A stretch of 64,000 nt of DNA, from positions 124,001 to 188,000 of the forward strand of contig NZ_FNNJ01000004.1 in NCBI RefSeq assembly GCF_900106565.1, read 5' to 3'. The position numbers were made by a program, and so were the translations under genes. Under the pieces are notes generated by a model. It made no database searches, was not told the DNA's origin, and saw only the letters and a list, made by a program, of their open reading frames with translations. The stretch comes from Lutibacter oricola. GTDB lineage: Bacteria > Bacteroidota > Bacteroidia > Flavobacteriales > Flavobacteriaceae. Shown here piece after piece: positions 1 to 64,000 of the stretch; position 1 is the stretch's first letter; each line of letters starts with the position of its first letter.

Positions 1-1089
1 TAAGTTTCCTCGCGTTTCGCAACTTAAAGGAGGTACAAAAAACATTCCTTGATTGGCTTCACTGCTTGTTACACCAACACCTTGATATGCAAAAACTGGT
101 TCTGATGTTTCTACATACATATTTCCGTTTGCATTGTATTGGTTACCTTCAATTAAATAATATTCACCAGCATTTATTGTTGCAACTGGCGTGTTTCCAT
201 TAATACTTATTGTTGTTCCATCTGTATGTGCAACCAATAATACATTTTCCCAATCATTATCTCCATCACCTTTTACAAAAATATATTCAGTTCCAACTTT
301 TGTTAGGTCAACAATTTGATCAATACCATAATCTCTTCCTCCTCCATTATCAAAGCTACCGTTTGCGGAACCGCAGTTTACAACAATATTTTTATCAGAG
401 GTAACTAAACAACCTATTAAGCCATCTCTATTTATTACTGCATCAAAACTATTAGTTGCAATTGTATAACTTTCTCCTTCGTTTAAAGTAGTTGTAACGG
501 GTGTTGTACCTGAATAATTTTTAATAACTAAACCTGCAGGTAAATCACTAAAAGTTACTTGAGTATTGTCTTCTGTAGCCATAACAGAAACAAAATTTAA
601 GTAATTGTCTTGAGGGTTTTCATTGGTGTAGCTACCAACTCTAAATGTTTTTCCTAATGAAGCTAAACCTTTGCTAACCAATGCTCCAGCTTGGGCGCCA
701 CCACCAGCCTCCATTCTTACCGATACATAAATAACATCTTCAGCCTCTATAATATAACCTCTATTGTTTACAACTACACTTGTTGAGGTTGAAGGAATAA
801 AAAGTTGTCCATTTCCGTTTCCAAGAAATATTTCTTGCGGCGTAGTATTAGAAACAGTTCCAGTAATATAGCTTGTTGTAGGTTGACCAATAGGAATTAT
901 TGTATAATTTATATCAACAGCATTAGGAGTTGATATGTAAATATATTGCTCTTCTGGGTTGGCATTTCCTAAAGATGCACTTGTTAAAGGTGGTATATAA
1001 TGTGTTTTACTTAATTGAGCGTAACTTATTTGTGTAAAAAATAAAACTACAATTATTGAGCATATGTAGTTGAAATTGGCTTTTTTCAA
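1..1089 (-). CDS. Secreted adhesin-like protein, N-terminal part (IgGFc-binding-like, probable T9SS cargo)
   Basis: An open frame of 363 codons runs off the left edge, so only the N-terminal part is seen. I infer a TTG start at 1089: it is followed by two lysines, a hydrophobic stretch and an ISYAQ signal peptidase I site, and an in-frame stop lies about 30 bases upstream with no ATG between. The mature part is rich in Thr, Asn, Gly and Val in a beta-sheet pattern. It contains the phrase VPPLSCETRGN, which I associate with flavobacterial proteins that carry an IgGFc-binding-like module and end in a gliding-motility-associated (CHU_C, type B) sorting domain. That C-terminal domain would lie outside the window, so export by the type IX system is inference. 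A perfect inverted repeat covers the start codon. Confidence 0.6.
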   Translation of the reverse strand, partial: MKKANFNYICSIIVVLFFTQISYAQLSKTHYIPPLTSASLGNANPEEQYIYISTPNAVDINYTIIPIGQPTTSYITGTVSNTTPQEIFLGNGNGQLFIPSTSTSVVVNNRGYIIEAEDVIYVSVRMEAGGGAQAGALVSKGLASLGKTFRVGSYTNENPQDNYLNFVSVMATEDNTQVTFSDLPAGLVIKNYSGTTPVTTTLNEGESYTIATNSFDAVINRDGLIGCLVTSDKNIVVNCGSANGSFDNGGGRDYGIDQIVDLTKVGTEYIFVKGDGDNDWENVLLVAHTDGTTISINGNTPVATINAGEYYLIEGNQYNANGNMYVETSEPVFAYQGVGVTSSEANQGMFFVPPLSCETRGNL

Positions 1090-1118
1090 AATTTGGTCTT
1101 TTTGGTTAGACCAAATTT
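1089..1118 (-). promoter_or_regulatory. Perfect 11-bp inverted repeat over the start codon of the adhesin-like gene
   Basis: The arms AAATTTGGTCT (1089-1099) and AGACCAAATTT (1108-1118) are exact complements separated by 8 bases. In the minus-strand transcript the hairpin would end on the first base of the inferred TTG codon. It could mask translation initiation or be a protein-binding palindrome. No T-tract suggests a terminator in either direction. Confidence 0.5.
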
Positions 1119-1174
1119 AAGCGTAAAAGTTTAATTTCTAATACAATTAAAGTATAAAAATGAGCAATATATGA

Positions 1175-2002
1175 TTAAAGATCTCGCTTTTTTAATAATG
1201 CGTACGATAAATAGATAAAAACAGCTGTCCAAATTAAAACAATAGCAACATCTAATATTTGTACAGAAAAGTCTTTAGAAATATTTTCACCAACCTGTTT
1301 TGCAACGGTTTTTACGGCACTTAATCTAGTAAATGGTTCTTTGATTAAATTTGTCATTGCTTCCAAAGGAAAAATTCGCATTATATCATCTGCATTGGCT
1401 TTAAATTTCCAAAAAACCATACCTTTAATAAAGCTTTCTGCTATAAACCAAATAAACATCGCACCAACTGCAAAGGCAGATCTTTTTACAAGAATTCCTA
1501 GAAATAATCCAAAAGAAAAGAAACCAACAAGTTTTATAAAAAAGGCAAATAAATATTCTAAATCTGTTGTAACTATAGAAATTTCATTAAAATCGGAATA
1601 AACAAATCCTAAGATTAATGAAACCATAAATACAAAAAATGTAGATAAAGCTGCTAGCAGAATAACTGTGTAAAACTTAGATAAAACAAATTCTTTTTTG
1701 CTTAAACCATCAATTAAATTTTGTTTTAAAGTTTTGTTACTGTATTCGTTAGCCATCATTGATACTATAACCAACAATAAGAAAAACTTAAAGTTTGAAG
1801 CCATATAAGTGTTGAAATGCCAGATGTATGGGAAATTAAAAATTCCTTGTTCTGCCAAATGAAATTTTATAGGACCAATATCAAATTTTATAGCGGCAAC
1901 TAAAGCAATTGATGTAAGTAGTAAAAAATATATAGCAATTAAAACTTTACTTGCTTTGTTATGTTTTAATTTATGTATTTCGATATTTAAAAGTCGTAGC
2001 AT
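1175..2002 (-). CDS. ABC-2 type transporter permease
   Basis: This 275-residue protein has about six hydrophobic segments, beginning with one at residues 20-40 after a short basic N-terminus (MLRLLNIEIHKLKHNKASKV). That is the usual arrangement of ABC-2 / NatB-like permeases. The sequence MMANEYSNKTLKQNLIDGLSKKEF in the first cytoplasmic loop is the coupling region typical of this family. The ATPase gene ends one base before this gene starts, so the two form a pair that would assemble into an exporter in the inner membrane. The substrate cannot be told from sequence; relatives move ions, antibiotics or lipids. Confidence 0.85.
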   Translation of the reverse strand: MLRLLNIEIHKLKHNKASKVLIAIYFLLLTSIALVAAIKFDIGPIKFHLAEQGIFNFPYIWHFNTYMASNFKFFLLLVIVSMMANEYSNKTLKQNLIDGLSKKEFVLSKFYTVILLAALSTFFVFMVSLILGFVYSDFNEISIVTTDLEYLFAFFIKLVGFFSFGLFLGILVKRSAFAVGAMFIWFIAESFIKGMVFWKFKANADDIMRIFPLEAMTNLIKEPFTRLSAVKTVAKQVGENISKDFSVQILDVAIVLIWTAVFIYLSYALLKKRDL

Positions 2003-2003
2003 T

Positions 2004-2903
2004 TTAGTTGTTGTTAGTTAGAGATAAAAATTGTTGTTCTAAACTTGGTTTACGTTTTACCAAATGGGTTAATACAACACCATTTTGAAATAAGTAACTA
2101 TTTATTTCTGAAGATTTTATTGGTTTGTTAAGTTTGGCAATAATTAAATCTTCGTCTTTATTTGTTGAAGCTATGCCTTCAAAACCTTCAAGTAATGTAA
2201 TTAGTTTATCTGTTTCTCCATCAACTTTTAATTCAAATAATCCGTGCGATGCTGTCATTTCGTCAACTCTACCAGCATAAAGTTTTATTCCTTGTCTAAT
2301 AACAAGTACATGCGAGCAAACTTTTTCAACCTCATCTAATAAATGTGAAGCCAATAGAATAGTGGTTCCATTAGCAGCAATATCTTTTATTATTTGTCTT
2401 ATTTCGTGAATTCCTTGCGGATCTAATCCATTTGTAGGTTCATCTAAAATTAAAATTTCAGGATCGTTTAAAAGAGCAGAAGCAATTGCTAAACGTTGTT
2501 TCATACCTAAAGAATAGGTTTTAAATTTGCTGTGTCGTCTTTCAAAAAGATTAACGGTTTTTAATTTTTCTTCAATTTTGGTAAACGGAATTTCTTTTAT
2601 TTTACAAACTAATTCTAAATTTTGAATCGCTGTCATATAAGGATAAAAGTTTGGTCGCTCTATAATTGCTCCAACTCTTTTTAAAGCTTGGTGTGTAGAA
2701 ATACTCCCATCGAACCAGCTAAAATTACCAGATGTTTTGTTTACAACATTTAAAATTATGCCTAAAGTAGTAGATTTACCACTTCCGTTTGGACCTAAAA
2801 TACCGTAAACAGTTCCTTTTTTTATATCAAACGATAAATTATTTACCGCATGAATACTTCCAAATTTTTTGTTTAGGTTGCTAATTGATAGAATTGTTTC
2901 CAA
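2004..2903 (-). CDS. ABC transporter ATP-binding protein
   Basis: A 299-residue nucleotide-binding subunit. The Walker A motif GPNGSGKS is at residues 37-44. The signature YSLGMKQR, the Walker B motif ILILDEPTNGLDP and the switch histidine in LLASHLLDEVE follow in the normal order. The last ~80 residues form the extra domain common in CcmA/NatA-type ATPases. It is first in a two-gene operon with the ABC-2 permease just downstream, and powers that permease at the cytoplasmic face. The ATG start gives METILSISNLNKKFG, a good family N-terminus. Confidence 0.92.
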   Translation of the reverse strand: METILSISNLNKKFGSIHAVNNLSFDIKKGTVYGILGPNGSGKSTTLGIILNVVNKTSGNFSWFDGSISTHQALKRVGAIIERPNFYPYMTAIQNLELVCKIKEIPFTKIEEKLKTVNLFERRHSKFKTYSLGMKQRLAIASALLNDPEILILDEPTNGLDPQGIHEIRQIIKDIAANGTTILLASHLLDEVEKVCSHVLVIRQGIKLYAGRVDEMTASHGLFELKVDGETDKLITLLEGFEGIASTNKDEDLIIAKLNKPIKSSEINSYLFQNGVVLTHLVKRKPSLEQQFLSLTNNN

Positions 2904-2994
2904 TATTTTTGTGTTTAGTATAAAATTAAGACGACGATTATTGACTTTTGTTACAGCAATATAGTAAATTTGATTTTTTAAAATAATACGATTG

Positions 2995-4059
2995 ATGGAG
3001 GAACAGAAATTAATATCACAAAAAAAACCGGCATTTCCAGTTAATAAATTATTATATAAATATTTATCTGATTATAATAGAAGTATAAAAATTCCTGTTT
3101 TTTATGATGATTTATTACGTTTTGCAGGTGCAATAGAGGTGTATGATAAAAATGGAGATGATACTTTATGGATAAGAGTTTATTATCCTGAGCACGAACG
3201 TGATGAAATTGATATTAGTTTAAAACGAATGTATATGATTTTGCATGGTGATGGAGGAGAAGACTCATTATCATTTTTAAATATTGATGCCATAGATTAT
3301 TGTACGTTTGGAAACTCTAAACCTTTTCGTATAAAAATTAGAAATGTTTTAAACGATAACCACACCTATTTATATGTAAAAAAGGCCGATGCATCTCGTG
3401 TGTACGGTTTAGAATGGGAACATATTTTATCGCCAAATAACATAAACTTTTTAATTTATAAAGATACACTTATTGAAGAGCACGTTTTGGGTATTCCAGG
3501 AGATCAATTTATGAGTGAAAACTTTGATCAAGTTTCTAAAAGCGGTTTAAAAAGGTTATCTAAAGAGTTTGTAAAATTTAACGAGCGTTGTATGATTCGT
3601 TTGCTAGGTGATATGCGTGCCTACAATTACGTTATTGTTGCTTCGTACGATTTTGATCAGGTAGAATACAGGATACGTGCAATGGATTTTGATCAACAAA
3701 GTTTTGAAGGAAATTTAAAAGTTTATTTTCCACAGTTTTTTAAAGAAAACTATCCGTTTGTAAAAATGGTACAAGATAATTTGCAAGATGCTTCTGTAGA
3801 GCAATACAGAAAAGAAGAACGTTCTGCAATTGCTCGTAGGCTTAAAGGCTCGAGAAAGCGAGTTAAACGATTGTTAGAATGTATGGTAAAAGATAATATT
3901 TCTACAGAAAAAAATATTGAAGAACTTAAAAAAGACCTTGTAAATTACACAAAAGATAAAAACTTTAAAAAGTGTAAAAATATGGGTGAAATTTTAAGTG
4001 TTGCTTTTGAATTTGTTACCAGAAATTACGAAAACGTGAATACGTATATTATTCACTAG
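2995..4059 (+). CDS. Uncharacterised flavobacterial protein with kinase-like catalytic motifs
   Basis: A 354-residue soluble protein that I do not recognise as a named family. I take the ATG at 2995 rather than the TTG just before it. Residues 205-211 read GDMRAYN, giving Asp206 and Asn211 with the D-x4-N spacing of kinase catalytic loops. A beta-hairpin-like stretch is followed by an MDFDQQ motif with Asp231 and Asp233, resembling the metal-binding Asp of kinases. Upstream are a YVKK lysine pair (about residues 129-130) and a Glu pair near 162, possible equivalents of the Lys-Glu salt bridge. The C-terminal ~90 residues are basic and helical. The gene ends in a 4-base convergent overlap with the next gene. 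A kinase fold is inference from motifs only. Confidence 0.6.
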   Translation: MEEQKLISQKKPAFPVNKLLYKYLSDYNRSIKIPVFYDDLLRFAGAIEVYDKNGDDTLWIRVYYPEHERDEIDISLKRMYMILHGDGGEDSLSFLNIDAIDYCTFGNSKPFRIKIRNVLNDNHTYLYVKKADASRVYGLEWEHILSPNNINFLIYKDTLIEEHVLGIPGDQFMSENFDQVSKSGLKRLSKEFVKFNERCMIRLLGDMRAYNYVIVASYDFDQVEYRIRAMDFDQQSFEGNLKVYFPQFFKENYPFVKMVQDNLQDASVEQYRKEERSAIARRLKGSRKRVKRLLECMVKDNISTEKNIEELKKDLVNYTKDKNFKKCKNMGEILSVAFEFVTRNYENVNTYIIH

Positions 4060-4556
4060 TAATTATCAAAATCTATATCGTCTATATTTTCTAAACTTTC
4101 TGAATCGTTAAAAGCATCAAATTCATCGTCAATTTCATCTGCTTTAAACTCTTTTTCAGGAGCTTCATCTGGTACATTTCCAAAAGAAAGTGCAATGTAT
4201 GGTAATTCGTTTTCCGTAGTATTAGCTGTTTCGGTTAATTCAATAAAAAACGTCCACATACTAAAAAAGTCGTACACATAAATTAATTTATCACCTTCAA
4301 ATCTAAGCGTATCTTTAATTATACAATTTTGCATACAAGGTGCTGAACCATCTTCAGACATATCAAATAAAGGAATTTCTTCACCTTGTTCCCAATCATC
4401 ATCAGTTCTATAAAAGGCAGCCATTTCTTGTCCTTTAAACCCAAAAGATTTAGCAATTGTAAAGTGCAATTCTTCTAAATTTAAAGTTTCATTAACTTCA
4501 ATATCTCTAAATACATCTTCTGCAACATCTAAAATTGCTCTAATTTTGTAAGCCAT
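4056..4556 (-). CDS. PRiA4 ORF3-like (IS1096 TnpR-passenger) family protein
   Basis: A 166-residue protein starting MAYKIRAILDV, with the pattern LEELHFTIAKSFGF followed by an AAFY/DDDWEQG segment. This is the core of the plasmid pRiA4b ORF-3-like family. The C-terminal ~35 residues are almost entirely acidic with Asn and Ser and are probably disordered. The family was first seen as a passenger of mobile elements, but flavobacterial chromosomes often carry a stand-alone copy, and no transposase or terminal repeat is visible here. Molecular function is unknown. It converges on the kinase-like gene with a 4-base overlap at the stop codons. Confidence 0.75.
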   Translation of the reverse strand: MAYKIRAILDVAEDVFRDIEVNETLNLEELHFTIAKSFGFKGQEMAAFYRTDDDWEQGEEIPLFDMSEDGSAPCMQNCIIKDTLRFEGDKLIYVYDFFSMWTFFIELTETANTTENELPYIALSFGNVPDEAPEKEFKADEIDDEFDAFNDSESLENIDDIDFDNY

Positions 4557-4626
4557 AATTGTTTTTTAAACTTTTGCAAAGTTACTATTTTTAATTCTTA
4601 TTTTTACCACCTAACTTTTAAATATT

Positions 4627-5046
4627 ATGGATAAAAAAGCAACTTTAGATATGCTAAATAAAATGTGTGAAAACACATTAAACGAAACTTTAGATATAAA
4701 ATATACTGATTTTGGAGAAGGTTTTTTAGTGGCTACAATGCCTGTAAATTCGAGAGTGCATCAGCCAGATGGTATTTTAAATGGAGGTGCAACTATGGCT
4801 TTGGCAGAAAGTGTAGGTAGTCCAGCTTCAATTATGGCAATAGACAGAGAAAAATTTTCTGTTAGAGGTATTGAGTTTTCTGCAAACCATTTACGAAGCG
4901 TAAAAAGCGGGTTGGTAACTGCAACAGCTACCATAATTCATAAAGGAAGAACAATCCACTTAGTTGAAATTAAAATAGTTGATGAAAGAGATAGAGTTAT
5001 TTCGTTATGTAAAATAACAAACTATATTTTAGCAAATAATAAATAA
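4627..5046 (+). CDS. menI: Hotdog-fold thioesterase, probable DHNA-CoA thioesterase MenI
   Basis: A 139-residue single hotdog domain of the PaaI/EntH type. The motif HQPDGILNGGATMALAESVGS contains the family's catalytic Glu at residue 61. The usual LHGG histidine is Asn (residue 52) here. It probably releases 1,4-dihydroxy-2-naphthoate from its CoA ester in menaquinone synthesis. That assignment rests mainly on context: it heads a tight plus-strand run with an alpha/beta hydrolase and menF, and menD lies about 3 kb on. A general acyl-CoA thioesterase role is the alternative. The spacing to the next gene is only 2 bases. Confidence 0.75.
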   Translation: MDKKATLDMLNKMCENTLNETLDIKYTDFGEGFLVATMPVNSRVHQPDGILNGGATMALAESVGSPASIMAIDREKFSVRGIEFSANHLRSVKSGLVTATATIIHKGRTIHLVEIKIVDERDRVISLCKITNYILANNK

Positions 5047-5048
5047 TA

Positions 5049-5906
5049 GTGGCTAAAATAAAAAAAATAGCCAAAATTATAGGTGTATTACTTTTGCTTG
5101 GTTTTATGGTTTTGATAGTTCTTTTTTATAGAATGTCTACTCCTAAAAGTTCAAAAGAAATTAGTAAAACTTTTTCTGAAGGTGAAGCCACTGTTTTAAT
5201 AGAAAAAGCAACGTTTAATAATTTTAATTATAGAGTTTTAAAAACTAAAATTGAAGTTGATACAACTTTAACTACGTTAGTTTTTGTACATGGTTCAATT
5301 GGATCGGCAATGGATTTTAAATCTTATTTAATTGATGAAGAATTAAATAAGAAGGCTAATTTAATAGCGTACGATAGGGTAGGTTATGGTATTTATCAAA
5401 CTGGTAACGTACAAGCATCGATTCAATTTGAAGTTGAATTGTTAGAAAATTTGATAAAAGATTTAAACCCTAAAAACACAATTCTAGTAGGGTATTCGTA
5501 CGGAGGTCCAATAGCTTTGGCTTCAAAAAAAGATTATAAAAAAATAATGTTATTAGCGCCAGCAGTTTATTCTAAAGTAGAACCTATGCCGTGGGGTTTA
5601 AATTTTTATAAGTGGAAAGCTACGCGTTGGGTAATGCCAGAAGTTTGGAAAGCTGCTTCAAAAGAAAAATTAGGACATAAAGCAGATTTACTGAAGTTTG
5701 AAAATAATTGGGCAGACACCCCTTCAAATATTATTAGTATTCACGGAAATAAAGATTGGATTGTTCCTTTTGGAAACTCTATTTATTTAGAACAAAAATT
5801 TCCAAAACAACAGTTTGAATTAGTAACTTTGAACAATGCAGGCCACGGATTAGTTTGGTCTAATTTTAATGAAATAAAAAAACAGTTACTTCAACAATTA
5901 AATTAA
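5049..5906 (+). CDS. Membrane-anchored alpha/beta hydrolase
   Basis: A 285-residue protein with a GTG start two bases after menI. Residues 10-28 form one hydrophobic segment after basic residues, an uncleaved N-terminal anchor. The hydrolase fold follows, with the oxyanion-region HGSIGSAMDF, the nucleophile elbow GYSYGG (Ser150), an acid in HGNKDWIVP and the His in NAGHGLVW. Its position between menI and menF suggests a MenH-like step, SHCHC synthase. However, MenH enzymes are usually soluble and this one has a transmembrane anchor, so I leave the reaction open. It belongs to the same transcript as its neighbours on both sides, with gaps of 2 and 5 bases. Confidence 0.7.
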   Translation: MAKIKKIAKIIGVLLLLGFMVLIVLFYRMSTPKSSKEISKTFSEGEATVLIEKATFNNFNYRVLKTKIEVDTTLTTLVFVHGSIGSAMDFKSYLIDEELNKKANLIAYDRVGYGIYQTGNVQASIQFEVELLENLIKDLNPKNTILVGYSYGGPIALASKKDYKKIMLLAPAVYSKVEPMPWGLNFYKWKATRWVMPEVWKAASKEKLGHKADLLKFENNWADTPSNIISIHGNKDWIVPFGNSIYLEQKFPKQQFELVTLNNAGHGLVWSNFNEIKKQLLQQLN

Positions 5907-5911
5907 ATACA

Positions 5912-6979
5912 TTGCAACAACAGTTAGTTAACTTTTTTAATGAAATAGAGCAAGCTTTAATAGCTAAAAAGCCTTTTGTAGTTTTTAACAAGCCTAATAA
6001 GAATGGTTTAACTTTATACAAACAAAACTCTTTAGAGTTGTTTGAGTTAGAAAATTATCATCAAAAGGGATTTGTATTTGCACCTTTTTCAAGTTCAGAA
6101 AAACAATTAATATTTCCAGAAAGTGAATGCGAAAAGTTAACAACAACTTTTAATTTTGAAGAAATTAACAACAATAAGCAAAAGGAGGTAATCGAAATTA
6201 TTTCATCTTCAAAAAACGAAAAAGAGTATAATAATTTAGTTTCTGATGCCGTAAATTTTATAAATACTACAAGTGCTGAAAAAGTAGTGGTGTCTAGAAA
6301 AGAAATAGTTAGCAAATCTAATTTTGAAGTAATTGCTACTTTTAAAAAAATGCTTAATAATTATAAAAATGCATTTGTTTATTGTTGGCATCATCCAAAA
6401 GTTGGTTTGTGGATGGGAGCATCGCCAGAGCGCTTTTTAAATATAGAAAATGGAGAGTTTAAAACCATGTCTTTAGCAGGTACACAGGTTTATGTAGATA
6501 CCGTAAAAGTTAATTGGAAAGAAAAGGAAAAAGAAGAGCAGCGATATGTAACAGATTTTATTATTGATTCTGTTAGCCCAATTTTTAAAGAAGTAAAAAT
6601 AAAAGGGCCTTATACTGTAAAAGCAGGTAGTTTATTACATTTAAGAACCGATATTTTGGCTAAAGTAACATCTAATGATTTAATAGAGAAGCTAGCCTTA
6701 AAACTGCACCCAACACCCGCTGTTTGTGGACTTCCAAAGCAAAAAGCAAAAGATTTTATAATTAAAAACGAAGGTTATAATAGAACTTATTATACAGGAT
6801 TTTTAGGTGAGTTGAATATAGAAAATTCTACCAATTTTTATGTGAATTTACGTTGCATGCAAATAGATAATTCTACAATTTCTATATATATAGGCGGTGG
6901 TATTACAAAAAGTAGTATTGCTAAATTAGAATGGAATGAAACGGTTTCTAAAGCCGAGATAATGAAAAAAGTTTTATAG
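5912..6979 (+). CDS. menF: Isochorismate synthase
   Basis: A 355-residue member of the chorismate-utilising enzyme family, which isomerises chorismate to isochorismate as the first committed menaquinone step. The C-terminal half carries the family motifs: WMGASPERFL, TMSLAGTQ, LHPTPAVCGLPKQKA, GYNRTYYTGFLGEL and the closing IGGGITKSSIAKLEWNET. No internal ATG gives a plausible N-terminus, so the TTG at 5912, five bases after the preceding stop, is the likely start. An isochorismate rather than anthranilate or salicylate product is supported by menD further along. It is cytoplasmic and magnesium dependent, as known for the family. Confidence 0.88.
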   Translation: MQQQLVNFFNEIEQALIAKKPFVVFNKPNKNGLTLYKQNSLELFELENYHQKGFVFAPFSSSEKQLIFPESECEKLTTTFNFEEINNNKQKEVIEIISSSKNEKEYNNLVSDAVNFINTTSAEKVVVSRKEIVSKSNFEVIATFKKMLNNYKNAFVYCWHHPKVGLWMGASPERFLNIENGEFKTMSLAGTQVYVDTVKVNWKEKEKEEQRYVTDFIIDSVSPIFKEVKIKGPYTVKAGSLLHLRTDILAKVTSNDLIEKLALKLHPTPAVCGLPKQKAKDFIIKNEGYNRTYYTGFLGELNIENSTNFYVNLRCMQIDNSTISIYIGGGITKSSIAKLEWNETVSKAEIMKKVL

Positions 6980-7163
6980 GAAAAACTAAGCCCAATAGTT
7001 TTAAAATAATTATACGTCTTGTGGGTAACGTATGGTTTTTCTTTTTGCAATTAATTCCCAACTCAAAACAATGGACTTAGTTTTAGCTCTTGGTGTAAAA
7101 GTATAAATAGCCCTACTTTTTTAAGTTGTATATCGTAAAAACGATGTTTTAAATCGTAAAAAA

Positions 7164-8291
7164 TTATGTTTTTGACTTTTTGTATTCTGTAGGAGTTGCG
7201 TTTTCAAAAGATTTAAAAATTCTAATAAATGAATTTACAGAACCGAAACCAACCTGTTCACTAATTTCAGAAATTGATAAGTTTGGCGATTTGTTAATTA
7301 TTAATTTTGCTTCGTTAATTCTGTAGCTATTAACAAATTGATTAAAATTACAACCAATTTTTTCGTTAATAGTTTTTGAAATATAAGATCTATTGGTACC
7401 TATATTTTTAGCAACATCCCAAATGTTTAATTGTGGAATTAACCAAGGTTTTTCATTTTGAAAATAGTTAATAAGCTTTTGTTTTATAATTTCTAACTCT
7501 TTGTCGTGTAAATTACTGTCATCTAATATTTTTTCTGAAATATTAACTTTTGCAGGTATTTGGTTGATACCTATTGTTGCTAAAATTACATATAGTGTTG
7601 TAAATAACGTGCAGAAAAGAAGTATTAGATGATCGTTAGAACTAAAAGGAATTCTCCCAACATATGCCACGTAAATACTTGGAAGTGACATTAATGAAAT
7701 AAACGAAATGTTTGTAATATAAAAATAACGAGTCTGATATTTATCTAAATTAGAAAACAAATTGCTCATATCTTTCTTAGCTTTTAAAATAAAGCGAATT
7801 GCTAAGAAATTGTATAAAAGTATTTGAATTATAAAAAATGCACGACTACCTTTATATAGTGAGGTTAGTATTTTGGTATTAGTAGTAGTTAATTTGGTTT
7901 CGTATAGGGAACTATTCATATATGTATGGTATTCTTCCCAACTAGAAATACTTGTAAAAATAAGCATAAGCACACCAGTAACAATGGCTGGAGTGAAGTG
8001 ATAAATCCATTTGTATTTAAAAAATGTAAAGTTAAAAGCACTATAAAGGTATAGGTAATATAAAGGGTAAAAAGCGAGCATTGAAACCAGAAATAGAAAA
8101 TCAAAGAATTTAAAAATTTCCCAATTTCTAGTGAAAGTTAAAAAATGACCAAAAAAAAGTACAAAGCTGTTAAAAAAAAACAAACTTAAATAGTACCTGT
8201 TTTTAAAATTTTTATTTGCAGTACCAAGTAGTATAATACTGGCATAAAAATTAATAAAAAGTGTAGACAATAAAGCAATTATTTTTATCAA
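7164..8291 (-). CDS. AraC-family regulator with N-terminal membrane domain
   Basis: A 375-residue protein. The first ~240 residues contain about seven hydrophobic helices, and the last ~110 residues form an AraC/XylS DNA-binding domain. Its two helix-turn-helix units are visible in WDVAKNIGTNRSYISKTIN and SISEISEQVGFGSVNSFIRIF. This architecture, a membrane sensor fused directly to an AraC output, is frequent in Flavobacteriia and senses unknown ligands. It lies in opposite orientation between menF and menD, separating two parts of the menaquinone set. Whether it controls them cannot be told. Upstream of it and of menD is a shared divergent intergenic region of about 150 bases. Confidence 0.85.
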   Translation of the reverse strand: MIKIIALLSTLFINFYASIILLGTANKNFKNRYYLSLFFFNSFVLFFGHFLTFTRNWEIFKFFDFLFLVSMLAFYPLYYLYLYSAFNFTFFKYKWIYHFTPAIVTGVLMLIFTSISSWEEYHTYMNSSLYETKLTTTNTKILTSLYKGSRAFFIIQILLYNFLAIRFILKAKKDMSNLFSNLDKYQTRYFYITNISFISLMSLPSIYVAYVGRIPFSSNDHLILLFCTLFTTLYVILATIGINQIPAKVNISEKILDDSNLHDKELEIIKQKLINYFQNEKPWLIPQLNIWDVAKNIGTNRSYISKTINEKIGCNFNQFVNSYRINEAKLIINKSPNLSISEISEQVGFGSVNSFIRIFKSFENATPTEYKKSKT

Positions 8292-8414
8292 GGCAATTTA
8301 GATTATAGTTAGTCAATATAAAATTACTTTAATCTGTTGAATTATTAAATGATAAAAATCAAGTTAAAGTTGTTTTTTGAAATAAAAAAAAGACATTAAC
8401 ATTTTTAATGTTTG

Positions 8415-8422
8415 TACATTTG
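8415..8422 (+). promoter_or_regulatory. Candidate -7 element for menD
   Basis: TACATTTG matches the Bacteroidota -7 consensus TAnnTTTG and sits 21 bases before the menD ATG. No good -33 TTTG is found at the expected distance, so this is a half-supported promoter. Confidence 0.4.
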
Positions 8423-8443
8423 CAGGTATTATAAAGTTATTAA

Positions 8444-10111
8444 ATGCCACAGTACCCAAAAAACAAGTTAGCACAATTAATTATAGCTAGTTGTGCAGCT
8501 CATAAAATAGAACATGTAGTAGTATCTCCTGGGTCTAGAAATGCACCTTTAACAATTGGTTTTTCTAATCATCCAAGTATTAAGGCGTATAGTGTTGTGG
8601 ACGAACGTTCGGCAGCTTTTTTTGCTTTAGGTATGGCGCAACAATTACAGCAACCTGTTGCAATTGTTTGTACATCAGGTTCTGCATTGTTAAATTATTA
8701 TCCTGCAGTTGCAGAGGCATATTATAGTAATATTCCGTTGGTAGTAATTTCTGCAGATAGGCCACAGCATTTAATAGATATTGGAGATGGACAAACAATT
8801 AGACAAGAAAATGTTTTTGAAAATCATATTTTAAGTTCGTTAAGTTTAGTAGAAGAATTAAATGTAGATAATTCTATTGCTGAAATGTTACACGAAACTA
8901 TTGAAACTTCAATAATAAATAAAGGTCCAGTACATATTAATGCTCCTTTTGATGAGCCTTTGTATGAAACTACTTCAGAATTGATGGTTTTAGAACCGGT
9001 AGATTCTAGTTTTGAAGAAATTCCGTTAGATGTAGATGAGTTGCAAGAGTATGCAACTATTTGGAATACTTCAAAAAAGAAAATTGTATTGGTTGGGGAA
9101 CATTATCCAAGTGAGTTATTGCAAATACAATTAACGCATTTAACCAAAGATCCTTCGGTATTAGTATTAATAGAAAACACAGCAAATGTTTCGCATTCAA
9201 GGTTTATTAATAGCATAGATAAATTAATTTTTCCTTTAGAAGATAATGAATTAGAGCTTTTTAAACCTGATATTTTATTAAGTTTAGGAGGTTTAATTGT
9301 TTCAAAAAAAATAAAACAACATTTACGTAAGTTTCAACCAAAAATGCATTGGCATGTAGATGGTAAAAGAGCTTTTGATACCTTTTTTAGCTTAAATCAT
9401 CATTTTAAAATTTCGGCAGAGTTATTTTTTAGTCAGTTTTTCTTTTTAACAAAACCAACTGAAAGTAATTTTCAAGAATTTTGGTTAACTAAAAAAGAAA
9501 GTAGATTAAAAAAACATAAGGAGTTTGTGGAGGAGTGTGAGTATTCAGATTTAAAAGTATTTGACACCTTATTAAAAGTAATTCCTAAAAATTCTAAACT
9601 ACAATTAAGTAATAGTTCTGTAATTAGATATTCTCAACTGTTTGATATTAATAAAACAGTAAAAATATTTTGTAATAGAGGTACAAGCGGAATTGATGGT
9701 AGTACAAGTACTGCCATTGGAGCAGCAACTGTTGTGCAGGAAAACACGGTGTTTGTAACAGGTGATATTAGTTTTTTTTATGATAGTAACGCTTTGTGGA
9801 ATAATTACATACCTGCAAACTTTAGAATTATTTTAATTAATAATAATGGAGGTGGTATTTTTAGATTTTTACCAGGACCGCAAAAAACAAATGCGTTAGA
9901 TTATTTTGAAACACCACATAATTTAACTGCAGAACATTTGTGTAAAATGTACAAATTAGAATATAAGTGTGCTAATAGTTTAAGTGAAGTAGAACAAGTA
10001 TTACAAAACTTTTTCGAAGAATCGGCTTCACCAAAACTTTTAGAAATATTTACCCCAAGAGAAGAGAATGATAAAATATTAAAAAAATATTTCAACAATT
10101 TAAAAGAATAA
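8444..10111 (+). CDS. menD: SEPHCHC synthase (2-oxoglutarate decarboxylase-type, menaquinone)
   Basis: A 555-residue thiamine-diphosphate enzyme that joins isochorismate and 2-oxoglutarate to form SEPHCHC. The N-terminal block HVVVSPGSRNAPLTIGF and DERSAAFFALGMA are MenD signatures. The ThDP-binding motif GDISFFYDSNALWNN lies near residues 445-460, followed by LINNNGGGIFRFLPG, which is typical of the family. Length is normal. It is followed after 3 bases by the S1-domain gene, so the two are co-transcribed. The remaining menaquinone genes (menB, menA, menC, menE), which often follow in Flavobacteriaceae, are not in this window. Confidence 0.93.
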   Translation: MPQYPKNKLAQLIIASCAAHKIEHVVVSPGSRNAPLTIGFSNHPSIKAYSVVDERSAAFFALGMAQQLQQPVAIVCTSGSALLNYYPAVAEAYYSNIPLVVISADRPQHLIDIGDGQTIRQENVFENHILSSLSLVEELNVDNSIAEMLHETIETSIINKGPVHINAPFDEPLYETTSELMVLEPVDSSFEEIPLDVDELQEYATIWNTSKKKIVLVGEHYPSELLQIQLTHLTKDPSVLVLIENTANVSHSRFINSIDKLIFPLEDNELELFKPDILLSLGGLIVSKKIKQHLRKFQPKMHWHVDGKRAFDTFFSLNHHFKISAELFFSQFFFLTKPTESNFQEFWLTKKESRLKKHKEFVEECEYSDLKVFDTLLKVIPKNSKLQLSNSSVIRYSQLFDINKTVKIFCNRGTSGIDGSTSTAIGAATVVQENTVFVTGDISFFYDSNALWNNYIPANFRIILINNNGGGIFRFLPGPQKTNALDYFETPHNLTAEHLCKMYKLEYKCANSLSEVEQVLQNFFEESASPKLLEIFTPREENDKILKKYFNNLKE

Positions 10112-10114
10112 AAA

Positions 10115-10537
10115 ATGGATTTAAAAGTAGGTGATAAAGTAGATTTAATTGTTGTTAGACAAACAGCATTAGGCTTTACAGTTTTAATAGATGAAGAGTT
10201 TGAAGGAATTTTATATCTAAATGAATTATATCAAAAAATAGAAGAAGGGCAAAAATTAGTTGGTTATATTAAAAAAATTCGTGATGACGAGAAAATTGAT
10301 GTAAGTCTTCAAGCTATTGGTTTTAAACATACTATTGTAAAAAATGAAATTACAATTTTAAATGCTTTAAGAAATAATAATGGTGAATTAGCTTTGCATG
10401 ATAAAAGTAATCCTGACGATATTAAATATCAATTAGGAATGAGTAAAAAAGCTTTTAAAAGTGCTATTGGAGGTTTGTATCGTCAAAAATTAATTACAAT
10501 TACTAATGAAGGAATAACATTAGGAGGTCAACAATAA
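10115..10537 (+). CDS. Short CvfB-like S1 RNA-binding protein
   Basis: A 140-residue protein. Residues 1-65 form an S1 OB-fold (VGDKVDLIVVRQTALGFTVLIDEEFEGILYLNEL). Residues 75-137 form a winged helix (ALHDKSNPDDIKYQLGMSKKAFKSAIGGLYRQKLI). CvfB proteins of Firmicutes have several S1 domains before the winged helix; this one keeps a single S1 domain plus the winged helix. It probably binds RNA in the cytoplasm. It sits 3 bases after menD and ends at a strong bidirectional terminator, closing the menD transcript. Confidence 0.8.
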   Translation: MDLKVGDKVDLIVVRQTALGFTVLIDEEFEGILYLNELYQKIEEGQKLVGYIKKIRDDEKIDVSLQAIGFKHTIVKNEITILNALRNNNGELALHDKSNPDDIKYQLGMSKKAFKSAIGGLYRQKLITITNEGITLGGQQ

Positions 10538-10539
10538 AG

Positions 10540-10572
10540 AAAAAAGGCAGGATTTAAATCCTGCCTTTTTTT
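10540..10572. terminator. Bidirectional Rho-independent terminator
   Basis: A 16-bp perfect palindrome built on GGCAGGATTT/AAATCCTGCC, flanked by A-run and T-run so that it works on both strands. It separates the S1-domain gene from the convergent hutH and overlaps the hutH stop codon. Confidence 0.9.
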
Positions 10573-12082
10573 ATCTAAATAATTCTTCGTTTTCTATTTC
10601 TAGCGTTTTAATAAACTGTTTAGATTTTTCAATTTCAGTACTTAAAATTTTATCGTTTTCTATAAAAGGAATTTCTTTTCTGTACGATTCTAAAACCGAC
10701 TCTAAAAAAGGTGAAGTTTTAGTAGGCACTCTAAAATGTAAAGCTTGCGAAGCATTTAAAAGTTCAATAGCTAAAATAGTTTCAATATTATCTACAATTC
10801 GTTTTGCTTTTGTAGCTCCATTTGCCCCCATACTAACGTGGTCTTCTTGTCCGTTGCTCGATACAATAGAATCTGTAGAAGTTGGGTTGGCTAACTGTTT
10901 GTTTTGATTTACAATACTTGCTGCTGTATATTGTGGTATCATAAAACCACTATTTAAACCAGGGTTTTTAACTAAAAATGGAGGTAAACCACGTAAACCA
11001 GAAACTAATTGAAATATTCGTCTTTCAGAAATATTACCAATCTCAGCCATTGCTATGCTTAAAAAATCTAGCGATAATGCAAGTGGTTGACCGTGAAAGT
11101 TTCCACCAGAAATAATTTCATTTTCATCAACAAAAATATTTGGATTATCAGTTACTGAATTAATTTCAGTCATAAAAACTTGCTTGCAATAAGTTAGAGC
11201 ATCTTTACTAGCGCCGTGAACCTGCGGCATACATCTAAACGAATATGGATCTTGAACATGTTCTTTTGGTTGTGAAATTAGTTCGCTATCCTCTAAAAAC
11301 TCTTGAATACGTTTGGCAGTTTTAATTTGGCCGTTATGCGGTCTAATTTTATGTATTAAATGATTAAATGGCGAAATTCTACCATCAAAAGCTTCTAATG
11401 ATAAAGTTCCAATCATATCAGCAAGATAAGATAGTTGGTATGATTTTAATATTAAATGAACACCATAAGCGCTCATAAACTGAGTACCATTTAAAAGCGC
11501 TAAACCTTCTTTAGATTTAAGTTTAATTTTTTTCCATTCGAACCTTCTTAGTAAAGATCTTCCTGAAATTATTTTTCCTTTATAGCTAACTTTACCTTCA
11601 CCAAAAAGTGGCAGAGATAAGTGTGCTAAAGGAGCTAAATCTCCAGATGCGCCTAAAGAACCTTGTGTGTATACAATTGGTAAAATATCGTTATTATAAA
11701 ATTCAATAAGCCTTTCAACAGTTTCTACTTGCACACCAGAGTGTCCGTAGCTTAAAGATTGTATTTTTAAAAACAGCATTAGTTTAACAATATCTTTAGG
11801 AACTTCTTCTCCAGTACCACAAGCGTGGCTCATTACCAAATTTTCTTGAAGTTTACGTAAGTTTTTATTGTCTATTTTAACGTTACATAACGATCCAAAA
11901 CCGGTATTAATACCGTACAAAGGTTTTGAGTTTGATTTTATTTTTTCATCTAAAAATAATCTACATTTAATTATATTATCAATAGCTTCATTAGATAATT
12001 TTAAAGGTATATTTAAGTGAATTATCGTTCTTAACGTTTCAAAATCTAAAGGATCCGAAGTTATGTAATGAAAATTTGTCAT
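10571..12082 (-). CDS. hutH: Histidine ammonia-lyase
   Basis: A 503-residue lyase with the MIO cofactor triad Ala-Ser-Gly at residues 145-147 in GSLGASGDLAPLAHL. It also has LYGINTGFGSL near the N-terminus, the substrate-pocket SHACGTG, and the conserved NGQEDHVSMGANGA. It would deaminate histidine to urocanate. I prefer the ATG at 12082 over an in-frame TTG seven codons upstream. No other hut genes (hutU, hutI, hutG) are nearby. Related aromatic lyases acting on tyrosine exist in Flavobacteriaceae, so substrate specificity is likely but not proven. It is monocistronic, ending at a shared terminator. Confidence 0.85.
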   Translation of the reverse strand: MTNFHYITSDPLDFETLRTIIHLNIPLKLSNEAIDNIIKCRLFLDEKIKSNSKPLYGINTGFGSLCNVKIDNKNLRKLQENLVMSHACGTGEEVPKDIVKLMLFLKIQSLSYGHSGVQVETVERLIEFYNNDILPIVYTQGSLGASGDLAPLAHLSLPLFGEGKVSYKGKIISGRSLLRRFEWKKIKLKSKEGLALLNGTQFMSAYGVHLILKSYQLSYLADMIGTLSLEAFDGRISPFNHLIHKIRPHNGQIKTAKRIQEFLEDSELISQPKEHVQDPYSFRCMPQVHGASKDALTYCKQVFMTEINSVTDNPNIFVDENEIISGGNFHGQPLALSLDFLSIAMAEIGNISERRIFQLVSGLRGLPPFLVKNPGLNSGFMIPQYTAASIVNQNKQLANPTSTDSIVSSNGQEDHVSMGANGATKAKRIVDNIETILAIELLNASQALHFRVPTKTSPFLESVLESYRKEIPFIENDKILSTEIEKSKQFIKTLEIENEELFR

Positions 12083-12216
12083 AGGTGTAAATTGGTATAT
12101 CAAAGTTGGAAATTCAAAACCACATATGCAAATATTATATTAAAGTTACAGTATTAATATTCAATTGATTTTTTAATTATATCTTTGGAAACTTATTAAA
12201 CAATTCAATTAAAAAA

Positions 12217-13590
12217 ATGAAAAAAATAGCATTTCTTATTGCTTTAATCACAGTTGTTTCTTGTAAAAAAGAGGTTCCTGTAGATTATGCAATTGTATCT
12301 GGTAAAATTACAAACAAAACAGGTGATAATTTAACTGTTACTAGTAAGGATAGATCTTTTAAACAAGTAATAAATGTAAACAAAGACGGTACTTTTAAAG
12401 ATACTTTAAGAGTTGAGCCAAATGTATATATTTTGTCTCAAGGTAGAAATGGTTTAGAGTTGTTTATTGAAAACAAAAATAATATTGAAGTAAGTTTTGA
12501 TGTAAAAAATATGGATAGTACTCTTGTTGTTAGTGGAGTAGGATCAGAAACTTCGAACTATTTATTAGCTAAAAACAAAAAAATAAAAGAATTGGTTGGT
12601 AAAGGAACCGAAATTTACACTAAAGATGAGAATGCCTATAAAGCTACTCGTTTAGAAATTAAAAATTCTGTAGAAAGTGTTTTAAATAAAGCTACTGGAA
12701 TTTCAGAAGCATTTAAAGCAAAAGAACTTAATAGTATTAATTATGATTATATATCTAAATTAAATATTTATGAACGTTACCACGAGCATTATGCAAAGAA
12801 AAAAGGATTTAAAGTTTCTAAAGATTTTTTAGCAGATGTTGAGCAGGTTACTGACTTTAATAATGAAGAAGATTTTAAATTTTCGCAAAGTTATAAGGAT
12901 ATTGTAAATAGACATTACAGAATAGAATCTGAAAAATTAGTAAAGGATGATTTAGGTGAAGATTTAGCTTTTTTAAAGGCGGTTAGCAAAGCTACAAACC
13001 CAGTAATAAAAAATCAGTTATTGTTTGATGATGCTAAGTATGGAATTACTTATACTGAAAATTTAGAAGACTATTATAAGTTTTTTATGGATAACTCTTC
13101 AAACAAAAAGCAAAAAGAAGAAATTACTAAAAGTTACAATAAGTTAAAAACAGTGGCTAAAGGTCAGCCTTCTCCAAATTTTGTGGGTTACGAGAATTAT
13201 AACGGAGGAACAAGTTCTTTAGAAGATTTTAAAGGCAAATATGTATATGTAGATGTTTGGGCAACTTGGTGCGGACCTTGTAAACGTGAAATTCCTGCAT
13301 TAAAAGAGTTAGAGAAAAAATATCACGGTAAAAATATTGAGTTTGTGAGTATTTCAGTTGATAAAGCTAAAGATCACGATGTTTGGAAAAAAATGATTAA
13401 AGAAAAAGAAATGAAAGGTGTTCAATTATTTGCCGACAAAGACTGGAGTTCAGAATTTGTAAAAGGATATTTAATAAAAGGAATTCCTCGTTTTATTTTA
13501 ATTGATACAGAAGGAAATATTATAAATGCAAATGCAAAACGTCCGTCAGATCCAAAATTGGTTGACGATATTAACAGTTTAAATATATAA
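12217..13590 (+). CDS. TlpA-like thioredoxin lipoprotein (first of tandem pair)
   Basis: A 457-residue protein with a lipoprotein signal (lipobox ending VVSC, residue 17). An N-terminal beta-rich DUF4369-like domain covers about residues 25-110, and a long helical middle section runs to about 310. A C-terminal thioredoxin fold has the redox motif WCGPC at residues 351-355 and the cis-proline in GIPRFILID. Such proteins reduce or exchange disulfides in the periplasm, anchored to a membrane. The next gene, 4 bases on, is a shorter paralogue, so they form an operon that probably arose by duplication. A TATCTTTG -7-like element lies at 12180-12187. Confidence 0.87.
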   Translation: MKKIAFLIALITVVSCKKEVPVDYAIVSGKITNKTGDNLTVTSKDRSFKQVINVNKDGTFKDTLRVEPNVYILSQGRNGLELFIENKNNIEVSFDVKNMDSTLVVSGVGSETSNYLLAKNKKIKELVGKGTEIYTKDENAYKATRLEIKNSVESVLNKATGISEAFKAKELNSINYDYISKLNIYERYHEHYAKKKGFKVSKDFLADVEQVTDFNNEEDFKFSQSYKDIVNRHYRIESEKLVKDDLGEDLAFLKAVSKATNPVIKNQLLFDDAKYGITYTENLEDYYKFFMDNSSNKKQKEEITKSYNKLKTVAKGQPSPNFVGYENYNGGTSSLEDFKGKYVYVDVWATWCGPCKREIPALKELEKKYHGKNIEFVSISVDKAKDHDVWKKMIKEKEMKGVQLFADKDWSSEFVKGYLIKGIPRFILIDTEGNIINANAKRPSDPKLVDDINSLNI

Positions 13591-13594
13591 ATTA

Positions 13595-14617
13595 ATGAGA
13601 AAAATATCAATATTAGTAATAGCAGTAGCAACTTTATTTGTTGCTTGTGAAGAAAAATTAACTGATTACGCAAAAGTATCTGGAACTTTAAAAACAGACG
13701 CTAAAGAAGTAACTATAAAAGGAAGAGAATACACAAAAACTATTGCTGTAGACGAAAACGGAAACTTTTCTGATACGTTAAAAGTAAAGGCAGATTTTTA
13801 TTTAATGTCTACTGCAAATGGTGAGCGTACTTCATTATTTTTAAAAAATGGTTACAATATTACATTAAACCAAAAAGAGGAAACTTTTGAAAAAGGTTTT
13901 ACTTATAGTGGAGAAGGTAAGGAGTCTAACAGTTATTTTTCAAATTTAATAGCCTTTTTTGCAGGTGATAATGGGAACCCAAAAGAGTATTTTAAATTAG
14001 ACGAAGCTGCTTATGCTGCAAAAGTTAAAGAATCTAAAGAGTTATTAAATGCTTATAGTAAAGTAGGTGTAGACTCTTTAGTTTTAACTATGGTTGAAAA
14101 TAATAACAAGCAATTTTTTAATTTTGTTGAAAGTAGTTATAAAAGAGAACACGATAATTTAATTAAGTTTTCTCCAGGAAAAGTATCTCCAGAGTTTGTT
14201 AATTACGAAAACTTTAAAGGAGGTAAAACATCTTTAAAAGATCTTAGAGGTAAATTTGTTTATATAGATGTATGGGCAACTTGGTGTGGACCTTGTATTA
14301 GAGAAATTCCTTCATTAAAAAAGTTAGAAGAAGAATTACACGGTAAAAACATTGAATTTGTTAGTATTTCTGTAGATAACGTAGATGGAAAAAGAGGTAG
14401 CCACGATGCTTGGAAAAAAATGGTAGCTAAAGAACAATTAGGTGGTATTCAATTATATGCCGATAAAGATTTTAGTTCAGATTTTATTAGAGCCTACGGT
14501 GTTAACAGTATTCCAAGGTTTATTTTAATTGATGATAAAGGAAATATTGTAGATTCAAATGCAAACAGACCTTCAAATCCAAAATTAAAGGAACAACTTT
14601 TAGAGTTGGGTATTTAA
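13595..14617 (+). CDS. TlpA-like thioredoxin lipoprotein (second of tandem pair)
   Basis: A 340-residue paralogue of the preceding protein with the same plan: lipobox (FVAC, residue 18), a DUF4369-like N-terminal domain, a short helical linker and a thioredoxin domain with WCGPC at residues 230-234 and SIPRFILID near the end. It lacks about 115 residues of the middle helical section found in the first copy. Conserved blocks such as EIPxLKxLE, HGKNIEFVSISVD and LYADKDFSSDF make the duplication plain. It is periplasmic and membrane anchored, and probably a thiol-disulfide reductase. A strong terminator follows. Confidence 0.87.
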   Translation: MRKISILVIAVATLFVACEEKLTDYAKVSGTLKTDAKEVTIKGREYTKTIAVDENGNFSDTLKVKADFYLMSTANGERTSLFLKNGYNITLNQKEETFEKGFTYSGEGKESNSYFSNLIAFFAGDNGNPKEYFKLDEAAYAAKVKESKELLNAYSKVGVDSLVLTMVENNNKQFFNFVESSYKREHDNLIKFSPGKVSPEFVNYENFKGGKTSLKDLRGKFVYIDVWATWCGPCIREIPSLKKLEEELHGKNIEFVSISVDNVDGKRGSHDAWKKMVAKEQLGGIQLYADKDFSSDFIRAYGVNSIPRFILIDDKGNIVDSNANRPSNPKLKEQLLELGI

Positions 14618-14634
14618 AAAATATAGAGAGTAAT

Positions 14635-14668
14635 AAAAAAGCCTGAAGTTATCTTCAGGCTTTTTTTT
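14635..14668. terminator. Bidirectional Rho-independent terminator
   Basis: The stem GCCTGAAG/CTTCAGGC with loop TTAT is flanked by six A and eight T. It serves both the thioredoxin pair and the convergent nnr gene. Confidence 0.9.
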
Positions 14669-14672
14669 ATGT

Positions 14673-16220
14673 TTAATTTTCAGGTTCTTCTTCGGTTTGT
14701 TGTGGTTGCTGTTGTTCTTGTTTAAACAAGTCTAAAATAGCATCAGGTAAATAATCTAAAATGGTAGACGCTGTGAAAGCTTCAAAGCCAATTTCTTGAC
14801 TAGCAATATCAGCTGTTTTACCATGTAAATAAACTCCATAAATAGCAGCTATTAAATTTTCATAACCTTGCGCTATTAAACCAGTAATAATACCCGTTAA
14901 AACATCTCCGCTACCAGCAGTTGCTAAAGCTTGGTTTCCTGTAGAATTTACAAATAGTTCATTACCATTTACCACAATGGTATGTGCATCTTTAATAACA
15001 ATTATTACATTGTTTTCTTTAGAGTATTTTTGAGCACGTTTTATTTTATCAGTATCATTTTTCCAAGTTCCAATTAAGCGCTCTAATTCTTTTGGATGCG
15101 GTGTTAATATAGAGTTTTTTGGTAAATGAGTAGCTAAATTAGGGTTTAGAGCTAATAAATTAATAGCGTCCGCATCTATAACAAGAGGTGTTTTGTTTTC
15201 TGAAATAAATTTTTCAAAACCTAATTTTGTTTTTTCTGAAGTTCCCATTCCTGGACCAATTCCAATAACTGTTGGTTTTGTTTTAAAGTTGAAATATTTT
15301 AAAGCGTTATCATCATCAACTTCTACCATAGCTTCCGGAATTGCTATTTGCAAAATGTTATATCCACATTTAGGCGTGTAAGCAGTAACTAAACCACTAC
15401 CAATTTTTAAAGCTGCTTTTGAAGCTAAAGTAACCGCTCCAATTTTTCCAAAGCTACCACCAATAATTAATGAATGACCAAAAGTTCCTTTATGCGACCA
15501 TTTATCACGTGGTTTATATAATGGTTTTATTTCGTTTTTCCCAATAAAATGAGACGCAGGTTTTAAGGTTTCTATAAAATTTTGATCTAAGCCAATATCA
15601 ATTACTTCCCAAGTGTTAATGGCTTCTTTGTTTTCAGGTAAAAAGAAGGCAAGTTTAGGACATTGAAATGTAAGTGTATGCCCAGCATTTAAAATAGTAG
15701 AACTATCTGTATTAGATTTATCACTATACATACCAGAAGGTATATCTATAGCTAAGGTAAATACTTTAGTACTATTTATATATTGAATTAATTTTTTTGA
15801 AAAACCTGCAGGTTTACGAGAAAGGCCATTACCAAAAATAGCATCGATAACAATGTCTTCAAATTTAACTTCAGGAAATTCATTTTCGTGACTAATAACT
15901 TCTGGCCATTCGCCAATTTCTTTTAATCGGTTATAATTAGTTAAGAATTCGTTTGTACGTTTATCACTAAAGTTAACAACATAACAACTAACATTGTAGC
16001 CGTGTTGGTGTAAATGCCTTGCCATTACTAAGCCATCACCACCATTGTTACCTATACCGCAAAAAACATGTATTTTTATTTGTTGACCTTGTAAGCGAGA
16101 ATGAAGCCACTGAAAGCATAGTGTTGCAGCGTTTTCCATTAAGTCTACAGATGAAATTCCGTTTGTATTTATAGTAGCCTTATCGGCTTTAGCAATTTGT
16201 TTTGAATTTAATATATACAT
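14673..16220 (-). CDS. nnr: Bifunctional NAD(P)H-hydrate epimerase / ADP-dependent dehydratase
   Basis: A 515-residue fusion repairing hydrated NADH and NADPH. Residues 1-215 are the YjeF_N epimerase (NAATLCFQWL, VFCGIGNNGGDGLVMARHL, DAIFGNGLSR). Residues 225-500 are the ribokinase-like dehydratase (GTFGHSLIIGGSFGKIGA, IGIGPGMG, LTPHPKELERL, TAGSGDVLTGIITGL). Length and order match the normal bacterial fusion. The C-terminal tail is rich in Gln and Glu and probably disordered. It lies downstream of accA, with a terminator between them, so it is probably transcribed separately. Confidence 0.93.
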   Translation of the reverse strand: MYILNSKQIAKADKATINTNGISSVDLMENAATLCFQWLHSRLQGQQIKIHVFCGIGNNGGDGLVMARHLHQHGYNVSCYVVNFSDKRTNEFLTNYNRLKEIGEWPEVISHENEFPEVKFEDIVIDAIFGNGLSRKPAGFSKKLIQYINSTKVFTLAIDIPSGMYSDKSNTDSSTILNAGHTLTFQCPKLAFFLPENKEAINTWEVIDIGLDQNFIETLKPASHFIGKNEIKPLYKPRDKWSHKGTFGHSLIIGGSFGKIGAVTLASKAALKIGSGLVTAYTPKCGYNILQIAIPEAMVEVDDDNALKYFNFKTKPTVIGIGPGMGTSEKTKLGFEKFISENKTPLVIDADAINLLALNPNLATHLPKNSILTPHPKELERLIGTWKNDTDKIKRAQKYSKENNVIIVIKDAHTIVVNGNELFVNSTGNQALATAGSGDVLTGIITGLIAQGYENLIAAIYGVYLHGKTADIASQEIGFEAFTASTILDYLPDAILDLFKQEQQQPQQTEEEPEN

Positions 16221-16231
16221 ATTTTAAAAAT

Positions 16232-16266
16232 AAAAAAAACCACTCAAATTTGAGTGGTTTTTTTTT
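16232..16266 (-). terminator. Rho-independent terminator downstream of accA
   Basis: The perfect stem CCACTCAAA/TTTGAGTGG is flanked by long A and T runs. It lies between the accA stop and the nnr start, both on the minus strand, so it should end the tgt-to-accA transcript. Confidence 0.88.
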
Positions 16267-16272
16267 ATTTTT

Positions 16273-17226
16273 TTATCCTTTAAATTCTCCCATCTGAGAA
16301 TATTTTTCCATTCGTTTTAGAACAAGTTCATCTTTAGGTAAATCTTTCAATTCTTCGTAAGCACTTAGAATTGTTTTTTTAACTTCTTCAAAAGCCGTAA
16401 CTCTATCGAAATGCGCACCACCAAGAGGTTCTTTAATAATACCGTCAATTAACTTTTGCTTTTTCATATCTTCAGCAGTTAATTTTAAGGCTTCAGCAGC
16501 TTCTTCTTTGTGTTCCCAGCTTCTCCATAAAATAGAAGAGCAAGATTCAGGAGAAATTACTGTGTACCAAGTGTTTTCCATCATAAAAACTTTGTCTCCA
16601 ACACCAATTCCAACAGCTCCACCAGAAGCACCTTCACCAATAACAATTGTTATAACAGGTGTTTTTAAACGACTCATTTCAAGAATATTTCTAGCAATTG
16701 CTTCACCTTGTCCACGTTCTTCAGCTTCTAAACCTGGGTATGCTCCAGGAGTATCTAATAAAGTAACTACAGGAATTCCAAATTTTTCGGCCATTTTCAT
16801 TAATCGAAGTGCTTTTCTGTATCCTTCTGGATTTGGCATTCCAAAGTTTCTGTATTGGCGAGTTTTAGTGTTGTAACCTTTTTGTTGACCAATAAACATA
16901 AATGATTGATCTCCAATTTTACCTAAACCTCCAACCATAGCTTTGTCATCTTTTACAGTTCTGTCTCCGTGCAGCTCCATAAAAGTTTCACCAGCTAAAA
17001 AGTTGATATGATCTAATGTGTAAGGTCTACTAGGGTGTCTTGATAATTGTACACGTTGCCAAGCAGTCAAGTTTTTATATATATCTTTCTTTGTTTTTTG
17101 CAATTTTTTTTCAATGTTTTTGCAGCTGTCGCTAACATCTACATCGCTTTCTTCACCTATTAGCACACATTTGTCCAATTGTTCTTCTAACTCTTTAATA
17201 GGTAATTCAAATTCTAAATACTCCAT
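16273..17226 (-). CDS. accA: Acetyl-CoA carboxylase carboxyltransferase subunit alpha
   Basis: A 317-residue protein that, with AccD, transfers the carboxyl group from biotin to acetyl-CoA in fatty-acid synthesis. Signatures are [74 protein letters not shown] and [15 protein letters not shown]. Length and start ([17 protein letters not shown]) are as expected. It is the last gene before a terminator. The upstream exporter gene ends 55 bases away on the same strand. Confidence 0.96.
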
Positions 17227-17281
17227 ATTTTTTTAAGTTTGGGTGTAGCTACAAATATAATAACTTACATAGTTTTGATAG

Positions 17282-18166
17282 TTAATTTATTCGCTTTTTT
17301 TTATTTTTTATAATGCCATTGGCTATTACTGTTAATATAATAATTACTGCTCCTATATAAAATTCGAAACTCATTTGTTCCTTTTCTCCAAAAATTATTA
17401 ATGCTAAAATAATGGCATAAATTGGTTCTAAGTTTATGGTAAGCATTACAGTATATGGTGTTAGATATTTCATAATTCTAACAGATACAATAAATGCGTA
17501 TGCAGTACAAATACTACTTAGTATAAGTATATAGCTAAAGTCTGATAAGTTTAAAGTGTAATCTTCTGCATTAAAACCTGTGGTTGCAAAAACAAAAACA
17601 GTAATAAATAATACACCAAATAATAATTGGTATAATGAAATTGCTTCAGCATCATATTGTTTAACATATAAACCATTTAAAACAGAAAATAAAGCGGATA
17701 AAAATGCAGCGATTAATGCATATATAATTCCTAATGCATATTCTCCTTCAACATTAAAAATTAAATAAAGCCCAGAAATTACTATGAGACCAAATATAAA
17801 TTCTAAAGGGTTTATTCTTCGTTTAAAAAATAAAGGTTCTAATAATGAGGTGAATAAGGCTCCTGTACTTAACGAAACTAGTGCAACAGAAACGTTGGAG
17901 ACTTTAATAGCCGAGAAAAATGCAACCCAATGGGTGGCTATAATTACACCACCAATAACAAATTTTATAATTGCTTTGGGTGGTATTTTTAAGCTTTTCT
18001 TTTTTATTAAAAAATAACCAACAGTAAAAATTACTGCAAACAACATTCTATACCATACTAAAGGAATTGCATCGATACTTATTAGAGCACCAAGTATCGC
18101 GGTAAACCCCCAAATAAATACAATAAAGTGTAAATGAAGGTAATTATTTAGTTTAGCTGTTGACAT
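17282..18166 (-). CDS. DMT-superfamily (EamA) transporter
   Basis: A 294-residue inner-membrane protein with ten predicted transmembrane helices in two EamA repeats (about residues 7-140 and 150-285). Typical marks are FIWGFTAILGALI in helix 1, VSLSTGALFTSLLEPLFFKRRI and the second-repeat VMLTINLEPIYAIILALIIFGE. The family exports amino acids, nucleosides or other metabolites; the substrate is not predictable. The start overlaps the end of the upstream LptF/G-type gene by 14 bases, so they are translationally linked. Confidence 0.88.
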   Translation of the reverse strand: MSTAKLNNYLHLHFIVFIWGFTAILGALISIDAIPLVWYRMLFAVIFTVGYFLIKKKSLKIPPKAIIKFVIGGVIIATHWVAFFSAIKVSNVSVALVSLSTGALFTSLLEPLFFKRRINPLEFIFGLIVISGLYLIFNVEGEYALGIIYALIAAFLSALFSVLNGLYVKQYDAEAISLYQLLFGVLFITVFVFATTGFNAEDYTLNLSDFSYILILSSICTAYAFIVSVRIMKYLTPYTVMLTINLEPIYAIILALIIFGEKEQMSFEFYIGAVIIILTVIANGIIKNKKKRIN

Positions 18167-19241
18167 TTTTTAGGTATAAATAAATGGCTAAAGAACCAAA
18201 AACTAAGTTAGGAAACCATACCATAAATAGGGCGTTTGTTTCTGCTCCTGCTCCTAAAACTTCAGCAATTTTTAAAAAGAAAACATATACAAACATTAGT
18301 GTAATACCTATTGCTAGGTTAACTCCCATACCACCACGTTTTTTTCGCGAAGCGAGTGCAACTGCAATAAGTGTTAAAATGTATGATGAAATTGGTAAAC
18401 TTGTTCGTTTATATAGCTCTACTAAATAAGTATTTAGGTTGCTAATACCTCTAGCTCTAGATTTTGAAATAAATTGAGATAACTCTATTGAATTCATTTC
18501 TTTAGCCAGATAATCTACATTTACTAAATCTTTAGGGGTAAAATTAAATAATGTATCTAGCGATCTTATGGTTACAATACTATCTCTATTATTTAATAGA
18601 ATTCTTTTTCTAATGTTTGTTAATTTAAAAACAGTGTCTTTTTCTATCCATCTAATGTTATTGGCCATTAGTTTATGTGTAAGTTTATTACCATCGAATT
18701 TTTCGTAAGAAAAATCGTAGCCAATATTATTTTTTACGCTATAACTTTTAAAAAAAATGTAATCATTTTCACCCAATTGAAGGTTTACATTTCGTAGGTT
18801 ATCATCTTTAAATTTTTTCTTTTTTAAATAAGTTCTTTCAAACTCATCAAAAACTTTATTACTTCTAGGTACCACAAAATGGTTCATTACCAAAGCAAAA
18901 ATAGTAACTATAGTAGCTCCAATAAAGTAAGGTTTTAAAAAACGTGTAAATGAAATTTTTGCTGAATGAATTGCAATTATCTCGGTATTACTAGCGAGTT
19001 TAGATGTAAAAAATATTACAGCAATAAATAGAGCTAATGGCATAAAAGTATTACCAAAAATAATTACAAAGTTTACATAGTAATCTTCTATAATTTCGCC
19101 AACACTAAGGTGGCTATGTCTAAGAAATTTATCAATTTTCTCAGATACATTAATTGCTATTGCAATAGGCAATAGTAAAACTAATATTAATAAAAATGTA
19201 CTTAAGTACTTTTTTAATATGTATTTATCTAGTATTCTCAA
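18153..19241 (-). CDS. LptF/LptG-family permease
   Basis: A 362-residue protein with the YjgP/YjgQ arrangement. Three transmembrane helices lie at the N-terminus (residues 12-110), then a periplasmic beta-jellyroll segment (about 120-265), then three helices at the C-terminus. It begins MRILDKYILKKYLSTFLL, a typical family start. LptF and LptG are the inner-membrane subunits that pull lipopolysaccharide onto the Lpt bridge, powered by LptB. Which of the two this is cannot be decided without its partner. It starts 2 bases after tgt and overlaps the exporter gene, so the three are one operon. Confidence 0.88.
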   Translation of the reverse strand: MRILDKYILKKYLSTFLLILVLLLPIAIAINVSEKIDKFLRHSHLSVGEIIEDYYVNFVIIFGNTFMPLALFIAVIFFTSKLASNTEIIAIHSAKISFTRFLKPYFIGATIVTIFALVMNHFVVPRSNKVFDEFERTYLKKKKFKDDNLRNVNLQLGENDYIFFKSYSVKNNIGYDFSYEKFDGNKLTHKLMANNIRWIEKDTVFKLTNIRKRILLNNRDSIVTIRSLDTLFNFTPKDLVNVDYLAKEMNSIELSQFISKSRARGISNLNTYLVELYKRTSLPISSYILTLIAVALASRKKRGGMGVNLAIGITLMFVYVFFLKIAEVLGAGAETNALFMVWFPNLVFGSLAIYLYLKNVNS

Positions 19242-19243
19242 GG

Positions 19244-20374
19244 TTATAACCTTTTATCCATTTGTTTTACCATTCTATTTTTCCACTCTGTAAAATCTCC
19301 TGCTAATATATGTTTTCTAGCTTCACGAACCAACCACATATAAAAACCTAAATTGTGTATAGATGCAATTTGTTTGCCTAATAACTCTTTTGCAGCAAAT
19401 AAATGACGTAAATATGCTTTTGAATATAAAGTGTCTACATAAGTAATACCCATTTCATCAATAGGAGAGAAGTCATCTTCCCATTTTTTGTTTTTAATAT
19501 TTATTGTTCCGTTTGCAGTAAAAAGCATTCCATTTCTAGCGTTACGTGTTGGCATTACACAATCAAACATATCTATACCTAACGCAATATTTTCTAAAAT
19601 ATTAATAGGTGTACCAACACCCATTAAATATCTAGGCTTGTCTTCAGGTAAAATAGCAGTAACAACTTCTGTCATTTCATACATTTCTTCGGCAGGTTCA
19701 CCTACGGACAAACCACCAATGGCATTTCCTTCAGCACCAGCAGATGCAATATATTCAGCAGATTGTTTTCTTAAATCTTTATAAGTTGATCCTTGTACAA
19801 TTGGAAAAAATGTTTGAGCATAATCATACTTAAAAGGTGTTTTATCTAAGTGTGTAATACAACGTTTTAACCAGCGGTGTGTCATATGCATAGATCTTTT
19901 TGCATAATTATAGTCGCAAGGGTAAGGTGTACACTCATCAAATGCCATAATAATATCAGCTCCAATACTACGTTGAATTTCCATAACGTTTTCTGGAGTA
20001 AATGTGTGATAAGAACCATCTATATGACTTTTAAACTTAACACCTTCCTCTTTTATTTTTCTTCTTCCAGAAAGAGAGTAAACTTGGTAACCTCCACTAT
20101 CTGTTAGAATATTACGATCCCAATTCATAAATTTATGTAAACCTCCTGCTTTTTCTAAAATCTTAGTTTGGGGGCGTAAATATAAATGGTACGTATTTCC
20201 TAAAATAATATCAGGATTTATTTCGTTTTTAAGTTCAGTTTGGTGTACTCCTTTAACAGTACCTACTGTTCCAACAGGCATAAAAATTGGAGTTTCTATA
20301 GTACCGTGGTCGGTAGTAATAACTCCAGCTCTCGCTTTACTTGCTGTATCTTTGGTGTTTAATTTAAATTGCAT
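19244..20374 (-). CDS. tgt: Queuine tRNA-ribosyltransferase
   Basis: A 376-residue enzyme that exchanges guanine 34 of certain tRNAs for a queuosine precursor. I choose the ATG at 20374, giving MQFKLNTKDTASKARAG and the usual length; an extension to 20473 adds 33 unrelated residues. Catalytic aspartates lie in ILTDSGGYQVYSLSGRR and FDCVMPTRNARNG. The zinc-site cysteines (CxCxxC) that normally follow the DFxPLD segment are absent: here it reads FSPIDEMGITYVDTLYSKAY. I recall this as common in Bacteroidota Tgt, so it is a lineage feature rather than damage. First gene of the tgt-lptF/G-exporter operon. Confidence 0.93.
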   Translation of the reverse strand: MQFKLNTKDTASKARAGVITTDHGTIETPIFMPVGTVGTVKGVHQTELKNEINPDIILGNTYHLYLRPQTKILEKAGGLHKFMNWDRNILTDSGGYQVYSLSGRRKIKEEGVKFKSHIDGSYHTFTPENVMEIQRSIGADIIMAFDECTPYPCDYNYAKRSMHMTHRWLKRCITHLDKTPFKYDYAQTFFPIVQGSTYKDLRKQSAEYIASAGAEGNAIGGLSVGEPAEEMYEMTEVVTAILPEDKPRYLMGVGTPINILENIALGIDMFDCVMPTRNARNGMLFTANGTINIKNKKWEDDFSPIDEMGITYVDTLYSKAYLRHLFAAKELLGKQIASIHNLGFYMWLVREARKHILAGDFTEWKNRMVKQMDKRL

Positions 20375-20578
20375 AGTTGGCAAAGATACTGAATAGGTTT
20401 TGTTTAAAGAAAAATAAGTTATACTTGTAATATGTTGTAAACTAGTTGGGTAAAATTTATGGTAAACGTTCATCTATTTATTTTGTCCATTCATCTACAT
20501 TAAGTGATGTATAAACGATTTAGAAATTTCTAAAACTAGGCAAGCTGTAAATTTGCTTTAAAATTAAGAGACTACAAG

Positions 20579-20992
20579 ATGAACTTAAAAAAATTAAAAA
20601 TATTACTAGTTGAAGATGACATTATAGAGGTAATGAGATTTAAAAGGACAGTTGCAAAACTAGGACAACCACATGAATTAAAAGAAGCCAATAATGGAGA
20701 AGAAGCACTTAAAGTTTTAAATGAAAAAACGTTTTTACCGAATATTATTTTATTGGATTTAAATATGCCTAAATTAAATGGTTTTGAAGTACTTGAAATA
20801 GTGAAAAGTGATGATAGGTTACGATATATTCCTGTTGTTATTTTAACAACATCAAGTAATAAAAATGACGAAATTGAATGCTATAATAAAGGAGCAGCAG
20901 GATATTTGGTTAAACCATTAAAATTGAACGATTACGCTAAACTTATAGAAAATGTTTTAGAATATTGGAAATCTAATGAGTTGATAAACTAA
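20579..20992 (+). CDS. Stand-alone response regulator receiver (Rcp1-like)
   Basis: A 137-residue single receiver domain with acidic pair VEDD near the N-terminus, phospho-acceptor Asp60 in LLDLNMPKLNG, the switch Thr in ILTTSS and the conserved Lys in YLVKPL. No DNA-binding or enzymatic output is attached, so it acts by protein-protein contact or as a phosphate shuttle. A close paralogue lies about 220 bases downstream. The conserved NRTVAKL-type stretch in helix 1 of both copies resembles receivers that pair with soluble PAS kinases. A candidate -7 element TAAATTTG is at 20548-20555. Confidence 0.9.
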   Translation: MNLKKLKILLVEDDIIEVMRFKRTVAKLGQPHELKEANNGEEALKVLNEKTFLPNIILLDLNMPKLNGFEVLEIVKSDDRLRYIPVVILTTSSNKNDEIECYNKGAAGYLVKPLKLNDYAKLIENVLEYWKSNELIN

Positions 20993-21053
20993 TATTGGGT
21001 AAAAGTGTAAATTAAATATTCTATTTTATAAAATAAATTTCAATAATTATAAA

Positions 21054-21121
21054 TACCACTCGTCGATAGTTGTTTGGTAAAAACTACCATTCATCGATAA
21101 TAACATACCATTTGTCTAGTA
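21054..21121 (+). promoter_or_regulatory. Three phased direct repeats, candidate LytTR-type binding array
   Basis: Three related 15-16 base units start at 21054 (TACCACTCGTCGATAG), 21085 (TACCATTCATCGATAA) and 21106 (TACCATTTGTCTAGTA). Start-to-start distances are 31 and 21 bases, close to three and two helical turns, so all units face the same side of the DNA. LytTR regulators bind paired direct repeats about 21 bases apart, and a LytTR regulator ends this cluster. One more copy (ACCATTTATCGACAG) follows that regulator's stop codon at about 27389. Binding is inference. Confidence 0.6.
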
Positions 21122-21208
21122 ATTGTATATTCGTTATCGAATAAAGGGCCATTTTTTGTTAAAAAAACAAACCTTTGTATAACAAATAGACGCTTATTAC
21201 ACAAAAAC

Positions 21209-21622
21209 ATGAATAAAAATTTAAACATACTTCTTATAGAAGACGACATGATCGAAGTTATGAAGTTCAATAGAACCGTTGCAAAGCTTGATCTACCTCA
21301 TAAAATTGTCGAATCGAAGAATGGAAAAGAAGCGTTAGAATTTTTATTAAAAAAAGTTAGGTTACCAGATATTATTTTATTAGATTTAAATATGCCAAAA
21401 TTAAATGGCATAGAATTTCTTAGTATTCTAAAAAAAGATGAGACGTTAAAGTATATTCCTACTATTGTTTTAACGACTTCCAATAATAGAAGAGATGTAT
21501 TGGAATGTTACAAAATTGGAATAGCTGGGTACATTATTAAACCATTAAAGTTTAACGATTACGTTGATTTAATTAAAAAAACTTTAGACTACTGGAGCAA
21601 TAATGAACTAATAAAAGGCTAA
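21209..21622 (+). CDS. Stand-alone response regulator receiver (paralogue)
   Basis: A 137-residue receiver domain clearly related to the preceding one, with acidic pair IEDD, phospho-acceptor Asp59 in LLDLNMPKLNG, switch Thr in VLTTSN and Lys in YIIKPL. It has no output domain. It is preceded by three phased direct repeats that probably form an activator site, absent in this form from the first receiver's promoter. The two copies may therefore serve different kinases or be induced at different times. A weak hairpin and T-run follow at about 21648-21680. The PAS kinase gene starts 184 bases downstream. Confidence 0.9.
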   Translation: MNKNLNILLIEDDMIEVMKFNRTVAKLDLPHKIVESKNGKEALEFLLKKVRLPDIILLDLNMPKLNGIEFLSILKKDETLKYIPTIVLTTSNNRRDVLECYKIGIAGYIIKPLKFNDYVDLIKKTLDYWSNNELIKG

Positions 21623-21691
21623 AGCGTATGTACACATAAAATTATAGTAAAGGTTTTAAATTATTTTGAAGCCTTTTTTGCGTTTTAAATT

Positions 21692-21728
21692 ATTACGGAA
21701 ACATTTTTTACCGCCCCGTAATTTTTTA
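21692..21728 (+). terminator. Possible terminator hairpin before the PAS kinase
   Basis: The arms ATTACGG (21692-21698) and CCGTAAT (21716-21722) are complementary, with a 17-base loop, and are followed by a T-run. The long loop makes it weak, but its place between the receiver gene and the kinase gene fits a terminator. Confidence 0.4.
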
Positions 21729-21806
21729 AAACCTACAATATAAATGTAAATTAATGTATAACTATGTTAGTTTATAATTCCCTACAACCCCTAATTTCTA
21801 TGCCCC

Positions 21807-24161
21807 ATGGAAACATCTTACACAACCTCTAATTTCGAAAAAGAAAAATTAGAACATAAAAAAACAAAAGAATTACTAGAGCAAAAAACAAAAGAATTTA
21901 TTAAGGTTACTTCAAAACTAAAAAGTTCTAATTTAAAACTTCAAGAACTCTTACATCAAAAAACTTCTGAACTAGAAGGTGTTTTTTCGAATATTGTAGA
22001 TGCATATATCATGATGGATTTATCAGGAAACGTTATTAAAATGAATAACGCAGCTGTTGAAATGTTAGAGTATGATATTAATAAGGCTCCTTTTAATTTA
22101 CTTAAAATAGTTAAAGAGGAATATGTTGAGTATACGAATAAAGCTTTTGATGAGTTGCGTACAATTGGATTTTATAAAAACTTTCAGGCATTTATAAAAA
22201 CAAAAAATAATAAAGAAAAATTGGTTCATGTTAACTCTAGTTTAATTTATAATGATGAAGGCGTTCCATTTGCCGCTCAGGGTATAATTAGAGATATAAC
22301 AAAAGAACATAATGACAAGGATCTAATTGAAGAGCAAAAAGAACAATTAGATATAATTGTAAATCATTCTTCAATTGGTATAGCACTATCTCGTATTGAT
22401 GGAAAAGGACTATTATTAGCTAATAAATATTTATGTGAAGTTTCTGGATATACTCCAGAAGAATTCAAAAATGTCATTTTGCAAGATATTATGCATAAAG
22501 ATGATGTTAAGGAATCAAATAGGTTAAAAGAAAAATTGTATAAAGGTATTATTGATAGTTATAATTTAGATAGAAGATTTATAAAGAAAAATGGAGAAAT
22601 AGTCTGGACAAAAACTAGTGTAACTGCAGTTAAAAGTAATAATGGGTATGTAAAATATCATGTAACAACTATCGAAGATATTACAAAAGAAAAAGAAGCT
22701 AATCTAAAATTAATTGAGTATCAAAATAGATTGAAAACTCTTGTTAGAAATTTAAAATCAGGTATTCTGTTAGAAGATGAATTTGGAAAAATAAAAATTG
22801 TTAACAAGAAGTTTTGCGATATGTTTAATACAACAGTAAAGCCTTGTAACCTTATCGATAGAGATGTATCTGTTTTTAATGATAATGCAAAGTTAGCATT
22901 TGTAAATGTAGATCAATTTGAACGTAAAAATGCTTGGAAAATTGAAAGAGACGAGCAATTGTATAAGGAAGAATTAGAACTTGTTGATGGTAGAATGTTT
23001 GAAAGAAACGGAACACCAATAATTCAAGATGGAGAATATAGGGGATACCTATGGAGTTATTATGATACTACATTAAATAAAAGATTTAAAGATAGTTTAG
23101 AAGCTCAAAAAGAAAAATATAGTAGAATTATAGCAAATATGAACCTTGGTTTATTAGAGGTAGATAATAATGATGCAATATTATTCGCCAACCAAAGATT
23201 TAGCGAAATAAGTGGTTATAGTAGAAGTGAATTAATTGGTTTAAATGCATCAGATTTATTTTTACTAGAAGAAAATAAAGATTCATTTATAAAACGAAAT
23301 AAATTGAGAAATCAAGGTATTTCAGATTCATATGAAGTAAGAGTAAAAACAAAAAGTGGAGAGATAAGACATTGGTTAATAAGTGGAGCTCCAAATTATA
23401 ATGATGACAATGAATTAATTGGATCTATTGGTATTCATTCAGATATTACAGAGCAAAAAAAGCTTGAATCTCAAAAAGAGCAACTAGTTATTAATTTAGA
23501 AAATCAAAATCAAAAGTTAAATGATTATGCTCATGTTGTATCACACGATTTAAAATCTCCGTTAAGAGGAATATCGGCATTGTTAAGTTGGACAAAAGAA
23601 GATTTTGAAGATAAATTGGGTGAAGAAAGTTTATTTAATTTAAATCTTATGGAAGATAAGGTTGAAAAAATGGATAAATTAATAGGTGATATTTTAAATT
23701 ACTCTAGTATTGAAAATGAAGTAATTAATGTAGAACCTGTAGATGTAAATCAAGTAATTGACCGAATAGTTAGCACAATTTTTATTCCAGATCATATTAA
23801 AGTTAAAGTAACCCCAAAACTACCAATAATTGATGCGGATTTTACGCGATTGCAACAATTATTTCAAAATATAATGAGCAACGCCATTAATTATATAGAT
23901 AAAGATAAAGGTTTGGTAGAAGTTAATTATAAAAATGATAATGAGTATCACGTATTTTCAATAAAAGATAATGGTCCAGGTATACCAGAAGAATACCATA
24001 CTAAAATATTTAAAATGTTTAAAACTGTTGGAGATCACGATCAATCTACAGGAATAGGTTTAAGTATTGTAAAAAAAATAATACAGTTATACAAAGGTAA
24101 AGTTTGGTTAGAAAGTGTAATTGGAGAGGGAACAACATTTTATTTTAGTTTAAAAAAATAA
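21807..24161 (+). CDS. Soluble multi-PAS sensor histidine kinase
   Basis: A 784-residue kinase without a signal peptide or clear transmembrane segment, so cytoplasmic. An N-terminal coiled coil (residues 10-55, rich in Lys, Glu, Leu) precedes about four PAS domains: roughly 60-165, 185-295, 305-415 (degenerate) and 430-550. The HisKA domain has the phosphorylated His580 in VVSHDLKSPLRG. The ATPase domain follows, with NIMSNAINY (N box), DNGPGIPEE (G1) and TGIGLSIVKK (G2). The clustered receivers, Hpt protein and FIST sensor suggest it feeds a phosphorelay. The FIST gene begins 2 bases after its stop. Confidence 0.92.
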   Translation: METSYTTSNFEKEKLEHKKTKELLEQKTKEFIKVTSKLKSSNLKLQELLHQKTSELEGVFSNIVDAYIMMDLSGNVIKMNNAAVEMLEYDINKAPFNLLKIVKEEYVEYTNKAFDELRTIGFYKNFQAFIKTKNNKEKLVHVNSSLIYNDEGVPFAAQGIIRDITKEHNDKDLIEEQKEQLDIIVNHSSIGIALSRIDGKGLLLANKYLCEVSGYTPEEFKNVILQDIMHKDDVKESNRLKEKLYKGIIDSYNLDRRFIKKNGEIVWTKTSVTAVKSNNGYVKYHVTTIEDITKEKEANLKLIEYQNRLKTLVRNLKSGILLEDEFGKIKIVNKKFCDMFNTTVKPCNLIDRDVSVFNDNAKLAFVNVDQFERKNAWKIERDEQLYKEELELVDGRMFERNGTPIIQDGEYRGYLWSYYDTTLNKRFKDSLEAQKEKYSRIIANMNLGLLEVDNNDAILFANQRFSEISGYSRSELIGLNASDLFLLEENKDSFIKRNKLRNQGISDSYEVRVKTKSGEIRHWLISGAPNYNDDNELIGSIGIHSDITEQKKLESQKEQLVINLENQNQKLNDYAHVVSHDLKSPLRGISALLSWTKEDFEDKLGEESLFNLNLMEDKVEKMDKLIGDILNYSSIENEVINVEPVDVNQVIDRIVSTIFIPDHIKVKVTPKLPIIDADFTRLQQLFQNIMSNAINYIDKDKGLVEVNYKNDNEYHVFSIKDNGPGIPEEYHTKIFKMFKTVGDHDQSTGIGLSIVKKIIQLYKGKVWLESVIGEGTTFYFSLKK

Positions 24162-24163
24162 TT

Positions 24164-25300
24164 ATGAAAATTGTTCAAGCAAAAAAAATAGGAAGTAATA
24201 GTTGGGAGTACATTTCAACTAAGAAAAAATTAAACAAACCTTTAGTTCTGGTGTTTGCAAGTAGACTTTTACTTGAAAGTAAAGAAGTTCTAAAAGATAT
24301 TAGAAATGAGTTTCCTTACGAGTATTTAGTTTTTGGTTCTACTGCTGGTGAAATATTAGGGGAATTTGTATATGATGATTCTATTGTAGTTACAGCAATA
24401 GAATTTAATAAAAGTAGCTTTATTATAAAAACAGGTAATATTTTTAATTTTAATAAAGATGCCAAAGCACTTGGAAAAAGTATTGTAAAAGAATTACCAA
24501 AAGAAAATTTAAAACATGTTTTTACACTTTCAGAAGGGAGTTTTGTTAATGGAAGTGCATTAATTGAAGGTTTAGAAACTACTTTCGAAGAAAATAAGAT
24601 TTCAATGACAGGAGGTATGTGTGGAGATGGAGCAGCATTTGAAAAAACATTAACTTCATATAAGGAAGATCCTAAAGAAGGGGAAGTAGTACTTATTGGT
24701 TTTTATGGCGAAAGTTTAGAGATTTCATATGCAAGTGTTGGAGGTTGGAATACTTTTGGTCCTGAAAGAATAATTACAAAATCTAAAGGAAATGTATTGT
24801 ATGAAATAGATAATAAGCCTGCTTTAGATTTATATTCAAAGTATTTAGGCGATAAAGCGGCAGAACTACCACAATCGTCACTTTATTACCCATTAAACTT
24901 AACCTTAACAGGAAAAACTAAACCAGTTGTTAGAACGGTATTGTCAATAAATAAAGATGATAGTTCTATGACTTTGGCAGGTAATATGCCTAAAGATTCA
25001 AAAGTACAATTAATGATGTCTACAGTAGATAATATAGCCAATGGAGCCTATGATGCTGCAAATTTAGCAATGGAAGGTAGGAATAAAAAACCGCAATTGG
25101 CACTGCTAGTAAGTTGTATAGGCCGAAAAATTGTTATGGATCAAAGAGTAGAAGAAGAAATAGAGGAGGTTATGGATATAGTAGGAAATAAAACAAGTAT
25201 TGTAGGGTTTTATTCTTATGGTGAAATGGCTCCATTTCACGGAGAACGTCAGTGCGAACTTCATAACCAAACCATGACATTAACTTTAATTAGCGAATAG
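24164..25300 (+). CDS. FIST-domain sensory protein
   Basis: A 378-residue protein with FIST_N (about residues 30-220; VFGSTAGEIL, TGGMCGDGA) and FIST_C (about 225-360; PALDLYSKYLG, LLVSCIGRKIVM, IVGFYSYGEMAPF, NQTMTLTLI). FIST proteins are soluble ligand sensors that work beside histidine kinases. Proposed ligands include small molecules such as amino acids, and in the NosP subgroup haem-bound nitric oxide. Nothing in this sequence lets me choose. It is sandwiched between two kinase genes, 2 bases after the first, and its stop codon overlaps the GTG start of the second by one base. Co-translation, and so a joint complex, is likely. Confidence 0.9.
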   Translation: MKIVQAKKIGSNSWEYISTKKKLNKPLVLVFASRLLLESKEVLKDIRNEFPYEYLVFGSTAGEILGEFVYDDSIVVTAIEFNKSSFIIKTGNIFNFNKDAKALGKSIVKELPKENLKHVFTLSEGSFVNGSALIEGLETTFEENKISMTGGMCGDGAAFEKTLTSYKEDPKEGEVVLIGFYGESLEISYASVGGWNTFGPERIITKSKGNVLYEIDNKPALDLYSKYLGDKAAELPQSSLYYPLNLTLTGKTKPVVRTVLSINKDDSSMTLAGNMPKDSKVQLMMSTVDNIANGAYDAANLAMEGRNKKPQLALLVSCIGRKIVMDQRVEEEIEEVMDIVGNKTSIVGFYSYGEMAPFHGERQCELHNQTMTLTLISE

Positions 25301-26343
25301 TGAATAAATTATTAACACGACAAATAAAAAAGTACCTGTCTGATGATGATTTAAAGTCAGCAGAAGTACAAAATTTTATAAATGCAATTGATAGATCATA
25401 TATAAATTATGAAAATCAATTTAAAATGTCTCAAAGAGCAACAAAAATTAGCTCTGATGAGTTGTATGATGCAAATGTTAAATTAAGGAAAGATGCAGAA
25501 AATCAAAAGAAAATTATTAATAGTCTTAAATATGTAGTTAAAGTTTTAAAGTTAGAATCAGCAGACAATTTGAATGATGTAGAGGAATCAGTTGATTTAG
25601 TAAAATTTATAGAAAAACAATCTAATGAAATTCTTGCAGCAAATAAAATAAGAGAAAACTTACTTAGCAATTTAGAACTCAAAAACGAAGAACTTAATAA
25701 TTATGCTCACATAGTTTCACATGATTTAAAAACTCCGTTAAGAAGTATAGATACATTATTAAATTGGGTTATTGAAGATGAAGATAATGATTTAACAGAT
25801 GATAGTACGGAACACTTTTCTTTGATTTTGAAAAACTTAGAGAAAATGGATGCTTTAATTAATGGTATTTTGAATTACTCTACTATTGAAAATTCTGAAT
25901 TATTTAGAGACGAAATAAAAACCTTAGATCTAATTAAAGAAATTAAACAAACACTATTATTTCCAGAGAATATAGAATTAATTATAGATCAAAAATTACC
26001 AATTGTTAAAGGCGATAAGTTTAGGCTTCATCAAGTGTTTCAAAACCTTATACAAAATGCAATGGGAAGTTTTGAAGGCAAAGCTGGTAAAGTTGAAGTA
26101 GGTGTAGAATGTAAAGGAAAAGAGTGGGAATTTTATGTTTCAGATACAGGAAAAGGAATTGATGAAATTTACCATGAAAGGATTTTTAGAATATTTGAAA
26201 GCCTTGAAAATAATATCAATAATTCAGGTATAGGTTTGTCAATAGTTAAAAAGATAGTTAATTTTTATGGTGGTAAAATTTGGTTAGATAGTGAAGTATC
26301 TAAAGGAACTACATTTTATTTTACCATTCCAAAAACAGAGTAA
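25300..26343 (+). CDS. Soluble histidine kinase linked to FIST sensor
   Basis: A 347-residue kinase with no membrane segment and no recognised sensor domain. An N-terminal helical region, coiled coil at about 60-135, leads straight into HisKA with His141 in IVSHDLKTPLRS. The ATPase domain has NLIQNAMGS, DTGKGIDEI and SGIGLSIVKK. Its catalytic core is closely similar to that of the upstream PAS kinase, suggesting a duplication in which this copy lost its PAS domains. A GTG start overlaps the FIST stop codon. The FIST protein probably supplies the sensory input that this kinase lacks. The Hpt gene starts 2 bases after its stop. Confidence 0.9.
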   Translation: MNKLLTRQIKKYLSDDDLKSAEVQNFINAIDRSYINYENQFKMSQRATKISSDELYDANVKLRKDAENQKKIINSLKYVVKVLKLESADNLNDVEESVDLVKFIEKQSNEILAANKIRENLLSNLELKNEELNNYAHIVSHDLKTPLRSIDTLLNWVIEDEDNDLTDDSTEHFSLILKNLEKMDALINGILNYSTIENSELFRDEIKTLDLIKEIKQTLLFPENIELIIDQKLPIVKGDKFRLHQVFQNLIQNAMGSFEGKAGKVEVGVECKGKEWEFYVSDTGKGIDEIYHERIFRIFESLENNINNSGIGLSIVKKIVNFYGGKIWLDSEVSKGTTFYFTIPKTE

Positions 26344-26345
26344 AT

Positions 26346-26663
26346 ATGGAAAAACCAAACTTATTATATATTAAAGAGTTGTCAGGTGGAGATAGCATAT
26401 TTGAAAATAAAATGTTAGAAATTGTTAAACAAGAATTACCTGAAGAAATTAAAAATTATAAAAATTTTTTAAAGAAAGAAAATTTTGTTAATGCGGCTGA
26501 TTTAGTCCATAAAATAAAACATAAAATTAGTGTTCTTGGATTAAAAGATGGGTATCAAGTAGCCATAGATTATGAAGAAGAACTGAGGCAAAAAAAAATG
26601 AACCTTCAATCTAAATTTGAAGAGATTTTATCTGCTATGATTATTTTTATTAAAAACGCTTAA
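26346..26663 (+). CDS. Histidine phosphotransfer (Hpt) protein
   Basis: A 105-residue all-helical protein. Residues 48-68 (AADLVHKIKHKISVLGLKDG) match the Hpt signature H-x-[IL]-K-x5-LG, with His55 as the phosphorylated residue. A stand-alone Hpt protein shuttles phosphate between a receiver and another receiver. In this cluster it would link the kinases and single-domain receivers to the LytTR regulator whose gene begins 11 bases downstream. It is cytoplasmic, and length is normal for a free Hpt domain. Confidence 0.82.
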   Translation: MEKPNLLYIKELSGGDSIFENKMLEIVKQELPEEIKNYKNFLKKENFVNAADLVHKIKHKISVLGLKDGYQVAIDYEEELRQKKMNLQSKFEEILSAMIIFIKNA

Positions 26664-26674
26664 AAAAGGAAATT

Positions 26675-27388
26675 ATGAATTGTATTATTATTGATGATGA
26701 AAGTATGGCAAGGGCTATTATAGAACAAATGTGTTTCAATAATAAAAATGTAAACTTAATTGAAAGTTTTTCTAATGCCATGGAAGCTATTAAATATTTA
26801 AATCAAAATGAAATTGATTTGATTTTTTTAGATATACATATGCCTGGTTTTACGGGGTTTGATTTGCTTCAAACTATAAAAAATCCGCCAAAAGTAATTT
26901 TATCTACTTCAGATAGTAGTATGGCTATTGAAGCTTTTGAATATAGCTGTATTGTAGATTATTTGTTGAAACCTGTAACTCAGCAACGCTTTGATAAAGC
27001 TGTTCAAAAAGCTGTCTCTTTTACTAAAAAAGAAAAACAAACTACTCCAACTCAGGTAAAAGATGAGGGAGAATCTATTACGGAATTGTATGTGAATATT
27101 GATAGGAGGTTGGTTAAAATTAATTTCGAAACCATTAATATAGTTGAGGCTAGAGGTGATTATATTTTAATAAGAACCGAAGATAAAAATTACACAGTAC
27201 ATTCCACATTAAAGAAAATTTTTGACAAATTGCCTAATGACCTATTTTTAAAAGTACATAGATCGTATATAATTAACACTAAAAAAATTATTGATATAGA
27301 GGATAATAGTGTGCTAATTGATAGTAATGTTGTTCCAGTTAGTAGGTCTAATAGACCAGAATTAATGAGGAGGTTGAATTTACTTTAA
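26675..27388 (+). CDS. LytTR-family response regulator
   Basis: A 237-residue regulator. The receiver domain (1-120) has acidic pair IDDE, phospho-acceptor Asp53 in IFLDIHMPGFTG and Lys in YLLKPV. The LytTR DNA-binding domain (about 135-237) shows TIVEARGDYILIRTEDKNY, the LFLKVHRSYIINTKKI block and VPVSRSNRPELMRRL. It is the only DNA-binding protein of the cluster and so its likely transcriptional output. Candidate binding sites are the three phased repeats before the second receiver gene, plus a similar single unit directly after its own stop codon. Confidence 0.92.
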   Translation: MNCIIIDDESMARAIIEQMCFNNKNVNLIESFSNAMEAIKYLNQNEIDLIFLDIHMPGFTGFDLLQTIKNPPKVILSTSDSSMAIEAFEYSCIVDYLLKPVTQQRFDKAVQKAVSFTKKEKQTTPTQVKDEGESITELYVNIDRRLVKINFETINIVEARGDYILIRTEDKNYTVHSTLKKIFDKLPNDLFLKVHRSYIINTKKIIDIEDNSVLIDSNVVPVSRSNRPELMRRLNLL

Positions 27389-27787
27389 ACCATTTATCGA
27401 CAGTAAATTGTATTTCAACTAAGGTTAAAATGTACTGAACGAAAATAAACAGAAAAAGGCATAAAAGAGTTTATATTTGATATAGTAAATAATTACTTAA
27501 AAAGGAATAATTAATAGTATTATTTAATGTCAATTTTACAATAGTAATTCAGAATTGATGAGTTTTATGAAGCTATAAAATTTGTAATTTTTTTACAAAA
27601 AAAAGAGATTGTTAAAAAGTGCTTTAAAGCACAATTGTTTTGAAAAAGTTAAATAAAAACTAGAGAGCAACCATTAAAAAAATGGATGTGTTTTTCAATT
27701 TAAATTTTCAGTTTAAAAGTAAAATATTAGGGAACTAGGTTAATTAACTAAGTTTTGAGGTAGTTAGCGGTAGCTATCTCGGTTAAT

Positions 27788-27830
27788 GGTTTATTAAAAA
27801 AAGTAAGTAGGGTTGCTTTTTTTATAAACC
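27788..27830. repeat. Long imperfect inverted repeat
   Basis: The arm at 27788-27803 (GGTTTATTAAAAAAAG) pairs with CTTTTTTTATAAACC at 27816-27830 with one bulged T and a 12-base loop. It lies in the middle of the non-coding stretch. Neither strand has a convincing T-tract after it, so I do not call it a terminator. Confidence 0.5.
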
Positions 27831-28044
27831 GTTTTAAAAAGGTTTAATGGCCTTTATAAGTTATCTAAATTATTTTTAACTTAAATTTTTAGATTGAAAA
27901 AAGATTAGATTCGCTAAAGATATATTTGGTTTGTCTACTCTAGAAATCTAGGAAAATTATCTTACCATTTAATTTTACAAAATAAATATTTAAGCATTGT
28001 GATTGATTAGAGGAATACCCTCTTTTTCATGCAATTTTCCCTCG

Positions 28045-28072
28045 AGTAGAGCCGAATTTATTCGGCTCTACT
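28045..28072 (+). terminator. Strong hairpin terminator
   Basis: The perfect 12-bp stem AGTAGAGCCGAA/TTCGGCTCTACT with loop TTTA is followed by TTTTCG. It lies just before the convergent rluF stop codon. It is the likely end of any transcript reading through the preceding non-coding stretch. Confidence 0.8.
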
Positions 28073-28100
28073 TTTCGTAATAGATAGGTAATAATTAGCA

Positions 28101-28922
28101 TTACCTTCTTCGTCTATTTTTTTTATAAGGTTTTTTTCTTTGGTGTTGGTTTTTTGGTGTTGGTTTTTTTTTGTGTTTGTCTTTAGAAGCTTCTTCAGTT
28201 TTAGAAGAACCAGATATCATTTTAGTAATATCACTCATTTCATCTGCACTAAGCTCTCGCCAATCACCTTCAGCCAGTTTACCTAAGTGAACATTCATAA
28301 TTCTTGTTCGTTTTAACTTGGTAACTTCATAATCTAAATATTCACACATTCGTCTAATTTGGCGGTTTAAGCCTTGTGTTAATATTATTTTGAAGGTGTT
28401 TTTATTTAGTTGTTCTACAGAACATTTTTTAGTAACTGTACCTAGAATAGGAATTCCATTTCCCATTTTTTTAATGAAATCTGGAGTAATAGGTTGGTTT
28501 ACTGTAACAATATATTCTTTTTGGTGGTTGTTTCCTGCTCGTAAAATTTTATTTACAATATCTCCGTCATTGGTTAAAAATATTAAGCCTTGAGAAGGTT
28601 TATCTAACCTTCCAACCGGAAATAAACGTTCATGATGATTAATAGCTCTAACTATATTGTTTCGTTCTTTAGAATCTGTGGTGCAAACAATACCAACAGG
28701 CTTATTATAAGCAATATATAACGTGTTAGATTTAGTTTGTAATTTTTCTCCATTTAATTTAACAACATCACCGTCAAAAACTCTATTTCCGAGTTGTGCC
28801 TTTTTACCATTAATTGTTACTGAACCGTTTACAATAAACTTTTCAGCTTCTCTTCTAGAGCAAATACCAGTACTACTAATGTATTTGTTTAAGTTTATTG
28901 AATTTGAGTTAGATTTTTCCAC
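28101..28922 (-). CDS. rluF: 23S rRNA pseudouridine synthase RluF-type
   Basis: A 273-residue enzyme. The N-terminal S4 RNA-binding domain covers residues 10-65 ([19 protein letters not shown]). The catalytic domain has Asp107 in [22 protein letters not shown], and later [20 protein letters not shown]. The combination [15 protein letters not shown] points to RluF, which modifies 23S rRNA helix 80, within the RsuA/RluB/E/F group. The last ~45 residues are a lysine- and arginine-rich tail that probably adds RNA affinity. It is monocistronic. The start ATG at 28922 is well placed before the S4 domain. Confidence 0.88.
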
Positions 28923-28977
28923 GTTAAATTATTTATATGGCGAAGATAATAATTATTGAAAGTTTAAAGTATATTAA

Positions 28978-29007
28978 CTAAAAAAAGCTCAAAACATAGT
29001 TTTGAGC
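28978..29007 (-). terminator. Terminator of the L-galactose operon
   Basis: The stem GCTCAAAAC/GTTTTGAGC with a 3-base loop is followed on the minus strand by a run of T. It lies 26 bases after the stop codon of the mutarotase gene, the last gene of the long minus-strand operon. Confidence 0.88.
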
Positions 29008-29032
29008 CTTTCTTAGTTGTGTTGGTCTATTA

Positions 29033-29374
29033 TTAAAGTTTAAAAACTTGTTCTAATGCAATCCATTTTTCGCCATCTTTAGCCCAAGGTAATTCTTGTT
29101 GGTAATTCCACATAAGGTTTTCCCATTCTTGAACTTTAGGATTATTAGCATCCATTTCGGCTTTCTTAACAGGGTCAAAAGTTTTGTCAACTTCCATAAT
29201 CATAAACATACGGTTACCTGTTAGGTAAATTTCCATATCTACAATACCAGCATCTTTAATGCTTTTTGTAATTTCTGGCCACGCATTACCAGCTGCGTGG
29301 TATTCTTTATATTCAGCAATTAATTTAGAATCATCTTTTAAATCACAAGAATAGCAATATCTTTTTGTACTCAT
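29033..29374 (-). CDS. L-sugar mutarotase (RhaM/FucM-like)
   Basis: A 113-residue protein of the L-rhamnose/L-fucose mutarotase family. The signature YHAAGNAWPEITKSIKDAGIVDMEIYLTGNRMFMIMEV includes the conserved His, Trp and Tyr of the sugar pocket. It speeds conversion between alpha and beta anomers of an imported L-sugar so that the dehydrogenase meets the form it uses. Given the rest of the operon, L-galactose, which differs from L-fucose only by a 6-hydroxyl, is the likely substrate. It is the last gene of the operon, 3 bases after fucP, and is followed by a terminator. Confidence 0.87.
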   Translation of the reverse strand: MSTKRYCYSCDLKDDSKLIAEYKEYHAAGNAWPEITKSIKDAGIVDMEIYLTGNRMFMIMEVDKTFDPVKKAEMDANNPKVQEWENLMWNYQQELPWAKDGEKWIALEQVFKL

Positions 29375-29377
29375 TTT

Positions 29378-30700
29378 TTATTTTTTTGATAATTTATAAG
29401 TTGTAAATCCATATAAAGCAACAACAGCTAAACAGATAAGAGGTAAGATAAATGAGAAGTTAACTTCAGGAATAAAACCTAAAACTTTCACGTCAGAGAA
29501 ACCTGATCCACCCCAATCTAAAATACTTCCTTGTAAAACAGGCATTAAAGCACCACCAACAATAGCCATAACTAAACCAGCAGAACCAATTTTAGCTTCA
29601 TCACCCATATCTTTTAATGCAATACCATAAATTGTAGGGAACATAATAGACATAAATACTGAAATAGCTACTAATGAAATCAATCCAGGCATACCAGATA
29701 ATAATACTGCACCTGCAGCACAAATAACACCACCAATACCAAATAACATAAGTAATTTAGAAGGGTTAATTGTTTTCATTAAAGCAGTACCAATCCATCT
29801 ACCAATTAAGAAAGAAACCATAGCTACAACATTAAAATATGTTGCTGTTAATTCCATTCCAAATGTTTCGTTGATATTATCTACATATTGAAAAATGTAT
29901 GTCCAACACATAATTTGTGCGCCAACATAAAATGCTTGAGCTATTACACCAAATACGTAATTTTTATTTGCAAAAAGTTTAGAGAAAGATTCTCCTAACC
30001 CCATTTTGTCTTCTTTGGCTGTTTTTGGCATTTTAGTGAATACAATTATTGCCATAATAGCTAATACTAATACTCCTAAACCAATATATGGTAAGCTAAT
30101 TACACCTAAATCATTTTCTCTAATTACAGCAAGCTCTTCTGAAGATAAAGCGTTGTATGCTTCAGTAGTGTAATCATCAGAACGTAAAGCTCCAATTACA
30201 AATACTTGAGCTATTATCATACCAGATAATGATCCAATAGGGTTAAATGCTTGCGCTAAATTTAAACGTTGAGTAGCAGTTTCTTTATCTCCCATCATTA
30301 AAATTAATGGATTAGAAGTTGTTTCTAAGAAAGCTAAACCACACGTAATTACCCATAATGAAATTAAAAAGTAATTAAACTCTTCATTTGCAGCAGCAGG
30401 ATAGAATAAAAATGCACCAGTTGCATATAAAATTAAACCAAGAATAATACCTGATTTATAACTATATTTTCTAATGAATAAAGCGGCAGGTAGTGCCATA
30501 AAAAAGTATCCGAAATAAAATGCGAATTGAACTAAAGAAGCTTGAACATTTGAAAGTTCTGGCATTACTTTTTTAAACGCAGATACCATTGGGTTTGTTA
30601 AATCATTTGCAATTCCCCAAAGAGCAAATAGTGATGTAATAATTATAAAAGGAAACAATAATTCCTTTCTAACAACTGGGATGTTTTTTAATTTATTCAT
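29378..30700 (-). CDS. fucP: FucP-type L-sugar:H+ symporter (MFS)
   Basis: A 440-residue transporter with twelve hydrophobic helices in the FGHS/FucP subfamily. Marks are FFYGYFFMALPAAL-like segments near the N-terminus, LETTSNPLILMMG in helix 5, AQAFNPIGSLSGMI and a late SIMFPTIYGIALKDMGD. I start it at the ATG at 30700. A longer frame to 30757 would put the start inside a 15-bp hairpin and add residues without homology. FucP is known to import L-fucose and to accept L-galactose; it would bring L-galactose across the inner membrane. Not a SusC-type outer-membrane porter; none is in the window. Confidence 0.88.
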   Translation of the reverse strand: MNKLKNIPVVRKELLFPFIIITSLFALWGIANDLTNPMVSAFKKVMPELSNVQASLVQFAFYFGYFFMALPAALFIRKYSYKSGIILGLILYATGAFLFYPAAANEEFNYFLISLWVITCGLAFLETTSNPLILMMGDKETATQRLNLAQAFNPIGSLSGMIIAQVFVIGALRSDDYTTEAYNALSSEELAVIRENDLGVISLPYIGLGVLVLAIMAIIVFTKMPKTAKEDKMGLGESFSKLFANKNYVFGVIAQAFYVGAQIMCWTYIFQYVDNINETFGMELTATYFNVVAMVSFLIGRWIGTALMKTINPSKLLMLFGIGGVICAAGAVLLSGMPGLISLVAISVFMSIMFPTIYGIALKDMGDEAKIGSAGLVMAIVGGALMPVLQGSILDWGGSGFSDVKVLGFIPEVNFSFILPLICLAVVALYGFTTYKLSKK

Positions 30701-30748
30701 GAAGTTTAATTTATAATTTGGTTGTCTTATTTTATAGGTGCAAAATAG

Positions 30749-30785
30749 AAAAGACAAAACATATTTATAGTATGTTTTGTCTTTT
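30749..30785 (-). promoter_or_regulatory. 15-bp perfect hairpin in the fucP leader
   Basis: The arms at 30749-30763 (AAAAGACAAAACATA) and 30771-30785 are exact complements with a 7-base loop. It lies between the SDR stop and the fucP start on the same transcript. On the minus strand it is followed by TTTTC rather than a long T-run. It may be a partial terminator that lowers downstream expression, or a processing or stabilising element. Confidence 0.65.
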
Positions 30786-30802
30786 ATAATAGAACAAATG
30801 AT

Positions 30803-31594
30803 TTATTCTGATAATAATGATCTGTCTAAATGTACGTAACCACCGTCAACAGTAATAAATTGTCCTGTTGTATGTGATGATTTTTCTGAAATTGTAAATA
30901 AACAAGTATCGGCAATTTCATCAGGTGTTGTCATTCTATTTTCTAAAGGAATTTTCTTTACAATAGATTTTAATTTTTCTTCACCATTTTCTAAAGTTTT
31001 AATCCAAGCATCGTAAGCAGGTGTCCAACTTTCAGCAATAATAATTGCATTAGAACGAATTCCGTATTTAATTAAATCTACAGCCCATTCTCTAGTTAAA
31101 CCTAAAACTCCACCTTTTGAAGCAGCGTAACCAGAAGTTCCTCCTTGACCAGTTAAGCCAACTTTTGAACCAATGTTTAAAATGTTTCCTTTTGATGCTT
31201 TTAAAAACGGTAAACAGTGTTTTACAACTAAAAAGTAGCTTACCATATTTAATTTTAATGAATTCATAAATTCATCATAAGAAGCATCTAATCCAACACC
31301 ATCGTTTACACCAACATTGTTAATTACGGCATCAATTTTTCCGTACTTATCAGTAATAGTTTTAATTGCTTTTTCAATATCATTAGGATTTGTAACATCT
31401 GTTTGGCAGAATGTTGCATCAATTCCTTTATTTTGAAGTTCTTTTACATATTCAAAACCTCTTGCATTTCTGTCTATAATTGCAGGAACTGCACCTTCTT
31501 CAGCTAAATGTTGAAGAATTGTTTCTCCAATACTTCCTTTTATTCCAGCTGCACCACTAATTACAACTACTTTACCTTTTAAACCTAAGTCCAT
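30803..31594 (-). CDS. SDR-family L-galactose/L-fucose dehydrogenase
   Basis: A 263-residue short-chain dehydrogenase. The nucleotide-binding glycine motif SGAAGIKGSIG is at residues 13-23, the NNVG motif near 92-95, and catalytic Ser143, Tyr156 and Lys160 in YAASKGG. A C-terminal block FITVDGGYVHLD closes the fold. In this operon it would oxidise C1 of the L-sugar to the lactone with NAD(P)+. L-fucose dehydrogenases of this family commonly accept L-galactose, and the downstream hexonate enzymes favour L-galactose here. It starts 7 bases after the lactonase stop codon. Confidence 0.8.
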   Translation of the reverse strand: MDLGLKGKVVVISGAAGIKGSIGETILQHLAEEGAVPAIIDRNARGFEYVKELQNKGIDATFCQTDVTNPNDIEKAIKTITDKYGKIDAVINNVGVNDGVGLDASYDEFMNSLKLNMVSYFLVVKHCLPFLKASKGNILNIGSKVGLTGQGGTSGYAASKGGVLGLTREWAVDLIKYGIRSNAIIIAESWTPAYDAWIKTLENGEEKLKSIVKKIPLENRMTTPDEIADTCLFTISEKSSHTTGQFITVDGGYVHLDRSLLSE

Positions 31595-31601
31595 AGTATT
31601 A

Positions 31602-32432
31602 TTATTTTATATTGTAGAATATTTTAGCATTTTCGCCCATAATTGAGGCTTGTTCTGTAGAACTAAATTGTGCTATAAATTCTGTTACTAATTCTTTTAT
31701 TTTTTTATAATTTCCTGCAACCAAGCAAACTGGCCAATCTGAACCAAACATAATTCTCTTCCAGCCAAATGAAGCGTAAACCAATTTCATATATGGTAGA
31801 ATTTGTTCTGGCGTCCAAGTTGTATAATCAGCTTCGGTAACCATACCTGAAAGTTTACAATATACATTATCACACTTACCAATTTCAAACATTAAAGCTG
31901 CCCAACCGTCATAAAAACCATCTTTTATATACGGTTTAGCAATATGATCTATCACAAATTTTTGATTTGGAAATCTTTTTACTAACTCCAAAACTGCACC
32001 TAATTGATGTGGAAATACTAAAATATCGTATGTGAAATTATATTTTTCTAAAGCGGCAATTCCTCTTAAAAAATCTGGACGCAATAAAAAGTTGTGATCA
32101 GGTTCACCTTGCACAACGTGTCTAAAACCTTTCAGTTTTGGATACTTGCTGTATGTTTCTAAAACTTCTTCAATATTTTTGGCTCTTAAATCTACCCAAC
32201 CAACAATTCCTTTTATAAAATCGTTTTTATCGGCTAAATCTAGAAGGAAATCAGTTTCTTCTAATGTTTGATCTGCTTGTACAGCAACACAACCATCAAT
32301 TCCGTTTTCAGCATATACCTTTTGTAAATCCGAAGGCATAAAATCTTTACGAATTACCGACATAGCATCGTCAATCCATTCGTGTTTTACAGGTTCGTAT
32401 TTCCAAAAGTGCTGATGTGAATCAATAATCAT
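31602..32432 (-). CDS. Amidohydrolase-family L-galactono/L-fucono-lactonase
   Basis: A 276-residue TIM-barrel hydrolase of the amidohydrolase 2 family. The metal motif HQH is at residues 6-8 (IDSHQHFWKY). Later come the KGFRHVVQGEPDHNFLLRPDF segment, the family's DHIAKP, and the catalytic Asp in MFGSDWPV. This subgroup (COG3618) contains L-fuconolactonases, L-rhamnonolactonases and the L-galactonolactonase described in Bacteroides. It would open the lactone made by the SDR to L-galactonate in the cytoplasm. Tight spacing to uxaB (8 bases) and the SDR (7 bases) puts it in one operon. Confidence 0.83.
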   Translation of the reverse strand: MIIDSHQHFWKYEPVKHEWIDDAMSVIRKDFMPSDLQKVYAENGIDGCVAVQADQTLEETDFLLDLADKNDFIKGIVGWVDLRAKNIEEVLETYSKYPKLKGFRHVVQGEPDHNFLLRPDFLRGIAALEKYNFTYDILVFPHQLGAVLELVKRFPNQKFVIDHIAKPYIKDGFYDGWAALMFEIGKCDNVYCKLSGMVTEADYTTWTPEQILPYMKLVYASFGWKRIMFGSDWPVCLVAGNYKKIKELVTEFIAQFSSTEQASIMGENAKIFYNIK

Positions 32433-32440
32433 AGTAGAAA

Positions 32441-33877
32441 TTATTTTACAAAAGCGTCTAAAGTCGCTTTCATTCCATTATTTAAAATTGCTTCTAAATG
32501 TGTTGTAACTTCTTCTTGAAGACCATCAATTTCAGTTAAATCAGTTCCCCAGAAATCTGTATTTGATAACGTTTTTTCAGCAACTTCAACAAAATTATTA
32601 CTAGCCCAAGCTTCTTTAAAGAAATCTAAAACAGCAGCATCATCTTTTAATGCAATTGCAGTTCCGTTTCTATCACCTTTATAAAAAGCAATTAAAGCAG
32701 CTAAAGAGAATAATAAGTTTTTAGGTAACTCATTTTTACGTTTTACAAATTCTAAAACTGAAGGTAAAACTCTTGTTTTATATTTTGAAACTGAATTTAA
32801 TGAAATACTCATTAATTCGTGCGCTAAATAAGGGTTTCTGAAACGATCTAAAACATCTGCAGAAAACTGACTTAATTCTTCAGCAGGTAAATCTAGAGTA
32901 GGAGAGATATCATTAAATAAAGCATTCTTTAAGAATTTACCAACAACTTCATCTTCTAAAGATTCACGAACTCTATCAATTCCATATAAATAACCAACAG
33001 GAACTAGGGTAGTGTGAGCACCATTTAAAATACGTACTTTACGAGTTCTGTAAGGTTCCATATTGTCTGTAAATACAACATTTAACCCACAAGCTTCAGA
33101 AGGAAATTCATCTTTTACAGATTCTGGTCCTTCTATAACCCATAAATGGAATTGTTCACCTTCAACAACTAAATTATCTTTATAACCTAATTCTTCAGTA
33201 ATAGCATCCATTTTATCACGTGGGTAACCTGGTACAATTCTATCAACTAAAGTGTTACAGAAAATATTGTCTTCATTAATCCATTCAACAAACTCATCAC
33301 CTAAATTCCAGTCAGCAGCATATTGTAGGATTATTTTCTTTAAGTTATCTCCATTTCTATCAATTAATTCACAAGGAATTACAATTAAACCTTTATCTGA
33401 AGCACCTCCAAAAGTTTGAAATCTTTTATACATTAAAGCAGTTATTTTTCCTGGGAAACTACTTTGAGGAGCATCATCTAATTTATCATCAGCGTTGTAA
33501 GAAATTCCAGCTTCGGTTGTATTAGAAATAATAAAACGTAAATCAGGGTTTTCAGCATTTGCTATATAATCAGCATTGTTTTCGTAAGGATTAATTCCTC
33601 TTGTAATACAGTCAATTACATCCTTTTCACTTAAAACTTCACCGTTTTTAATTCCGTTTAAGTATAAAGTGTATAAACCATCTTGATCGTTTAGCATTTT
33701 AACCAAACCTTGATCAATAGGTTGAACAACAACAACTCCAGCATCGAAGTCTGCTTTTTTGTTCATTTCGTGAAACATCCAGTTTGCAAAGGCTCTTAAA
33801 AAGTTACCTTCTCCAAATTGTAAAATTCTTTCAGTATAAGTTTGTGCTTCTACTGTTGTTCTATTTAATGATTTCAT
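32441..33877 (-). CDS. uxaB: Tagaturonate reductase (altronate oxidoreductase)
   Basis: A 478-residue member of the mannitol dehydrogenase / UxaB family. The N-terminal Rossmann part begins with RILQFGEGNFLRAF. Central catalytic blocks are FCNTLVDRIVPGYPRD and RKVRILNGAHTTLVPVGYL, with the family Lys in KVRILN and the His in NGAH. It reduces D-tagaturonate to D-altronate with NADH. In galacturonate users the tagaturonate comes from UxaC; none is encoded here, so the upstream zinc alcohol dehydrogenase acting on L-galactonate is the likely source. Between this gene and uxaA lie 96 bases containing a repeat fragment. Confidence 0.9.
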   Translation of the reverse strand: MKSLNRTTVEAQTYTERILQFGEGNFLRAFANWMFHEMNKKADFDAGVVVVQPIDQGLVKMLNDQDGLYTLYLNGIKNGEVLSEKDVIDCITRGINPYENNADYIANAENPDLRFIISNTTEAGISYNADDKLDDAPQSSFPGKITALMYKRFQTFGGASDKGLIVIPCELIDRNGDNLKKIILQYAADWNLGDEFVEWINEDNIFCNTLVDRIVPGYPRDKMDAITEELGYKDNLVVEGEQFHLWVIEGPESVKDEFPSEACGLNVVFTDNMEPYRTRKVRILNGAHTTLVPVGYLYGIDRVRESLEDEVVGKFLKNALFNDISPTLDLPAEELSQFSADVLDRFRNPYLAHELMSISLNSVSKYKTRVLPSVLEFVKRKNELPKNLLFSLAALIAFYKGDRNGTAIALKDDAAVLDFFKEAWASNNFVEVAEKTLSNTDFWGTDLTEIDGLQEEVTTHLEAILNNGMKATLDAFVK

Positions 33878-33930
33878 TTATTATTGAGCTTTTTGCTATT
33901 AGCTTGTGGCTTTTAGCTATTTATTTTTAA

Positions 33931-33956
33931 GGGGCTTCGACTACGCTCAGCCACCG
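33931..33956. repeat. Fragment of a flavobacterial interspersed repeat
   Basis: The GC-richer string CTTCGACTACGCTCAGCC stands out in an AT-rich gap. I recall it as part of a repeat scattered between genes in Flavobacteriaceae. Just before it, variants of AGCTTTT/TTAGCTAT are repeated several times. It interrupts the operon between uxaA and uxaB without an obvious terminator. Confidence 0.45.
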
Positions 33957-33973
33957 TTACTTTTTCAAATTTC

Positions 33974-35620
33974 TTATAACGAAATTCCTCTTTTCCAAGG
34001 AATAAAATCGTTATGCCCTTTAACTACTGCTTTTGATGGAGTTTCTCCACTTGCAACTCTAATTACGTGGTCTAATACTTTTTCACCCATTGTTTGAATG
34101 GTATCTTCACCAGTAATTACTGTACCTGCATTAATATCAATAATGTCATTCATTTTTTCATACAATTCTGTATTACTAGACATTTTTAAAACAGGTGTAA
34201 TAGGGTTTCCTGTTGGTGTACCTAAACCAGTTGTAAACACAATAACGTTACAACCAGAACCAGCTAAACCGGTAGTACTCTCAACATCATTACCAGGTGT
34301 ACATAATAAGTTTAACCCTGGTTTTGTAATTTTTTCAGCATAATCTAATACTTCAACAACTGGAGATGTTCCACCTTTTTTAGCGGCACCTGCAGATTTC
34401 ATTGCATCTGTAATTAAACCATCTTTAATGTTTCCTGGAGAAGGATTCGCTTCAAATCCAGAACCTACAGCAACAGCTGCTGCAGAATAAGAACGCATAA
34501 TTGAAGAGAATTTTTTAGCATCGTCTTCATTTACACATCTATTAATAATATTTTGTTCAACTCCATTTAATTCTGGGAATTCAGATAAAACTGGAGAACC
34601 ACCAAGAGCAGCTAATAAATCTGCAGCATAACCTAATGAAGGATTTGCAGAAATTCCAGAGAATCCATCAGAACCACCACATTCTAATCCTAAAACTAAT
34701 TTGCTTAGTGGAGCTGGTTTACGTTCAATTTTGTTAGCTTCCATTAAACCTACAAAAGTATGTTTAACAGCTTCTTCAATTAAAGCACGTTCGCTTGAAC
34801 TTTTTTGTTGTTCTAAAAAATGAACAGGTTTTGTATTTGATTTTGCTTCTAATGCTTTTTCAAGCATTTCAATTTGTGCGTTTTGGCAACCTAAACTAAA
34901 AATGGTAGCACCAGCAACATTAGGGTTTGTAATGTAACCAGCTAATAAATTACATAATACTTCAGAATCTTGACGAATTCCTCCACAACCACCATCGTGT
35001 TTTAAAAACTTAATACCATCTACATTTTTGAAAAGTCTGTTTTTAGAAATTTCTTCTTTTGTAGCAATAATTGGTGTGTTGTAAATATCGTCATTTGAAG
35101 CTCCTGCTTTGTACTGTGCAATTAAAGCATCAGTATCTACAGCAAAATCTTTTTTAGTTTCGTAACCTAATTTTTCAGAAAGCGCACCTTCTAAAACATC
35201 AATATTTCTGTTTTCGCAAAAAGTTAAAGGAATAACTAACCAATAATTTCCAGTTCCTACGCTACCATCTTCACGGTGATAACCATTAAAAGTTCGTCCT
35301 TCAAAATTAGAAGTGTCTGGAGCTGTCCAAACAAATTTTTCATTTGAATCATTAAAATCGGCTGAAGCATGTTTAATGTTTTCAGTAGTAATAGCTTCTC
35401 CTTGTTGAATAGGAAGCACAGCCTTACCAACTAAAACACCATACATAAATATTTCATCACCTACAGCAAAATCTTTTACAGCAAACTTATGTTTACTTTT
35501 AATGTTTTCTTTTAAAATGATTTCTTCACCATTAACAACCGTTTTTAATCCTTGTGGAAGATTGTCAATAGCTACAATTAAATTGTCTATTGGATCTATT
35601 TGAGCGTAATTCGCAGACAT
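33974..35620 (-). CDS. uxaA: Altronate dehydratase
   Basis: A 548-residue enzyme with an N-terminal SAF domain (residues 1-95, ending in AVLPIQQGEAITTENI) and a large C-terminal catalytic part. Marks are KHDGGCGGIRQDS, FSLGCQNAQIEML, LGLECGGSDGFSGISANPSLGYAADLL, TPGNDVESTTGLAGSGCNVIVFTTGLGTPTGNPITPVLK and GHNDFIPWKRGISL. It removes water from D-altronate to give 2-keto-3-deoxygluconate, using iron or manganese. Full length, so SAF and catalytic parts are fused as in E. coli UxaA. It is central to the operon, after KDPG aldolase (36-base gap). Confidence 0.93.
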   Translation of the reverse strand: MSANYAQIDPIDNLIVAIDNLPQGLKTVVNGEEIILKENIKSKHKFAVKDFAVGDEIFMYGVLVGKAVLPIQQGEAITTENIKHASADFNDSNEKFVWTAPDTSNFEGRTFNGYHREDGSVGTGNYWLVIPLTFCENRNIDVLEGALSEKLGYETKKDFAVDTDALIAQYKAGASNDDIYNTPIIATKEEISKNRLFKNVDGIKFLKHDGGCGGIRQDSEVLCNLLAGYITNPNVAGATIFSLGCQNAQIEMLEKALEAKSNTKPVHFLEQQKSSSERALIEEAVKHTFVGLMEANKIERKPAPLSKLVLGLECGGSDGFSGISANPSLGYAADLLAALGGSPVLSEFPELNGVEQNIINRCVNEDDAKKFSSIMRSYSAAAVAVGSGFEANPSPGNIKDGLITDAMKSAGAAKKGGTSPVVEVLDYAEKITKPGLNLLCTPGNDVESTTGLAGSGCNVIVFTTGLGTPTGNPITPVLKMSSNTELYEKMNDIIDINAGTVITGEDTIQTMGEKVLDHVIRVASGETPSKAVVKGHNDFIPWKRGISL

Positions 35621-35656
35621 ATTAGTAGTTAGTTATTTCTTTAATTTAATTTTTAA

Positions 35657-36325
35657 TTATCCTCTTACTTCTTTGATTAATGCCATAGCTTCTTCAACTT
35701 TGGCTTTTAATCCGTCGTAATCTTTGTTAGCAATAATTTCTTTTGAAATTAATTGAGAACCCATTCCAACGCAAGTAACACCTGCATTAAACCAACCTTC
35801 TAAGTTTTCTTTATTTGGAGCAACACCACCAGTTGGCATAACGCTAGTCCAAGGTTGAGGTCCTTTAATTCCTTTTACAAATTGAGGTCCGTAAATATCA
35901 CCAGGGAATAATTTAACAATCTCACAGCCTAATTCTTCAGCTCTAGTAATTTCAGTTAAAGTTCCACATCCAGGAGACCATAAAACTTTACGTCTGTTAC
36001 AGGCAATTGCAATATCTTCTCTTAATACAGGAGTTACAATAAAGTTAGCTCCTAAAGCCATATATAATGAAGCTGCAGCTCCATCAGTTACTGAACCAAC
36101 ACCCATAATCATTCCAGGTAATTCAGCAATTGCATATTTTGTTAATTCGCCAAAAACTTCGTGAGCGAAATCTCCACGAGCAGTAAATTCCATTAATCTT
36201 GCACCACCATCGTAACAAGCTTTTAATACTTTTTTACTTAATTCTATATCGTTATTAAAAAACAAAGGAATCATTCCTGTTTCTTTCATTGCGTTTGCAA
36301 CTTCTATTCTTGTAAATTGTGCCAT
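35657..36325 (-). CDS. kdgA: 2-keto-3-deoxy-6-phosphogluconate aldolase
   Basis: A 222-residue TIM-barrel aldolase. The Schiff-base lysine is Lys138 in EIVKLFPGDIYGP. The supporting Glu46 lies in MEFTARG, the equivalent of the EVTLR motif. GSVTDGAAASLYMALGANFIVTPV and MPTGGVAPNKENL are typical. It splits KDPG to pyruvate and glyceraldehyde-3-phosphate, the last step of the pathway encoded by this operon. The family also cleaves KDPGal, but the uxaA product (KDG) makes KDPG the expected substrate. The preceding kinase gene ends 89 bases upstream, with a small hairpin between them. Confidence 0.92.
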   Translation of the reverse strand: MAQFTRIEVANAMKETGMIPLFFNNDIELSKKVLKACYDGGARLMEFTARGDFAHEVFGELTKYAIAELPGMIMGVGSVTDGAAASLYMALGANFIVTPVLREDIAIACNRRKVLWSPGCGTLTEITRAEELGCEIVKLFPGDIYGPQFVKGIKGPQPWTSVMPTGGVAPNKENLEGWFNAGVTCVGMGSQLISKEIIANKDYDGLKAKVEEAMALIKEVRG

Positions 36326-36356
36326 TTTTAATATTTATTTTATAAAATTAAAGGAA

Positions 36357-36377
36357 AACTGAGCATGGAACTCAGTT
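36357..36377 (-). repeat. Small intercistronic hairpin between kdgK and kdgA
   Basis: The arms AACTGAG and CTCAGTT pair around a 7-base loop. There is no adjacent T-run, so it is more likely an mRNA stability or processing element than a terminator. Confidence 0.4.
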
Positions 36378-36414
36378 CTCCAATAAAGCCAAAATTAATT
36401 AATATTCTATTTTG

Positions 36415-37461
36415 TTATCTTGCTACTCTACCTGAAGCATCACCACCCATTAGTTTGTTAACTTCGTCAACAGTAACTAAATTAGCATCACCTTTAATAG
36501 TGTGTTTTAAACAAGATGCAGCAACTGCAAAGTCTAATGCATTTTGATCATCTTCTGGGTATTTAAGTAATCCGTAGATTAAACCTCCCATAAATGAATC
36601 TCCACCACCAACTCTATCTACTATATCAGTAATTTGATATTGACGAGTTTCTAACATTTGTTTACCATCATATAAAACTCCAGCCCAAGTGTTGTGAGAT
36701 GCAGAAATTGAACCTCTTAAAGTAGTAATTACTTTTTTAGCTCTTGGGAATTTCTCCATCATTTGCTCACAAACAGACAAGAAAGCTTCAGCTTTAACAT
36801 TGTGTCCAGCAGTTTGAACAGCAGCACCATCAGGCTTAATACCAAAATGCATTTCAGCATCTTCTTCATTTCCTAAAATAACATCACAGTAAGATGTAAT
36901 TTCAGTCATAATAGCTTCTCTATGCGCATCGTCACAGAAATTCCAAAGTTTAGCACGGTAATTTAAATCTGTAGAAATAGTAATACCTAATTTGCTAGCA
37001 GCTTTAACAGCTTCTAAACAAACATCTGCAGCTCCTTGAGAAATTGCTGGAGTAATACCAGTCCAATGGAACCATTCAGCACCATCAAAAACTTCTTCCC
37101 AGTTAATCATTCCTGATTTTATTTCAGACATAGCAGAATGTGCTCTATCGTAAACAACTTTAGATCCACGAGATACAGCACCAGTTTCTAAAAAGTAGAT
37201 TCCTAAACGATCTCCACCATAAACTATTTTGTCTACACCAACGCCTCTTTTACGCATTTCCATCATTGCACACTCACCAATATCATTTTTAGGTAAACGA
37301 GTTACAAAATCTACAGGTACTCCATAGTTTGCTAAAGATACTGCTACGTTAGATTCTCCACCACCATAGATAGCGTCAAAATTGTTTGCTTGAGAAAATC
37401 TCAAAAATCCTTGAGGAGCTAATCTTAACATGATTTCTCCAAATGTTACTACTTTTTTCAT
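36415..37461 (-). CDS. kdgK: 2-keto-3-deoxygluconate kinase (PfkB family)
   Basis: A 348-residue sugar kinase. The N-terminal block TFGEIMLRLAPQGFLRFSQANNFDAIYGGGESNVAVSLANYG is a KDG kinase signature. The C-terminal PfkB motif VDRVGGGDSFMGGLIYGLL carries the catalytic Asp and the anion hole. It phosphorylates KDG to KDPG with ATP in the cytoplasm. It follows the zinc dehydrogenase gene by 28 bases and precedes the aldolase gene, so kinase and aldolase act on successive intermediates. The stretch near residue 240 and the ~25 residues after the PfkB motif are typical of this subgroup. Confidence 0.92.
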   Translation of the reverse strand: MKKVVTFGEIMLRLAPQGFLRFSQANNFDAIYGGGESNVAVSLANYGVPVDFVTRLPKNDIGECAMMEMRKRGVGVDKIVYGGDRLGIYFLETGAVSRGSKVVYDRAHSAMSEIKSGMINWEEVFDGAEWFHWTGITPAISQGAADVCLEAVKAASKLGITISTDLNYRAKLWNFCDDAHREAIMTEITSYCDVILGNEEDAEMHFGIKPDGAAVQTAGHNVKAEAFLSVCEQMMEKFPRAKKVITTLRGSISASHNTWAGVLYDGKQMLETRQYQITDIVDRVGGGDSFMGGLIYGLLKYPEDDQNALDFAVAASCLKHTIKGDANLVTVDEVNKLMGGDASGRVAR

Positions 37462-37489
37462 TGTTGTTATTATTTATTTTGATTGATTA

Positions 37490-38503
37490 CTATATTTTAA
37501 AATCTACAGTTGCTTTCATAACACCTGTTTCTAAATCACACCAGCTATCAAAGTTGGCAATCATTTCTGTATAAGGAACATTATGAGTGATATATGAATC
37601 TGTAGGGAATTGATCTAATACACTTATTACGTGTTCAAAATCTTCTGTAGTTGCATTTCTACTACACATTAATGTCATTTCTTTTGCGTGTACTTTTGGA
37701 TGTGTGTATGTTAGTTCTCCTTTAGATAACCCAACTAATACAAATCTTCCTCCGTGTGCCATATAATCTGGACAAGCTTCTAAAGCAAATTTATTTCCTG
37801 AAGCATCAAAAACTGCAGTAGCTAAATCTCCATTTGTAATTTCAGAAATAGCTTCAACAGGATTGTTACCAGCATTTACAATATAATCTACACCAATTTT
37901 ATCTTTAGCATAAGCCAATCGTTGGTCATTCATGTCAAGTGCAATAACTTTTGCTCCTGCAATTTGAGCTAATTTCATTATTCCAATACCAATTGGTCCG
38001 CAACCAACAACAACTACAGTTTCTCCTGGTTTTATGTCGGCTCTTCTAACAGAATGTGCTCCAATTGCTAAAGGTTCAACAATAGCCATTTGATCATCAG
38101 ATAAATTATTTGCAGGTAATAGAATATCAGCAGGAACAGTAATTTGCTCTTGCATTCCACCATCTCCATGAACACCTAATACTGAAATATTAGTACAGCA
38201 GTTAGTTTTACCATTTCTACAAGCAATACATTTACCACAGCTAACATATGGCATTACAACTACTTTATCTCCAGCTTTAATTCCTCTAGCATTTTCTCCA
38301 ATTTCTAATACTTCTGAAGCTAATTCGTGACCTAAAATTCTCGGGTAGCTAAAGAAAGCTTGGTTTCCGCCATAAGCGTGAATATCTGTTCCGCAAATTC
38401 CAACTTTATTAATTTGTAATAAAGCTTCGTTTTCTTTTCTAATTGGTGCTTCTTTTTCTTTTAGAATAAATTCACCTGGTTTTTCGCAAACTATGTATTT
38501 CAT
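37490..38503 (-). CDS. Zinc alcohol dehydrogenase, probable L-galactonate 5-dehydrogenase
   Basis: A 337-residue medium-chain dehydrogenase. The catalytic zinc site is Cys38 in GICGTDIHAYGG, with His59-Glu60 in LGHE. The structural zinc cysteines are 89, 92, 95 and 103. The Rossmann motif is VVVGCGPIGIGIMKLAQ (about residues 165-181). Related enzymes oxidise secondary hydroxyls of sugar acids: LgoD-type enzymes of E. coli and a Bacteroides enzyme convert L-galactonate to D-tagaturonate. That reaction links the lactonase to uxaB, and no other enzyme here can do so. First gene of the operon, directly behind the LacI operator. Confidence 0.85.
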   Translation of the reverse strand: MKYIVCEKPGEFILKEKEAPIRKENEALLQINKVGICGTDIHAYGGNQAFFSYPRILGHELASEVLEIGENARGIKAGDKVVVMPYVSCGKCIACRNGKTNCCTNISVLGVHGDGGMQEQITVPADILLPANNLSDDQMAIVEPLAIGAHSVRRADIKPGETVVVVGCGPIGIGIMKLAQIAGAKVIALDMNDQRLAYAKDKIGVDYIVNAGNNPVEAISEITNGDLATAVFDASGNKFALEACPDYMAHGGRFVLVGLSKGELTYTHPKVHAKEMTLMCSRNATTEDFEHVISVLDQFPTDSYITHNVPYTEMIANFDSWCDLETGVMKATVDFKI

Positions 38504-38532
38504 TGTATAAAAATTTCTTAATTATTTCGAGG

Positions 38533-38552
38533 TTGTTCAAACGTTTGAGCAA
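38533..38552. promoter_or_regulatory. LacI-family operator upstream of the L-galactose operon
   Basis: TTGTTCAAACGTTTGAGCAA is palindromic in 18 of 20 positions, with the central CG typical of LacI operators. It sits 30 bases before the first gene of the operon, beside a TAATTTG string on the minus strand that may be the -7 element. A near-identical copy lies at 38671. Confidence 0.8.
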
Positions 38553-38642
38553 ATTAATTAAAAAAATATAAACGTTGTTATTTTTTTTGTGGTAAGCTAC
38601 TTTGAAGTACCGTATTTATTGATTTTGTTTAAAAAATAAAGT

Positions 38643-38673
38643 TTTGATATTTCGTAAAAAGAGTTTACATTTG
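38643..38673 (+). promoter_or_regulatory. Promoter of the lacI-type regulator gene
   Basis: A -33 TTTG at 38643-38646 and a -7 TACATTTG at 38666-38673 are separated by 19 bases, matching the Bacteroidota consensus. Transcription would start near 38680. This rules out a coding start at 38644, which is open in frame but inside the promoter. Confidence 0.7.
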
Positions 38674-38690
38674 TTCAATCGTTTGAGCAA
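38671..38690. promoter_or_regulatory. LacI-family operator over the regulator's own promoter
   Basis: TTGTTCAATCGTTTGAGCAA differs from the operator at 38533 at one base. It overlaps the end of the -7 element and the expected transcription start, so the regulator should repress its own gene. It ends 13 bases before the TTG start codon. Confidence 0.8.
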
Positions 38691-38703
38691 ATGTATAAAA
38701 AAG

Positions 38704-39732
38704 TTGGGAAATAAAAAAAAAACTACGATAAAAGATATTGCTAATGTTTTAGGTATAACACCTTCTGCAGTGTCTAGGGCTTTAAATAATCATCCAAGGA
38801 TTAGTGAGAAGACTAAAATTGCTGTTAAGCAAGTTGCTGAAAATTTAAATTATCAGCCAAATCATTTGGCAAGTGCACTTAGAAAAGGGAAAAGTAATTT
38901 GGTTGGTGTAATAATTCCAAGAAATAATAGTAACTTTTTTTCTTCAGTATTAGAAAATATTGAAGAAGTTTTAAACAAAAAAGGGTATAATATTATTATT
39001 ACTCAATCTAATGAATCTTACAAAAAAGAATGTAGTAGTATTGAAGCTCTTTTATATACACAGGTTGATGGTGTTATAGCTTCTATGGCAAATGAAACTG
39101 TAGATTTAAGTTATTACGAGAAAATTAAATCAAAAGGAATTCCTTTAATTTTATTTGATAGAGGAGAAAATGATTTAAATGTAGATTATGTGGGTATTGA
39201 TGATTATTTAACTAGTCATATGATTGTTGAGCACTTACTAGATCAGGGTTGTAAAAGAATTGCTCATATAGCCGGATATAGTAAAACTAGAATTTATAAA
39301 AATAGAATTAGAGGGTATAATGATGCTCTTGAAAAACATGGCTTACCTATTGAAAAAGATTTAATTATTGAAAGTAATTTAAGGTTAAATGATGGGCGTA
39401 GAGTTATGCAAGAGCTTTTAAATTTAAATGAACGACCAGATGCTGTTTATGCTGCTGGTGATTATGCTGCTTTAGGTGCTTTGCAAGTTTTAGAAGAACA
39501 GGGAATAAAAGTTCCAGAAGAAATTGCTTTAGTTGGTTTTAGTAACGAGCCTTTTACTTCTTTTGTAAAACCATCAATTTCAACTATAGATCAAAAAAGT
39601 GCATTAATTGGTAAGTTAGCCGCAGAAGCCTTTTTAGAAAGAGTAAATAACCCAAAAGTAAAAGCAAGCTTAAACAAAATAATTGTCGATGCAGAATTAA
39701 TAATAAGAGATTCTTCAAACAAAAAAGAATAG
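38704..39732 (+). CDS. LacI-family transcriptional repressor of the L-galactose operon
   Basis: A 342-residue regulator. The helix-turn-helix TIKDIANVLGITPSAVSRALNNHPRISEKTK opens the protein and the hinge follows at NYQPNHLASALRKGKSN. A periplasmic-binding-like sensor domain (residues 60-335) ends with SNEPFTSFVKPSISTIDQ. I choose the TTG at 38704 (GNKKKTTIKDIA): an upstream in-frame TTG at 38644 lies in the promoter, and the ATG at 38691 is out of frame and stops after seven codons. It is divergent from the catabolic operon, with an operator at each side. The inducer is probably an L-galactose pathway intermediate. Confidence 0.88.
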   Translation: MGNKKKTTIKDIANVLGITPSAVSRALNNHPRISEKTKIAVKQVAENLNYQPNHLASALRKGKSNLVGVIIPRNNSNFFSSVLENIEEVLNKKGYNIIITQSNESYKKECSSIEALLYTQVDGVIASMANETVDLSYYEKIKSKGIPLILFDRGENDLNVDYVGIDDYLTSHMIVEHLLDQGCKRIAHIAGYSKTRIYKNRIRGYNDALEKHGLPIEKDLIIESNLRLNDGRRVMQELLNLNERPDAVYAAGDYAALGALQVLEEQGIKVPEEIALVGFSNEPFTSFVKPSISTIDQKSALIGKLAAEAFLERVNNPKVKASLNKIIVDAELIIRDSSNKKE

Positions 39733-39795
39733 AAATTTAATCGCTATTTTTGTATAAGTGATTCACCAAATATTACTAATAAATATCGTTTTTTA

Positions 39796-42700
39796 ATGAG
39801 AAATAAGTTTACATATTGGCCACTAGTAATATTGTTAGTAGTAGGCTTTTTATTCACTAATTCAAGCTTTGCTCAAAGTTCAATAAGTTTTGACCATTTA
39901 TCTACAAAAAATGGATTGTCTCAAAATGATGTAAATGCAATTTATCAAGATAATAAAGGTTTTATGTGGTTTGGTACTCATGATGGGTTAAACCGTTATG
40001 ATGGATATAATTTTTCGATATATAAACCTAAAGCAAATGATAATTATAGTATAAATAGTACATTAATTTGGAACATAGTTGGTGATAACAATGGAAATTT
40101 GTGGATAGGTACTACAGGGAATGGACTAAATTATTTCGATAAAACTACTGAGAAATTTAAACATATTACTCATAATGATAAAGACGAAAATAGCTTAAAT
40201 AATGATTATGTAAAGCATGTGTTTTTAGACAATGAAAAGCGTCTTTGGGTTTCAACTAGAACAGGTTTAGATGTTGTTGACGTTTCCAAATCTTTAGATT
40301 CATTAAAATTCGATCATTTTAAATTAAGCCGGGATAATTTTAAATCGGCAAAAGGATATTGTACAATTACATTTATATTTCAAGATAGTCAGAATCAAAT
40401 TTTAATTGGTGGTCCCAAAGGGTTGTTTAAGGTGGTAAAAGATAAGCAAGGGAATTATAACTTTCAGAATTTGAATGTATCCTTAAACTGGGCACCTACG
40501 TCCATTAGAGGTATACGTGAAGATGAGTTTGGTAGATTGCTAATAACTTCTTTTAACGGGTTGCATATAGTTGATTTAAAAGAGCAAACTCACAAGTTAT
40601 TAAAAGTTCCTTTACGAGGAGGAAACAATATTGCTGTTGGAAATGGACACATTTGGGTTGGAGGAACAGAAGGATTATACCATTTTGAAAATAGTGAAAA
40701 AAATCAGAAACCTAAATTTTTGAATCAATATACATACGATCCAAAAAGTACGATTAGTAGTTTAAGTAAAAATGAAGTTACATCATTATTTGTTGATAAA
40801 ACTGGAATTGTTTGGATTGGAACAAATGGAGGTGGAGTTAATATTTTTGATCCGGAGAGCAAACAATTTAAACTTATTCAAAAAACATCAGATCTCAACA
40901 GTTTAAGTAATGATAATATACGCTCCATTTTTGAAGATAGTAATGGTACATTATGGGTAGGTACTGAAGGTGGAGGTTTAAATATATTGAAAAAAGAAGA
41001 TAGTAAAAATTATAATAAATTTATTAATATTAAAAAAGTTGCTAACCCTTTTGTTATCAAAGAAATAAAACGAGGGGATAAGAAGTTTGTACTTGTTGGG
41101 GGGCAAAATTCCCCAGGTATTTTCAAAGTAGATATAACAAATTTTACTAATATTTCTGAAACTAGTTTAACTCCTTTGTTTAGTGGTATTTCAAGCGTTT
41201 TTTCTTTGTTAGAGGATAGTTCGCAAAACTTATGGGTTGGAACTTATTCTACTGGGGTAATTAGGTGTTTAAAAAGTGATTCTATAGGTGATTACAAAAG
41301 AGATATTTTATCAAATAATATTAATAATAATAAAAGTATTTCAAACGATATTATTAGAGATATTGTTGAAGATAGGAAAGGTAATATTTGGTTTGCAACA
41401 GGAAATGGGTTGTCGAGATTAACAAAAAAAGAAACTTCAAAAAAGAATCCAAAGTTTAGAATATATAAAAATATAAAAGATGATGAACATAGTATAAGTC
41501 ATAATTATATTTTATCTATTTATGAAAGCGATAAAGGAGAAATGTGGTTTGGAACGTTTGGAGGAGGCTTAAATAAACTTATTAGATCGGTTGATGGAAA
41601 AAGTGATTCATTTAAGGTTTATTCTGAAAAAGACGGACTGCCAAATAATGTAATTAAAGGAATTTTAGAAGATAATGATGGTAATTTATGGCTGTCTACT
41701 AATAAAGGTTTATCAAAATTTAATCCAAATACAGAGGTTTTTAAGAATTATGACACAAATGATGGGTTGCAGAATGATGAATTTGGTGAGTTAGCGCATT
41801 TCAAAAAAAGTAACGGAGAAATGATGTTTGGTGGAGTTAGTGGTTTTAATAGTTTTTTTCCTGATGAAATTAAAGATAATTCGGTTAAAGCTGAAACTGT
41901 AATTACAAGTTTTTCAATTTTTAATAAACCTATTGGAATAAATGAAGAAGTTAACGGAAGAGTAATATTAAATAAATCTATAAATGAAATTGATCAAATA
42001 GATTTAGAATATAAAGAAAATAGCTTTTCTTTTGAATTTGCAGCTTTACATTATGCGGCTCCTCAAAAAAATAAATATGCGTATAAATTAGAAGGGTTTA
42101 ATAACGATTGGATTTATACATCTTCAGAAAAAAGATTTGCTACTTATACAAATCTGGAACCAGGTTTGTATACTTTAAAAGTTAAAGCTTCTAATAACGA
42201 TGGTTTATGGGATGAATCTCCATCAATTCTAAAAATTAATGTTATTCCTCCATTCTGGAGAACAAGTTTTGCAAAACTAATTTATGTATTGTTATTTGTT
42301 GGTAGTTTATTTTTGTTTAGAAGATTTACAATTATTAGATCAACTAAAAAACATCAGTTAGAGTTAGAGCATCTTGAAAAAGATAAATATGAAGAAATTC
42401 AACGATTAAAATTAGAGTTTTTTACAAATATTTCACACGAATTTAGAACACCTTTAACTTTAATAAAAGGCCCGTTAGAATATTTACAAAAAAAAGGAGA
42501 TAACGTTGAGCCTCAAAAAGTACAAGAACAATATAGTTTAATGCATAAAAATATTGATTATTTGTTGAGGTTGGTAAATCAGCTGTTGGATTTTAGAAAA
42601 ATGGATAAGGGAAAAATGAGTTTGACTGTTGGAAAAAGCGATTTAATCGATTTTATAAAAGTAGTTGGAGAACCTTTTCAGTTTTTAAGTAGTAAAAAAG

Positions 42701-44064
42701 ATATAGATTTTAAAATAAATGCTAAAAGTAAAGAGTTACGAACATGGTTCGATCCAGATGCTGTTGAAAAAATAATGAACAACTTGCTTTCCAATGCATT
42801 TAAATTTACTCCTGAAAAAGGAACAGTGGAAATTGAAATAATTGAAGGTATTAATTATACTGCTCCAGAAGGGTTGAAAACCAAAACAGATAAATCTAAT
42901 TATGTTGTAATTCAGGTTAAAGATTCTGGACCAGGAATACCAAAGCATAGAATTAACTTTATTTTTGAACGTTTTTATGTAGATAGAGATGTTCGAAAAA
43001 TTAACTCAGAAGGTTCTGGTATTGGTTTAGCCTTCACCAAAAAATTAGTTGAACTACATAGAGGTAGTATAGATGTTGTAAGTGATGAAACACAGGGAAC
43101 TAACTTTGTTGTTTGGTTACCAAAAGATAAGCAATCATACGAAAATATAAATGATATATCTTTTAGTGATGTATTAGAAAGTCAAACATTTATTAACGAA
43201 ATGAATGCGGAAGTTCATGCAGTTGGAGTGTTTGATGATATTGTAGATCAAAACTTATCAAGGTCTAGATCTAAATTACCAATATTATTGGTAGTTGATG
43301 ATAATGCTGATATTAGAGGAGTTATTAAACAAGGTTTAGGTGAATTTTACGATATTTATGAGGCGGAAAACGGTGAGCGTGGTTTTGAACTAGCAAAAAA
43401 ATTAGTTCCAAATATTGTGTTAACGGATATTTTAATGCCAGTTATGGATGGAATTGAATTTTGTAATAAGCTTAAAACGGTTCAAGAAACAAGTCATATT
43501 CCAGTTGTAATGTTAACTGCAAAAACATCACAAGAATGGGAGATTGAAGGATTAAGAACTGGAGCAGATGCTTATATAAGAAAACCTTTTGATATGGAGT
43601 TATTAGAGCTTAAACTTCAAAATATATTAAAACATAGAGAAGAACTTAGAAAACGATTCAATAGAAAAACAACTTTACAACCTAACGAAGTTACAGTGAC
43701 TTCTACAGACGAAAAGTTTTTACAAAAAGCAATTGACATTGTAGAAAAACATATGATGAACTCTGAATTTAGTGTGGAGCTTTTAGTTAAAGAAATGAGT
43801 TTAAGTAGAAGTAATCTATATTTAAAAATAAAAGAACTTACTGGTTTATCTTCTAGTGAATTTATTAGAAATATTCGTTTAAAAAGAGCAGTTCAATTAC
43901 TAGAAAAAAGCGATTTATCTGTAAAAGAAATTATGTATATGACTGGTTTTAATACAGCTTCATATTTTTCTAAATGTTTTAAGAAACAATTTGGTGTAAT
44001 ACCTAGCAAGTATGTAAGACAAGGAGTTACCGAAGAAGAGGGAGAGGCAAAAAATGATAAATAA
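39796..44064 (+). CDS. Hybrid two-component system regulator (HTCS)
   Basis: A 1422-residue one-protein sensor and regulator. A signal peptide (1-27, ending SSFAQ) is followed by a periplasmic double propeller of reg_prop repeats with recurrent LWVGT/GLNRYD/GGGLN strings (about 40-700). A Y_Y_Y domain (about 740-815) and one transmembrane helix (about 822-845) follow. The cytoplasmic part has HisKA with His881 in SHEFRTPLTLI, an ATPase domain (DSGPGIP, SGIGLAFTKK), a receiver domain with Asp1211 in TDILMPVMDG, and a C-terminal AraC helix-turn-helix. HTCS proteins sense oligosaccharides and switch on the adjoining polysaccharide locus. It precedes the sulfatase and glycosidase genes and so probably controls them. 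Confidence 0.95.
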   Translation: MRNKFTYWPLVILLVVGFLFTNSSFAQSSISFDHLSTKNGLSQNDVNAIYQDNKGFMWFGTHDGLNRYDGYNFSIYKPKANDNYSINSTLIWNIVGDNNGNLWIGTTGNGLNYFDKTTEKFKHITHNDKDENSLNNDYVKHVFLDNEKRLWVSTRTGLDVVDVSKSLDSLKFDHFKLSRDNFKSAKGYCTITFIFQDSQNQILIGGPKGLFKVVKDKQGNYNFQNLNVSLNWAPTSIRGIREDEFGRLLITSFNGLHIVDLKEQTHKLLKVPLRGGNNIAVGNGHIWVGGTEGLYHFENSEKNQKPKFLNQYTYDPKSTISSLSKNEVTSLFVDKTGIVWIGTNGGGVNIFDPESKQFKLIQKTSDLNSLSNDNIRSIFEDSNGTLWVGTEGGGLNILKKEDSKNYNKFINIKKVANPFVIKEIKRGDKKFVLVGGQNSPGIFKVDITNFTNISETSLTPLFSGISSVFSLLEDSSQNLWVGTYSTGVIRCLKSDSIGDYKRDILSNNINNNKSISNDIIRDIVEDRKGNIWFATGNGLSRLTKKETSKKNPKFRIYKNIKDDEHSISHNYILSIYESDKGEMWFGTFGGGLNKLIRSVDGKSDSFKVYSEKDGLPNNVIKGILEDNDGNLWLSTNKGLSKFNPNTEVFKNYDTNDGLQNDEFGELAHFKKSNGEMMFGGVSGFNSFFPDEIKDNSVKAETVITSFSIFNKPIGINEEVNGRVILNKSINEIDQIDLEYKENSFSFEFAALHYAAPQKNKYAYKLEGFNNDWIYTSSEKRFATYTNLEPGLYTLKVKASNNDGLWDESPSILKINVIPPFWRTSFAKLIYVLLFVGSLFLFRRFTIIRSTKKHQLELEHLEKDKYEEIQRLKLEFFTNISHEFRTPLTLIKGPLEYLQKKGDNVEPQKVQEQYSLMHKNIDYLLRLVNQLLDFRKMDKGKMSLTVGKSDLIDFIKVVGEPFQFLSSKKDIDFKINAKSKELRTWFDPDAVEKIMNNLLSNAFKFTPEKGTVEIEIIEGINYTAPEGLKTKTDKSNYVVIQVKDSGPGIPKHRINFIFERFYVDRDVRKINSEGSGIGLAFTKKLVELHRGSIDVVSDETQGTNFVVWLPKDKQSYENINDISFSDVLESQTFINEMNAEVHAVGVFDDIVDQNLSRSRSKLPILLVVDDNADIRGVIKQGLGEFYDIYEAENGERGFELAKKLVPNIVLTDILMPVMDGIEFCNKLKTVQETSHIPVVMLTAKTSQEWEIEGLRTGADAYIRKPFDMELLELKLQNILKHREELRKRFNRKTTLQPNEVTVTSTDEKFLQKAIDIVEKHMMNSEFSVELLVKEMSLSRSNLYLKIKELTGLSSSEFIRNIRLKRAVQLLEKSDLSVKEIMYMTGFNTASYFSKCFKKQFGVIPSKYVRQGVTEEEGEAKNDK

Positions 44065-44166
44065 ATCATTTGTTTTGTCATTTTGTACATATGTATACTT
44101 AAAATGAACATATAAAAATCATATTTGTACTAATATTGATTGATTAAATATTAAATACTTTAAAAT

Positions 44167-44196
44167 AATGCTCGTTTAAATTTTTAAGCGAGCATT
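44167..44196 (+). terminator. Hairpin downstream of the HTCS gene
   Basis: The arms AATGCTCG and CGAGCATT pair, extended by A/T pairs and one G-T. They lie about 100 bases after the HTCS stop codon and 20 before the sulfatase ATG. The T-run after it is weak. It could instead be a leader structure of the sulfatase gene. Confidence 0.5.
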
Positions 44197-44216
44197 ATTA
44201 ATTTAAAAATTAAATT

Positions 44217-45746
44217 ATGAAGCTAAAACTGTTAGTAGTACTAGTAGCAATTTCTTTAGTAAGTTGTAAAAAAACTAAAGTAGAAAAAGAGAAAAATAAA
44301 AAACCAAATATTGTTTTTATTTTTACAGATGATCAAACTTATACATCAATTAATGCATTAGGTAATAAAGAAATTATTACACCTCATATGGATAAATTGG
44401 TTAAAGAAGGAACAACTTTTACCCATGCTTATAATATGGGATCTTGGAGTGGGGCAGTTTGTGCAGCTTCTAGAGCTATGATTAATTCAGGGCGTTTTGT
44501 TTGGAGAGCGAATAAATTTAGAAAAAATTGGTATAAAAAAGACAGTGTTAGTTTAAGTAAATCTTGGGGGAAAATGATGGAAGGCGCCGGTTATGATACT
44601 TATATGACTGGTAAATGGCATGTTGATGCTCCTGCTAATATGGTTTTTCAAAACACTACTCATATTCGTCCAGGTATGCCTAAAGATGCTTGGGATCACG
44701 CAACAATGGTAAAGAAATTTGACTCATTATCAAAAATAGAAGGCGCTAATTCTGCTGACATTATGCCAAACGGATATAATCGTCCATTAAATGAAAATGA
44801 TAAATCTTGGTTGCCAACAGATACTTCAAAAGGAGGTTTTTGGAAAGGAGGAAAACACTGGAGTGAAGTTTTAGCAGATGATGCAATTGGTTTTATTGAT
44901 CAAGCAAAACAAAAAGACAACCCGTTTTTTATGTATTTGGCATTTAATGCTCCGCACGATCCACGTCAGGCTCCTCAAGAGTATGTAGATATGTATCCAT
45001 TAGAAAATATTTCTGTGCCAAAAAGTTATATGCCAGAATATCCTTACAGACATAATATTGCAAATGGTGATGATTTACGTGATGAAGCCTTAGCACCATT
45101 TCCTAGAACGGAATATGCTATTAAAGTTCATACACAAGAGTATTACGCAAGTATAACTCATGTTGATGCTCAAATAGGAAAAATTATTGAGGCTTTAAAA
45201 AAGTCTGGTAAAATGGATAATACCTATATTATGTTTACAGCCGATCACGGTTTAGCAATGGGACGTCACGGTTTGTTAGGTAAACAAAGTTTGTTCGATC
45301 ATAGTATGAGACCACCTTTAGTAATTATCGGGCCTGATATTCCAAAGGATCAACGTTCAAATGCAGATGTATATTTGCAAGATATTATGGCAACTTCATT
45401 AGATATTGCAGGAGGAGAAAAACCAACTTATGTAGAGTTTAGTAGTTTTTTAGATATTGCTAAAGGTGAAAGAAAAGAAAGTCATTATGACGCTATTTAC
45501 GGAGCATATTTAAGCGTAAGCCGTATGATTAGAAAAGATGGATTCAAATTAATGGTTTATCCAGAATTGAATAAAATATTATTATTTGATATGAACAATG
45601 ATCCTGAAGAAATGAATGATTTAGCTGTTGATAAAGCAAATAAGGCTAAAATAAAAACAATGTTTGATGAGTTGTTAGTATTACAAAAAGAAATGGATGA
45701 TCCGCTCGATATATCAGGTATTTATAATGAGTTTTATAAAAACTAA
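44217..45746 (+). CDS. Lipoprotein S1 sulfatase (CxAxR type)
   Basis: A 509-residue sulfatase. The lipobox ends at Cys17 (SLVSC), so it is probably anchored at a membrane and periplasmic or surface exposed. IVFIFTDDQT holds metal-binding Asp residues. The formylglycine site is Cys82 in CAASRAM, the CxAxR variant. GKWHVD, NAPHDPRQAPQEY and FTADHGLAMGRHGLLGKQ complete the active site. Given the GH86 and the L-galactose operon, removal of the 6-sulfate from porphyran L-galactose is the likely job, but the S1 subfamily cannot be fixed from memory. A terminator follows, so it is transcribed apart from the GH2. Confidence 0.9.
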   Translation: MKLKLLVVLVAISLVSCKKTKVEKEKNKKPNIVFIFTDDQTYTSINALGNKEIITPHMDKLVKEGTTFTHAYNMGSWSGAVCAASRAMINSGRFVWRANKFRKNWYKKDSVSLSKSWGKMMEGAGYDTYMTGKWHVDAPANMVFQNTTHIRPGMPKDAWDHATMVKKFDSLSKIEGANSADIMPNGYNRPLNENDKSWLPTDTSKGGFWKGGKHWSEVLADDAIGFIDQAKQKDNPFFMYLAFNAPHDPRQAPQEYVDMYPLENISVPKSYMPEYPYRHNIANGDDLRDEALAPFPRTEYAIKVHTQEYYASITHVDAQIGKIIEALKKSGKMDNTYIMFTADHGLAMGRHGLLGKQSLFDHSMRPPLVIIGPDIPKDQRSNADVYLQDIMATSLDIAGGEKPTYVEFSSFLDIAKGERKESHYDAIYGAYLSVSRMIRKDGFKLMVYPELNKILLFDMNNDPEEMNDLAVDKANKAKIKTMFDELLVLQKEMDDPLDISGIYNEFYKN

Positions 45747-45751
45747 AATAG

Positions 45752-45783
45752 AAAGCCGTAATTTAAATTGCGGCTTTTTTTTA
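45752..45783 (+). terminator. Rho-independent terminator after the first sulfatase
   Basis: The stem AAAGCCGTAATTT/AAATTGCGGCTTT contains one G-T pair and is followed by a run of eight T. It begins 6 bases after the stop codon. Confidence 0.88.
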
Positions 45784-45833
45784 TGAATAAACCAATAGTA
45801 TTCTTATTTAAATCAATATTGATAGTTTATTAA

Positions 45834-49133
<3,300 letters not shown>

Positions 49134-49142
49134 CAATTCGTT

Positions 49143-51245
49143 ATGAAAAAAATAGTTTACTTATTTGTAGTTCTATTATTTGCAGCTTGTTTGCCTTCAG
49201 AAAAGGTAAGCACTAGAATAGAATCGCCTAACAGTAAAAATGTAATTACGTTTGAACTAAATGAAGAAGGGCAGTTATTTTATAGTGTAAGTACATCAGA
49301 ATTAAAATTTATAAAGCCATCCGCTTTAGGGTTTAAATTAAAAAATCAATCGTTAAAAAATGATTTTGAAATTCTTTCTTCTGAAGAAAATTCTGAAAAT
49401 ACACAATGGAAAACCGTTTGGGGACAAAGAGAAACTGTTATAAATAATTTTAACGAATTAACACTTCATTTAAAGCAAAAGGAGTCTAATTTATTAGTAG
49501 ATGTAATTGCGCGTTCTTATAATGATGGTGTTGCGTTTAGGTATGTTTTTCCAGAGCAAGAAAATTTGAAAGATTTTGTAATTACTGATGAATTAACGGA
49601 GTTTAATTTTAATGGAGATTATAAAGCTTGGTGGAATTTTGCTGATTACGATAATTACGAAAAAGTATATTACAAATCACCAATTAGTAAAATAGGTGAT
49701 TCAATAAAGTTTGCTCGTAGACCTGATAAAGAGGAACGTGCAAACATGGCAAATACGCCAACAACTATTGAAGTGAATGATAATTTAGTTGTAAGTATTC
49801 ACGAAGCTGATTTAACTGATTATGCTGGAATGAATTTATTAAATACGTTAGATGGGTCAAAATTAAAAGCGCACCTAACACCTTGGCTAAATGGAGATTT
49901 AGTGAGAGCTTCAACACCATTTAAATCGCCTTGGAGAACTATTCAAATTGGTAAAACGGCAGGAGAGTTAGTAGAGTCAGATTTAATTATGAATTTGAAT
50001 CCGCCGTGTGCTTATGAAACAACAGATTGGATTGAAACTTATAAATACATTGGAATTTGGTGGGAATTACATATAGGAAAAACGGCTTGGGCTGAAAAAA
50101 CTCAATTTGGTAGACCCATAACAAAACCACACGGAGCAAATACAAAAAATGCAAAATATCATATAGATTTTGCAGCTAAACACGGAATTCCTGATGTGCT
50201 AATTGAAGGTTGGGACAAAGGTTGGGACAATATGGAAGGCTCTTGGACTGGTTATGGTATTTTTGATTGGAAAACTTCAACAGACGATTTTGATCTTGAA
50301 GAAGTTTGTAAATATGGGGCTGAAAAAGGAGTAAGAATGATGATGTATCACGAAACTATTTCAGATATAGATCATTACGAGCCTGCAATGGATGAGCTTT
50401 ATAAAATGTGTGCAGATTTAGGAATGAAAACGGTAAAAGTTGGCTATACTGGAGATGTAAATTACGATTACGATAAAAAAACATATCGTCAACATCATCA
50501 CGGTCAATATATGGTACGTCATTATAAAAAAATGGCACAAGCAGCAGCTAAACATAAACTGCTAATTGTAAATCACGAACCAATTAAATTTACAGGAGAA
50601 CAACGTACATACCCTAATTTAATGGCTAGAGAAGGTGCGCGAGGTCAAGAATACAATGCTTGGAGTGTTGGAAATTCTCCAGAGCACGGAGTTGTTTTAC
50701 CATTTACAAGAATTTTAGGTGGACCAATAGATTATACACCAGGTATTTTCGATATGATTTTACCTGATAAAGATTGGGCAAAGGGAAAGAAATTTAGAGT
50801 TCGTTCAACAATTTGTAAGCAATTAGCATATTATTTAACAATGTACAGCCCAATTCAAATGGCAGCAGATTTGCCTGAGAATTATGAAGGTAATGCAGCG
50901 TTCCAGTTTATTAAAGATGTACCAACAAATTGGTCGGAAAGTGTAGTTTTAAATAGTAAAATTGGAGATTATTATACAGTTGCTAGAAAAGAAAGAGGAA
51001 CTGAAAATTGGTATTTAGGAAGTATAAGCGATGAAAATTCAAGGGAGTTTGAAATTAATTTATCATTTCTTTCTGAAGGAAAAAAATATGAAGCTACAAT
51101 TTATGCTGATGCCGCGGATACAGATTGGGATTCAAATCCTGAAGCTTTCGAGATTTTAACAAAAGAAGTTTTTTCAAAAGATAAATTAAAAATTAAGCTT
51201 GCTGCTGGTGGAGGACAAGCAATTCAGTTTAAAGTATTAGATTAG
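49143..51245 (+). CDS. GH97 glycoside hydrolase, inverting type, lipoprotein
   Basis: A 700-residue protein with lipobox Cys16 (LFAAC). GH97_N super-sandwich covers about residues 25-290, the TIM barrel about 295-590 and the C-terminal sandwich about 600-700. In GH97, SusB-like inverting members use two Glu as base and one as acid. The matching residues here are Glu404 (YHETISDI), Glu479 (NHEPIKFTG) and Glu514 (PEHGVVLPF). Retaining alpha-galactosidase members instead have an Asp nucleophile where this protein has Gly434 (VKVGYTG). It therefore cuts an alpha-linked residue by inversion. As the only alpha-exo-acting enzyme in the cluster, it may remove L-galactose. Confidence 0.9.
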   Translation: MKKIVYLFVVLLFAACLPSEKVSTRIESPNSKNVITFELNEEGQLFYSVSTSELKFIKPSALGFKLKNQSLKNDFEILSSEENSENTQWKTVWGQRETVINNFNELTLHLKQKESNLLVDVIARSYNDGVAFRYVFPEQENLKDFVITDELTEFNFNGDYKAWWNFADYDNYEKVYYKSPISKIGDSIKFARRPDKEERANMANTPTTIEVNDNLVVSIHEADLTDYAGMNLLNTLDGSKLKAHLTPWLNGDLVRASTPFKSPWRTIQIGKTAGELVESDLIMNLNPPCAYETTDWIETYKYIGIWWELHIGKTAWAEKTQFGRPITKPHGANTKNAKYHIDFAAKHGIPDVLIEGWDKGWDNMEGSWTGYGIFDWKTSTDDFDLEEVCKYGAEKGVRMMMYHETISDIDHYEPAMDELYKMCADLGMKTVKVGYTGDVNYDYDKKTYRQHHHGQYMVRHYKKMAQAAAKHKLLIVNHEPIKFTGEQRTYPNLMAREGARGQEYNAWSVGNSPEHGVVLPFTRILGGPIDYTPGIFDMILPDKDWAKGKKFRVRSTICKQLAYYLTMYSPIQMAADLPENYEGNAAFQFIKDVPTNWSESVVLNSKIGDYYTVARKERGTENWYLGSISDENSREFEINLSFLSEGKKYEATIYADAADTDWDSNPEAFEILTKEVFSKDKLKIKLAAGGGQAIQFKVLD

Positions 51246-51249
51246 AACA

Positions 51250-51333
51250 CGTCATTCTGAACTTGTTTCAGAATCTCATCTGACTGATAACAAATCATGT
51301 GAGTACCTGAAATAAATTCAAGTTGATGAAAAT
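51250..51333. repeat. Inverted-pair intergenic repeat element, copy 1
   Basis: A module of about 29 bases (CATTCTGAACTTGTTTCAGA core at 51253-51272) is followed about 25 bases later by a related module in reverse orientation (CCTGAAATAAATTCAAG core). Each module is itself a small hairpin. It lies between GH97 and the second sulfatase. The same design occurs at 55821-55954. Confidence 0.6.
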
Positions 51334-51458
51334 TACGCTTTTCTGAATTTATTTCTTATATGTGTAATTAATCATATGTAGTAGTTATAAAAACAAATGA
51401 ATAATTTGTTTGCAAATATCTCAATTACTTTTATTTCGAAATATATTAATATAAAATT

Positions 51459-52886
51459 ATGAAATCTAAACTAGCTATTTTATTACTAGCAATCATTTGT
51501 TTTTCTTGTACCGAAAAGAAAACAACTGAAAGTACTTCAACAATTGAAAAGAAAAATACAACTAAACCCAATATTATCGTAGTACTTACGGATGATCAAG
51601 GTTGGGCAGATGTTGGTTTTAACGGTGCAACAGATATTCCAACACCAAATTTAGATAAAATGGCTGGAGAAGGAGTTATTTTCTCAAATGGATATGTATC
51701 ACACCCATATTGTAGTCCGTCTAGAGCAGGTTTGTTAACTGGTCGTTATCAGGCACGTTTTGGTCACGATTGTAATATGCCTTATGATATGGAAGGAGAC
51801 GCAACAGTTGGTACTCCGTTATCTGAAAAAATGATGCCTGAGGCTTTTAAAGAATTAGGATATAGAACAAGTGCAATTGGAAAATGGCATTTAGGAGATC
51901 ACGAAGATTTATGGCCACCAGCACAAGGATTTGACCATTGGTTTGGTTTTCCAGGTGGAGGAATGAACTTTTGGGGAATTTCAAAAAATAAAATCAATAC
52001 AATTTATAGAGATAGAAAAGTTGTTCCAGAAGATGAATTAACTTATTTAACAGATGATTTTACTGATGAAGCAATAGATTTTATTACAAAAAAGGATGAA
52101 AAACCTTTCTTTATGTATTTGGCTTATAATGCACCTCACGCGCCAGATCACGCAACAAAACGTTATTTAGAAAAAACAAAACACATTGAGTATGCTGGTA
52201 GAAGTATTTACGGAGCAATGGTAAATGGGGTAGATCATTCTGTTGGTAGAATTGATTCAACTTTGGTTGCAAATGGAATGAAAAACAATACTGTTATTGT
52301 TTATTTAAGTGATAACGGAGGTAGAGCCGAGCACGCAGATAATAGACCTTATAGAGGACATAAAGGAATGTTGTTTGAAGGTGGAATTAAAGTTCCGTTT
52401 TATATTACATATCCAAACGGAATTAAACCAAACCAAGTGTATGACGAGCCAGTTATATCTTTAGATTTATTTCCAACGTTGTTAAATTTAGCTGGAGGAG
52501 ATGCTTCTAAAGAAACACAATTGGAAGGAAAAGATTTACTGCCATATATAAATAAAGAAGTTACAAATAAGCCACACGAAATTATGTTTTGGCGTTCAGT
52601 TGGTGGATTTGAATATGCTGTAAGAAAAGGAAACTTTAAGTTGTATAAAAGTTCTTATAAGGATAAAACCTTGTTATTTGATTTAGAAAAAGATGCTTAT
52701 GAAAGAATTGATATTTCAGGTAACCATCCAGAGGTTATGGCTGAATTAGAAGCCGCTTATAAGGAGTGGGATTCGAAAAATATTCCTCCACAATGGTTTG
52801 ATCCTCACCCAGAGAATGTACTAAAAGAAGAAAAAAGATTTCAAGCAACAAGAAACAGATCTTTAAGACCTAAAGCAAAAAAATAA
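51459..52886 (+). CDS. Lipoprotein S1 sulfatase (CxPxR type)
   Basis: A 475-residue sulfatase with lipobox Cys17 (CFSC) and a Ser/Thr/Lys-rich linker. PNIIVVLTDDQGWADVGFNG carries metal-binding Asp residues. The formylglycine site is Cys85 in CSPSRAGLLTGRYQARFG, the classical form. GKWHLGD, YNAPHAPDHA and YLSDNGGRAEHADNRPYRGHKGMLFEGGIKVPF complete the arylsulfatase core. It is only distantly similar to the first sulfatase of the locus, so the two probably remove sulfate from different positions or chain contexts. Activation needs a formylglycine-generating or anaerobic maturase enzyme, which is not in this window. A terminator follows. Confidence 0.92.
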   Translation: MKSKLAILLLAIICFSCTEKKTTESTSTIEKKNTTKPNIIVVLTDDQGWADVGFNGATDIPTPNLDKMAGEGVIFSNGYVSHPYCSPSRAGLLTGRYQARFGHDCNMPYDMEGDATVGTPLSEKMMPEAFKELGYRTSAIGKWHLGDHEDLWPPAQGFDHWFGFPGGGMNFWGISKNKINTIYRDRKVVPEDELTYLTDDFTDEAIDFITKKDEKPFFMYLAYNAPHAPDHATKRYLEKTKHIEYAGRSIYGAMVNGVDHSVGRIDSTLVANGMKNNTVIVYLSDNGGRAEHADNRPYRGHKGMLFEGGIKVPFYITYPNGIKPNQVYDEPVISLDLFPTLLNLAGGDASKETQLEGKDLLPYINKEVTNKPHEIMFWRSVGGFEYAVRKGNFKLYKSSYKDKTLLFDLEKDAYERIDISGNHPEVMAELEAAYKEWDSKNIPPQWFDPHPENVLKEEKRFQATRNRSLRPKAKK

Positions 52887-52907
52887 TATATTGTAAAATA
52901 GATAATT

Positions 52908-52940
52908 AAAAAGAGAAGTATTTAATACTTCTCTTTTTTT
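52908..52940 (+). terminator. Rho-independent terminator after the second sulfatase
   Basis: The near-perfect palindrome AAAAAGAGAAGTATT / AATACTTCTCTTTTT is followed by a T-run, 22 bases after the stop codon. Confidence 0.88.
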
Positions 52941-53038
52941 GTTTTTATTAATCAATTGAAGTAGTAAATAGGACAATTGATATAGTTGATTTTTGTATGA
53001 AGTTATACTTTTATTTGAAGTTTTAAACAAAATCAATT

Positions 53039-54007
53039 ATGAATATATTCAATTCTAAAAAACTATATTTTATAGTGTTATTTATTGTCACTTGTTCTAT
53101 TAATTTAAAGGCTCAAGATGTAGATAAAGTGTTATTTATTAAATCTGTTCCAGTAATAATGAAAAGTCAAGGTTCTTACACTTTTAAAGTAGGTTATGTA
53201 GCAACAGGTAATAGAGATATTAGTGTTGAACTTAGCGGTGGTCCAAATAAATATTGGGCTGGTACAACAATAAGTGTTAATAAAGGGCAAGGTATTAAAG
53301 AAATTCAATTTGCACCTAATAAATCACCAGGTTTTGGAGCTGGTTATAGATTAGTTTTATCTATAAAACCTAAAGGAGGTGATTGGAGAACTACAATAGC
53401 TGCTAGAGTAATAAATAATTTAGAGTTTGTAAAAAAAGACATTCCTTTTGTAGATGATGCTTCGTTTTCATTAGCTACACCAACGGTAGTTGAAAGTGCA
53501 GATGTTCAAAAATTTAATATAGATTATAGTGTTAGTAAACCACAATTTATTCAAGTTTCTATCTGGGATGAAAGTAAATGGATTGCAACTTCTCAAAAAA
53601 TTACGGTAGAGCCAGGTAAAGGAACCAAAAAAGTTGAAGTTCCTTTAGCACCTTTAAAAGAAGGTGACAAATATAAATTTTTGTTAACCTTTGGAGATCA
53701 AGAAGCTTTTGATAAAAAAACATATGCCCAAAAAGAAATTTCTGGAGTAAAAGTAATTAAGGCAGTAAAAAAGTTAACTATTAAAGAGGTGAATGAGAAG
53801 AGTATACAAATTTCTTTAAATAAAGCATCTAAAATTTTAACATTACCAGGCAATACAACTTATGATTTTATTAGAATAATTGCTATGAATGGACAAACGT
53901 TAATAGAGGTTGCAAAATCTAATTCTATTGATTTAACAGGCTTGCCACAAGGGGCGTATTTCGCAATTACAAGTACAGATGATTATTACAAATTTGTTAA
54001 GTTTTAA
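53039..54007 (+). CDS. Secreted protein with two beta-sandwich modules and a sorting-like tail
   Basis: A 322-residue protein I cannot assign to a named family. The signal peptide is residues 1-25 (ending NLKAQ). Two modules of about 95 residues follow (roughly 33-125 and 145-240). Both have the pattern polar-YxVxxxxxIxVxxxD/GG...W.A...xxVxxGxGxKxxxV and an aromatic-rich centre, suggesting an internal duplication. The last ~75 residues (IRIIAMNGQTLIEVAKSNSIDLTGLPQGAYFAITSTDDYYKFVKF) look like a type A T9SS sorting domain. The GH86 gene starts 3 bases after its stop. A role in binding galactan or helping the GH86 at the cell surface is inference. Confidence 0.7.
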   Translation: MNIFNSKKLYFIVLFIVTCSINLKAQDVDKVLFIKSVPVIMKSQGSYTFKVGYVATGNRDISVELSGGPNKYWAGTTISVNKGQGIKEIQFAPNKSPGFGAGYRLVLSIKPKGGDWRTTIAARVINNLEFVKKDIPFVDDASFSLATPTVVESADVQKFNIDYSVSKPQFIQVSIWDESKWIATSQKITVEPGKGTKKVEVPLAPLKEGDKYKFLLTFGDQEAFDKKTYAQKEISGVKVIKAVKKLTIKEVNEKSIQISLNKASKILTLPGNTTYDFIRIIAMNGQTLIEVAKSNSIDLTGLPQGAYFAITSTDDYYKFVKF

Positions 54008-54010
54008 ATT

Positions 54011-55819
54011 ATGAAAAAGCATTTAGTTTATATAGTTTTATTTGTTTGTGTATTGTCTAATGCACAAAACAAAGTAAGTGTAGATTTTTCTACCCAAAAA
54101 TTTATTGGAGATCAAAGTGAATTAAGTAGAGAAAAATACTTTTCAATGCATGGTTCATATACAGATTTTGCTCTTGAATCGGAATCAAATTATTTATTCA
54201 ACAAACTAGGAATCGAATTTGGAAGAACATTTGGGGCTGCAAAACCTTTTAGAAATAAAAAAAGTATTGAACCAACTATAAATAACGCTAAAGCGTTTGC
54301 TAAAAAGAATGCAAGCCATTATGTAAATTCACCGTTATTTAAAGATTATAAAACTCGAGATTTAATTATTACAGATCATCCACGTGAAGCTTTTCAGTTA
54401 AACGTAGATTATGAAAAAGTAGCCGCATATAATGCTGAATATATTAAAAATGCGTATCCAGTTATGCCAAAATATTACGAGGTAATTAATGAACCTTTTG
54501 TACATACAATGGATTTTGTTAAATCTTGGGATAAATCGAATATGGTTATTACAGAGATGAGTAAACTTTACAATGAAGTAGGGAAAAAAATTCATGAAGA
54601 AGTTCCAGCCATTATGGTTGGTGGCTATTGCTCAGCTTGGCCAGAGGTTGATATGAAAGACTTTGATCATTGGAATACAAGGATGAAGAAATTTATGGAT
54701 ATTGCTGGAGCAAATATGGATTTCTTTTCAACTCATATTTACGATGGAAGAAACGTAACAGGAAACTTTACTTACCGTTCTGGTAGTAATTCTGAAGCAA
54801 TTCTTGATTTAATAGAAGCGTATAGCTATAAAAAATGGGGAGTTGTAAAACCTCATCTTATTTCAGAATATGGCTATACAGCAAAAGGAATGCAAGGAAA
54901 ACCGTATTCTGCAGCCTCAGACGGAATTTGTTTAGTGTCCTATAACAAAATTTTAATGTCATTACTTGATAAATCAGATAGATTGTTAAAAGCAGTTCCA
55001 TTTATAACAGGGAAAGCTACTTGGTTTTACAATGATACAAGAAATGCTGATGGTAACCCTTACCCTTGGGTAATGCTTAGAAAAACGAAGAGTGGTTTAT
55101 ATAAATACACACACTTAAAGAAATTTTATGAATTATGGAAAGGTGTTGAAGGAAATAGAATTGACATTGCATCAAACAATCCAGACATTCAAGTACATGC
55201 TTTTGCAAAAACAAATAAGGTTTATGTTGCCTTAAATAATATAGATACAAAAGAGCAAAAAGTTGCTTTAGATTTTCTTAACAATAGTAAAAACCAAATC
55301 AAAAACATAACATTAAAAAGATTGTATTTAACAGAAACTAATATTCCAAAATTGGTGTTTTTTACAAATCAAATTAATATTAGTGAAATTATTTTAAAGG
55401 AAGGTGAAACAGTTATTTTAGAAATAGATGTTGATAAAGTTGAGTTTAAGAAAACGATAAAAGAACAAAATTTCTACACCAAATCTTATCTTCAAAAAAT
55501 TGAAGCTAATAATGAATTGAGTTTTGAAATTGAAGATGTAAAATTAGCTTCAAGTGGACGTACTGCATTAAAAATGGGGTTAGGTAGAAAACACGAATTA
55601 AGTAAACAACCAATTATAACCATAAATGGTAATAAAATAAATGTTCCAAATAACTGGGCTGGTTATGATCAAAAACCTAGAGATGCCTTTTTTGGAGTTA
55701 TCAATATTCCATTTGATTATAAATACTTAAAAGAAGGTAATAATTCTGTTAAAATTACTTTTCCAGATGGTGGAGGGCACGTTAGTTCAGTAATTTTAAA
55801 TGTAGAAAATTATAACTAG
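54011..55819 (+). CDS. GH86 beta-agarase / beta-porphyranase
   Basis: A 602-residue secreted endo-hydrolase with signal peptide 1-18 (VLSNA). The TIM barrel covers about residues 25-385. The acid/base is Glu161 in YYEVINEPFVH and the nucleophile Glu286 in PHLISEYGYT, the clan GH-A pair. FGRTFGA, GGYCSAWPEVD, FFSTHIYDGRN and TWFYNDTRNADGNPYPWVMLR are GH86-like. C-terminal sandwich domains cover about 390-600. GH86 enzymes cut the beta-1,4 bond in agarose or, in porphyranases, next to L-galactose-6-sulfate. The L-galactose operon and sulfatases in the same locus favour porphyran. No C-terminal sorting domain is evident. Confidence 0.88.
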   Translation: MKKHLVYIVLFVCVLSNAQNKVSVDFSTQKFIGDQSELSREKYFSMHGSYTDFALESESNYLFNKLGIEFGRTFGAAKPFRNKKSIEPTINNAKAFAKKNASHYVNSPLFKDYKTRDLIITDHPREAFQLNVDYEKVAAYNAEYIKNAYPVMPKYYEVINEPFVHTMDFVKSWDKSNMVITEMSKLYNEVGKKIHEEVPAIMVGGYCSAWPEVDMKDFDHWNTRMKKFMDIAGANMDFFSTHIYDGRNVTGNFTYRSGSNSEAILDLIEAYSYKKWGVVKPHLISEYGYTAKGMQGKPYSAASDGICLVSYNKILMSLLDKSDRLLKAVPFITGKATWFYNDTRNADGNPYPWVMLRKTKSGLYKYTHLKKFYELWKGVEGNRIDIASNNPDIQVHAFAKTNKVYVALNNIDTKEQKVALDFLNNSKNQIKNITLKRLYLTETNIPKLVFFTNQINISEIILKEGETVILEIDVDKVEFKKTIKEQNFYTKSYLQKIEANNELSFEIEDVKLASSGRTALKMGLGRKHELSKQPIITINGNKINVPNNWAGYDQKPRDAFFGVINIPFDYKYLKEGNNSVKITFPDGGGHVSSVILNVENYN

Positions 55820-55820
55820 A

Positions 55821-55954
55821 AAAAAGCTTGTCTAAAAAGTGAAATTAGCATCAACCTGTATTTCATTCAGGTTCTCAAAATGATTGATTGTTATATAATG
55901 AGATTTTGAAGTAAATTCAAAAGGATGTTTTCTAGCTTTTTAGATAAGCTTTTT
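55821..55954. repeat. Inverted-pair intergenic repeat element, copy 2, with terminal inverted repeats
   Basis: Outer arms AAAAAGCTTGTCTAAAAAG (55821-55839) and CTTTTTAGATAAGCTTTTT (55936-55954) pair except at one position. Inside are two copies in opposite orientation of a ~29-base module, CAT-x4-TGAATTTATTTCA-x3-TCTCA in consensus, as in copy 1. The right arm reaches the stop codon of the peptidase gene. It resembles a non-autonomous mobile repeat, and the folded ends could also stop transcription from both sides. Confidence 0.7.
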
Positions 55955-57108
55955 TATAAACTTAGTTTTTTTCTAAGCTTTTTATTAAGTCCTTCCTTAT
56001 GAACTAAAACCGAAATAGTTTTAAGCTTAAAAAACGGTTTGCTCATATAAACATAACCATCATTTCCAATTCTTTCGCTATTGCCTCCCCAAGAGTTTTT
56101 TACTTTATAATATTCATTGCCTTTTTGATCTTTAACCATACCAACAATGTGCATTAAATGATCATCAGTAGTATTAAAGTTTTCAAATTCTTGTTGTCTA
56201 AATTCTGGAGTAATATTTTTTTCTTCAACAATATATGTAAGTCCTTTTTTATTGTTTTCTGGATTGTTTGGTATAATTGCAACACCAAATTTAGATGAAA
56301 ATGTTTTTTCAGAAACATCGCAATCTAACGCAAGAGTATAACCTTTTTTAAGTGCATTATCTACTTCAACAATTAAATCATCTAATTCAATATTATAAAA
56401 TAAACCGTTCGAAAAATTATCTGGTATGTTTAATACAAATGAAGTATTGTATGGTTGATGTAAAAATGAAGTTAATGTAACATAATCTGAAGTTTTTAAT
56501 TTTGTCATTTTTAAAAACGTATTAGGTGTGTAAAACTTATTGTTGAATAAAAAGTTATCTGGAGTTTTACCTAAATGTTTATCTAAAATTGAATCTACTG
56601 CCACCTTCCAATTAGGTGTTTTTGAATCTTTATCGTTTTTAATGTATGCATCTAAAACCACTTTTAATTCGGGAACAATTTTTTTGTGATCGTGTTTTGT
56701 AGCGCCATTTAAAAGCCCAGAATATGCAGATTCTGGTACTAAACCAAATTGATTAATTGAATTAAGAACATCGTGCGCTAAACCACCTTCGCTAAATTGT
56801 ATTTTACCTTGACGCATTACATAATTCCAAGCTTTTTTTGGATACGTATAGCGTACATTATACATTTCAGAAATATCTATCATTTCACCTGAAGTTCTAA
56901 AAATTTCAGATTCAATAAAAGAAGAAGAAGCAAAACTCCAGCAAGTACCAGTAATTCCTTGGCTTTTTACTGCAGAAGCTTCTACATCTACAACGGTTGT
57001 AAAATTATAAGTTTCTTGGCTTGGTAAATTAACTTTTACTGTATTGCCTTCTTGAGCAAATAATAAGGCATTGGCAAAAATGCTAATTGTAAGTATGTAT
57101 TTTTTCAT
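55954..57108 (-). CDS. Secreted C1-family cysteine peptidase (bleomycin hydrolase / PepC-like)
   Basis: A 384-residue papain-fold protein with a signal peptide (residues 1-19, LLFAQ). The active-site Cys56 lies in QGITGTCWSFASSS, His317 in DDHLMHIVGM and Asn338 in YKVKNSWGG, so the triad is complete. The insert between Cys and His with AWNYVMRQGKIQFSEGGLAHDVLN matches aminopeptidase C / bleomycin hydrolase, which are normally cytoplasmic; a signal peptide here means periplasmic or secreted action. It is the last of a three-gene minus-strand operon, 15 bases after the esterase-fold gene. Its stop codon touches a repeat element. Confidence 0.9.
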   Translation of the reverse strand: MKKYILTISIFANALLFAQEGNTVKVNLPSQETYNFTTVVDVEASAVKSQGITGTCWSFASSSFIESEIFRTSGEMIDISEMYNVRYTYPKKAWNYVMRQGKIQFSEGGLAHDVLNSINQFGLVPESAYSGLLNGATKHDHKKIVPELKVVLDAYIKNDKDSKTPNWKVAVDSILDKHLGKTPDNFLFNNKFYTPNTFLKMTKLKTSDYVTLTSFLHQPYNTSFVLNIPDNFSNGLFYNIELDDLIVEVDNALKKGYTLALDCDVSEKTFSSKFGVAIIPNNPENNKKGLTYIVEEKNITPEFRQQEFENFNTTDDHLMHIVGMVKDQKGNEYYKVKNSWGGNSERIGNDGYVYMSKPFFKLKTISVLVHKEGLNKKLRKKLSL

Positions 57109-57123
57109 AATTTAATTTCTTTT

Positions 57124-58290
57124 TTAATTAGCGTCTCTTAATTTTAAAACGCGTTCTATATTTTCATAATAAGCATCAGAATTTGCATCATCTTCAGGTA
57201 ATTTCATGTATCCATTTTTATAATATTTTAATGCTTGCTTATATTTTTTTCCAGTTTCATAAAAGCGACCAATATAATAATCGCCTAGTGGAGATTCTTT
57301 ATATAGGTTATTAATCATTTCACCAAAATCTTTTAAATAATCCCCGTTTTCTTTATCTAAAATTATAGACTCAACCGCATAAATATCTCGTTCGCGTATT
57401 TTTACATTACTTCCAAAAAGGTAGTCTATTTCTACATATTTATTTTCTAGATATGCAATAGCATCTGCAGGAGATAAATGTTTTATATTTTTTTCAAATT
57501 CTTGCTTTGAAATAGGAGAATATAATTCGAATATAAAAGCAAGCGCGTTTGGTATAGATTGGCCTATAGATGAAGTTTTAGTGCTATTTTTAAAATAATT
57601 GTATTTGTATTTAAATAGCTCGTTACTTGTACCTTTTATTACAGCGTTAGTAGTAGCAATATGTTTTTTCCTCTTTTCGGAGTTGTAATCGCCATTACTC
57701 ATATAATAGTAAATGTTTTCATCTTGAATAACCGGTATTTTATTCTGAATCATAGCTGGCATATCCATTGCAAAATATGGGTTTATTGTTACAAATGCAT
57801 TAAACCCAGGATAATCTTCTACTAAAAAATAATTGATAAAATTGGCCGTTAATGTACTACCAACAATAGTTTTAAAAGGAGAAACTCTATAGTTTTCTTC
57901 AAAATAATTAATTAATTCACTTCTAACAAATCTATAAAAAGCAGCACCTTTTTCGGTAGGTAAACTGTTTTCTTTTGAATAGGAACAATCTTCGTAGCGT
58001 GCGTCGTTATAATTTTGGTTTATACCTACAATAATTTGTTCTGGTGCTTCTTCTTTTTTAGCAAAAAGAATGGCATTTCCAACGTAAGTATCGAATAAAA
58101 ATTCTGCATCTAAAACTATAGTTAATGGGTAAACCTTTGTGGAGTCTGAATAATAACTTGGCGGTATGTAGATTTTTAAAAAACGGTCAATACCTAATTC
58201 TTGCGAATCAAAATTTTTAGTTTTTACATGCTGAGCCTTCATAGCTGATACTGTAAAAATTACAATTAATAACGTAGTAAAATATTTCAT
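57124..58290 (-). CDS. Secreted esterase-fold protein with TPR-like tail, nucleophile lost
   Basis: A 388-residue protein with a signal peptide (1-19, SAMKA). The putative esterase (Fes/EstD) fold covers residues 25-250: RFLKIYIPPSYYSDSTKVYPLTIVLDAEF, IIVGINQNYNDARYEDCSYSK, FVTINPYFAMDMP. Where active members have GHSLGG, this one reads GSTLTA (residues 144-149), so the nucleophilic Ser is Thr146 and the following glycines are gone. It may be a binding protein rather than an enzyme. The C-terminal ~60 residues (DYYIGRFYETGKKYKQALKYYKNGY) form a TPR-like repeat. It is the middle gene of an operon with 15-base gaps on both sides. Confidence 0.72.
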   Translation of the reverse strand: MKYFTTLLIVIFTVSAMKAQHVKTKNFDSQELGIDRFLKIYIPPSYYSDSTKVYPLTIVLDAEFLFDTYVGNAILFAKKEEAPEQIIVGINQNYNDARYEDCSYSKENSLPTEKGAAFYRFVRSELINYFEENYRVSPFKTIVGSTLTANFINYFLVEDYPGFNAFVTINPYFAMDMPAMIQNKIPVIQDENIYYYMSNGDYNSEKRKKHIATTNAVIKGTSNELFKYKYNYFKNSTKTSSIGQSIPNALAFIFELYSPISKQEFEKNIKHLSPADAIAYLENKYVEIDYLFGSNVKIRERDIYAVESIILDKENGDYLKDFGEMINNLYKESPLGDYYIGRFYETGKKYKQALKYYKNGYMKLPEDDANSDAYYENIERVLKLRDAN

Positions 58291-58305
58291 AATTATTTTT
58301 TTAAT

Positions 58306-61300
58306 TTAAAACCCAAAGCCTAAACCAAATTGAAAGTATGGGCCTTCTTTAGAATCGAACATTGCTAAATTTAAGTTAATCATATTTGCACCAACAAGCC
58401 AAAAACCACCTCCATAAGATGTTTTCCACTCGTTGGAACTTTCTTCAGTATACCAAACTCTACCGTAGTCAAAACCACCGTATAAGCCTAGTTGAAGAGG
58501 TACTAGCTCAGTTTTTACTTTTTTAAAGCTCCACCTTAAATCTGTATTTTGATAAAAAGCTTCCTTACCAATAAAACGCTGATTTCTGTAACCTCTTAAT
58601 CCATCAGTTCCACCAACGCTTGCTGCATTATAAAACTCAAAATTGTCTCCAATTATTATGTTTCCTTTTAATTTAGTTGCCAAAACTAGTTTTCCATTAG
58701 GAACTAATTTATAATCAAACGATAATGCAGGTATTATATATGCATTGTTTTCAGAGCTATTATCAATATTTGTTTTCCAACCAGTATCTAAAGAAAAACT
58801 CATACCAAGCGTAGGATAAGCGTGGTTATCTGCATTTTTATATGAATAAGAAGCGTGTACACCAGCATAGTTTTTACGTTGTTCTATAAAGTTATAAACT
58901 GTATTTATGTATCTGTTTGAAGTGTCCTCAACTTCAAGACTTTCATACAATGCTCCTAAACTAATTTTAGCACCCATTCTTCCAATCCACTTTAATGAAG
59001 GTTTTAGAGCTATTGTACTTATTTTTACTCGGTGATAATTTTCACCTAAGGCATCTTCATTATTAATAGAATTATTTCCAAAGCCATAATAATTCATACT
59101 AAAGTTAGGACTAGTAAATTGTGTTTCTAGCAAAAAGTTCCAGTTATTAAATACATTAGCCAGCTCTGCGCTATAATTAATATCGAACCCGCTTGTTGCT
59201 TTATAATAAGAGGCATTTAAAATGTGCTGTTGTGTAAACGGATTTCTTTCAAAACCATAAACAGTAAAAACATCATTAATTCCAATTTTTAAACCATCGT
59301 CTGGGTTAGAGCCAATAGATGGTATTAATTGATTTTGACTGTATTTAATTTTTTTGTAATTGTAAACGTTTGTTTTGTAATTATTGGTTAGTTTTTGTTT
59401 TCCTTTTGAAGTTTTAAAAGTGTTTTTTTTAGATTTATAATCGTAAATAGTAACTCTTTTACCGTTTTCAATAATGTACTCATCGTTGTTTTGACCTCCA
59501 ACAATACGTAATGGAATTACACCAGATTTTACGCCTGTAACTTTAAAAATATCTTCATCATCTAAACCATACACCCAAATTTCTTTTGTTTTAGATTTGG
59601 TATACGTTTTATCAAATATTTTACTTCCTTTTTTCTTGTGTTTTATGTTATAAACTTGAACCCTTGTTTGGTTGTTGTTTAAGCGTTCTATTTCAAACCA
59701 ATTGTCCTTGTCATTTCCTTTAATTAAAGCATATTTACACAAGTATTTGTAATAAGTTTCGGCAATTTTAGGTAAGTTTTTTAAACGTCCTTTTAATTTT
59801 TGCTTTAAACCTTCAACAGTTTCATCTCTAACTTCAACAGGCATTTGTAAAAAAGCTTGTTCAATAACTTCGTCAGTTATATTTTTTTGAATAAATTCAA
59901 CTTGCTGTTGCCAATCTTTGTAGGTTGCTTTATTTATTAATGAAATATCTAACGGGTAAGGTTCTAAATTAAACCATTTTGTGTTTCTCATTTCGCTATC
60001 GAACACTTGCATAAGTTTTAAAGCAGGAATTGTGCGAGTTAAAAAACCTAAGATAAGACCATCGTTTTTAGAAAAAGCCTGATCTCTATCTCTAGGTACA
60101 GGTTTATATATTGTTTTCTTTTTTTCTTTAAATTCAGCCCAGCGCCATTGGTCTTCGTGTCTATCCCAATCACCAATAAGCATATCAAACAAACGAGCTC
60201 TAATATAGGTTGGCTCGTCCAATATATTATCATCAGATTTTCGAAGTTTTTTTAATAAATCATCTGTACTAATTAAGTCTTTTGAAAAACCAAAACTAGC
60301 CAAGTCGCTATGCCCTTTAGTAGTTCGTTCTTCGATCATATACAACTCATTACCAAACTCTGCGTTAAATTGTTTCAGTGCATTTTGTTTTGGTATATAG
60401 TATAATTTAGGGTTTGTATGGTATAAACCTATAGCATCAGAAAGTTTTCCTGTGGTAAAAGGTGCATATGGATGAGCTGCTGTATAAATATCTAACAATA
60501 ATTTTTCTGCATAGGTATCATCAAATTGTCCTTCAATATAATCGTTTTTAAATGCAACAGCTTGCATATATTGTGTGGCACTTTTTCGTAAAGCACGCAT
60601 AACATATTCTTTTCCATTTTTATCTTTTAATCTAACCGATCTAGATTGATTTCCTCCACCTTTTCTAATTGGTGTTAAACCTCCCATTAAAGTATCTAGT
60701 AGTACCGTAGGCGCATTAACTTTGGTGCCATAATATTTTCTGTAATGTTCGCCCCATAAAGATTTAAAAAATTTACTTTTTTCTATTTCTTCCTGAGTAT
60801 AAATAGATGCTGCTACAGTTTTAGCGAATTTTGAAGGGTATGTTGTTTTGTGTTTTTTTTCTGAAGAAGGAAATATTTCTGTACTATATAATAATTTTTG
60901 TTTATTATTTTTTTCAGTATAAAAAGAAACAGTAGAAGCACCGTTTTTGTAAACATTAACTTTGGCATAACCTAAACCTCCGTAAGAAAATTTACTTCCG
61001 TTTATAGTTCTAACTGGGTTTACTTTAGAGCCGCTACCACTAATAATTTGTACTTTGCTATCTTTTATAATGTATTGTAAATTGTGTTCGTGACCAGAAA
61101 TAAATATTGTTTTTTCGGCCTTTTGAGATATAGTAACTAAGCGTTTTTTTAACTCTAGGTAAATAGGGTTATTCATATCTTGAGGCGAAACTCCACTTGT
61201 TTTTCTTAAAATGTTTTTAACAGTTCCAAGTACTGGTAATGGATGCATGTTTTGTTTAATAGAACTTTGTCCACCGTGGTTTCCGTTGCTAAACATGGGG

Positions 61301-61986
61301 TGGTGTAAAGCTATTAAAACAGTTTTTGTTGCATTTTTTTTAATTAAACCTTCATATTCTTGAAAAAACTTTTCGCGTGTTTTTATTTCGCAATCATCGT
61401 TTATAGTTGGGTTTTTATTCCAATCTTCTAAATACCACTGTGTATCTACAATTATTAAAACTAACTCATCAGAAATGTCTATTTTTTCTAATGGGCAACC
61501 ATTTTCTGGTTGGAATGTGTTTTTACCTAATTTTTTTTCAATAAAATCTTGTTGACGTTTTAAACCTTTTACACCTTCAGAATAATAATCGTGGTTACCA
61601 GGTATAAAAATAGTTTTGCCTTTAAAGTTTGAAACTACATCAATTTGTGCGTTTAATCTATGTTCTGCAATAGCTCTATTAGGACTATTTTTTTTAACTA
61701 GCCCAACAGGGTAAAGGTTATCACCTAAAAATAACGCTGTAGAATTTTTGTTAGAATTGCTCAATTCTTCTTTTAATAATTGTAAATTACTAAGAGGTTG
61801 GTTTAATTCTGCGTTTCCGGCATCACCAATTAAATAAAAGGTATGTTCAATTTCTGAATTATATTCAGGAATATTTTGTTGCCAATTAAGCTCTGTAGCG
61901 GTATAGTTTTTTTTGTATGTTGCACAGCTATAGGTTGTTAGTAGTAAAATAGCAATCGCAAGTTTTGATATAAAATATCGACTCAT
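58306..61986 (-). CDS. Metallophosphoesterase fused to an outer-membrane beta-barrel
   Basis: A 1226-residue lipoprotein with lipobox Cys21 (TTYSC). A calcineurin-like phosphoesterase domain covers about residues 45-350: FYLIGDAGN, LFLGDNLYP, GNHD at 130-133, ALHHPMFSNGNHGG and SGHEHNLQYI. A long middle region (about 400-800), with conserved PVPRDRDQAFSKNDG and LIGDWDRHEDQWRW, looks kinase-related or unknown. The C-terminal ~330 residues are a BamA/surface-antigen-like barrel ending in the aromatic QFGLGFGF. This combination recurs in Bacteroidota; the substrate is unknown. First gene of an operon with the esterase-fold and peptidase genes. Confidence 0.85.
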   Translation of the reverse strand: MSRYFISKLAIAILLLTTYSCATYKKNYTATELNWQQNIPEYNSEIEHTFYLIGDAGNAELNQPLSNLQLLKEELSNSNKNSTALFLGDNLYPVGLVKKNSPNRAIAEHRLNAQIDVVSNFKGKTIFIPGNHDYYSEGVKGLKRQQDFIEKKLGKNTFQPENGCPLEKIDISDELVLIIVDTQWYLEDWNKNPTINDDCEIKTREKFFQEYEGLIKKNATKTVLIALHHPMFSNGNHGGQSSIKQNMHPLPVLGTVKNILRKTSGVSPQDMNNPIYLELKKRLVTISQKAEKTIFISGHEHNLQYIIKDSKVQIISGSGSKVNPVRTINGSKFSYGGLGYAKVNVYKNGASTVSFYTEKNNKQKLLYSTEIFPSSEKKHKTTYPSKFAKTVAASIYTQEEIEKSKFFKSLWGEHYRKYYGTKVNAPTVLLDTLMGGLTPIRKGGGNQSRSVRLKDKNGKEYVMRALRKSATQYMQAVAFKNDYIEGQFDDTYAEKLLLDIYTAAHPYAPFTTGKLSDAIGLYHTNPKLYYIPKQNALKQFNAEFGNELYMIEERTTKGHSDLASFGFSKDLISTDDLLKKLRKSDDNILDEPTYIRARLFDMLIGDWDRHEDQWRWAEFKEKKKTIYKPVPRDRDQAFSKNDGLILGFLTRTIPALKLMQVFDSEMRNTKWFNLEPYPLDISLINKATYKDWQQQVEFIQKNITDEVIEQAFLQMPVEVRDETVEGLKQKLKGRLKNLPKIAETYYKYLCKYALIKGNDKDNWFEIERLNNNQTRVQVYNIKHKKKGSKIFDKTYTKSKTKEIWVYGLDDEDIFKVTGVKSGVIPLRIVGGQNNDEYIIENGKRVTIYDYKSKKNTFKTSKGKQKLTNNYKTNVYNYKKIKYSQNQLIPSIGSNPDDGLKIGINDVFTVYGFERNPFTQQHILNASYYKATSGFDINYSAELANVFNNWNFLLETQFTSPNFSMNYYGFGNNSINNEDALGENYHRVKISTIALKPSLKWIGRMGAKISLGALYESLEVEDTSNRYINTVYNFIEQRKNYAGVHASYSYKNADNHAYPTLGMSFSLDTGWKTNIDNSSENNAYIIPALSFDYKLVPNGKLVLATKLKGNIIIGDNFEFYNAASVGGTDGLRGYRNQRFIGKEAFYQNTDLRWSFKKVKTELVPLQLGLYGGFDYGRVWYTEESSNEWKTSYGGGFWLVGANMINLNLAMFDSKEGPYFQFGLGFGF

Positions 61987-62008
61987 TATAAACGTTTATT
62001 AAAAAAAT

Positions 62009-62034
62009 AAAAGTACATAAAAATATGTACTTTT
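62009..62034. promoter_or_regulatory. Perfect 11-bp palindrome in a divergent promoter, with -7 element
   Basis: The arms AAAAGTACATA and TATGTACTTTT pair exactly around four A. The right arm contains TACTTTTG (62028-62035), a TAnnTTTG -7 match for the plus-strand gene, about 20 bases before its ATG. The palindrome lies between divergent genes and may be an operator for one or both. Confidence 0.55.
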
Positions 62035-62056
62035 GAATAAACATATTTTAATTACC

Positions 62057-63316
62057 ATGTTAGAAAATAATTTCTTCAAAGAATTACAAGCTTTTGTATT
62101 TAAAACATTTAAAAAGGAGCTTCCTGTAGAGGCAGTTTACCATAATTTTAATCACACTTTTGAAGTTGTAACTGCTGCAAATGAAATTGCGACTGCCCAA
62201 GAAATTTCAGAAGAAAATAAGGAAGTTTTATTAATTGCTTGTTGGTTTCATGATATTGGCGTAATAAAAGGAGCAAGAGACCACGAAGAGATTAGCAAAA
62301 AAATGGCTTCTAAATATTTAAAAGAAGCGGGTTTTTCAGAAGAGAAAATAACTAAAGTTTGTTCTGTTATTGACGCAACAAGAATGCCTCAACAACCAAA
62401 AAATGCTTTAGATGAAATTATTTGCGATGCAGATTTGTTTCATATTGGTAGCGATGATTTTAAAGAAAAAACAAGCTTGCTTAGAATTGAATGGGAAGAG
62501 TTTTGTAATAAAAGCTTTAATGAAATAGATTGGTTAAAAAAGAATCTTGAATTTTTAGAAGGTCATAAATATTTTACAGATTATGCTTTTAATAAATTAA
62601 ATAAACAAAAAACACAGAATTGGCTAAAAATTAAAAAAGATTTAAAAAAGGCTGAAGAGAAAGCAGAGGAACAAAAACAAAAAAATAAGCTAAAGAAAAA
62701 AGATTTAAAAAGAAAAAAAGCAAAAGAAGAACGACCAGAAAAAGGAGTAGAAACAATGTATAGAGTTACATTGAGAAATCATATAAAGTTAAGTGATATT
62801 GCTGATACTAAGGCAAATATATTGCTTTCGGTTAGTGCAATTATTTTGTCTATTGCGCTTTCTAATTTATTTCCAAAGTTAGATAAGCCAGATAATGCGT
62901 ACTTAATTTTTCCAACTATAATTTTCTTGTTAATTACTGTTGTAACTATGATATTTTCAATATTATCTACTAGACCAAAAGTTACTTCAGGAAAATTTAC
63001 AAAGGAAGATATAAAGAATAAAAAAGTGAACCTTTTATTTTTCGGAAACTTTTATAAAATGCCATTACAGGATTTTCAAGATGGTATGAGTGAATTAATG
63101 AATGATAAAGAATATTTATATAAATCGTTAAATATGGACTTGTATTATTTAGGGTTGGTATTACAACGAAAATATAAATTACTTAGAATAGCTTATAACA
63201 TTTTTATGGTTGGAATAGTTTTATCGGTCATAGCATTTATTCTTTCGTTTGAATTTTTTGGAGTGCCTGGAGCCGAAGATTTAATAAATGAAGTTACTAC
63301 AGCTGTAGAAGGTTAA
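62057..63316 (+). CDS. HD phosphohydrolase fused to a Pycsar-effector-like (PycTM/DUF5706) membrane domain
   Basis: A 419-residue two-part protein. Residues 1-190 form an HD domain with His33 (HNFNHTFEVV), His65-Asp66 (CWFHDIG) and Asp123-like residues in IICDADLFHIG, a complete metal site. A lysine- and glutamate-rich linker covers about 190-230. Then RNHIKLSDIADTKANILLSVSAIILSIAL starts a membrane domain with three hydrophobic helices, like the PycTM effector of cyclic-nucleotide anti-phage systems. I start at the ATG at 62057, because an upstream TTG lies in the -7 element. No cyclase is adjacent. HD enzymes cleave nucleotides, so it may destroy or sense a cyclic nucleotide. Confidence 0.8.
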   Translation: MLENNFFKELQAFVFKTFKKELPVEAVYHNFNHTFEVVTAANEIATAQEISEENKEVLLIACWFHDIGVIKGARDHEEISKKMASKYLKEAGFSEEKITKVCSVIDATRMPQQPKNALDEIICDADLFHIGSDDFKEKTSLLRIEWEEFCNKSFNEIDWLKKNLEFLEGHKYFTDYAFNKLNKQKTQNWLKIKKDLKKAEEKAEEQKQKNKLKKKDLKRKKAKEERPEKGVETMYRVTLRNHIKLSDIADTKANILLSVSAIILSIALSNLFPKLDKPDNAYLIFPTIIFLLITVVTMIFSILSTRPKVTSGKFTKEDIKNKKVNLLFFGNFYKMPLQDFQDGMSELMNDKEYLYKSLNMDLYYLGLVLQRKYKLLRIAYNIFMVGIVLSVIAFILSFEFFGVPGAEDLINEVTTAVEG

Positions 63317-63333
63317 ATAAATAAAGAAATAAA

Positions 63334-63376
63334 CTAAAAATAGCCTTGTTGACTTAATCAACAAGGCTATTTTTAG
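63334..63376. terminator. Strong bidirectional terminator
   Basis: A perfect 19-bp stem built on AAAAATAGCCTTGTTGA with loop CTTAA lies between convergent genes. A-runs and T-runs on both sides allow use from either strand. Confidence 0.93.
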
Positions 63377-63391
63377 TTAAAAATCTAACTA

Positions 63392-64000
63392 TTATTTTTC
63401 TTCTTGAACAATATCAATAATATCATCTATAGAGGTGTCACTTTCGTTTGTTTTGCTATAGTTTACATTTACTCGTAAAGCTTTTAAACCAGTTATACCT
63501 TGCAGGTCTTGTAAATCTAAATATTCAACAGTATCAGATTTTAATAAACTATTAGCTTGTAAATAGTTTATGTATTTTAAATATTCTTGAATGTCTTTGT
63601 GTTGACTATAAACAATAGCTATTTTTCCCGGTTGGGTTAAACGTTCTTTAGTACCTTTAATTAAAGCTTTATCAATACGTTTTTTAATAATTTCATAACG
63701 AATATTATAAGCACCATCTACATCAAAACGTTTTTCATCCATTCTAAATTTAATAGAAAGAGGGTTGCTGTGTATTAAAATTAAACTAGCAACTTCTAAA
63801 GGATGTTGTAATTCTGATTTTAAATTATAAGCTATGTTTTCTAGTTCGCACATCATTTGTAACTGCCACAATCTTAAATTTTCTAAGTAAATTGGATTGT
63901 AGGTCTTATTTTTTACTAATGATTGGCCAATGTACATGTTGTAATCTACACCATCAGTTTTATAGCGTTCGAAATAATGAGGGAACATTTCTTGAGCTTC
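63392..64000 (-). CDS. GAF-domain protein of Flavobacteriaceae, C-terminal part
   Basis: The C-terminal 202 codons of a gene that runs off the right edge. The frame stays open to base 64000 (EAQE before MFPHYFERYKTDGVDYNMYIGQSLV), so an ATG at 63988 is internal. I recall this stretch (KTDGVDYNMYIGQS, YNPIYLENLRLWQLQMMCELE) from flavobacterial proteins annotated as GAF-domain proteins, whose GAF domain would lie in the missing N-terminus. The visible part is mixed helical with an acidic end (DDIIDIVQEEK). Function is unknown. It stops at a strong terminator shared with the HD-PycTM-like gene. Confidence 0.65.
   Translation of the reverse strand, partial: EAQEMFPHYFERYKTDGVDYNMYIGQSLVKNKTYNPIYLENLRLWQLQMMCELENIAYNLKSELQHPLEVASLILIHSNPLSIKFRMDEKRFDVDGAYNIRYEIIKKRIDKALIKGTKERLTQPGKIAIVYSQHKDIQEYLKYINYLQANSLLKSDTVEYLDLQDLQGITGLKALRVNVNYSKTNESDTSIDDIIDIVQEEK

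Follow-up and report, generated by a model that had tools for sequence, protein, structure and literature searches.

In work by Hobbs in 2014, Bacteroides vulgatus was reportedly found to convert L-galactose to D-tagaturonate via a dehydrogenase, a lactonase and an L-galactonate dehydrogenase (BVU_0219, BVU_0222). The genes of the L-galactonate pathway of Escherichia coli are scattered. That pathway begins at the acid, with LgoD, UxaB, UxaA, KdgK and KDPG aldolase as its enzymes (PMC12632266). The accessible text of that paper groups BVU_0219 with the plant L-galactose dehydrogenase. It further describes the lguABCDEF genes of Luteolibacter sp. LG18, a member of another phylum, which take L-galactose through tagaturonate, altronate, KDG and KDPG to pyruvate and glyceraldehyde 3-phosphate (G3P), with support from gene disruption; there the first enzyme comes from the BVU_0219 cluster, L-glucose is also served, the working KDG kinase is encoded outside the gene cluster, and the enzymes named in the accessible text do not include a lactonase (PMC12632266). 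The oxidative L-fucose genes of Burkholderia multivorans, which include those for the SDR 4gvx and the lactonase BmulJ_04915, differ in a lower route that runs through fuconate dehydratase to pyruvate and lactate (accessible text of PMC11293516). The units of porphyran are D-galactose and sulfated L-galactose (PMC5613140, PMC5943477, accessible parts). Its degradation to monosaccharides has been elucidated in Bacteroides plebeius, whose porphyran PUL has a GH86 porphyranase, a GH2 enzyme, a sulfatase and a GH29 alpha-L-galactosidase as L-galactose source (BpGH29, an exo-alpha-L-galactosidase, is structure 7snk); the accessible text describes no L-galactose catabolic operon there (PMC12316285). 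Nor did the open-licence PMC literature, in its accessible parts, yield such an operon for marine Bacteroidota.

The window analysed here, a 64-kb stretch of Lutibacter oricola DNA, carries nine ORFs between positions 29033 and 38503, all on the minus strand (Table 1); coordinates and profile matches agree with the ORFs, strand and family assignments of the preliminary description. At the family level, this one run has genes for all the reactions that turn L-galactose into pyruvate and G3P. From sequence, we read it as an operon with which a marine flavobacterium catabolizes L-galactose, tied to the use of red-algal galactan (porphyran or agar-type), with a probability of roughly 0.8. The route chemistry is already known: the steps to D-tagaturonate via dehydrogenase, lactonase and L-galactonate dehydrogenase are those of B. 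vulgatus, those from L-galactonate through tagaturonate to KDPG are those of E. coli, and Luteolibacter has the same route with most genes in one cluster. The joining of the upper route to the lower uronate steps, put forward in the preliminary description, holds here in a single cluster but is not new, being in print for lguABCDEF (accessible text of PMC12632266). Newer aspects are the algal setting and a first enzyme that can be exchanged: in contrast to B. vulgatus and Luteolibacter, it is an SDR here, and an aldo-keto reductase in the relatives L070, L076, L081 and L082.

Table 1. Features of the operon and its surroundings (positions in the window; scores are given against NCBIfam cut-offs)
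Feature	Position	Strand	Basis or remark
Terminator-like hairpin 3' of last gene	29018-28976	-	Terminator scan; stem of at least 20 pairs, T-rich tail
RhaM-family mutarotase (PF05336)	29033..29374	-	Pfam; L-rhamnose mutarotase model 21.5 against 99.6, under cut-off
FucP-type sugar:H+ symporter	29378..30700	-	NCBIfam over cut-off; ATG start
SDR, L-fucose dehydrogenase family; proposed L-galactose 1-dehydrogenase	30803..31594	-	NCBIfam (FucosDh, L-fucose dehydrogenase) over cut-off; YxxxK at 156
Amidohydrolase lactonase; proposed L-galactono-1,5-lactonase	31602..32432	-	Family level; 262.9 against 400 bits, under cut-off
UxaB tagaturonate reductase	32441..33877	-	NCBIfam over cut-off; sole Mannitol_dh_C match in genome
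UxaA-type altronate dehydratase (predicted)	33974..35620	-	Family level; best model galactarate dehydratase, 266 against 731, under cut-off; sole match in genome
KDPG aldolase	35657..36325	-	NCBIfam over cut-off
PfkB-family KDG kinase	36415..37461	-	NCBIfam/Pfam family level; best NCBIfam model a fusion model, 484 against 700, under cut-off
Zinc alcohol dehydrogenase, first gene; proposed L-galactonate 5-dehydrogenase (to D-tagaturonate)	37490..38503	-	Profiles, tree; 196.7 against 376, under cut-off
Palindromic operator-like site 1, TGCTCAAACGTTTGAACA, before zinc dehydrogenase	38534..38551		
Palindromic operator-like site 2, at start of lacI-type gene	38672..38689		
Divergent LacI-family regulator	38644..39732	+	Start uncertain, probably further in
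Hybrid two-component regulator	39796..44064	+	63 nt past lacI-type gene
Sulfatase	44217..45746	+	
GH2 beta-galactosidase	45873..49133	+	
GH97 enzyme	49143..51245	+	
Sulfatase	51459..52886	+	Nearest solved relatives carrageenan sulfatases
GH86 beta-porphyranase-like enzyme	54011..55819	+	Best solved relative 4aw7

The SDR and lactonase families are common to this operon and B. multivorans, whose lactonase BmulJ_04915 we take to be structure 4dlf. Because they fall under the NCBIfam cut-offs, the lactonase, zinc dehydrogenase, UxaA, kinase and mutarotase are family-level calls, and these five scores count against the L-galactose reading, as does the naming of the SDR family for L-fucose; Pfam cut-offs are passed by the mutarotase, UxaA, kinase and lactonase families. 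The UxaA models fit altronate or galactarate as substrate, with neither singled out. In the zinc dehydrogenase, the Cys, His and Glu columns, presumably the zinc ligands, are invariant in 18/18 aligned sequences, and the protein is linked to UxaA/UxaB by both tree and gene context.

In the predicted route, the rare sugar L-galactose would be freed by a porphyranase and sulfatases together with a GH29 L-galactosidase whose gene lies elsewhere in the genome; FucP would take it up while the RhaM-family protein accelerates the exchange of anomers. The SDR would then oxidize L-galactose to L-galactonolactone, the amidohydrolase would open the lactone, and the zinc dehydrogenase would oxidize L-galactonate at C5 to D-tagaturonate; UxaB would reduce this to D-altronate, in effect a C5 epimerization. 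Dehydration by UxaA would give KDG, the kinase KDPG, and the aldolase pyruvate and G3P.

By listed ORF ends, the gaps in the run are 3-96 nt. The listed TTG start of fucP (30757) falls inside a hairpin in the SDR/fucP interval (30785-30749); a start at the ATG at 30700 is more likely and widens that gap to 102 nt. A second hairpin lies in the kinase/aldolase interval (36381-36353); over 11.2 kb the scan gives 10 terminator-like sites, compared with 4.6 for shuffled sequence. The single transcript with an end terminator proposed earlier fits the short gaps and the hairpin 3' of the last gene, but two hairpins stand between genes; the nine genes may share one transcript. At 0-1 mismatch the operator-like palindrome has two copies before the operon and none elsewhere in the genome, and the sites are kept in 13/16 relatives having the divergent regulator. 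Two-mismatch matches elsewhere (9 and 9) are not counted as sites because a backwards control gives 3 and 6. The LacI-type protein would repress the operon from the two sites until a pathway sugar or sugar acid binds.

Beyond the regulator, on its divergent side, the GH86, GH2, GH97 and sulfatase genes count for the L-galactose reading; no SusCD was found among the scanned ORFs of 39796-63316. The solved exo-L-galactose-6-sulfatase is not the nearest relative of either sulfatase in the window, which counts against that reading, as do the GH29 genes: the genome has 14, none of them on the operon's contig, and the family consists mainly of fucosidases. Another contig (C29, L161) has SusCD, GH86 and GH29 together. 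Gene context, called from ORFs, was surveyed in 80 named loci, the best 80 of 583 zinc dehydrogenase relatives, several of which end at contig ends. UxaA or UxaB occurs in 40 of these 80, and GH29 genes of two kinds are present in 15 of the 40, against none of the 14 loci of the 80 with FAH and/or fucose-type SDR genes (three loci are common to both sets). One GH29 protein per kind, from L041 and from L. oricola itself (L149, 69-76% identical to the second kind), was compared with solved structures, and 7snk and 7ljj ranked first for both.

The first-enzyme slot in the 40 UxaA/UxaB loci of the best 80 of 583 is filled by the SDR only in 28, by an aldo-keto reductase in four, by neither in eight and by both in none. 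L070 had at first been read as lacking the SDR, a reading we rejected: the SDR is genuinely replaced there by the aldo-keto reductase. The top match of this aldo-keto reductase and 5/7 of its best solved relatives are named L-galactose dehydrogenase. Against this, IolS (1.2e-21) is almost equal to L-galactose dehydrogenase (5.5e-22), no NCBIfam model matches at 1e-30, and a 53% relative lies in the genome's own fucose-type locus.

Among 149 genomes of the family, 18 with the operon plus UxaA/UxaB and 131 without, and with kinship ignored in all counts, the GH86 C-terminal module is found in 8/18 operon genomes versus 3/131 others (p = 1e-6), or 7/17 versus 3/131 without the L. oricola genome (p = 7e-6). 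The alginate lyase PL7 occurs in 7/18 versus 31/131 (p = 0.25, kinship likewise ignored); its association with the GH86 module (p = 9e-4) counts against the L-galactose reading. UxaC is missing in 4/18 operon genomes, including G036 and G084 (99% complete), which have all operon genes except the kinase and aldolase, with either the SDR or the aldo-keto reductase. The L-galactose substrate proposed in the preliminary description thus draws support from the porphyranase-type cluster, the GH29 L-galactosidase relatives, the swap of SDR and aldo-keto reductase, and these UxaC-less relatives.

An L-fucose operon, or a dual L-fucose/L-galactose upper route in which the SDR, lactonase, FucP and mutarotase take both sugars and the acids diverge later, is unlikely. 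It accords with the SDR exceeding the cut-off of the L-fucose dehydrogenase model and with HSD17B14, another SDR-type L-fucose dehydrogenase, which uses L-galactose at a lower rate (accessible text of PMC11293516). Near relatives of the SDR, lactonase and zinc dehydrogenase also lie beside FAH hydrolase and fucose-type SDR genes; the zinc dehydrogenase occurs in fucose-type loci without UxaA/UxaB, one of which (L048) has a zinc dehydrogenase inside the window's own clade, and this counts against the L-galactose reading. A contrast of alignment columns between Uxa-type and FAH-type loci, at thresholds of 90% for one group and 70% for the other, gave no separating column for the SDR or lactonase, which for the SDR is a further point against the L-galactose reading, and two for the zinc dehydrogenase (198 and 327). 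Chemically, phosphorylation at C6 would be closed to the KDG analogue derived from L-fuconate, which lacks a C6 hydroxyl. Moreover, fuconate dehydratase, ketodeoxyfuconate dehydrogenase and FAH hydrolase are all absent from the ORFs and profiles of 29033-38503, and a fucose-type locus elsewhere in the genome carries both a fucosidase-family gene and a gene for an enolase-family dehydratase.

A hexuronate operon, in which UxaC from elsewhere feeds galacturonate-derived tagaturonate to UxaB, UxaA, the kinase and the aldolase and the upper genes form a side branch, is quite unlikely. In its favour, the only uxaB and uxaA matches of the genome are in the operon, UxaC is enriched with the operon (14/18 versus 41/131 genomes, p = 3e-4, kinship ignored), and the genome has two uxaC genes, one of them an orphan in a GH2/sulfatase cluster. 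The earlier argument by exclusion, from the lack of UxaC and fuconate dehydratase, accordingly holds within the operon but not genome-wide, given the two uxaC and the enolase-family dehydratase of the fucose-type locus, and is weak because of those two uxaC. Neither uxaC is at the operon locus, the non-orphan one being in a glucuronate-type set with uxuA and an SDR, and neither has an operator match at two or fewer mismatches, so that the check for a co-regulated uxaC found none in this genome. Among loci L040-L148, uxaC occurs in L041, beside the operon and again grouped with uxuA and the SDR of that set, and in L135 of Belliella, whose locus also holds uxaB, uxaA and a distantly related zinc dehydrogenase (59%); L135 counts for the hexuronate reading and against the L-galactose one. 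The hexuronate reading would also leave the SDR, lactonase, FucP and zinc dehydrogenase without a role. Since the only uxaB and uxaA are here and uxaC is both present twice and enriched with the operon, galacturonate could feed the lower half of the L-galactose operon too. A broader rare-sugar operon for L-glucose, L-gulose or D-arabinose, akin to the Luteolibacter dual pathway whose lgu enzymes accept both L-glucose and L-galactose (accessible text of PMC12632266), is very improbable, as 0/9 genes are of an epimerase family fit for the C4 step and the adjoining porphyranase-type cluster offers L-galactose.

Taking the L-galactose reading further, we consider it somewhat better than an even bet that marine Bacteroidota have a widespread, dedicated L-galactose regulon, with one LacI-type repressor on the TTGnTCAAACGnTTGAnCAA operator, as the main fate of porphyran L-galactose; either of two unrelated folds, SDR or aldo-keto reductase, could fill the one operon slot of its first enzyme, and its terminal kinase and aldolase would be optional. 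If true, this would name the missing step downstream of porphyran cutting, provide a gene set to seek in seaweed-degrading and gut bacteria, and offer a clean case of two unrelated enzymes for one reaction in one operon.

The nine ORFs of the presumed sugar operon were borne out as a run on one strand with inter-ORF gaps of 3-96 nt (genome of 4.12 Mb in 57 contigs; window on contig C15), read in the order zinc dehydrogenase, KDG kinase, KDPG aldolase, UxaA, UxaB, lactonase, SDR, FucP and RhaM-family mutarotase. The SDR (as L-fucose dehydrogenase), FucP, UxaB and the aldolase score over the NCBIfam cut-offs; the lactonase, zinc dehydrogenase, UxaA, kinase and mutarotase do not pass them and are assigned at the family level. 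Among solved structures the SDR is closest to 4gkb/4gvx, the lactonase to 4dlf and the zinc dehydrogenase to RspB (4ilk); 4gvx is given as the L-fucose dehydrogenase of Burkholderia multivorans in the available text of PMC11293516. We regard this set as quite likely an L-galactose operon (probability about 0.83). The terminator claimed for its end was recovered as a terminator-like hairpin. The single transcript is putative, because two more hairpins lie between genes and the scan returned 10 terminator-like sites vs 4.6 expected; these internal hairpins could reduce downstream gene expression.

Features of the operon and window (window-based coordinates) and related loci of the L. oricola genome (G000, with contig)
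Feature	Position	Remarks
Nine-gene operon	29033-38503	minus strand
Terminator-like hairpin	29018-28976	operon end
Hairpin inside operon	30749-30785	before fucP
Hairpin inside operon	36353-36381	kinase/aldolase junction
fucP start	30700	ATG, probable
Palindrome	around 38534-38551	
Palindrome	around 38672-38689	at start of lacI-type gene
322-aa protein	53039-54007	adjoins porphyranase-like gene; no Pfam match
HD-domain protein	62033-63316	Pycsar-effector transmembrane domain (PF18967)
Porphyran-type cluster L161	G000:C29:68000-87900	SusCD, GH86, GH2, GH43-CBM6, sulfatase, PfkB kinase, GH29 near exo-alpha-L-galactosidase
Second sugar locus L037	G000:C26:46000-65000	fucosidase-family GH29, RhaM-like protein (231 aa), FucP, zinc dehydrogenase (42%), aldo-keto reductase, KduD-like SDR, enolase-superfamily dehydratase

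Beyond the divergent LacI-type gene lie a hybrid two-component regulator, sulfatases, GH2, GH97 and a GH86 enzyme, with the order of the regulators, sulfatase and GH2 conserved in two Lutibacter records (L069, L070). The GH86 enzyme has the beta-porphyranase 4aw7 as its top solved relative (1e-109), followed by a beta-agarase (5e-92); exo-L-galactose-6-sulfatase is the closest solved relative of neither window sulfatase, carrageenan sulfatases being nearest to one. A 47% relative of the 322-aa protein stands beside the porphyranase of locus L043 (genome G061), where a single same-strand run holds the GH86 porphyranase (60% to that of the window), its 322-aa neighbor, GH29, the operon with an aldo-keto reductase, and two sulfatases.

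We surveyed 149 genomes of the family, host included, and the zinc dehydrogenase was present at E <= 1e-60 in 27 of them. Nine of these were left out (seven lacked UxaA/UxaB over the 14-20 kb that were read, one had UxaA next to genes of the fucose type, and one had a distant zinc dehydrogenase), giving 18 operon genomes, four of which (G006, G011, G021, G134) show UxaB without UxaA in the ORF table. With kinship ignored in all p values, the GH86 C-terminal module is present in 8/18 operon genomes vs 3/131 others (p = 1e-6), in 7/17 vs 3/131 minus the host (p = 7e-6), and in 8/27 vs 3/122 when all zinc dehydrogenase genomes are counted (p = 5e-5). No association is seen for alginate lyase PL7, counted in 38 genomes including one below cut-off, either with the operon (7/18 vs 31/131, p = 0.25) or with the 27 genomes (10/27 vs 28/122, p = 0.15); the module and PL7 are mutually associated (p = 9e-4).

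Among the best 80 of 583 zinc dehydrogenase relatives, UxaA or UxaB is present at 40 loci; a GH29 gene occurs at 15 of these 40 vs 0 of the 14 with fucose-type FAH and/or SDR genes (three loci being counted in both), and at four loci it lies within the operon, in the uxaB/lactonase interval. Two GH29 proteins, one per kind, retrieved 7snk and 7ljj as top solved relatives, above fucosidases; the second of them is the host's own, one of 14 GH29 genes in the genome, on contig C29. As described in the available text of PMC12316285, 7snk is BpGH29, an exo-alpha-L-galactosidase from the B. plebeius porphyran locus. Flammeovirga pacifica, in the available text of PMC5385347, has adjoining genes for tagaturonate reductase and for altronate dehydratase that are attributed to galacturonate, and grows on porphyran but not on pectate.

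The preliminary description had reached L-galactose by exclusion, taking uxaC and fuconate dehydratase to be absent. This argument fails genome-wide: there are two uxaC genes, and an enolase-superfamily dehydratase is present at the separate locus L037. One uxaC copy, found with uxuA, an SDR, a TRAP-type transporter and a LacI-type gene (the last three named by eye), belongs to a glucuronate-type set; the other is an orphan within a GH2 and sulfatase gene cluster. As the operon holds the only UxaB-family protein and the only UxaA match of a genome that has uxaC, its lower half could be open to galacturonate. UxaC is also commoner in operon-bearing genomes (14/18 vs 41/131 others). In G017 (L041) it adjoins the operon, grouped there with uxuA and the SDR of that set, in G006 it is on the same contig, ~16 kb off, and in Belliella (L135) it shares the locus with uxaB and uxaA; these three cases weigh against the evidence from the four operon genomes that lack UxaC, namely G021, with UxaB at 41% only, G051, with completeness of 88%, and G036 and G084, both rated 99% complete; the loci of the last two comprise zinc dehydrogenase, UxaA, UxaB, lactonase, SDR or aldo-keto reductase, FucP and RhaM, with neither kinase nor aldolase at the operon locus.

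As for L-fucose, L037, where no lactonase was seen, looks like a fucose-type route. In a 108-row zinc dehydrogenase tree the enzyme of the presumed L-galactose operon falls within a supported 63-row set (98/92), consisting of the window, 48 rows whose run has UxaA/UxaB and 14 that carry neither label, and the 15 FAH-type rows form part of two other clades; the labels are drawn from gene runs only, and the wider locus table gives FAH-type genes to L048, a member of the 63-row set. L048 is a fucose-type locus carrying the second zinc dehydrogenase copy of G061. At L060, L065, L111, L139-L147 and other loci, FAH hydrolase and fucose-type SDR genes also accompany members of the operon's zinc dehydrogenase, SDR and lactonase families, with UxaB absent. 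Paenibacillus zinc dehydrogenases (L129-L131, L133, L134, L137, L138; 52-58% identity) form a separate clade.

A palindrome, TTGCTCAAACG(T/A)TTGAACAA, is a putative operator present in two copies. At <=2 mismatches the window has 6 strand-matches in three places vs 0.13 expected; the third place is inside uxaB and has two mismatches. Across the whole genome, matches at 0-1 mismatch are solely at the places of the two copies, weaker ones are at about the backwards-control level, and none at <=2 mismatches is at the uxaC loci. Since the window itself supplied the pattern, only relatives serve as a test: with <=1 mismatch of 17 fixed positions it occurs in 13 of the 16 relatives having the divergent regulator, being absent from L042, L073 and L077. 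Three aldo-keto reductase loci (L070, L081, L082) have it at the same threshold. At L042, L073 and L077 two LacI-type genes flank the KDG kinase and KDPG aldolase, which are away from the operon, and the core of the operator-like sites there differs, being TTGCTAAAACGATGTAGCAA-like.

The nearest relative among named loci with an operon uncut by a contig end, L070 of Lutibacter agarilyticus, reads zinc dehydrogenase, UxaA, UxaB, lactonase, aldo-keto reductase, FucP and RhaM, the SDR slot being filled exactly by the aldo-keto reductase. The top solved relative of this enzyme and five of its best seven are named L-galactose dehydrogenase, with IolS scoring almost equal to the first. At 1e-30 the enzyme has no NCBIfam match, and a caution is its 53% relative in the host's fucose-type locus. 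BVU_0219 groups with plant L-galactose dehydrogenase in the available text of PMC12632266. The 40 UxaA/UxaB loci among the best 80 of 583 comprise 28 with the SDR only (>=60% identity), 4 with the aldo-keto reductase only (>=40%), 0 with both and 8 with neither. The last steps are optional: a KDG kinase homologue is present in the locus at 14, and an aldolase homologue at 13, of the 37 named loci from the same best 80 whose run includes UxaA/UxaB, and in loci without them these steps would have to be supplied by other genes.

The conversion of L-galactose to tagaturonate was reportedly described in B. vulgatus by Hobbs in 2014, a study that PMC12632266 cites. For Luteolibacter the entire route to pyruvate and G3P is already in print, with most genes in one cluster (PMC12632266, available text). 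According to the available text of a Zobellia expression study, agar and porphyran contain L-galactose, and the cluster described there is for 3,6-anhydro-L-galactose, not the L-galactose operon (PMC5613140). The open-licence literature, as far as its text was available, yielded no account of an L-galactose operon in marine Bacteroidota, the porphyran link, the operator or the SDR/aldo-keto reductase swap. Read as an L-galactose operon, the gene set would run on established chemistry; its setting is new and its first step varies.
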